A stretch of DNA of 42,213 nt from an uncultured Pelagibacteraceae bacterium (GTDB lineage Bacteria; Pseudomonadota; Alphaproteobacteria; Pelagibacterales; Pelagibacteraceae): NCBI GenBank assembly GCA_902572695.1, contig CACGGZ010000004.1:1-42213 (forward strand). The letters are read 5' to 3'. The stretch's first letter is position 1. The number at the start of each line of letters is the position of its first letter. This document shows positions 1 through 42,213 of the stretch, piece by piece. The notes beneath the pieces were generated by a model. That model worked only from the letters and a program-made list of their open reading frames with translations. It did no database searches and was not told the origin of the DNA. The position numbers were made by a program, and so were the translations under genes.

Positions 1-1
1 C

Positions 2-172
2 TTAAATTCAAGAGTGCAAATATTAAATAAAGCCCAAGATGAACATAATGATATCAGCATAATTAACGCTGCTGAAATTATTGTTAAGGGCTGGCATAAG
101 GAGGCTTTACCTTTAATTCAACCTAAAAAATCAATAATCTCTAGATTTTTTTCGAGTTTATTTAATAACTAA
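2..172 (+). CDS. C-terminal fragment of an upstream protein (…ILNKAQDEHNDISIINAAEIIVKGWHKEALPLIQPKKSIISRFFSSLFNN*); possibly a cell-division protein by position before lpxC
   Basis: Open frame from the window edge to TAA at 170-172; identity not recognisable from sequence alone. Confidence 0.4.
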   Translation, partial: LNSRVQILNKAQDEHNDISIINAAEIIVKGWHKEALPLIQPKKSIISRFFSSLFNN

Positions 173-236
173 AAAAACTGTTTTTTTTTGTAATATTAGT
201 TGTCTATTAAAGAGTAATTCATTTCTGTATAAAAAT

Positions 237-1166
237 TTGATGATTAACATTTATCAAAAAACACTATGCAAAGAAGTAAATTTCGAGGGAGTTGGACTTC
301 ATTCCGGCAAAATTTCTAAAGTAAGATTATTGCCTGCCGAGGAAGATAAAGGAATTATATTTAAAAGAACTGACTTAAAAGAAAAAAATATTATAAAAGC
401 TTGCTATAAGAATGTTTCATCAACAAACCTATGTACAACTATTAGAAACCAAAATAACACTGAAGTTCAAACTGTTGAACATTTAATTGCAGCCTTCTAT
501 CTTACTGGAATAGATAATGTAATTGTTGAAATTGATAATGTAGAAGTACCAATAATGGATGGATCTTCTAAAGAGTTTATTTCAATTATAAATAAAGTTG
601 GATTAAAAAAACAAAATTCTCAAAGAAAATTTTTAAAAATTAATGAAAAAATAAATTATACTTCGGGTGAAAAATCAATCTCTATAAGCCCAAACGATAA
701 ATGTTTAGAAATTAATTATGAATTGAATTATGATAATAAAGTTATTGGCAAACAAAGAAATGAAGTAATTTTAGACAGTGACAATCTTGAACATATTTAT
801 AATTCTAGAACTTTCTGTTTGTATGAAGATGTTGAAAAAATCAAGAAACAAGGTTTAGCTAAAGGTGGTTCATTAGACAATGCAATAGTTGTCGATAAAG
901 ACAAGGTGATAAATTCAGAGGGATTAAGAAACGAAAAAGAGTTTGTGAACCATAAAATTCTTGATCTTATAGGTGATCTATTCCTATCAGGTTACAGAAT
1001 TCTTGGCAAAGTAGTTTGCGTGCAAGGCGGCCATCAGCTAAACAATAATTTCGTAAAAAAGATTTTAAGTGAAAATAATCAAATAAATAAAAAAGATTAT
1101 ACTAAGATTAAAGAATTTAATAAAAAATACATCATTCAAAACAGAAAACTTGCGATAAACGCTTAA
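237..1166 (+). CDS. lpxC: UDP-3-O-acyl-N-acetylglucosamine deacetylase
   Basis: ORF 309 aa; LpxC motifs GVGLHSG, TVEHLIAAFYLTGIDNVIVEID, PIMDGSS, HKILDLIGDLFLSG. Confidence 0.95.
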   Translation: MMINIYQKTLCKEVNFEGVGLHSGKISKVRLLPAEEDKGIIFKRTDLKEKNIIKACYKNVSSTNLCTTIRNQNNTEVQTVEHLIAAFYLTGIDNVIVEIDNVEVPIMDGSSKEFISIINKVGLKKQNSQRKFLKINEKINYTSGEKSISISPNDKCLEINYELNYDNKVIGKQRNEVILDSDNLEHIYNSRTFCLYEDVEKIKKQGLAKGGSLDNAIVVDKDKVINSEGLRNEKEFVNHKILDLIGDLFLSGYRILGKVVCVQGGHQLNNNFVKKILSENNQINKKDYTKIKEFNKKYIIQNRKLAINA

Positions 1167-1192
1167 TCCTAATTTTACCTAAGTAAAAATAT

Positions 1193-2041
1193 TTGATATT
1201 AAGTATTATGTTTCAAAAAATACTTATAGTTTTTATTTCTGTAATACTTTTGATTTCTTGTGGAGGAAATAAGGAGGCTAAGGTTGAAACTCAAATCAAA
1301 TATGATGAAGTTTATAATGAAGCATTAGCAGCTATAAACAAGGGCGAGTATTTTTTCGCATCAAATAAATTTCAAGAAATTCAATTATTAACAAGTAACA
1401 GAAAAGTTATATCAAAATCTTTGCTATTAAGCGGTTATTGTCTTTACATGATAAATTTTTATTCAGAATCAAAAGAACAACTTAATATGTTTATCAAAAA
1501 ATATCCGTCAAATAAAGATGTTGCATATGCTGAATATTTATTAGCAATGATATCTTATGAAAATATTCTTGATGAAAAAAAAGATGTTAAACCTCTAAAT
1601 GATGCCAAAGAACAAATTGAAAATTATTTAAAAAAATATAAAGAAAATGATTACGCATTAGATCTTAGATTTAAGTTAGATCTGGTTAACAATCAACTCG
1701 CTGCCAAAGAAATGTACCTTGCAAGATACTATATTAAAAAGAAAAAATGGATACCGGCTACAAACAGATTAAAATATGTTGTTGAAAACTATCAAACAAC
1801 TATCTTTATAGAGGAAGCGCTTCATAGACTTGTAGAAGTCTATCACACTCTCGGTCTTAAAGAACAGGCAAATAGAACTGCAAACATATTGGGTTATAAT
1901 TATAATTCTAGCGAATGGTATAAACGTTCTTATCAAGTTCTGAATAAGAATTATAAAATTCCAACTAACGAGGAAATTAAGACAAAAAAAAATGAGGAAG
2001 ATGGTCTAATCAAAAGGACAATTAAAAAAATACTTGGTTAA
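1193..2041 (+). CDS. bamD: Outer membrane assembly lipoprotein BamD (start probably ATG at 1208)
   Basis: Lipobox LLISCGG after hydrophobic N-terminus; TPR-like repeats; located between lpxC and ligA. Confidence 0.85.
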   Translation: MILSIMFQKILIVFISVILLISCGGNKEAKVETQIKYDEVYNEALAAINKGEYFFASNKFQEIQLLTSNRKVISKSLLLSGYCLYMINFYSESKEQLNMFIKKYPSNKDVAYAEYLLAMISYENILDEKKDVKPLNDAKEQIENYLKKYKENDYALDLRFKLDLVNNQLAAKEMYLARYYIKKKKWIPATNRLKYVVENYQTTIFIEEALHRLVEVYHTLGLKEQANRTANILGYNYNSSEWYKRSYQVLNKNYKIPTNEEIKTKKNEEDGLIKRTIKKILG

Positions 2042-5775
<3,734 letters not shown>

Positions 5776-5788
<13 letters not shown>

Positions 5789-7824
5789 TTAATTAATTTA
5801 TTTTTTTTTAATCTGTTCCAACCCGGGCTTCTATATTCTTGATTATCCTCAAATGATATATCTTGATCAAAATCAAAATCCTCCATTTTGGATTCTTTAT
5901 GTATCTCATTTTTTTCAATACATTCGTCTGACAACTCATTGACGAACCTCGAGGGTAAACTTTCCATCCAATCTCCATGATAAGCTCTTTTCATCGCAAA
6001 AGATAAAAAAGCTTCTTTCCTTGCTCTTGTTATTCCCACATAAGCAAGTCTTCTCTCCTCTTCTAATGCAAAGTCACCTTTTTCTTCAAGAGACTTTTGA
6101 TGGGGGAATAAACCCTCTTCCCAACCTGGTAAAAAAACAACGTCAAACTCTAAACCTTTTGCAGCGTGCATTGTCATTAGATTAACTTTTTCACCTTCCC
6201 ACTCTTGGTCAATAGATGTTGCGAGAGACACATGTTCTAAGAAGCTTTGTAAATTATCATATTCATTCATTGCTCTAATTAATTCTTTTATATTTTCTAA
6301 TCTATTTTCGTTATTTATATCTTTTTTATTTTTTAAAATAGATGAGTAACCAGATTCGTCTAATATTAATTTTGTTAAATCATAATGCTTCATTTTTTTG
6401 GAGTCGTCCCTCCATTTTTGCAACATATTAATTAATAAATTCAATGCAGATTTTATTTTGGGCTTTAATTGATTAGTCTCTAATAATTTAATTATAGCGT
6501 CTTCTAAACAAATTTTGTCTTTAGCGCATAGCTCGTATAGTTTGTTTATCGTAGTATCTCCTATTCCTCTTTTTGGAACACCAAGCACTCTTTCTAATGC
6601 CAAATCATCATATTTTTGATTTACAATTCTCAAATATGAGATTATGTCCTTTATTTCCGCTCTTTCGTAAAACTTGATTCCTCCTAAAACACGGTAACCA
6701 ATTCCTATTTTTAAAAATCTTTCCTCAAATTCTCTTGTTTGAAATATAGCTCTCACTAAAATACACACATTATTTAGTGAATATTTTTTGTTAATAATAT
6801 TTTCAATTATATCACTTATTCCTTGAGCCTCATCTCTACCAGTTCCATAACAATTTAATTTTACAAGTTCTCCACCTTTACTCTCTGACCAAAGATTCTT
6901 TCCAACTCTATTGCTATTTTTTGAAATTAAACTTGAAGCAGTTTGTAAAATATTTTTTGTTGATCTATAATTTTGTTCAAGTTTAAAAATTTTACAATTG
7001 GGATACATTTTATCAAATGTCAAAAAGTTTTTTATTTCTGCACCTCTCCAACTATAAATTGATTGGTCATCATCTCCTACGCAACAAATATTGCTATTTT
7101 TGTTTACTAAAAGACTTAACCATTTATTTTGAATAAAATTTGTATCTTGAAATTCATCTACCAAAATATATTTGAAATTACTTTGATAAATTCCCCTTAT
7201 ATCATCATTGTTTTCAAACAATTTAACACAATAGAGAATAAGATCACCAAAATCTAAAGAATTTAAATCCTTAATTTTATTTTGATAAATTGTGTAAACT
7301 GATAATATTTTTTTTTCTAAAACAGACAAATTATTTTTTTGAACTTCATTTGGCAAAAGACCTTTATTTTTCCACTTATCTATAAATGATAAAATAAAAT
7401 TTGGTGAAATTTTTTTTGCATCGATATTTTCCGCTTCTAAAATCCTTTTAACCAGTTTCTTCTGATCCTCAGTATCAATTATAGTAAAATTTGATTTAAA
7501 GTTTAAAGCTTCAGCATGTCTCCTTAGAAATTTTACGCTGATAGAGTGAAAGGTGCCTAACCAAGATACAGCACTCTTATCTCCCTTAAGGAAACTCATA
7601 ACTCTATTTTGCATTTCCCTTGCAGCTTTATTAGTGAAGGTTACGCATAGAATTTGATTAGGCCAAGCTTTTTTCTGTTGAATAATATAAGCAAGTTTAG
7701 TTGTAAGCACTCTTGTTTTTCCAGACCCAGCTCCAGCAACTATAAGATTTGGTCCCTCAGTATTAAGAACAGCCTCTTTCTGAGCGTTATTTAAATTATT
7801 TAAAATATTATTATTTGGGTCCAT
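5776..7824 (-). CDS. uvrD: ATP-dependent DNA helicase of the UvrD/PcrA/Rep family
   Basis: 682 aa; Walker A AGAGSGKTRVLT, DEFQDTN, GDDDQSIYSWRGAE, LMTMHAAKGLEFDVVFLPG, RRLAYVGITRA. Confidence 0.93.
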
Positions 7825-7889
7825 ATTTTAGTATTATATAAATAAAGTTTTTTTGAAGAATTGTGAAGAGTTTAGTTTGAACCTGTCAA

Positions 7890-9302
7890 TTATTTTGGCT
7901 TTGTCATTGATATTGGCTTCATAAGTTTATTGAATTCATTCTCCGTCAAAATTTTATTTTTTACAACTTCCTCTTTCAAAGTTGTATTATTTTTATGTGC
8001 TATTTTTGCTATGTAAGCAGCTTTGTCATAACCAATTTTAGGGGCTAGAGCAGTTACAAGCATCAATGAATTATCTAATAAAAATTTAATCCTTTTTTTG
8101 TCAGCTTTAATTCCCTTTATACAATGAAGCGCAAAAGTTTTTGAGGAGTCAGCCATTATTTCAATTGATTGGAGAATATTATGGATTATTAAAGGTTTAA
8201 AAACATTTAATTCGAAATGCCCATGTGATCCTGCCATCGTAATACCATTATGGTTTCCAATTACTTTAACACAGACCATTGTTACAGCCTCAGACTGAGT
8301 TGGATTAATTTTTCCAGGCATTATAGATGAGCCAGGCTCATTAGCTGGAAGAATCAATTCGCCATAACCAGCTCTTGGACCAGATCCAAGAAATCTAATA
8401 TCATTAGCAATTTTCATTAAACAAACAGCGGCAGTGTTTAATGTACCTGAAAAATTTACAATTGAGTCGTGAGCAGCTAAGGCAGCAAATTTGTTTGAGG
8501 CTACCTTAAATGGTAATTTAGTTATTTTTTTTATTTCATTAACAATTTTTTTGTCAAAATTTTTTTTGGTATTTATTCCAGTTCCAACTGCAGTTCCACC
8601 TTGAGCAAGGTAATAAATCTCGTTAAGAGCTTTTTCAATTCTTTCAATGCATTTTTTTAATTGAGAGTGATAACCTGAGAATTCTTGACCCAAAGTTATC
8701 GGAGTTGCATCTTGCAAATGAGTTCTACCCACTTTCACTATCTTTTTGAATTGTTTGACTTTTTTGAACAGTTCTTTTTCAAGAATTTTCAAAGAGGGAA
8801 GTAATTTGTCTATCGTTTTGATAGCTATCGAAATATGCATGGCTGATGGAAAAACATCATTGGTCGATTGAGATTTATTAACATGGTCATTTGGATGAAT
8901 GGGTTTTTTTAATCCTAATTTTTTACCCATCATTTCATTTGCTCTATTTGCTATTACTTCGTTTACATTCATATTAGTCTGAGTCCCCGAACCAGTCTGC
9001 CAAACTTTAAGCGGAAAATGGCTATCGAGTTTTCCCCTAATAACTTCTTCTGCTGCCCTAATTATATATTTGCTTAACTTTGGATCTAAATCTTTATTTT
9101 TAGAATTTACAATTGCAGCTGCCTTTTTTATGGTTGCGATTGAGTGGATAACTATAGGCCTTACTAAAAAATCTCCAATATTGAAATATTTATTAGATCT
9201 TTCTGTGGAGGCTCCCCAATACTTATCCTCAGGCACCTTTATTTTTCCAATACTGTCAAATTCAATTCTGTATTTCATATATGAATCATTGATATAATAC
9301 AC
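7890..9302 (-). CDS. fumC: Fumarate hydratase class II (true start probably ATG at 9278, MKYRIEF…)
   Basis: GSGTQTNMNVNEVIANRANE, VGRTHLQDATPITLGQE, GSSIMPGKINPTQSEA. Confidence 0.94.
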   Translation of the reverse strand: MYYINDSYMKYRIEFDSIGKIKVPEDKYWGASTERSNKYFNIGDFLVRPIVIHSIATIKKAAAIVNSKNKDLDPKLSKYIIRAAEEVIRGKLDSHFPLKVWQTGSGTQTNMNVNEVIANRANEMMGKKLGLKKPIHPNDHVNKSQSTNDVFPSAMHISIAIKTIDKLLPSLKILEKELFKKVKQFKKIVKVGRTHLQDATPITLGQEFSGYHSQLKKCIERIEKALNEIYYLAQGGTAVGTGINTKKNFDKKIVNEIKKITKLPFKVASNKFAALAAHDSIVNFSGTLNTAAVCLMKIANDIRFLGSGPRAGYGELILPANEPGSSIMPGKINPTQSEAVTMVCVKVIGNHNGITMAGSHGHFELNVFKPLIIHNILQSIEIMADSSKTFALHCIKGIKADKKRIKFLLDNSLMLVTALAPKIGYDKAAYIAKIAHKNNTTLKEEVVKNKILTENEFNKLMKPISMTKPK

Positions 9303-9342
9303 TTATATATATTATTTATAAATTTAAAAAGGAGATTAACCA

Positions 9343-9714
9343 ATGAGTAATTTTAATAGTGTTAAAAAGTTCATGCAAACTTTCGGCCAAGAAGTAAAAA
9401 AAAATGCCGAATTTCCAGATGAAAAAATTATTAAACTTAGGTTTGAGCTTATAAAAGAGGAGCTGAACGAACTTAAAGATGCAATTGACAAGAGAGATAT
9501 AAAAGAAGTAGCTGATGCTTTAACTGATATTCTTTACGTAACATACGGTGCTGGCCATGCCTTTGGAATTAATTTAGACAAATGTTTTGAAGAGGTGCAA
9601 AACTCAAATATGAGTAAGCTTGGTAATGACGGTAAACCAATTTATAACGAGTTGGGAAAAGTCATGAAAGGACCTAACTATTTTGAACCAAACCTAAAAA
9701 AATTTGTAGCATGA
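9343..9714 (+). CDS. All-alpha NTP pyrophosphohydrolase (MazG/PRA-PH-like)
   Basis: 123 aa; KEELNELKDAI … EVADALTDILYVTYGAGHAFG; AAGGAG ribosome-binding site upstream. Confidence 0.8.
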   Translation: MSNFNSVKKFMQTFGQEVKKNAEFPDEKIIKLRFELIKEELNELKDAIDKRDIKEVADALTDILYVTYGAGHAFGINLDKCFEEVQNSNMSKLGNDGKPIYNELGKVMKGPNYFEPNLKKFVA

Positions 9715-9791
9715 ATGATACTTTTTTTTGGTTATTAATGGGATTAGCTCTTGGACTATCTTTTTATCTGATAGATAAATATATATTTTAA
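9711..9791 (+). CDS. 26-aa single-TM microprotein MNDTFFWLLMGLALGLSFYLIDKYIF
   Basis: ATG overlaps the stop of 9343-9714 (ATGA), suggesting translational coupling; hydrophobic segment; below the ORF-track cutoff. Confidence 0.55.
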   Translation: MNDTFFWLLMGLALGLSFYLIDKYIF

Positions 9792-9799
9792 AATTTTAA

Positions 9800-9833
9800 G
9801 GGGCGTTCTGTTGCCAGGTGCCCCTGGACCCCG
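9800..9833 (-). terminator. Hairpin A (GGGGCACCTGGCAACAGAACGCCCC on minus strand) preceded by CGGGGTCCA
   Basis: 6-bp GC-rich stem, 13-nt loop, between convergent microprotein ORFs; near-identical to the 3' end of the tmRNA coding piece. Confidence 0.65.
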
Positions 9834-9841
9834 ATCTTATT

Positions 9842-9901
9842 CTAACCAAGGAAATGTAATACTACTCCTATTACCATTACTCCAATTATTACTGCTTCCA
9901 T
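9842..9901 (-). CDS. 19-aa hydrophobic microprotein MEAVIIGVMVIGVVLHFLG
   Basis: Strong Shine-Dalgarno AAAGGAG 5 nt before ATG; immediately followed by hairpin A; possible -10 TATACT upstream. Confidence 0.6.
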   Translation of the reverse strand: MEAVIIGVMVIGVVLHFLG

Positions 9902-10008
9902 TTTGTCTCCTTTCACTTTTTAACGTGATTCGTTAGTATACATTATTGTTATATATTTATGAATTTAGATTATTTTAAATTAACAGTTATTCGACACAAA
10001 ATACTAAT

Positions 10009-10131
10009 TTAAAACCCCATATTTGACCAATTATCTTTTCTTTTGAATCTTTTAAGTTCATCTTTCGATGCAGGTCTTAATAAATAAAAAGCCAAAAATA
10101 ATACTACTATAAGTGAAAGAAAAAATTCCAT
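10009..10131 (-). CDS. 40-aa single-TM microprotein MEFFLSLIVVLFLAFYLLRPASKDELKRFKRKDNWSNMGF
   Basis: Complete ORF; N-terminal TM helix then basic tail; TATAAT placed for a very short or absent 5' leader. Confidence 0.55.
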   Translation of the reverse strand: MEFFLSLIVVLFLAFYLLRPASKDELKRFKRKDNWSNMGF

Positions 10132-10186
10132 TAATACAAATTATAAAATACTGTTGTTAAATCAATGCGTCCTAATAAACATTTTT

Positions 10187-10212
10187 AAGGGCGCTCTGTC
10201 TTAGTCGCCCTT
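10187..10212 (-). terminator. Hairpin B (AAGGGCG-ACTAAGACAGAG-CGCCCTT on minus strand)
   Basis: Perfect 7-bp stem directly 3' of the 68-aa ORF; loop shares ACAGARCGCCC with hairpins A and C. Confidence 0.75.
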
Positions 10213-10227
10213 AATCATTTATCTTTA

Positions 10228-10434
10228 TTAACTTTTAAAAAGATCAAGAGCTTTATTTAGAAGCTCTTCAGATTTTCCATGATCTCCATTCGAATGAGCT
10301 TTCATTCCAGCATCATGAAGTTTTTGAGCTTGTTCAATTTTTGATTTAACTTTTCCAGCCATCATCGGACAAGAACCTGCAAAAGCAGAAGATGAAAATA
10401 CAACTAAAGTTAAAACTAATAAAATATTTTTCAT
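10228..10434 (-). CDS. Small secreted protein, 68 aa, unknown function
   Basis: Clear signal peptide MKNILLVLTLVVFSSSAFA|GSCPMM; RBS region (AAAGGAT) upstream; hairpin B downstream. Confidence 0.75.
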   Translation of the reverse strand: MKNILLVLTLVVFSSSAFAGSCPMMAGKVKSKIEQAQKLHDAGMKAHSNGDHGKSEELLNKALDLFKS

Positions 10435-10492
10435 ATTTAATCCTTTCGTTTAAGTATTAAAATAATTAAAAACTGAATTAAATCACTGCGGT

Positions 10493-10506
10493 CTTTTAGC
10501 TAAAAG
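10493..10506 (-). terminator. Perfect palindrome CTTTTAGCTAAAAG at the 3' end of the tmRNA locus
   Basis: 14-nt self-complementary sequence immediately after the coding-piece 3' hairpin. Confidence 0.4.
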
Positions 10507-10736
10507 GGGGCGTTCTGTTGCCAGGTGCCCCGAACCCCGTTTGCTAAATTAACAAAGTTAATTAAGCAGCAAGAGCAAATTTATCATTTGCATTTATAAT
10601 TAGCCCGTTACGTCGGAACTATCTCGAACGAAAGAATAACTTTTAGACATCCGTCGAGCCTAATTCACCCCCGTAAATATTATGGTGGAGGTGGTGGGTA
10701 CTGCCCCCACGTCCGCAATGTTTATTACGAAATTCG
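10506..10736 (-). ncRNA. ssrA: tmRNA, circularly permuted (two-piece type): acceptor piece about 10683-10736, coding piece about 10506-10672
   Basis: Minus strand: …GTGGGGGCAGTACCCACCACCTCCACCA (CCA at 10683-10685), about 10-nt linker, then GGGGGTGAATTAGGCTCGACGG; 7-bp acceptor pairing GGGGGTG/CACCTCC; tag GCA AAT GAT AAA TTT GCT CTT GCT GCT TAA at 10562-10591 = ANDKFALAA*. Confidence 0.93.
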
Positions 10737-10742
10737 TTTATC

Positions 10743-10770
10743 GTTATAGTTAGCAAGCTAACACAAGCAA
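10743..10770 (-). promoter_or_regulatory. Candidate tmRNA promoter TTGCTT-16 nt-TATAAC with a palindrome in the spacer
   Basis: Minus strand TTGCTT GTGTTAGCTTGCTAAC TATAAC; position fits transcription start near 10736. Confidence 0.55.
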
Positions 10771-10848
10771 TATATATCAATTAATTTTAAAAAAAATAAA
10801 AACTTATGTTTGCTTATTAAAAATTGTGATATTACAGCTTAATTAGAT

Positions 10849-11871
10849 ATGTCTAAATTTTCTTATTATGTAGAAATGTATCGTAAAACTCGGATACTCA
10901 AGAATATTCCGAGAATATGGAATTATGTAAAGTATCGAACATTACCCAGAAAATCAAAAATGTTAATTGATAGATACTCTCCTCAGATAGCAAGTATTAT
11001 TTTAACAAAAAGGTGTAATCTAACCTGCTCTTTTTGCTCTGTTGGAAATTCTTTAAATCAAAAAAACTGGAGGGAATCCGAAGCAACTTTAGAAAAAGTT
11101 AAGAGAATTTTTAGAAATCCACTTTTTTCTAAAGCACTTGGAGTTGATCTTTTAGGCGGAGAACCAATGCTTAATAAAGATATCATTCCAATAATAAAAT
11201 GGCTTTCTAACAGAGGTCACTTAATTAATATGAATACTAACGGTCTGAGACTGGATAAAAATATTAATGAATTGAAGGAAGCTGGAATTTCCCGAATAAG
11301 CATTTCGCTTTATGAAGATAATGAAAAATATTTAAATGAAAATCTAGAAAAAATTAATAAAATATTTCCCGTTCATACTAGTATTGTGTTAGCTAAAAAA
11401 GATCTAGAAAACAATCAAGAAAAAATTTTACAAAAAACAACTTTTTTAAAAAAGACAGGTTGCAGAAGTTTGAATGTGATGATTTATAGACCTCAAGGTT
11501 TAAACCCTAATCCAGATGAAATTGTAAGAGAAGATCTTCCTTCTTATATTCAGTTTAAGAAATTAATGGAAAAAAATTTACCAGGATTTGTTAATTGGCC
11601 TGCTGCAATACAAACAAAAAAAATTAAAAAGAGATGTCCGCAAATCTGGCAGAGAATATCTGTAACAATGAAAGGAAACATGGAAATTTGTTGTGGGACA
11701 GAGGAAATTTTGTCTGGACCTAACAGCAATTTCTTTGATTGTGAGGATAAACCTGATGTATTATTTAATCATCCAACCTTAGTTAATTTAAGAGAACAGT
11801 TATTAGATGAAAACGCGGAACCACCAGACATGTGCAAAACTTGCAATTTAATTGGAGACCCTGGATGGTAA
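10849..11871 (+). CDS. Radical SAM protein with C-terminal SPASM-like Cys region
   Basis: CNLTCSFCS (CX3CX2C), LGGEPML, C-terminal CCGTEE … CKTCNL. Confidence 0.88.
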   Translation: MSKFSYYVEMYRKTRILKNIPRIWNYVKYRTLPRKSKMLIDRYSPQIASIILTKRCNLTCSFCSVGNSLNQKNWRESEATLEKVKRIFRNPLFSKALGVDLLGGEPMLNKDIIPIIKWLSNRGHLINMNTNGLRLDKNINELKEAGISRISISLYEDNEKYLNENLEKINKIFPVHTSIVLAKKDLENNQEKILQKTTFLKKTGCRSLNVMIYRPQGLNPNPDEIVREDLPSYIQFKKLMEKNLPGFVNWPAAIQTKKIKKRCPQIWQRISVTMKGNMEICCGTEEILSGPNSNFFDCEDKPDVLFNHPTLVNLREQLLDENAEPPDMCKTCNLIGDPGW

Positions 11872-11874
11872 TTA

Positions 11875-12801
11875 TCAAAAAAATAAATAATTTCCATTTG
11901 GAAGGTTATTTACATCTGGTTTGATTAAATCTTTCTCATTAAAATTTTTTTTAATATCTGAGTGCTCATTTCCAATATAAAATCCCTCATAGTTTTTTTT
12001 GATTAAAAAGTTGAAAATATCCTTTGGTTTATACCCAAACCTATTGCAGTGCATATCAACTATTTCAATAAAAATATTTGGTTTATGTTTTTTTAATACT
12101 TTTTCTGCTCCTAAAAGTAAATTAAGTTCACCCCCTTCTATGTCTGCTTTTATTAGGTTAACTTTCTTTATATCTTCTTGGTCAAATATTTTATCTAAAG
12201 CAAAAACAGGTATTTTTACTTTTTTGCTGAAACCTAAATGCTGTGATGAGGCTGCTGAGCCTCCATCAAAAAAAGGAACTCCAAAATTTGTTTCATGTTC
12301 TTTGTTGCCTAAAGCAAATTTGAAAGTTTTTACATTTGTTGCGTTATTTAGAGATAAGTTGCTTTTAAGCTCATCGTAAGTTTGTTCTATAGGTTCAAAA
12401 GCATATACATTCCCATTATTTCCAACCATTTTTGAAAAATGAAGTGAATACCAACCAAAATTCGCTCCAATATCTAAAATATTCCAACCTTTTTTAACAA
12501 TTTGTTTCAATAAAAAAGTTTCATTCTGTTCATAATTTCCCTCTAAAATTATTAAAGATTTGCTAGCAGATAATTTGTTGTCTGAAATTCTTATCTTAAG
12601 ATTATTACTTAAACTATAAATCTCTTCTGGGTTATTTTTTTTCCATTCATTATATCTTTTTCTTCTTTTAAATTTTTTAAAACTCAAAATATCGATAAGA
12701 AACAAAATCGGAGCAGTGAAGGGTGAAATTATTTTGACGAATATATTACGTAAAATAGGTATGTTATTGATAAATTCTCTAACCTTATTTAACAAATACA
12801 T
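11875..12801 (-). CDS. FkbM-family methyltransferase
   Basis: GWNILDIGANFGWYSLHFSKMVGNNGNVYAFEP, KADIEGGELNLLLGAEKVLKKHKPNIFIEI. Confidence 0.87.
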   Translation of the reverse strand: MYLLNKVREFINNIPILRNIFVKIISPFTAPILFLIDILSFKKFKRRKRYNEWKKNNPEEIYSLSNNLKIRISDNKLSASKSLIILEGNYEQNETFLLKQIVKKGWNILDIGANFGWYSLHFSKMVGNNGNVYAFEPIEQTYDELKSNLSLNNATNVKTFKFALGNKEHETNFGVPFFDGGSAASSQHLGFSKKVKIPVFALDKIFDQEDIKKVNLIKADIEGGELNLLLGAEKVLKKHKPNIFIEIVDMHCNRFGYKPKDIFNFLIKKNYEGFYIGNEHSDIKKNFNEKDLIKPDVNNLPNGNYLFF

Positions 12802-12901
12802 ATGAAATATTTAAAGTTAGCATTTAGAAGAAATTAATTATAAATTAGAAATTAAATTTGTTAAAGAGAATAATATATGTTTTTAATTTATTGCCAATAC
12901 T

Positions 12902-14602
12902 GTGATTAATTCGAGAAAAGATATAATTTCCCATTTGATTGCTTTGTTTATCCTTTCAATTGGATATTTAATATCCTTATTTTTTTTTGGTGAAATTGTC
13001 TTAAATCCTCATGATAATTTAGAGATCGGCCCTATTTATAATAGTATTATTTCAAAAATATATTCAGGAGATTTTGATAGTCTGCTTATTTTACAAGCAG
13101 AAAACTTTAAATGGTTCTTTTTAGATAAGATTTTATATCCAATCAATATTTTTCAACTTTTTTTATCTGACAAGCAGTTTTACTTTTTTGAGGAATTTTT
13201 AAAAAAAATGATTTCTTATTTTTCTTTTTATCTTTTATCAAAATCTTTTACTAAGAACCACCTTAATGCAATGATTGGAGCTATTATCTTCACATCATTA
13301 ATCTATGTTGTTTCTGTTCCCCATTCATACTTTATTCCTTTTGCCCCATATTTTTTATATTTACTATGTCATAAACAGAGTATTAATAAATTTACAATTT
13401 TATTAATTTTTTTTATTGGCTTAAATAGTTCAATTATTTTTGACTTAGTTGCTTTAGCTTTACTTATCCCTCTTGGATTAGTTTTAAGAGAGTATGAAAA
13501 TAATATAAAAGTATATTATCAATTTTTAATCTCTTTTTCTTTAGGTTGTCTCATATCAGGAATTCCAATTTTTTTAACAGTTCTTACTCAAGAGTTAAGT
13601 AGAATTGATTTAGAAAAACCATCATTAATAATTGCTTTTAAGTTTGAAATTTATGAATTAATTAATTTATTCAAAATCGTTAAAATTGACGATATCTTTA
13701 GAGTTCCTATAAAAATTTTATTTATAGTAATTTTTTTTACCTCAATATTTCTCAAAGACAAAGTAATTTTAAAGCTAATAATTTTTTTAATAATTTTTTA
13801 TTTTTTTAAAATAATATTATCTTCTAATATTTTAAATCCGATTTTTATTGAGCCTATCTCTTTTCTAAAAGGATTTAACTTTACTAGGTTTCATTTATTA
13901 TTTCCTTTAATTATTTGCTTGATCTTGGTCTTGAATTTAAAACATTTCGAATTACAAAAATATAAATCCTTTGTATTTTTAATGACAATAATATCGTCAG
14001 TTTTTTTGTATAGTAATTTTACAGTTGTTGAGATTGTCAAATCTTTTACTAATAATAATTTAACAGATAAAAGTCTTAGCAAATTAAAAGAGTTCAATGA
14101 AGATGAGGATATTAGTAATTTTTTTAAATTACTTTTAGATAAAAATAATTATAAAAACCAAAAACTCTCGTATGAATTTGATAGTAAAAATTCTTTCGAT
14201 AAATATTATCGTTATAAAGAATATGGCAGTATAAAAAAATTAGTTGATGGGGGGATAACACTCTCGATTGGCATAGATCCCATGATAGCAGCAATGAATG
14301 GAATTAAGGTTGCAGATGGCTATTATGTTCTTTATTCGGCAGAATATAAAAAAAAGTTTGAAAAAATTATAATAAAAGAATTACAAAATAACATTTCTTT
14401 GTACAATTATTTTAAAAATTGGGGTAATAGAGTTTATGTTTTTTTTGAGGATGAAAAAAATTTAATGGTTGATTTTAATGCAGCAAAGGAGCTAAAAATA
14501 AGTCACGTAATTTCATCCTTTGAATTAATGGATCCAATATTGGAGAAAATTTGTTCGCCCTGTATAAGTAGTGGTCAATTAAGTTTATATAAAATTAAAT
14601 AA
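12902..14602 (+). CDS. Polytopic membrane protein, possibly GT-C-like glycosyltransferase
   Basis: 566 aa with multiple hydrophobic segments, NPHDNLE in the first loop and a soluble C-terminal domain; GTG start. Confidence 0.6.
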   Translation: MINSRKDIISHLIALFILSIGYLISLFFFGEIVLNPHDNLEIGPIYNSIISKIYSGDFDSLLILQAENFKWFFLDKILYPINIFQLFLSDKQFYFFEEFLKKMISYFSFYLLSKSFTKNHLNAMIGAIIFTSLIYVVSVPHSYFIPFAPYFLYLLCHKQSINKFTILLIFFIGLNSSIIFDLVALALLIPLGLVLREYENNIKVYYQFLISFSLGCLISGIPIFLTVLTQELSRIDLEKPSLIIAFKFEIYELINLFKIVKIDDIFRVPIKILFIVIFFTSIFLKDKVILKLIIFLIIFYFFKIILSSNILNPIFIEPISFLKGFNFTRFHLLFPLIICLILVLNLKHFELQKYKSFVFLMTIISSVFLYSNFTVVEIVKSFTNNNLTDKSLSKLKEFNEDEDISNFFKLLLDKNNYKNQKLSYEFDSKNSFDKYYRYKEYGSIKKLVDGGITLSIGIDPMIAAMNGIKVADGYYVLYSAEYKKKFEKIIIKELQNNISLYNYFKNWGNRVYVFFEDEKNLMVDFNAAKELKISHVISSFELMDPILEKICSPCISSGQLSLYKIK

Positions 14603-14605
14603 TTT

Positions 14606-15673
14606 ATGAAGTTAGCAATAAAAAAAAATTTTTGGAAAAACAAAAAAGTTTTTGTAACTGGACATACTGGTTTTAAGGGAAGTTGGCTTTGCATATTTTT
14701 AAGTCAATTAGGCGCAGAGGTAACTGGTTATGCTTTAAAACCAGCAACAAAACCAAGCTTATATAATTTGGCAAATATTAAAAAACTGATTAAAAAATCA
14801 ATTATTGCAGATGTAAGAAATTCAAAAAAACTATATAGCGAAATAAAGAAATCTAAAGCAACTATTTTATTTCACTTAGCAGCACAACCTTTAGTCAGAT
14901 ATTCTTATGAAAATCCAAAAGAAACATTCGATACCAATTTTACGGGAACTTTAAATATTTTAGAGTCTATAAGAAAACTTAATAAAATAAAATCATCTAT
15001 AATAATCACAACAGATAAAGTGTATGATAAGGATTTAATGAAAATTTTTCAGGAGACTGATAATTTGCTTGGACATGATCCTTATGCAGCATCTAAGGTA
15101 TGCGCAGAACATGTTTTTTTTAGTTATATATACTCTTTTTTTAAAAATTCCAAAAACCAAAAGCTTGCTACCGTAAGAGCTGGTAATGTTATTGGTGGGG
15201 GTGATTATTCCGAGGATAGACTTCTACCTGATATTTTCAGATATATAAAAAAGAATAAAAAAATTATTTTAAGAAATCCTAAATCTGTTAGACCTTGGCA
15301 GCATGTTTTAGAGCCACTTAGCGGATATATACTTTTAGCAGAGAAACTTTATAATAAAAAATTGACTAGCTTAGAACCTCACTGGAATTTTGCACCAAAT
15401 ATTTCAAGTTGCAAATCTGTAAAATACGTAGCTGATTTTTATTCAAAAAAACTTAAAGTTCAAATAAAAATTGCTAAAAGCAAAACAAACGAGTTTAAAC
15501 CAGAAAACAGGTTTTTGAGACTAAGCAATTTTAAAGCTAGAAAATACCTTAATTGGCATCCACGTTGGAATTTAAACAAGTCACTTAAAAAAATTTTAGA
15601 ATGGAACATTAATACAAAAAAAGGTAATCATCTTAAAGTTTGTAAATCGCAAATAGAGGATTACTTAAAATAA
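14606..15673 (+). CDS. rfbG: CDP-glucose 4,6-dehydratase
   Basis: FWKNKKVFVTGHTGFKGSWLCIFLSQLGAEVTGYAL; HLAAQPLVRYSYENPKETFDTNFTGTLN; TDKVYD; HDPYAASKVCAE; RPWQHVLEPL. Confidence 0.93.
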   Translation: MKLAIKKNFWKNKKVFVTGHTGFKGSWLCIFLSQLGAEVTGYALKPATKPSLYNLANIKKLIKKSIIADVRNSKKLYSEIKKSKATILFHLAAQPLVRYSYENPKETFDTNFTGTLNILESIRKLNKIKSSIIITTDKVYDKDLMKIFQETDNLLGHDPYAASKVCAEHVFFSYIYSFFKNSKNQKLATVRAGNVIGGGDYSEDRLLPDIFRYIKKNKKIILRNPKSVRPWQHVLEPLSGYILLAEKLYNKKLTSLEPHWNFAPNISSCKSVKYVADFYSKKLKVQIKIAKSKTNEFKPENRFLRLSNFKARKYLNWHPRWNLNKSLKKILEWNINTKKGNHLKVCKSQIEDYLK

Positions 15674-15674
15674 T

Positions 15675-16886
15675 ATGAGAATGAAAAAGATATCATACGG
15701 TAAAAATATTTATAATTATAAGGAAATTAATGCTGTTCTTAAGCAATTAAAAAAAACGACACAAATGGGTGTATCAGTGGACTCTTTTGAAAAAAAAATT
15801 GCTAACCTGTTTTCAAAAAAATATGGCTTAATGGTTAATTCAGGGTCTTCTGCCATAATATTAGCTTTAAAAGTTTTAAATTTTCCAAAAGGAAGCGAAA
15901 TTATAACTCCGTGCCTAAATTTTGGAACTGCTGTTTCATCGATAATGTTATGTGATTTAAAACCAATATTTGTAGATTGTGAAATTGAAACTTTACAAAT
16001 TGACCCAAAAAAAATAGAAAAAAAAATTACAAAAAAAACTAAAGCTTTAATGATACCAAATTTAATTGGCAATATTCCAGATTGGGAAAAAATTAAAAAA
16101 ATTGCTAAAAAACATAAATTAAAAGTTATTGAAGACTCCGCAGATACTTTAGGCGCCACAATTAAAAAAAAATCTACTGGCTTTTATAGTGATTTATCAA
16201 TTACAAGTTTTTATGGATCTCATGTAATAAGTTGTGCAGGTAATGGAGGTATCTTTTTAACAAATTCAAAAGATTTTCACTCAAAAGCAAAAGTTCTCAG
16301 AAGTTGGGGCAGAATGTCTACATTAATAAAAGACTCAGAAAATATTAACAAAAGACTAGGGATTAAACTTAAAGGTATTGAATATGACAGAAAATTCATT
16401 TTTTCTGAAGTTGGATATAATTTTGAACCTTCCGAGATAGGGGCTTCATTTGGACTTGAGCAACTTAAAAAATTAAAATATTTTACTAAAATAAGAAATA
16501 AAAATTATAATTTACATTATAATTTCTTTTCAAAATTTAAAAAATTTTTTATTTTGCCAAAAATGAATAAAGGGGTTAAAACTAACTTTCTTGCTTACCC
16601 TATAATAATAAAAAATAACAAACATTTCACAAAAAAAAATCTTCAATTATTTCTTGAGAAAAATAATATTCAAACAAGACCTATTTTTACAGGAAATATA
16701 TTAAGGCACCCTGCTTTTGCTTCTCTTACATCTAAGAGAAATAAATTAAATGAATTTAAATGCTCAGACTATATTATGAAAAATGGGTTACTTATCGGAT
16801 GTCACCAAGGCCTTTCCAGCAAAAACGTTTTTCAGATTCACAAAGTAATAGTGAAATTTTTTAAATCAAGAAAGATACATTTCTAG
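15675..16886 (+). CDS. DegT/DnrJ/EryC1/StrS-fold PLP/PMP enzyme, probable sugar 3-dehydratase (E1/ColD-like)
   Basis: 403 aa; VIEDSADTLGA; SFYGSHVISCAGNGG with His183 at the usual Lys position; no Cys in the WGR…EYDRKF segment. Confidence 0.85.
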   Translation: MRMKKISYGKNIYNYKEINAVLKQLKKTTQMGVSVDSFEKKIANLFSKKYGLMVNSGSSAIILALKVLNFPKGSEIITPCLNFGTAVSSIMLCDLKPIFVDCEIETLQIDPKKIEKKITKKTKALMIPNLIGNIPDWEKIKKIAKKHKLKVIEDSADTLGATIKKKSTGFYSDLSITSFYGSHVISCAGNGGIFLTNSKDFHSKAKVLRSWGRMSTLIKDSENINKRLGIKLKGIEYDRKFIFSEVGYNFEPSEIGASFGLEQLKKLKYFTKIRNKNYNLHYNFFSKFKKFFILPKMNKGVKTNFLAYPIIIKNNKHFTKKNLQLFLEKNNIQTRPIFTGNILRHPAFASLTSKRNKLNEFKCSDYIMKNGLLIGCHQGLSSKNVFQIHKVIVKFFKSRKIHF

Positions 16887-16892
16887 TTAAAA

Positions 16893-18059
16893 ATGAGTGG
16901 TACTTGTAAACTTTGCTTTTCAAAATTAAACAAAAGTCCTATCCTTATCCTTGATGATATGCCGAGGGCTGCACAATTTTTTCCTGATCCAAAACAATTT
17001 CAAGAGGACAAAGGAGTTTCTTTAAAAGTTTTTCAATGTGGTAAGTGTGGTTTAGTTCAATTAATTTCTGAGCCAGTCGAATATTTTAAAAATGTTATAA
17101 CGGCCGCAACGCTTTCAGGAGATGCTAGAAATTCTCGTTTAAGTCAGATGAAAAATTTTAGAGAAAAATACAATCTCTTAAACAAAAAAGTGTTAGAGAT
17201 TGGTTGTGCTTCAGGTAGTATGCTGGATGTTATCAAAGAGTCAGGGATGTCTGCTTTTGGGGTTGAAGCATCAAAGGACTCAGTTGATGAAGGTTTAAAA
17301 AAAGGAAGAAAAATAATTCATGGATTTATTGGTGATTTAAAAAAAATCTCTCATGGGCCTTACGATGCTTTTGTATCATTTAATTATCTAGAGCATATGC
17401 CAGAACCTACAAAAGTTTTAAATATTATAAATAATAATTTGTCTTCCAATGGTTTAGGACTAGTTACTGTGCCGAATTTTGACTTCTTGCTTAAAACAAA
17501 ATGTTTTTATGAATTTGTGCCAGATCATTTATCCTATTTCACAAAAGAGACTATTTCTAATATATTTTTAAATTGTGGATTTTTCATAAAAGAGATTTCA
17601 TTAATAAATAATGAGAATGACATTTTAGTGATTGTAGAAAAATCAAAAAAATCAAAAGAAATTAATTTTAAAAAGCCAAAAGCAATTAATTTAAGCTCAG
17701 GTATAGCAGAGATTGAAAGTCTTAAAACAGAATTGAAATCCTTAGTAAAAAAATATAAAGACCAAAATAAAAAAATTGCTATTTGGGGTGCAGGACACAG
17801 AACATTAGCATTGTTATCAATAAGTAATTTAGTCGAAATAGAATATATTGTTGACTCAGCAAAATTTAAGCAAGGAAAATACTCACCAGTTTTGCACACA
17901 AAAATATTTTCACCAGAAATTTTGAAAAAGAATGAAATTGACCTCTTGATAGTAATGGTGCCTGGAATTTACCCTGATGAAGTAATCAAAACAGCGAAAA
18001 ATATGAATTTAAAGGCAGATATTGCAAAATTAAGAAATAATAAAATTGAATTTATATAA
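16893..18059 (+). CDS. Class I SAM-dependent methyltransferase of the sugar C-methyltransferase type (Zn-binding N-terminus, Rossmann-like C-terminus)
   Basis: CKLC…CGKCGLVQL N-terminal Cys motif; VLEIGCASGSMLDVIKESGMSAFGVEAS; C-terminal KIAIWGAGHRTLALLS. Confidence 0.85.
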   Translation: MSGTCKLCFSKLNKSPILILDDMPRAAQFFPDPKQFQEDKGVSLKVFQCGKCGLVQLISEPVEYFKNVITAATLSGDARNSRLSQMKNFREKYNLLNKKVLEIGCASGSMLDVIKESGMSAFGVEASKDSVDEGLKKGRKIIHGFIGDLKKISHGPYDAFVSFNYLEHMPEPTKVLNIINNNLSSNGLGLVTVPNFDFLLKTKCFYEFVPDHLSYFTKETISNIFLNCGFFIKEISLINNENDILVIVEKSKKSKEINFKKPKAINLSSGIAEIESLKTELKSLVKKYKDQNKKIAIWGAGHRTLALLSISNLVEIEYIVDSAKFKQGKYSPVLHTKIFSPEILKKNEIDLLIVMVPGIYPDEVIKTAKNMNLKADIAKLRNNKIEFI

Positions 18060-18080
18060 AATGCAAAATAGTATCTAACT

Positions 18081-19157
18081 ATGGATAATAAAGACTTACC
18101 AAATAATAAGATTTCAGCAGTTGTTAAACCTAGAATTTATCACCAAAAAAAACAGAAACTTGAGGATTTGGTGCCACTACAAACACCTTTTTCTGTTCAT
18201 ATTGATGTATGCAGTCTATGTAATTTTAAATGTAGTTTTTGTTTTCAAGCAGATATTTTCGGTAAAAAAGATAAAAAATTTCCTCATGGAATGATGAAAA
18301 TGGATTTGTTTAAAAAAACAGTTGAAGATTTAAAAGCTTTTCCAGATAGAATTAAAAAAATTAAGATTGGGAACCATGGAGAACCCACATTGCACCCTGA
18401 GTTGCCAGAATTTATAAAATTTGCAAGAGAAGCAGATGTTGCAGATACAGTTGAAGTGTTCACCAACGGATCAAAGTTAAACCCAGAATTAAATAAAAGA
18501 TTAGTAGACTCGGGTTTACAAAGAATAAATATTTCGTTGGAAGGTCTTTCAAGTGAGAGATACCTAAAAGTTGCTGCAGCCAAAATTAATTGGGAAGAAT
18601 TTGTGGGAAATATAAAAAATTTATATGAGTACAGTAGAAAAAAAGGTGAACTCAATATTTATGTCAAAATTGTCAATAATGCCAGTGAACTTAAAGGAGA
18701 AACTGTTTATTCTATGACAGAGGAAGAAAAAAATAAGTTTTATGATACATTCGGTAATATTGCTGATGAAATTTACATAGAAAAAATTGTACCTCAATGG
18801 GCAGAGACCCAAGAGGGAAAACAAAACGATGTAGAATTAACAGGTATGTATGATCAAAAAACCGTAAGATATAAAAAGATTTGTCCTTTCATATTTATGT
18901 ATCTGCATATTAATCATGACGGCATAGTAAGCCCTTGCACATTAGATTGGCCCAGAGATGTCGCAATAGGAGATGCAAAAAAGGAGTCAGCAACCGATAT
19001 CTGGAAAGGTAAAACGTTAAAGGATTTACAAATAGCTCAATTAGAGGGAAAAAGGAATGAAATAAAATTTTGCAAAGATTGCTCGGCCCCAATGGTTTGT
19101 GTTGAGGAAAATCTAGATAACCATGCACAAGATCTTTTAAAGAGGATTAAAAGATAA
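18081..19157 (+). CDS. Radical SAM/SPASM protein
   Basis: CSLCNFKCSFCFQ, GNHGEPTLHPELPEF, C-terminal CPFIFMYLHINHDGIVSPCTLDW … CKDCSAPMVC. Confidence 0.9.
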   Translation: MDNKDLPNNKISAVVKPRIYHQKKQKLEDLVPLQTPFSVHIDVCSLCNFKCSFCFQADIFGKKDKKFPHGMMKMDLFKKTVEDLKAFPDRIKKIKIGNHGEPTLHPELPEFIKFAREADVADTVEVFTNGSKLNPELNKRLVDSGLQRINISLEGLSSERYLKVAAAKINWEEFVGNIKNLYEYSRKKGELNIYVKIVNNASELKGETVYSMTEEEKNKFYDTFGNIADEIYIEKIVPQWAETQEGKQNDVELTGMYDQKTVRYKKICPFIFMYLHINHDGIVSPCTLDWPRDVAIGDAKKESATDIWKGKTLKDLQIAQLEGKRNEIKFCKDCSAPMVCVEENLDNHAQDLLKRIKR

Positions 19158-19169
19158 TCAATAATTATA

Positions 19170-20042
19170 ATGAAAATAATGATAACAGGTACCAATGGAT
19201 TTATTGGTAGAAATGTTAAAGAATACTTAGAAAAAATATATAAAGATATCCACTCTCCTAAACGTCAACAGTTGAATTTACTAGATGCAAAAGCAGTCGA
19301 AACTTACCTTAAGAAAAATAACTTTGATGTAATCATTCACTGTGGAATCACTTTAAATTCAATTGAACAAAATTTAAGTATGTTTTTTAATATTGAAAAA
19401 CACTCAAATTATTTTGGAAGACTAATTTGCATCGGATCAGGAGCAGAATTTGACTCTAGGTCGTATAAGCCTCGAATGAATGAAAAATATTTTGGAAATT
19501 CTATTCCTCCTAAAACTGACATATATGGTTTCTCGAAATATATGATAGCTAAGAATATTGAAGAAAAAAAAAGGAACATATTTAATCTGAGGGTTTTTGG
19601 CATATTTGGAAAATATGAAGATTACAGAAGAAGGTTTATTTCGAATAATATCTGCAGATCGTTATGTGGCATGAACATTTCAATAAATCAAAATGCTCTA
19701 TTTGATTATCTCTATATTGATGATTTTAACAAAATTGTTGAGATGTTTCTGGCAAACAATCCAAAAAAAAGGACATATAATGTTTGTACAGGCAAATCAG
19801 TTGATTTTATAACTTTGGCCAAAATAATTAATAATCTAGATGGTAGAGATAAAAATATAGAAATTTTGAAAAGCGGCATAAAAACAGAGTATTCAGGTGA
19901 TAATTCTCTGTTATTATCTGAATATGAAAATATCACATTCACAGATCCAGAAAAATCTGTTGCAGATCTCTACAACTGGTATAAACACTCAAGTAAATTG
20001 AACTTTGATGAAAAATTATTTGATACATGGATAAAAAACTAA
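19170..20042 (+). CDS. NAD(P)-dependent epimerase/dehydratase/reductase (extended SDR)
   Basis: MITGTNGFIGRNV; DIYGFSKYMIAK (YxxxK); FDYLYIDDF. Confidence 0.85.
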   Translation: MKIMITGTNGFIGRNVKEYLEKIYKDIHSPKRQQLNLLDAKAVETYLKKNNFDVIIHCGITLNSIEQNLSMFFNIEKHSNYFGRLICIGSGAEFDSRSYKPRMNEKYFGNSIPPKTDIYGFSKYMIAKNIEEKKRNIFNLRVFGIFGKYEDYRRRFISNNICRSLCGMNISINQNALFDYLYIDDFNKIVEMFLANNPKKRTYNVCTGKSVDFITLAKIINNLDGRDKNIEILKSGIKTEYSGDNSLLLSEYENITFTDPEKSVADLYNWYKHSSKLNFDEKLFDTWIKN

Positions 20043-21340
20043 TCAAACCCAAAGAACTAAAATTTGTAAATTCTCTTAAGAATAAACCTATAATTATTTG
20101 GGGCGCAAGGATGACAGGTCTAGGTTTACTCAGATTTTCAAAAAAACATAATCTAAAATTAGTTGGATATGTTGACGGAGATCCATCTTTAACTGACAAG
20201 ATGATAGGAGAACATCAAATAAAATTACCTAGTGAAATAAAAAATTTGAAAAAAGAATATCCAGAAGCTGTTGTTGTTGTCGCTGCTGCACTCAAAGAAG
20301 ACGAAATAATAACGTCCATAAAAAAAATGGGCATAGAGGAAAAAAATATTATTAATTATAGCGAATTTAGTGAATGTTTTTTTACTATTGATATAGTTGG
20401 TCAATGTAGTCTTAAATGTCCCTCTTGCGCCCAAAGTTTGGCAGAGATCAAAAATCCTATGGGAACTATGAAGCTTGAGGATTTTAAAAAGGTAATCGCT
20501 AAAATTAAAAATGAAGTAGATCTTGTAACTCATGTAGCTCTTTATAGTTGGGGTGAACCTTTGTTACATAAAGACCTTCATTTGATAATAGATCACCTAC
20601 ACAAAGAGGGAATAGCGGCAGCAGTGTCTTCACACTTATCTATTCCATCTGAGTCACAAATACAGAATTTAATTAAGGCCGCACCCGAGTATTTAAAAAT
20701 TTCTACATCTGGTTTCTATCCAGACGCTTATAACTCAACGCACACGGGTGGAAATGTAAATTTAGTAAAATCTAATATGTATAAAATTAAGTACTTAATG
20801 GAGAGATACAATTCAAAAATTTACGTAGATGTAAATTATCATTTGTACAAAAATAACGTTGGCGAAGATTTAGAAATGATGGAGAAGCTCTGTGATGAAC
20901 TAGGTTTTGGTCTATCAACAACTTATCCAGTGGTTTTTCCAGTTGAAAGATGTATGGATTATTTAGAAGGAAAGAAAAATGGCAAAGATCTATCTGAATT
21001 ATCCAAACTTCTACTAGTAAATATAGACGAAGGTTTGGAAATAACTAAAAATTACCGAAATCAACCTTGTAGATACTTAACTAATCAAATAAATATTAAT
21101 TGGGATAGAAGCGTCCCACTTTGTTGTGTTACTTTTGACAGACAAAAAAACTCATCAATTATTTCAAAAGATTTTTTAAAAGAGTCACTTAAATCGCTTG
21201 ATGAAAAAAAAAGGGATCATTCTCTTTGCTCAAAGTGTACAAAATTAGGAATACCTCCATATCAACTCGGTGTGAATCTTAAAGGTTGGGATGAAAAAGC
21301 AAAAGAAAATAGTGAAATTTTTGCTAAAAAACTTCGATAA
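20027..21340 (+). CDS. Fusion of Rossmann-like domain and radical SAM/SPASM-like protein
   Basis: N-term KPIIIWGARMTGLGLLRFSKKHNLKLVGYVDGD; then VGQCSLKCPSCAQS (CX3CX2C), SWGEPLLHKDL, C-term CSKCTKLG; 16-bp overlap with upstream gene. Confidence 0.85.
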   Translation: MDKKLIKPKELKFVNSLKNKPIIIWGARMTGLGLLRFSKKHNLKLVGYVDGDPSLTDKMIGEHQIKLPSEIKNLKKEYPEAVVVVAAALKEDEIITSIKKMGIEEKNIINYSEFSECFFTIDIVGQCSLKCPSCAQSLAEIKNPMGTMKLEDFKKVIAKIKNEVDLVTHVALYSWGEPLLHKDLHLIIDHLHKEGIAAAVSSHLSIPSESQIQNLIKAAPEYLKISTSGFYPDAYNSTHTGGNVNLVKSNMYKIKYLMERYNSKIYVDVNYHLYKNNVGEDLEMMEKLCDELGFGLSTTYPVVFPVERCMDYLEGKKNGKDLSELSKLLLVNIDEGLEITKNYRNQPCRYLTNQININWDRSVPLCCVTFDRQKNSSIISKDFLKESLKSLDEKKRDHSLCSKCTKLGIPPYQLGVNLKGWDEKAKENSEIFAKKLR

Positions 21341-21378
21341 AAAAATTTTCACTAGGACAAAATTTATTTAGTAAGTTC

Positions 21379-23163
21379 ATGAGTCAAATAAAATATAGCG
21401 ATTATTTTTGTAAATCATTAAAGGAAATTGGTTACACTCATTGCTTTTTATTACAAGGCGGTTCTATAATGCATTTAGTTAATAGTGCATCAAAATATTT
21501 TAAAGTAATTCCTTTTTTACATGAGCACTGTGCAACTATTGCATCAGAATATTTTAATAAGGCAAATAAAGGAAAAAAAAATAAATCTTGGGTATTAGTT
21601 GCAGCAGGTCCTGGCTTGACAAATTCAATTTCTGCCATCTCCGGAGCTTTTTTAGAGTCACGTGAGCTTTTGGTTGTAAGTGGACAAAGTAAAACATCTG
21701 ATTTAAGACTTCATAATAAAAACAATATTAGACAAACGGGAATTCAACAAAATGATGGTGTCGGTATTGCCAAAAAAATTACTAAATTTTCAAAAACGTT
21801 TTACACCCCAGAAAAATTTGAGAATATAAACAAATATGTTTCATTATCATTTTCGGGACGTAATGGACCAGTGTTATTTGAAGTTCCTATTGATATTCAA
21901 GGTAAATTTGTAAAACGTTTTAAAGCTAAAAAAATAAAAAGTATAAATACAAAAAAAATTATATCCACTAAAAAAAAATCAAAAATTTTAAAACTAATAA
22001 AAAAATCAAAAAAAATCTCTATATTGCTAGGAGGGGGAATTGAAAAAGAAGGCTTTTCAAAAATAAAAAAAAAACTTTTAAACACCAATCTAGCTTTATT
22101 TACAACGTGGAATGGAGCTGATTTACTGGCTGAAAATGATAAAAATAATTTTGGGAGACCAAATACTTGGGGTCAAAGATACGCAAATATTTTACTACAA
22201 AACTCAGACTTATTGATTTCGATCGGGTCAAGTCTGGGTATTCAGCAAACTGGTTTTAATTATCAGTCTTTCGTGAAAAGGGGAAAAATAATTAATGTGG
22301 ATATTGATAAAAACCAATTAAATAAATCGTTTCCCAATTCAGAAATTAAAATTGAATGTGATGCATTAGATTTTTTAAATTATTTAATCAAAATTATAGA
22401 CGCTAAAACTAAAAATAGAAATAAATTATGGATTCAAAAATGTAAAGTTATAAAAAAACTTCTACCGACTAATGAAAAATACAATAATTATACTGGAAAA
22501 AAATTTATTTCTCCTTACGATTTTTATATCAAAATATCAAAAATTCTTGGAGATAACGATAACATTTGCCCTTGTTCAAGTGGAGGAGCAGAAACTACTT
22601 TTTTTCAAAGCTTTAAGTTTAAAAAAAATCAAACCTGTATAAATAACAAAGCGCTAGCATCCATGGGATACGGTTTAGCTGGTGCTATTGGTTTGGCATT
22701 ATCTAATCAAAAAAAAAGAACATGCTTATTTGAGGGAGATGGTGGGTTCACACAAAATTTGCAAGAAATTGGTATAGCTAAAAAAAATAATCTTAACCTA
22801 AAAATATTTATCTTTTTTGACAATGGTTATGCATCTATTAGATTAACACAAAAAAATTATTTCAAAGGAAAATATATAGGCTGTGATTTTAAAACTGGTT
22901 TAATGTTTCCAAATTGGAAAAATTTTTTTAAATCTTACGGTATAGAAACTTTTGTTTTGCCTAAAAATTTTCATAATAATAAAAAATTTTTAAAATTTTT
23001 TAATGACAAAAAACTACGTGTATTTATAGTTCCTATTGACCCTGAACAAACCTATTTTCCAAAAATTTCAAGCAAAATATTAAAATCTGGCACATTGTCA
23101 TCAGACTCTATTGATAATATGACTCCAAAAATTAATATTAATTTTGAAAAAATTTTAAACTGA
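21379..23163 (+). CDS. ThDP-dependent enzyme, acetolactate synthase-like
   Basis: 594 aa; HEHCATIASEY (catalytic Glu position), AAGPGLTNSISAISGAFLESRELLVVSGQ, FEGDGGFTQNLQEIGIAKKNNLNLKIFIFFDNGYASI. Confidence 0.88.
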   Translation: MSQIKYSDYFCKSLKEIGYTHCFLLQGGSIMHLVNSASKYFKVIPFLHEHCATIASEYFNKANKGKKNKSWVLVAAGPGLTNSISAISGAFLESRELLVVSGQSKTSDLRLHNKNNIRQTGIQQNDGVGIAKKITKFSKTFYTPEKFENINKYVSLSFSGRNGPVLFEVPIDIQGKFVKRFKAKKIKSINTKKIISTKKKSKILKLIKKSKKISILLGGGIEKEGFSKIKKKLLNTNLALFTTWNGADLLAENDKNNFGRPNTWGQRYANILLQNSDLLISIGSSLGIQQTGFNYQSFVKRGKIINVDIDKNQLNKSFPNSEIKIECDALDFLNYLIKIIDAKTKNRNKLWIQKCKVIKKLLPTNEKYNNYTGKKFISPYDFYIKISKILGDNDNICPCSSGGAETTFFQSFKFKKNQTCINNKALASMGYGLAGAIGLALSNQKKRTCLFEGDGGFTQNLQEIGIAKKNNLNLKIFIFFDNGYASIRLTQKNYFKGKYIGCDFKTGLMFPNWKNFFKSYGIETFVLPKNFHNNKKFLKFFNDKKLRVFIVPIDPEQTYFPKISSKILKSGTLSSDSIDNMTPKININFEKILN

Positions 23164-23176
23164 AGTAAGATAAATT

Positions 23177-23977
23177 ATGAATTTACTCGAGAAAGATATG
23201 CTCACTGTTTTAAAATCTCTTAGAGATGATTTTGGTGTCATAGGTATTAAAGCTGAGTTTGAGGCGGAAGGTACAAGATTAGACGAGTTACTAAGGTTAG
23301 TAGAAATTGTAAGAAAATTAAATTTAAAATTAGGTATCAAAATCGGTGGCTGCGAGGCAATGAAAGATTTAATGGAATGCAAGCAGTTTGGTACTGATTA
23401 CATCATCGCGCCCATGGTTGAGACTGATTATGCTTTAAAAAAATTCATAGAAGCCAAAAACAAAATCTACGATAAAGAAGAGAGAAAAAATACAGAATTT
23501 TTAATAAATGTAGAAACTGTTACTACAAAAAATAATTTAGACAAGATAGTAAAAACAAATAATACCTATAAAAAAGACGAAAATATAAATGGTTGGGTTT
23601 TTGGAAGAGTTGATTACACTTTATCACAAGGTCTAAATAGAGAGGACATTAATAACAGCGATCAGATTACAAACTCAATACTTGATGTAGCAAAAAAAGC
23701 AAAAGAAAATAATTTGAATTTAGTTGTTGGTGGAGCTATCTCAGTAGATGCATTATCGATTTTAAAAAAAATTGAAAAAATTAAGCTTAATAGATTTGAA
23801 ACGAGAAAAGTAATTTTTTCCTCAGAAGCACTTAAAATTGGAAATCTAAAAGAGGGCATGTTGAAAGCAGTAAACTTCGAACTACTGTGGCTTAAAAATA
23901 AAAAAAATTATTATGGCTCAATATTTCAAGAAGATGATAAGAGAATAGATATGCTCTCTAAAAGGTGGAAGGTTTAG
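23177..23977 (+). CDS. HpcH/HpaI aldolase/citrate lyase-like TIM-barrel protein
   Basis: GVIGIKAEFEAEG, IKIGGCEAMKDL, DYIIAPMVETDYALKKF, LINVETVT. Confidence 0.7.
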   Translation: MNLLEKDMLTVLKSLRDDFGVIGIKAEFEAEGTRLDELLRLVEIVRKLNLKLGIKIGGCEAMKDLMECKQFGTDYIIAPMVETDYALKKFIEAKNKIYDKEERKNTEFLINVETVTTKNNLDKIVKTNNTYKKDENINGWVFGRVDYTLSQGLNREDINNSDQITNSILDVAKKAKENNLNLVVGGAISVDALSILKKIEKIKLNRFETRKVIFSSEALKIGNLKEGMLKAVNFELLWLKNKKNYYGSIFQEDDKRIDMLSKRWKV

Positions 23978-23993
23978 TCTATAATAATAAATT

Positions 23994-24920
23994 ATGAAAA
24001 AAATTAGTATTGTAACACCTACTTTTAACGAGGAAGATAATATAGAGAAGCTATCTAAGTGTATCTCGGATGAGATGGAAAAACACAATTATGATTATGA
24101 ACATATAATTATTGATAACTCATCTGAAGACAAAACAATTCCAATTATAAAAAAAATTGCTGAAAAAGATAAAAAAGTAAAAATTATAATTAATGCCAGA
24201 AATTTTGGTCACGTGAGATCGCCTTTTCATGGAATACTCCAATCAAGCGGTGATGCAACAATTTTGTTAAATTCTGACTTTCAAGAACCACCTGAACTGA
24301 TATCCGATTATATAAAAGAGTGGGAAAAAGGTTTTAAAATAGTTCTTGGACAAAGGTCTGCCTCAGATACTAATCCTATGACTGATTTAGGAAGATCTTT
24401 TTTCTATAAATTTATAAAAAAAATCTCAGAGGTTCCTCTTATGGAAAGAACCTCAGGTACAGGATTATTTGATAAAGAAATAATTAACCAATTAAAAAAA
24501 ATTAGTGATCCTTATCCATATTTTAGAGGATTATTATCGGAAATATCTAGCGACATAAAACTGGTAAAATTTCATCAATCAAAGCGCAAGGGTGGAAAAA
24601 CTAAAAATAACTTTTATACTTTATACGATACTGCCGTGTTAGGTATTATTAAACACTCTAAAGTACCTCTTAGATTAATTACATTTATTGGTTTTTTTGC
24701 AAGTATAGTTAGTATATTGATAGCTATAACTTTTTTATTTTATAAGCTACTTTTTTGGGAGTCGTTTGAAGTTGGTATTGCTCCTTTAATCATAGGACTA
24801 TTTAGTGTGGCTTCAATTCAAATATTTTTATTAGGATTTATTGGGGAATATGTCATGCAAATTCTTACTCATTCTAGAAATTTACCTCTCGTGGTTGAAA
24901 AAGAGAGAATTAATTTTTAA
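23994..24920 (+). CDS. Family 2 glycosyltransferase, polyprenyl-phosphate sugar transferase type (GtrB/ArnC/DPM1-like)
   Basis: KISIVTPTFNEEDNIEKL, NARNFGHVRSPFHGIL, LLNSDFQEPPELI; two C-terminal TM segments. Confidence 0.92.
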   Translation: MKKISIVTPTFNEEDNIEKLSKCISDEMEKHNYDYEHIIIDNSSEDKTIPIIKKIAEKDKKVKIIINARNFGHVRSPFHGILQSSGDATILLNSDFQEPPELISDYIKEWEKGFKIVLGQRSASDTNPMTDLGRSFFYKFIKKISEVPLMERTSGTGLFDKEIINQLKKISDPYPYFRGLLSEISSDIKLVKFHQSKRKGGKTKNNFYTLYDTAVLGIIKHSKVPLRLITFIGFFASIVSILIAITFLFYKLLFWESFEVGIAPLIIGLFSVASIQIFLLGFIGEYVMQILTHSRNLPLVVEKERINF

Positions 24921-24967
24921 ATTGAAAAACTAAAAAATTAATATAAAAAATTTAAAATAAACCTAAT

Positions 24968-25915
24968 ATGAAATTAACTTCAGAGCAAAAAAAAGAAATT
25001 TTAGATCAGCAATCTCAAAAAAATACGACTAAAAGAGTAACCTCTCCAGCTTTAGAACATATTCTTTATGAGGCTATTCCTGTTCTTGACCATGGTTTTG
25101 TAAGAGTTGTTGATTATATGGGTGATGATACATCAATAGTTCAATCTGCAAGAGTTTCATACGGCAAGGGTACAAAAAAAGTTTCTACAGATGCTGGTTT
25201 AATAAAATATTTAATGAGACATAGACACAGCACCCCTTTTGAAATGTGTGAAATAAAATATCACGTCAAACTTCCAATTTTTATTGCACGACAATGGATC
25301 AGACATAGAACAGCAAATGTTAATGAATATTCAGCCAGATATTCTATTTTAGATAAAGAATTTTATATTCCATCGAGGGAAAACCTTGCGGCTCAATCGC
25401 AGAGTAACAGACAAGGAAGAGGAAGTTTAATAAATGGAACTCAAGCTGATGAAATTTTGACTTTATTAAGAGAAGATGCTGAAAGAAATTACAAAAATTA
25501 TGAAAAAATGTTAAACGAAACTTATGATGGGGAAACTATAGATACTCAAAAACAAGGGCTTGCCAGAGAACTTGCCAGAATGAATTTAACTCTTAATTCT
25601 TATACTCAGTGGTATTGGAAAACCGATTTGCTAAATCTACTAAATTTTTTATCTCTCAGAGCTGACAGCCATGCCCAATATGAGATAAGAGCATATGCAA
25701 ATGTTATGATCGATACTCTAAAAAAATGGGTTCCGACAACATACGAAGCGTTTATGGATTACAGAGTTGGTGGAATGGAACTTTCATCAAAGGGAAAAAT
25801 AGTTATTTCAAAAATGATCAAAGGAGAAACTTGTGATCATGAGGGCTCAGGTTTATCTAAAAGAGAGTGGAATGAGCTTATGACCTCTTTTGGTTTTGAA
25901 AATAAAATTGTTTAA
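24968..25915 (+). CDS. thyX: Flavin-dependent thymidylate synthase
   Basis: [15 protein letters not shown] ThyX motif; [12 protein letters not shown]. Confidence 0.97.
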
Positions 25916-25924
25916 AATTTAAAA

Positions 25925-26716
25925 TTAATTAAAAAAATCAATAATCTTTTTTGCTATTTCTTTAAATTCCTTTGATATTTCGTGTTCGGGATTTTTAAAA
26001 GAAAGTGGCTCACCAGAATCTGCCGATATTCTTAAATCTGTGCTCAGAGGTAAGTTGCCTAAAACTTTTTTGTTAAATTCTTTAGCCGTTTTTTCAACTC
26101 CACCTTCTCCAAAAATATAATACTTTTTTCCATCATCACCTTTAAAAAAACTCATGTTATTAATTAGGCCTAAGATTTTGATACCTGTTTTTTCAAACAT
26201 TTGAATTCCTCTCTTAACATCCAATAATGCAATATCTTGGGGCGTAGATACTATTATTGCACCATCTACTTTTATATCCTGTGCAAATGTTAATTGAGTG
26301 TCACCAGTTCCAGGCGGCATATCAATAACTAAAAAATCTAAATTTTTCCAAGAAACTTTTTCAGTCAAAGTTTTAATAGCGCTAATTACCATTGGTCCTC
26401 TCCAAATCATCGGAGCTGTCTCGTCAACTAAAAGACCTATAGACATAACTTGAGTGTTATATTTTTCTAGAGGAACAATTTTTTTTTGGTCCTCGGTTTT
26501 TGGTTTATCTTTTAAATTTAACATTTTTGGAAGTGAAGGCCCAAATACATCTGCATCTAAAATACCAACTTTAGATCCTAATTTTTGAAGGGCAAAAGCT
26601 ATGTTAACTGCAACTGTGGACTTTCCCACACCTCCTTTTGCACTAGAGACAATTAAGGTATTTTTTACTCCAGGAATAGGTTTATTTGTAAATTTTTTTG
26701 TTATTTTTTCACTCAT
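25925..26716 (-). CDS. mrp: Mrp/NBP35-family ATP-binding Fe-S carrier protein
   Basis: VSSAKGGVGKSTVAVNIAFAL; DMPPGTGDTQLTFAQ; STPQDIALLDVKRG. Confidence 0.95.
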   Translation of the reverse strand: MSEKITKKFTNKPIPGVKNTLIVSSAKGGVGKSTVAVNIAFALQKLGSKVGILDADVFGPSLPKMLNLKDKPKTEDQKKIVPLEKYNTQVMSIGLLVDETAPMIWRGPMVISAIKTLTEKVSWKNLDFLVIDMPPGTGDTQLTFAQDIKVDGAIIVSTPQDIALLDVKRGIQMFEKTGIKILGLINNMSFFKGDDGKKYYIFGEGGVEKTAKEFNKKVLGNLPLSTDLRISADSGEPLSFKNPEHEISKEFKEIAKKIIDFFN

Positions 26717-26789
26717 ATGTTATCTAGATGGTCATTATTACGCTCTAACTTAACTTGTTTTTGAACAAAAAGTCACTATATAAAGTGTC

Positions 26790-27902
26790 ATGGGAATCAA
26801 AGATTATATTTTAAAAAATCAATCACCTTGGGGATCAAGTCCTTCAGGCGGAAGGAATGGTTCTGGCACAGGTTCTGGCTCAAGAAGAGAACCACCAAGT
26901 TTAGATGATTTAATAAGCAATTTACAAAAATTAATAAACAAATTTTTACCAGGTGGAAAATCTGGAGGCGGAAAACCTATAATTCTTGGACTAGTGATTT
27001 TACTTGTAATTTGGGTTTTGAGTGGTTTGTATAGAGTGTTACCTGACGAGCAAGGAGTAGTTTTAAGATTTGGAAAATTTGTGAATACAACTCAACCAGG
27101 ATTAAATTATCATATTCCTTTTCCAGTTGAGAGAGTGTTAAAACCAAAAGTCACTAAGGTTAATAGAATTGATGTTGGATTTAGAGGAGCTAGCGACTCA
27201 GGAAGATCTTCAGGTATTGGAGAAGTGCCAGAGGAGAGTTTAATGTTAACTGGAGATGAAAATATTGTTGACATAAACTATTCCGTTTTTTGGGTTATCA
27301 AAGATGCAGGAAAGTTTTTATTTAATATTCAAAGCCCAATAGAGACAGTGAAGGCTACATCTGAAACAGCAATGAGAGAAGTAATTGCTAAAAGCGAGAT
27401 ACAATCTATTCTTACCGAAGGAAGGTCTAATATTGAAGTTGAGGTCCAAGAAATTACACAACGAATTTTGGACGAGTATGGATCAGGAATTCAAATTACA
27501 CAAGTACAAACTCAAAAAGCAGATCCCCCAAGTCAAGTAATAGACGCGTTTAGAGATGTTCAAGCGGCTAGAGCAGACAAAGAGCGATCTAAGAACGAGG
27601 CCGAAGCCTATGCTAATGATGTAATTCCTAGAGCTCGAGGTGATGCAGAAAAAATTTTACAAGAAGCCGAAGCATATAAGAAAGAAGTAGTGGCAACTGC
27701 TGAGGGTGAGGCTTCAAGATTCCTTGCAATATATTCAGAATACAAAAATGCTAAACAAGTGACTCAAGAAAGAATGTATTTAGAAACTATGGAAAAAGTC
27801 TTAGCTGATATTGACAAAGTAATTATAGACAAAAATTCTGGTCAAGGCGTAGTTCCTTATTTACCTTTACCAGAGCTTAAAAAACCAAGGGGAGGAAGTT
27901 AA
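26790..27902 (+). CDS. hflK: FtsH protease activity modulator HflK
   Basis: Gly-rich N-terminus, TM, YRVLPDEQGVVLRFGKF SPFH domain; followed by hflC. Confidence 0.95.
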   Translation: MGIKDYILKNQSPWGSSPSGGRNGSGTGSGSRREPPSLDDLISNLQKLINKFLPGGKSGGGKPIILGLVILLVIWVLSGLYRVLPDEQGVVLRFGKFVNTTQPGLNYHIPFPVERVLKPKVTKVNRIDVGFRGASDSGRSSGIGEVPEESLMLTGDENIVDINYSVFWVIKDAGKFLFNIQSPIETVKATSETAMREVIAKSEIQSILTEGRSNIEVEVQEITQRILDEYGSGIQITQVQTQKADPPSQVIDAFRDVQAARADKERSKNEAEAYANDVIPRARGDAEKILQEAEAYKKEVVATAEGEASRFLAIYSEYKNAKQVTQERMYLETMEKVLADIDKVIIDKNSGQGVVPYLPLPELKKPRGGS

Positions 27903-28774
27903 TGAAAGTATCTAAATTTTTTCTTCCATTAATAGTAGTGCTAGGTGTGGTAGCCTATCAATCAGTTTTTGTTGTTCAAGAAATCAACCAAGCTATTGTT
28001 TTACAATTTGGTGATCCAAAAAAGATTGTCACAAAGTCAGGTTTAAATTTTAAACTGCCATTCATACAAAACGTAGCGTTTCTTGATAAAAGAGTTCTAA
28101 ATTTAGACAATCCGCCAGAGGAAGTAATAGCAGCAGATCAAAAAAGGTTAATAGTTGATGCAATAGCAAGATTCAAGATTATCGATCCACTAAAATTTTA
28201 TATTTCAGTTGGTAATGAAAGAGTTGCAAGACAAAGATTAGCTACAATTATTAACTCAAGAATAAGAGGCGTACTTGGAAAACAAGAATTGGCAACTTTA
28301 CTTTCCAAAGATAGAGCAAAACAAATGTCAATCATTCAAAATGATGTAAATAATGAAGCACAAAATTTTGGTATAGAGATTGTTGATGTGAGAATTAAAA
28401 GAGCTGATTTACCCCAAGCAAATAGTGAAGCTATTTATGCAAGAATGCAAACAGAGAGGCAAAGAGAAGCAAAAGAATTCAGAGCGCAAGGTGCTGAAAT
28501 AGCCACAAGAATAAAATCTACTGCTGACAAAGAAGTTACTGTAATTTTAGCAAATGCGAAAAAAAAATCTGAAATTATGAAAGGTGAAGGAGACGGTCAA
28601 AGAAATGCAATTTTTGCCAGTGCATTTGGTCGAGATCCTAGTTTTTTCAGTTTTTATAGAGCGATGCAATCTTATGAAAAAGCCTTAATCGGAGGGGATA
28701 CTTCGCTAATTTTGTCACCGGATAGTGAGTTTTTTAAATTTTTCGGCAAAACAGGTTTAGTCAAAAAAAACTAA
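27902..28774 (+). CDS. hflC: Protease modulator HflC
   Basis: SPFH domain; VVQEINQAIVLQFGDPKKIV; overlaps hflK by 1 bp. Confidence 0.95.
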   Translation: MKVSKFFLPLIVVLGVVAYQSVFVVQEINQAIVLQFGDPKKIVTKSGLNFKLPFIQNVAFLDKRVLNLDNPPEEVIAADQKRLIVDAIARFKIIDPLKFYISVGNERVARQRLATIINSRIRGVLGKQELATLLSKDRAKQMSIIQNDVNNEAQNFGIEIVDVRIKRADLPQANSEAIYARMQTERQREAKEFRAQGAEIATRIKSTADKEVTVILANAKKKSEIMKGEGDGQRNAIFASAFGRDPSFFSFYRAMQSYEKALIGGDTSLILSPDSEFFKFFGKTGLVKKN

Positions 28775-28784
28775 CAATCAATTC

Positions 28785-28970
28785 ATGACGGATTTAATAA
28801 CAGCTTTAGGTTTATTGCTGTTTCTAGAAGGTTTGTTAGTTGCCATGTTTCCGTCAAGAATAAAAAATATGCTCAAAAGTATTGAAAAAATACCTAATAA
28901 TAAATTGCGCATATCTGGGACTTTTTTTTTAATTATGGGATTTTTAATTGTTTGGTATATAAGAAATTAA
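28785..28970 (+). CDS. DUF2065-like small membrane protein
   Basis: 61 aa, two TM segments, LLLFLEGLLVAMFP; located after hflC. Confidence 0.8.
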   Translation: MTDLITALGLLLFLEGLLVAMFPSRIKNMLKSIEKIPNNKLRISGTFFLIMGFLIVWYIRN

Positions 28971-30377
28971 ATGAGATACTTAAAACATTACATTATATAC
29001 CTTTTTATTTTATTTAATTTTGTATCAGCTAATGCAAGCAAAGCACCTGACTCATTTGCAAATTTAGCTGAAAAACTAATGCCATCAGTGGTAAATATAT
29101 CTACCACGCAAACTGTTAGAACAAATGCTAATAATTTTCCGTTTCAATTTCCACCAGGTTCACCATTTGAAGATATGTTCAAAGAATTTCAAAGACCAAC
29201 AGAAAGAAAGGCCTCGTCTTTAGGATCTGGGTTTATAATTGATGAGAAGGGAATAGTTGTTACAAATAATCATGTGATTAACAATGCTGAAGATATATTG
29301 GTTAAAGTTAATGATAAAGAATATAAAGCTAAAGTATTAGGATCAGATCCTTATGCAGATATCGCTGTACTGAAAATAGAAACTAAAGAAAAATTTAAAC
29401 CTGTTAAATTCGGAGACTCAGACAAAGCTAGAGTTGGAGATTGGGTTGTTGCAATTGGAAATCCTTTTGGATTAGGTGGAACTGTAACTTCTGGTATTAT
29501 TTCGGCTCGAAATAGAGATATTAACTTAACAAGATATGATGATTTTATTCAGACAGATGCATCAATTAATCAAGGAAATTCTGGAGGACCACTTTTCAAT
29601 TTAAATGGAGAAGTTGTAGGAATTAATACAGCTATAATTGCTCCAGGCCAAGCAGGATCAATTGGTATTGGTTTTGCCATACCAGCTAATGCAGCTTCAA
29701 ACGTAATCAATCAACTTATAGAATTTGGAGAAACTAGAAGAGGTTGGTTGGGTGTTAGAATTCAAGAAGTCACAAAAGAGATAGCTGAAATTGAAAATTT
29801 AAAAAAGGCTTCTGGAGCTTTAGTTGCGAGCGTAGGAGAAGACAGTCCGGCTGATAAAGCAGGACTAAAAGATGGAGATATCATTCTAGAGTTTGATGGA
29901 AAAAAAATTGATACAATGAGAAAATTACCAAAAGTTGTTGCAAACACTGAAGTGGGTAAAAAAGTTGAACTTAAGATTTGGAGAAATAAAAAAATGATTT
30001 CTAAAAGGCTTACACTTGGAAGGCTAGAGTCATCAGCAGAGTTTAGAGATAAAAAAACTAAAACTAAAAAAGCAGAAGAATTTGAGATCGATACATTAAA
30101 AATAACTGTGAGAGATATAAATCCTTCTGACGTAAAACAAAGAAGTTTAGAAAAAAATTTAAAAGGGTCAGTTATTTTAGATATTTCACCAAGAAGTCCA
30201 TTAAGCGGCAAGCTAAACGTAAATGATATTATTATTGAGGTGCAAAAAAAAGGTCTTAAAACTTCTGCAAGCTTAAATGAAGCTGTAAACAAAATTATTA
30301 AACAAAATCAACCTCTTTACTTAACAATTATAAACAATAATAATCAAAAAAGATACGTAGCTTTTAAACTTAAATAA
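28971..30377 (+). CDS. DegP/HtrA-family periplasmic serine protease
   Basis: TNNHVI, DPYADIAVLKI, GNSGGPLFN, two PDZ-like regions. Confidence 0.95.
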   Translation: MRYLKHYIIYLFILFNFVSANASKAPDSFANLAEKLMPSVVNISTTQTVRTNANNFPFQFPPGSPFEDMFKEFQRPTERKASSLGSGFIIDEKGIVVTNNHVINNAEDILVKVNDKEYKAKVLGSDPYADIAVLKIETKEKFKPVKFGDSDKARVGDWVVAIGNPFGLGGTVTSGIISARNRDINLTRYDDFIQTDASINQGNSGGPLFNLNGEVVGINTAIIAPGQAGSIGIGFAIPANAASNVINQLIEFGETRRGWLGVRIQEVTKEIAEIENLKKASGALVASVGEDSPADKAGLKDGDIILEFDGKKIDTMRKLPKVVANTEVGKKVELKIWRNKKMISKRLTLGRLESSAEFRDKKTKTKKAEEFEIDTLKITVRDINPSDVKQRSLEKNLKGSVILDISPRSPLSGKLNVNDIIIEVQKKGLKTSASLNEAVNKIIKQNQPLYLTIINNNNQKRYVAFKLK

Positions 30378-30378
30378 A

Positions 30379-31297
30379 TTGTTCAGAAAAATAATTTTAA
30401 TCGCAGGTCCTACAGCTTCGGGTAAATCAAAAATTGCTATATCTATTGCAAAAAAAGTTAAAGGTGAAATTATAAACGCAGATAGTATGCAAGTTTATAA
30501 AGAATTTTCAATATTGACATCTAGACCAGATAAAAAAGATTTAAAAAAAATAAAACATCATCTTTATGGATTTGTTCCGGTAAAAAATCACTTTTCAACA
30601 GGACATTGGTTGAGAAAAGTAAAAAATAAAATAATTAATTTAAACTCAAAAAATAAAACTCCAATAATTGTGGGTGGAACTGGCCTATATTTTAATTGTA
30701 TTCTTAAAGGTTTAAGTAAAATTCCATCAATCAGCTCAAAAAAAAGATTAAAAATAAGACTTTATCATAAAAAAATAGGTCAAAAAAAATTTTATAATCT
30801 TTTAATTAAAAAAGATCCTTTATGTAAAGGAAAATTTGACAAGACAGATATACAAAGAACACTAAGAGCTTATGAAGTGAAAAATTATACAAAAACATCC
30901 TTATATGAATGGTTTAAAAATACTAAATCGGATTTCAAAGATTACAATATAAAAAAAATATTTATAAATACCCCCAAGAGTCAATTGCTCAAAAATATTA
31001 GTAACAGAGTAGATCAAATGATAAAAAAAGGTTGTTTTGATGAAGTTAGAAATTTTCGAAGACTCAAAATTAATAAAGAATTATCTGCAAATAAAATTAT
31101 AGGTATTTCAGAAATTTCCGATTTTTTAAATAAAAAAACTGACATAAATCAACTTAAAGAAAAAATCCTAATTAAAACTAGACAATACGCAAAAAGACAA
31201 AAAAACATGGTCTAGAGGCCATATGAGCGATTGGAACATGATTTACCATAAAAATACATCTGTTCTTATAAAAAAAGTTTTAAATCTAGTAAGCTAA
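30379..31297 (+). CDS. miaA: tRNA dimethylallyltransferase; ORF as sequenced stops at 31215 because of an apparent +1 indel, homology continues in the next frame to 31297
   Basis: IAGPTASGKSKIAI, INADSMQVY, VGGTGLYF; after RQYAKRQ the next frame reads (K)TWSRGHMSDWNMIYHKNTSVLIKKVLNLVS*. Confidence 0.88.
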
Positions 31298-31334
31298 AAC
31301 TTGACCAAAGTAGATTCTCCGATAGATTGTACTT

Positions 31335-33101
31335 ATGCCGAAATTATTTACTGGTGCTGAAATCGTTTTCAAAGCTTTGGAAGATCAAAAAGTTGAGTTT
31401 ATATTTGGTTATCCTGGGGGAGCGGTTTTACCTATTTATGATGAATTAAAAAATCATAAATCAATAAAACATATTTTAGCCAGACATGAACAAGGAGCTG
31501 GTCACGCCGCAGAAGGATATGCAAGATCAAGCGGTAAACCGGGAGTACTTTTAGTAACTTCAGGACCGGGTGCAACAAATGCAGTTACAGCATTAACAGA
31601 TGCTTATATGGACTCGATCCCTCTTGTTTGTATATCGGGTCAGGTACCAACGCATTTGATAGGCACAGACGCTTTTCAAGAATGTGATACAACTGGAATA
31701 ACTAGACCATGCACTAAACATAATTGGTTGGTAAAAGACGTAAATGATCTTGCTCGTGTTTTGCACTTAGCTTTTGAAGTAGCTACAACTGGAAGACCAG
31801 GTCCAGTCTTAGTAGATATTCCAAAAGATATTCAATTTAAAAAAGGAAATTATAAATATTATAAAAACTCTTTGGCAAAAAAACTTAATGGCAAAACTTC
31901 ACATAAAGTAACTAACAATGAGTTGGATAGATTTATTAATTTAATGAAATCATCCTCAAAACCAATTTTTTACACAGGTGGTGGAGTTATCAATTCAGGA
32001 CCGAATGCAAGTAAGTTGTTAAGAGAATTAGTTTCATTAACTGGTTTTCCTATAACTTCAACTTTACAAGGATTAGGAGCTTACCCGGGAGATGATCCAC
32101 AGTTTTTAGGAATGTTAGGAATGCACGGAACTTTTGAAGCAAATAATGCAATGCATGATTGCGATCTAATGATAAACATTGGAGCAAGATTCGATGATAG
32201 AATAACAGGTAAAGTAGATGAGTTCTCACCTGGTTCAAAAAAAATTCATGTTGATATCGACCCATCCTCAATCGGTAAGAATATAAAAGTAGATCTAGCA
32301 ATTATCAGCGACGTATCAGAATTATTAAAATCTTTAATTAAAAGATTTAAAGAAAAAAATAAAAACTTTTTAGACTCAAATAAACAAAAAACATCTAAAT
32401 GGTGGCAAACTATTAGCAAATGGAGAGAAAAAAAATCTCTTAACTTTATAAATAGTGACACAATTATAAAACCACAATACGCAATTCAAAGACTATATGA
32501 ATTGACTAAGGGTAAAGACACTTATGTAACAACAGAGGTTGGTCAACATCAAATGTGGGCAGCACAACATTATAAATTTGATAAACCAAATCGATGGATG
32601 ACCTCTGGAGGGTTAGGAACGATGGGATATGGCTTACCCGCTGCAATTGGAGTTCAAATAGCAAATCCTGGTAAATTAGTCGTAGATATTGCTGGAGAGG
32701 CCTCTGTTTTAATGACAATGCAAGAAATGTCAACAGCAGTGCAATATAGGTTGCCTATAAAGATATTTATATTGAATAACGAGTATATGGGAATGGTTAG
32801 GCAGTGGCAGGAACTTTTACATGAAAAAAATTATTCTGAAAGTTATACTGCAGCATTACCTGATTTTGTTAAACTCGCAGAGTCGTATGGCTGCGTTGGT
32901 ATAAGGGCAAAAACTCCAAGTGAGCTCGATGACAAAATAAAGGAAATGATAGATGTAGACAGACCAGTAATATTTGATTGTTTAGTTGACAAAACAGAAA
33001 ACTGTTTTCCAATGATACCATCTGGCAAACCCCATAATCAAATGATTTTAGGGCCTGAAGAAGAAGAAGAAATTTCAGATGAGGGAAAAATTTTAGTTTG
33101 A
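31335..33101 (+). CDS. ilvI: Acetolactate synthase large subunit
   Basis: GYPGGAVLPIYDEL, ARHEQGAGHAAEGYARSSGKPGV, GLGTMGYGLPAAIG; followed by the small subunit. Confidence 0.96.
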   Translation: MPKLFTGAEIVFKALEDQKVEFIFGYPGGAVLPIYDELKNHKSIKHILARHEQGAGHAAEGYARSSGKPGVLLVTSGPGATNAVTALTDAYMDSIPLVCISGQVPTHLIGTDAFQECDTTGITRPCTKHNWLVKDVNDLARVLHLAFEVATTGRPGPVLVDIPKDIQFKKGNYKYYKNSLAKKLNGKTSHKVTNNELDRFINLMKSSSKPIFYTGGGVINSGPNASKLLRELVSLTGFPITSTLQGLGAYPGDDPQFLGMLGMHGTFEANNAMHDCDLMINIGARFDDRITGKVDEFSPGSKKIHVDIDPSSIGKNIKVDLAIISDVSELLKSLIKRFKEKNKNFLDSNKQKTSKWWQTISKWREKKSLNFINSDTIIKPQYAIQRLYELTKGKDTYVTTEVGQHQMWAAQHYKFDKPNRWMTSGGLGTMGYGLPAAIGVQIANPGKLVVDIAGEASVLMTMQEMSTAVQYRLPIKIFILNNEYMGMVRQWQELLHEKNYSESYTAALPDFVKLAESYGCVGIRAKTPSELDDKIKEMIDVDRPVIFDCLVDKTENCFPMIPSGKPHNQMILGPEEEEEISDEGKILV

Positions 33102-33649
33102 TGTCAAAATCTAAATCAGCTTACAGTACTCCTGGTAAAAGCGGTAAAATTGAAAGACATATCATTGTCGTTTGGGTTGATAACGAAGCAGGAGTTCTTG
33201 CTAGAATTGCAGGACTTTTTTCAGGCAGAGGTTATAACATTGAGTCTTTGGCAGTAGCAGAAGTAGATAAAAAAAAACATATTTCTAGAATTACAATTGT
33301 TACTGAGGGAACACCTGAAGTTATAGAACAGATAAATTTACAATTAAGAAAATTAGTTCCAGTCCATAAAGTTGCAGATTTCAAACGAACTGATAAGGAT
33401 ATTTTATTTAGAGAATTAGCATTATTTAAAATCCTTGCAAATTCTAAAAAACAAGAAAAAATAAAAAAAATTTGTAAAAAATATAATCCAGTTGTTTTAG
33501 ATAAATCAAGTAAATCTATAGTAATTCAAGTTACTGCCTTAAGAGCAGAAATTGATAAATTAGCACTTGATTTAAGAAAATATGGCCTTATAAGCACATC
33601 TAGAACAGGAGCTGTTGCGATGACCAAGGGATCAAAAATATTTAATTAA
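33098..33649 (+). CDS. ilvH: Acetolactate synthase small subunit
   Basis: ACT domain VDNEAGVLARIAGLFSGRGYNIESL. Confidence 0.96.
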   Translation: MMSKSKSAYSTPGKSGKIERHIIVVWVDNEAGVLARIAGLFSGRGYNIESLAVAEVDKKKHISRITIVTEGTPEVIEQINLQLRKLVPVHKVADFKRTDKDILFRELALFKILANSKKQEKIKKICKKYNPVVLDKSSKSIVIQVTALRAEIDKLALDLRKYGLISTSRTGAVAMTKGSKIFN

Positions 33650-34672
<1,023 letters not shown>

Positions 34673-34715
34673 CCCAATCTGAACTAAAATTTGAGGTATT
34701 TAAGCATAAGTATTT

Positions 34716-34743
34716 GCATATTCTCGTTTTGCTTGTAATATGC
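34716..34743 (+). promoter_or_regulatory. Inverted repeat GCATATT-14 nt-AATATGC, with promoter-like TTGCAT-16 nt-TAATAT, just upstream of leuA
   Basis: Perfect 7-bp arms followed by TTTT; ends 10 nt before the leuA ATG. Confidence 0.5.
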
Positions 34744-34753
34744 TTTTCAGTTT

Positions 34754-37370
<2,617 letters not shown>

Positions 37371-37391
37371 TTTATTTATTATAAGTTAATT

Positions 37392-38243
37392 ATGTCTACT
37401 AGTAGAGATGATTTTGGAATAGCTATACGTTCAGCGCTTTTACAGAGAGGCACTAGACAGAAATTCTCTTTATTTTTTTTAATCACACTTGCAGCAATAA
37501 TTTTTTTTTTAGATATAAAAAATTTCACAATTATTTCTGTAAGCAAAAATATCATAAATGATGCTATATACAGATTAGTAAATGTTGCAAACCTTCCCGT
37601 AAATTTATTTTCTACGGCAGGTAAAACTACTAATGAGATTTTTTTTACCTTCCAAGAAAATAAAAAATTAAAAGAAGAACTTTCAGAATTAAGGGCTAAA
37701 AATTTTCAAGTTGAATTTCTTTCAAATCAAAATAAAAACCTAAGAAAAACATTAGAAAGTGACAAGGATAATTCTAATGAAAAAACGCTTGCAAAAGTAC
37801 TATTGGATAAAGATAGCCCTTATTTAAAATCAATTATTATAAATAGAGGATCAAACTCAGGAATAGCAAAAGGTATGCCAGTAATTGATGGCAGCTACTT
37901 AGTAGGTAAAATTGTCGAAGTAAATTATTTATCTTCAAGAGTTTTGTTACTGAACGATTTAAATAGCAGAATACCAGTCACACTTGGTGAAGAAGGAGCA
38001 CAAGCTATTTTAACTGGAAAAGGTGGAGAAAATCCCTCTTTAGAATATTTGCCTGATCAATTTATAGGTCAAAATGATATTACGGTTTTCACTTCAGGAA
38101 AAGATGGGATATTTGTACCAGGAATTCCAATTGGCAAAACAATAATTAAAGACAGTAAAAATTTTGTGAAATTATTTTCTCAATCAAGTCAGCTATCATT
38201 TGTAACCGTTCAATTATTAATTAATTCTGAGGAAAAATTTTAA
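37392..38243 (+). CDS. mreC: Rod shape-determining protein MreC
   Basis: N-terminal TM, coiled coil, beta domain (VLLDKDSPYLKSIIINRGSNSGIAKGMPVI); adjacent to mreB. Confidence 0.93.
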   Translation: MSTSRDDFGIAIRSALLQRGTRQKFSLFFLITLAAIIFFLDIKNFTIISVSKNIINDAIYRLVNVANLPVNLFSTAGKTTNEIFFTFQENKKLKEELSELRAKNFQVEFLSNQNKNLRKTLESDKDNSNEKTLAKVLLDKDSPYLKSIIINRGSNSGIAKGMPVIDGSYLVGKIVEVNYLSSRVLLLNDLNSRIPVTLGEEGAQAILTGKGGENPSLEYLPDQFIGQNDITVFTSGKDGIFVPGIPIGKTIIKDSKNFVKLFSQSSQLSFVTVQLLINSEEKF

Positions 38244-38731
38244 TGGCAAACAGTTTTAGAAAATTTAAAAATTCTGTATTAAACTCCTTTCCATTGATAT
38301 TATTGTATTTTTTATCAATAAGTGAAATCGATACATATTTTTCAAGTTTTTTTGAAATTTTATCTTTTAACTTACAAATTATAATCATTTATTATTGGAT
38401 GCTTCATGAGGACACTATTTTAGGCAACGGTCATATTTTCTTAGCTGGCATTATAAATGATGTCGTAGTTGGTTTACCTTTAGGTTCAAGCGCTATATCT
38501 TATTTAGTTGTATCGTTAGTAGCGTCCTATATTAAAAATGTAACTGTAAATTTCTCTCTTTTTACTGATTGGTTTACTTTTTTACTCGCGATTTTTTTTT
38601 CAAACCTTTGTTTCATTTTATTACTGAACAATTTTACCAATTTATTAATTACATATAATGAGATTTTTTATAATTCTTTTTTTTACATTTTTATTCTATC
38701 CAGTTTTTTGGGGATTTTTTTCAATATATAA
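38243..38731 (+). CDS. mreD: Rod shape-determining protein MreD
   Basis: Small polytopic membrane protein between mreC and PBP2. Confidence 0.85.
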   Translation: MANSFRKFKNSVLNSFPLILLYFLSISEIDTYFSSFFEILSFNLQIIIIYYWMLHEDTILGNGHIFLAGIINDVVVGLPLGSSAISYLVVSLVASYIKNVTVNFSLFTDWFTFLLAIFFSNLCFILLLNNFTNLLITYNEIFYNSFFYIFILSSFLGIFFNI

Positions 38732-38754
38732 AAGATTAATAATGGTGAGCAAAG

Positions 38755-40689
38755 ATGATTAATTTTGGATCTGGCAGCACAGTTATTAAATCAAAATTAA
38801 TTAGCAAAAGAATGTTCCTTCTTACATCAGCTAAGGCGATTGTATTTTTAGGAATCTTTGGAAGATTAGTTTCACTTCAAATAAATGAGGCAACTAAATA
38901 TAAAACGTTATCTGATAAGAATAGATTTAGAGAGTGGAAACTTGCTCCCGAAAGAGGGGTTATAAGAGATTTTTTTAACAAAGAAATTGCGTCGAATAAA
39001 AAAGTTTACCAATTACACATAACCCCAGAAAACTCTCCAAACCTTGAGAGATTGTTTATAAGATTAAAATCCTTACTAAATTTATCAGATAAAAGAATTT
39101 TTTATTTAAAAAGAAAAATGGCAAAACAAAAACCTTGGGAACCGATTGTTGTTTCTGATAATTTAACTTGGTCTGAATTTTCAAGAATAAATTTATTTTT
39201 ACATGAACTTCAAGGTGTAGAACCGATTGTTTCAGTTGCACGTATATACCCAGATCAATCTACAGCTCATTTAGTTGGTTATGTTTCCGAAGCTAGCGCT
39301 AAAGATTTACAAAGAAAATCTTATATTAGAGACATGTCAGTAGCGGGTATATCTGTGGGAAAAACCGGATTAGAGCAAAAACTTGATAAAGAAATAATTG
39401 GTAAAGTAGGTTTTCAAAGATATGAAGTTAATGCTTATGGAAAGAGAGTAAGACAAATTCAAGTGGACACCGGCCAAGCAGGAAAAAATTATAAAACAAC
39501 GATTGATTTAGAGGTTCAGAGGTTTGCAGCTGAAATTTTAGGCGACAAGGCAGCATCCGCTTGTGTAATGGATATTTATAATGGCGATGTTATTTCAATG
39601 GTATCATCTCCAAGTTTTAATCCTAATGCTTTCGTGCACGGCATTGAAAAAAAATACTGGCAAGAATTAATTAATAACGAAAAAAAACCACTTAATAATA
39701 AATCAATTTCTGGTTTATATCCACCGGGTTCGACTATAAAAACTATTGTAGCTTTAAGTGCATTGGAAAATGATGTTTGGAATCCAAAAAAATATTTAAT
39801 TTGTACAGGTAAAACAGAGTTGTATGGTGAAAAATTTCATTGTTGGAAAAAGAAAGGCCACGGAACTCTAAACATGAGAACTGCAATACAAAGATCTTGT
39901 GATGTTTATTTTTACGAAGTCGCTCGTCTACTAGGTGTGGATAGACTGTCTGAGACAGCTAAAAAATTTGGCTTAGGCTCAAAACTATTTGAGGGATTCA
40001 TTGAAGAAAGATCAGGAGTAGTACCTAACACAAAATGGAAAAGAAAATTTATAGGAAAAAATTGGTATCTTGGCGAAACTCTTCACTCTGGTATTGGTCA
40101 AGGATATTTTCAATCGACCCCAATGCAGCTATGTTTAATGACTGCACAAATTGCTAATGGTGGTTTTAAACTTAAACCAAGAATTATATCTGATGGTAAC
40201 AATAATAAATTAAAAGAGTACATTGATTATAAAAATGCTAACCCCAATGACCCACTCCCTCTTGATTTATTAGTAGCAAATTTTGATTTAAAACCCTTGT
40301 TTAGGAATCAAGAAAATATAAATTTCGTTAAAGATGCAATGTATGCTTCGACTAATGAGGTAGGTGGAACTTCTTATGCTTCAAGATTTACAAATCAAAA
40401 ATTTATGTTTGCAGGAAAAACTGGTTCATCACAGATCAAAAAATTTACTGAATTACAACGAGAACTTGAAGTAAAACAAGAGCAGTTGGATTATAAAGAT
40501 AGAGATCATGCATTATTTGTAGCATTTGCTCCTTACAAAGATCCGAAATACGCGATCAGCGTAGTAGTTGAGCATGGAGGTTCAGGAAGTAAGGCAGCGG
40601 CTCCTATTGCCAAAAAAATTATTAAAAAAGTTCTAGAGAGAGATAGCCTTAGAGAAACAATGAAAAATAAAATTGGAGAAAATGTTTAA
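38755..40689 (+). CDS. mrdA: Penicillin-binding protein 2
   Basis: APERGVIRD, GLYPPGSTIKT (SxxK), SCDVYFYEVA, AGKTGSSQ (KTG). Confidence 0.96.
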   Translation: MINFGSGSTVIKSKLISKRMFLLTSAKAIVFLGIFGRLVSLQINEATKYKTLSDKNRFREWKLAPERGVIRDFFNKEIASNKKVYQLHITPENSPNLERLFIRLKSLLNLSDKRIFYLKRKMAKQKPWEPIVVSDNLTWSEFSRINLFLHELQGVEPIVSVARIYPDQSTAHLVGYVSEASAKDLQRKSYIRDMSVAGISVGKTGLEQKLDKEIIGKVGFQRYEVNAYGKRVRQIQVDTGQAGKNYKTTIDLEVQRFAAEILGDKAASACVMDIYNGDVISMVSSPSFNPNAFVHGIEKKYWQELINNEKKPLNNKSISGLYPPGSTIKTIVALSALENDVWNPKKYLICTGKTELYGEKFHCWKKKGHGTLNMRTAIQRSCDVYFYEVARLLGVDRLSETAKKFGLGSKLFEGFIEERSGVVPNTKWKRKFIGKNWYLGETLHSGIGQGYFQSTPMQLCLMTAQIANGGFKLKPRIISDGNNNKLKEYIDYKNANPNDPLPLDLLVANFDLKPLFRNQENINFVKDAMYASTNEVGGTSYASRFTNQKFMFAGKTGSSQIKKFTELQRELEVKQEQLDYKDRDHALFVAFAPYKDPKYAISVVVEHGGSGSKAAAPIAKKIIKKVLERDSLRETMKNKIGENV

Positions 40690-41813
40690 TGTTTCAACCT
40701 AGATCAATTCAATCAAATTTAAGTTTTAAAGATAAAATTGTTTCAATGGATTTTGTTTTAATTTTTTCTATTCTTGCAATAGGTATAATTAGTATGTTTG
40801 CTATGTATTCCACAGATGGTGGAGAGTTTAAGTATCATACTCGTAGTCATATAATTAGATTTATAATATTTTTTATTCTTTTTTTAATTTTATCTTTTTT
40901 TCAAATTAGATTTTGGCATAAAACTAGTACTTTAATATATTTATCTTGCTTCATTCTATTACTCGGAGTTAAATATTTCGGCCTTACATCGCAGGGTTCT
41001 CAAAGATGGTTAAATTTTTATTTTATGAATTTACAACCCTCTGAATTAATGAAAATCGCGCTAATTCTTTTCTTGTCAAAGTATTATCATAGAATTTCTA
41101 CTCAAGATGTTAATAAAATAAAGTTTCTTTTTCTTCCTATATTAGCTCTTGTCGCACCAGTATTGCTAGTGGTTGCGCAACCAGATTTAGGTACCTCTAT
41201 TTTGATAGCTTTAGGTGGTATTGTGGTTGCTTGGCTTGCTGGAGTAAGTGTAAAATTTTTTTCTTACGCATCAATTCTTTTTATTTCTTTAATGCCAATA
41301 GCTATCTCATTCTTAAAACCTTATCAAAAAGCAAGGATACTTACTTTTTTGAATCCAGATAGGGATCCTCTAGGCGCTGGGTATCAAATTATTCAATCTA
41401 AAATTGCTATTGGTTCAGGAGGTCTATTTGGGAAAGGTTTTTTGAATGGATCTCAAAGTTATTTAGACTATCTACCTGAAAAACACACTGATTTTATATT
41501 TACACTATTTTCAGAAGAATTCGGATTTTTTGGCTCATTATTAATTCTTATGCTTTACAGCCTAATTATTCATAGAATAGTCAAAATAGGCCATGAAACT
41601 AGAAGCACTTTTGGAAAACTCTACTGTTTTAGCTTTGCAACAGCTTTCTTTTTCTACGTTGCAGTAAATATGGGTATGGTTTTAGGATTATTACCAATAG
41701 TTGGTGCGCCTCTCCCAATTTTATCTTACGGAGGTTCATCAATGATGGCCATAATGATAGGTTTAGGTATTGCAATGTCTTGTAAGATTTATAAAGATAC
41801 CCCAGTTAATTAG
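40689..41813 (+). CDS. rodA: Rod shape-determining protein RodA (SEDS)
   Basis: GSQRWLNFYFMNLQPSELMKIALIL, QPDLGTSILIALGG, LPEKHTDFIFTLFSEEFGF. Confidence 0.96.
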   Translation: MFQPRSIQSNLSFKDKIVSMDFVLIFSILAIGIISMFAMYSTDGGEFKYHTRSHIIRFIIFFILFLILSFFQIRFWHKTSTLIYLSCFILLLGVKYFGLTSQGSQRWLNFYFMNLQPSELMKIALILFLSKYYHRISTQDVNKIKFLFLPILALVAPVLLVVAQPDLGTSILIALGGIVVAWLAGVSVKFFSYASILFISLMPIAISFLKPYQKARILTFLNPDRDPLGAGYQIIQSKIAIGSGGLFGKGFLNGSQSYLDYLPEKHTDFIFTLFSEEFGFFGSLLILMLYSLIIHRIVKIGHETRSTFGKLYCFSFATAFFFYVAVNMGMVLGLLPIVGAPLPILSYGGSSMMAIMIGLGIAMSCKIYKDTPVN

Positions 41814-41885
41814 ACCAAAATGGACAAAAAAAAAATAAATAATGCTTGTTTAAAACATTATAAGATGATTAAATTTCAATAATTT

Positions 41886-42213
41886 ATGTTTGGTGATAAG
41901 AAATCTAGAAAAGACTCCGAAAGATCTCTAATAAGTGAGACAGTGAGTATCGATGGAACTGTAAATAGTTCTGGTTCAATAGATATTGCTGGGTTAATAA
42001 AGGGTCCCGTTTTTTCTAAAGAAGTTGTAATCAAAGAAACTGGCTCAATTTCAGGCGCAGTCGACGCTGAGCTTATAGAGGTTTATGGTCATTTGGATGG
42101 AAAAATATCAGCAGATAACGTTGTAATTGGAAGCACGGGAATTGTTAAAGGTGATATAGAATTTTCAAATAATTTAAGAACGGAAAATGGAGCTGATATC
42201 GAGGGATATATTA
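41886..42213 (+). CDS. Bactofilin family protein, 5' part (runs off the window)
   Basis: MFGDKKSRKDSERSLISETVSIDGTVNSSGSIDIAGLIKGPVFSKEVVIKETGSISGAVDAELIEVYGHLDGKI; beta-helical repeat pattern. Confidence 0.88.
   Translation, partial: MFGDKKSRKDSERSLISETVSIDGTVNSSGSIDIAGLIKGPVFSKEVVIKETGSISGAVDAELIEVYGHLDGKISADNVVIGSTGIVKGDIEFSNNLRTENGADIEGYI

Follow-up and report, generated by a model that had tools for sequence, protein, structure and literature searches.

Which sugar is built by a SAR11 bacterium that carries a CDP-glucose 4,6-dehydratase, a DegT-fold dehydratase, a C-methyltransferase and a ThDP enzyme in a single island, and from where would the ThDP enzyme obtain its donor? The pathway set for yersiniose A comprises RfbF, RfbG, E1/E3, YerE and YerF. 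A first-pass annotation of the window (by which we mean the whole stretch of DNA analysed, a complete contig of 42,213 bases from a genome of 604,761 bases that is 59% complete) had applied the same logic here, with a two-carbon branch taken from pyruvate and with an aldolase and radical SAM proteins left outside the pathway. That reading is partly supported by the results presented below. On balance we lean towards an island encoding a CDP-sugar pathway to an undescribed deoxysugar branched at C-4, in which an HpcH-type aldolase would make the 2-oxo acid used by a YerE-like ThDP enzyme.

The island and its chromosomal site

The genes flanking the island (fumC, mazG, tmRNA, thyX, mrp, hflKC, degP, ilvBNC, leuA and mreBCD) are of the Pelagibacterales (SAR11) type. 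ThyX and fumC, which bracket it, are 76-87% and 82-86% identical, respectively, to those of genomes of the same genus, and as these matches are found on both flanks the island is part of a SAR11 chromosome rather than contaminating sequence. According to ORF calling and translation the named pathway genes between 14606 and 23977 are uninterrupted and on one strand, with gaps of about 0-40 bp and one small overlap. The first-pass annotation had put the complete set in this tract, which is correct for the named genes, although two and not three radical SAM genes are located there. The functional island is broader (about 10849-24920) and takes in the gene for a polytopic membrane protein of the DUF6044 family (12902-14602, forward strand; PF19510, 114 bits), possibly a periplasmic sugar transferase, and a GT2 glycosyltransferase gene. 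A third radical SAM gene (10849-11871, forward; PF04055) encodes a protein 47% identical to one from the L067 cluster discussed below. The membership in the pathway of an FkbM-family methyltransferase (11875-12801; PF05050) is uncertain, as its gene is on the reverse strand.

The island adjoins the tmRNA gene (ssrA, 10471-10778, reverse strand; ARAGORN, tag ANDKFALAA), the left border of a variable site of Pelagibacterales. This gene was within the fumC-thyX interval in all five further genomes of the genus examined, and across the order the size of the interval ranges between about 0.4 and 17 kb. At the same site genome G002 encodes an RfbG 67% identical to that of the window, with different partner genes, and DUF6044 genes are present there in other SAR11 (L200, L203). 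In an older survey of SAR11, the HVR2 surface genes listed for HTCC1062 include one for an acetolactate synthase (PMC2217521), which may be another YerE-like enzyme. Among 150 relatives the gene for radical SAM protein 1 was found in the window genome only, which marks the island as a rare acquisition in this group. Moreover, the ThDP-HpcH pair is of the L065/L066/L084 type whereas the C-methyltransferase, radical SAM and SDR genes have their closest counterparts in L067, L073 and L197, and these different nearest loci indicate a mosaic.

From RfbG to the YerE-like ThDP enzyme

RfbG (14606-15673, forward) passes the TIGR02622 equivalog cut-off (426.6 bits against 278.45) and matches the solved CDP-glucose 4,6-dehydratases 1wvg and 1rkx, both at 3e-91 or better (1wvg, E=3e-96). 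By homology this is the firmest call in the island, and it agrees with the earlier naming of the gene. Nevertheless, no RfbF, which would supply CDP-glucose, was found over its cut-off in the recovered 59% of the genome, and this counts against the island pathway.

The next gene (15675-16886, forward; PF01041) encodes a PMP enzyme of the DegT fold, a predicted 3-dehydratase. In this protein His replaces the catalytic Lys, and the four Fe-S cysteines that are present in 43-45 of 52 homologues are missing; its earlier description as lacking an Fe-S cluster was therefore accurate. In E1 and ColD, His in place of Lys accompanies 3-dehydration instead of transamination. The protein scored 288.8 bits with the RfbH model, below the cut-off of 423, and its partners in the tree, at 100/100, are L035 (from the same order) and L121 (from Legionellaceae). 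This is a third clade, set apart from E1 and from ColD at 100/100, with long branches and an uncertain deeper order. It most likely acts like ColD, to judge from its residues, yet it belongs to neither family.

Enzymes of this clade are common in SAR11 (22 of 150 genomes), in varied contexts, mostly without a ThDP gene and also away from RfbG, which again counts against the island pathway. A link between the clade and YerE-like enzymes, considered on account of L035 and L121, was dropped for this reason. The separate clade and its occurrence away from RfbG could also be expected of a 3- or 4-aminotransferase or other PLP enzyme, in which case the acceptor of the ThDP enzyme would not be 3-deoxy but, for instance, CDP-4-keto-6-deoxyglucose or a C-methylated amino sugar. 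As the window protein and 14 of 14 further SAR11 members examined all have His where the Lys would be, we judge an aminotransferase unlikely and retain the 3-dehydratase.

The ThDP enzyme (21379-23163, forward; TPP_enzyme N, M and C domains) is encoded among the deoxy-keto-sugar genes. Its best match in the PDB was 8rph (E=1e-66), which is JanthE, described as YerE-like (PMC12188165), and the second was an acetolactate synthase (7e-46). In the alignment the catalytic Glu (E49), D454 and G455 of the GDG motif, P561 and K562 are invariant. The C-terminal signature PK...G.S...M-S/T-P, whose PK corresponds to the JanthE hotspot K567, is common to the enzymes of sugar clusters and missing from the window IlvB. 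Two ThDP trees, a quick one of 107 sequences and a careful one of 41, were built with JanthE as the reference and without YerE and ErwE. Both placed the window enzyme with L084, L065, L066, L085, L086, L087 and L092 at 100/100, inside an assemblage with JanthE and other sugar-cluster enzymes and away from SAR11 IlvB and 5ahk; the window sequence is a long branch of biased composition. In a tblastn search of plasmids with this protein no match was obtained at 1e-50.

The window also contains a genuine ilvB-ilvN-ilvC set (31335-34672), which served as an internal control for the acetolactate synthase question. It is highly improbable that a central-metabolism enzyme, whether an acetolactate synthase paralogue or a different decarboxylase, has ended up in a sugar island: acetolactate synthase is the best NCBIfam model, yet its score (215.6 bits) is far under the cut-off of 538, JanthE far outscores any AHAS, the trees exclude the protein from IlvB at 100/100, a complete ilvBNC is already at hand and the C-terminal signature is otherwise confined to sugar-cluster enzymes. 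As the protein falls in the YerE-like assemblage and not with IlvB, the earlier view that it is no acetolactate synthase was borne out, and its assignment as YerE-like is well supported at the sequence level.

The closest ThDP relatives may make a bicyclic sugar bearing a carbocycle, of the bradyrhizose kind, because an AroB-like cyclase gene (TIGR04425) adjoins the ThDP gene in L065, L066, L084, L085 and L092 and likewise in Bradyrhizobium canariense (L160). For the island itself such a product is improbable, since it contains neither an AroB-like cyclase nor a short SDR of that type.

The predicted aldolase and its partners in other genomes

The HpcH homologue (23177-23977, forward) is a predicted HpcH/HpaI-type pyruvate aldolase, and its gene lies 13 bp from the ThDP gene. 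It exceeded the cut-off of Pfam PF03328 (32.8 bits against 25), and its AF2 model (pLDDT 95) had HpaI as the top fold in Foldseek. The profile search returned HpaI (5e-5) and YfaU, a 2-keto-3-deoxy sugar aldolase (4e-4), and the metal-ligand Glu (E113) and Asp (D146) were aligned in matching HpaI/YfaU motifs. The strand with the substrate-binding Arg70 of HpaI falls outside the profile match; by motif, the invariant Lys55 of the homologue may occupy its position.

The gene set recurs in unrelated genomes, which the first-pass annotation had made a test of its proposal. The best ThDP relatives among whole genomes (G504 and G465, at 48-49%) come from loci that also encode RfbG, an RfbH-type DegT protein, a cytidylyltransferase and HpcH (51-57%). 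Orthologues of radical SAM protein 1 at 55% or more were found in only 3 of 399 genomes (G258, G210 and G338), and in all three an SDR, an HpcH-like aldolase and a YerE-like enzyme are encoded near it. The ThDP protein had a match in 18 other genomes, and the chance of co-occurrence in three out of three is about 8e-5 if the genomes are taken as independent. L067 and L073 both combine the C-methyltransferase, radical SAM 1, SDR, HpcH and ThDP genes with HAD and Nudix genes, and L073 also has radical SAM 2. The third radical SAM 1 locus, L197, brings together SDR, HpcH, radical SAM 2, RfbF, RfbG, RfbH and ThDP genes within 18 kb. Thus the aldolase and radical SAM proteins, formerly placed outside the pathway, are instead recurrent partners of the set.

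A wider survey covered 80 named YerE-like loci, 56 of them of 15 kb or more, and used as a control a small set of 14 RfbH loci without ThDP. An HpcH homologue was present in 16 of the 56 YerE-like loci and in none of these few controls (p=0.03), it recurs near YerE-like enzymes across many phyla and it is one to three genes from the ThDP gene in 24 of 27 loci. The window-type SDR was found in 10 of 16 loci with HpcH and in 3 of 40 others (p=4e-5). RfbF, RfbG and RfbH genes adjoin the ThDP relatives in most loci. Nevertheless, neither these three genes nor the C-methyltransferase, radical SAM, HAD and GT2 genes were significantly enriched in YerE-like loci relative to the RfbH controls, so that in this survey statistical weight attaches only to the HpcH and SDR links. 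The distance matrices of ThDP and HpcH proteins were correlated (r=0.69, 27 loci, p=2e-4), with 0.48 for ThDP and RfbG; common ancestry of whole clusters may explain part of the ThDP-HpcH value.

YerE uses pyruvate (PMC12247030), and within the stretch covered an HpcH gene is missing from about 70% of YerE-like loci, which counts against the pairing. Both facts suit the strict yersiniose logic, in which the ThDP enzyme would take pyruvate, an acetyl branch of two carbons would be reduced by the SDR, and the aldolase and radical SAM proteins would be devoted to a different sugar within that glycan. We find this rather unlikely in view of the closeness of the HpcH and ThDP genes here and elsewhere, the co-variation of their products and the HpcH genes that also accompany the nearest ThDP relatives (L065, L066, L084, L085 and L087). 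The HpcH partner points to a longer donor, and the two-carbon branch from pyruvate was not upheld as first stated. The same source reports that ErwE, a YerE-like enzyme, takes 4-hydroxy-2-oxo acids and not pyruvate (PMC12247030). Co-occurrence, co-variation, the aldolase fold and profile and this donor range together suggest that the HpcH aldolase supplies the 2-oxo acid donor of the ThDP enzyme.

There are observations that count against a donor-making aldolase in the island. HpcH homologues occur in other SAR11 without ThDP, where they adjoin cytidylyltransferase genes of the CMP-ulosonate type, and such neighbours also fit a maker of a 3-deoxy-2-oxo acid. In addition, the HAD phosphatase gene that lies between HpcH and ThDP in several other loci is absent from the window island. 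A tblastn search of plasmids with HpcH gave three records, two from Novosphingobium humi and one from Ilyobacter. Neither was kept as a further cluster: in Novosphingobium humi the other genes of the locus, except GT2, did not match the reference set, and in Ilyobacter the gene is located in a catabolic operon. A literature search found no paper that links HpcH with thiamine pyrophosphate, CDP-glucose and O-antigen; the papers on the ErwE donor, the JanthE discovery and the YerE survey were outside its reach.

Tailoring genes, proposed pathway and related systems

The sugar C-methyltransferase (16893-18059, forward; resembling the TylC3/TcaB9 type, PF13489 and PF08484) passed the cut-offs for Methyltransf_23 and Methyltransf_14, scored 24.9 bits against 31.3 for Methyltransf_13 and matched the D-mycarose 3-C-methyltransferase 4rv9 (E=8e-17). 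Radical SAM/SPASM protein 1 (18081-19157, forward; PF04055 and PF13186) and radical SAM protein 2 (20027-21340, forward; PF04055) both have the CxxxCxxC motif and auxiliary-cluster cysteines, their cluster Cys being invariant, and of these two the first alone passed the SPASM Pfam model. The nearest fold to the AF2 model of protein 1 (pLDDT 80) is that of BtrN; BlsE and DesII also rank high, and peptide maturases follow close behind. BtrN, BlsE and DesII act on cyclitols and sugars. At its N terminus protein 2 has a domain similar to the C-terminal one of the C-methyltransferase (96% in hhalign at E=4e-9, from few sequences). The extended SDR (19170-20042, forward; PF01370), a recurrent partner of HpcH and ThDP, is a predicted ketoreductase or epimerase and matched the dTDP-4-dehydrorhamnose reductase 3sc6 (E=4e-8). 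The GT2 protein (23994-24920, forward; PF00535), with homologues in 27 of the 56 YerE-like loci, is of the polyprenyl-phosphate type (PgfS 172 bits and ArnC-type 96 bits, both under cut-off). Enzymes of the PgfS/ArnC type act on polyprenyl phosphate.

From these genes we infer the following order. RfbG, whose family assignment is firm, would form CDP-4-keto-6-deoxyglucose, and the His-type enzyme would take off O-3 in the manner of ColD. The aldolase would join pyruvate to an aldehyde, giving a 4-hydroxy-2-oxo acid. This the ThDP enzyme, of a well-supported class, would decarboxylate, transferring the resulting acyl group to the ketone at C-4 to form a tertiary alcohol. The SDR would reduce the new ketone, and the C-methyltransferase and radical SAM enzymes may further modify the sugar or its branch, which may exceed the two carbons of yersiniose if HpcH makes the donor. 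GT2 is predicted to hand the product to a polyprenyl carrier; with DUF6044 as a neighbour, a cell-surface destination is plausible.

More tentatively, we propose that the HpcH-type aldolase and the YerE-like ligase form a relay that is widespread in many phyla and leads to higher-carbon branched sugars, the aldolase building a 3-deoxy-2-oxo acid whose decarboxylated chain would be grafted onto a CDP-keto sugar. As the SAR11 version adds a new-clade dehydratase free of Fe-S, C-methylation and radical SAM steps, its product could be of a type not yet described. YerE-like enzymes are a known class with more than 200 predicted members, most with unknown products (PMC12247030). The pairing offers a concrete idea on the origin of unusual donors and a way to predict clusters for longer branches. 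It also places branched-sugar chemistry, including radical SAM steps, at a variable site of a streamlined ocean bacterium, a setting in which surface sugars could influence how phages and grazers recognise the cell.

To an established type of sugar pathway the island would add a predicted donor-making step that is concrete and testable. With yersiniose A of Yersinia pseudotuberculosis it has in common the clustering of a CDP-glucose 4,6-dehydratase, a His-type PMP enzyme, a YerE-like ligase and an SDR, but its dehydratase is without an Fe-S cluster, no RfbF was seen, and an HpcH aldolase, a C-methyltransferase and radical SAM proteins are added. The window dehydratase shares the His with ColD and E1/RfbH, the missing cluster with ColD and the CDP-sugar setting with E1/RfbH; however, it falls outside the ColD clade, lacks the [2Fe-2S] ligands of E1/RfbH and does not reach the RfbH cut-off. 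JanthE from Janthinobacterium, a ketone-accepting carboligase, is the closest solved structure to the ThDP enzyme, although identity is about 26%, the branch is separate and JanthE has CDG where the window protein has the usual GDG. The class II pyruvate aldolases HpaI and YfaU share the TIM-barrel fold and metal ligands with the window HpcH, whereas identity is about 13%, TM is about 0.6 and HpcH has conserved motifs of its own, KAEFEAEG, KIGGCEA and ETRK, in common with about 30 homologues. Finally, ErwE of Pectobacterium atrosepticum (erwiniose), likened to the window enzyme by its description as YerE-like and not by sequence, is reported to accept as donors longer 2-oxo acids that are hydroxylated (PMC12247030), and aldolases of the HpcH class make compounds of this type.

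The fumC-thyX interval

The region at 9302-24968 corresponds to a site that is variable in Pelagibacterales and is bounded by fumC/mazG/tmRNA and thyX. In this order the length of the interval ranges from 0.4 to 17 kb and sugar genes are frequent in it. The tmRNA lay inside the fumC/mazG-thyX interval in all five further genomes checked.

DegT and radical SAM families

The DegT-fold enzyme (15675-16886) belongs, together with loci L225-L238 from other genomes, to a His-type, Fe-S-free clade with the motif S[FML]Y[AG][SA]H, which was found in 22 of 150 genomes of the SAR11 order. The sugar contexts of these SAR11 genes are varied and ThDP genes are absent from most of them.

Radical SAM protein 2 begins with a domain (20027-20345) similar to the one that ends the C-methyltransferase (16893-18059), whose gene lies two genes upstream. 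Two genes similar to radical SAM 1 (18081-19157; 33-35%) were found at L199:5579-15817 alongside C-methyltransferase-like genes, RfbG and RfbF, and despite this company the stretch has no ThDP gene. Therefore the radical SAM 1 family also accompanies CDP-sugar pathways without the ThDP branching step.

Related HpcH and ThDP loci

CTP_transf_3 genes adjoin SAR11 homologues of the HpcH aldolase (23177-23977) in loci without ThDP (L079:9167-10611, L080:8860-10303), and L080 also carries PseB and PseC-like genes. Given these neighbours, the aldolase family may additionally produce ulosonic acids that are then activated with CMP.

An AroB-like cyclase (TIGR04425 in L065) adjoins the YerE-like ThDP gene in L065, L066, L084, L085, L092, L119, L121, L128, L135, L156 and L160. 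A short SDR is frequent in such loci and RfbF/G/H occur in many. These clusters may be of the kind that makes bradyrhizose, the genes for which were called unknown in PMC4743980, since L160 comes from Bradyrhizobium canariense.
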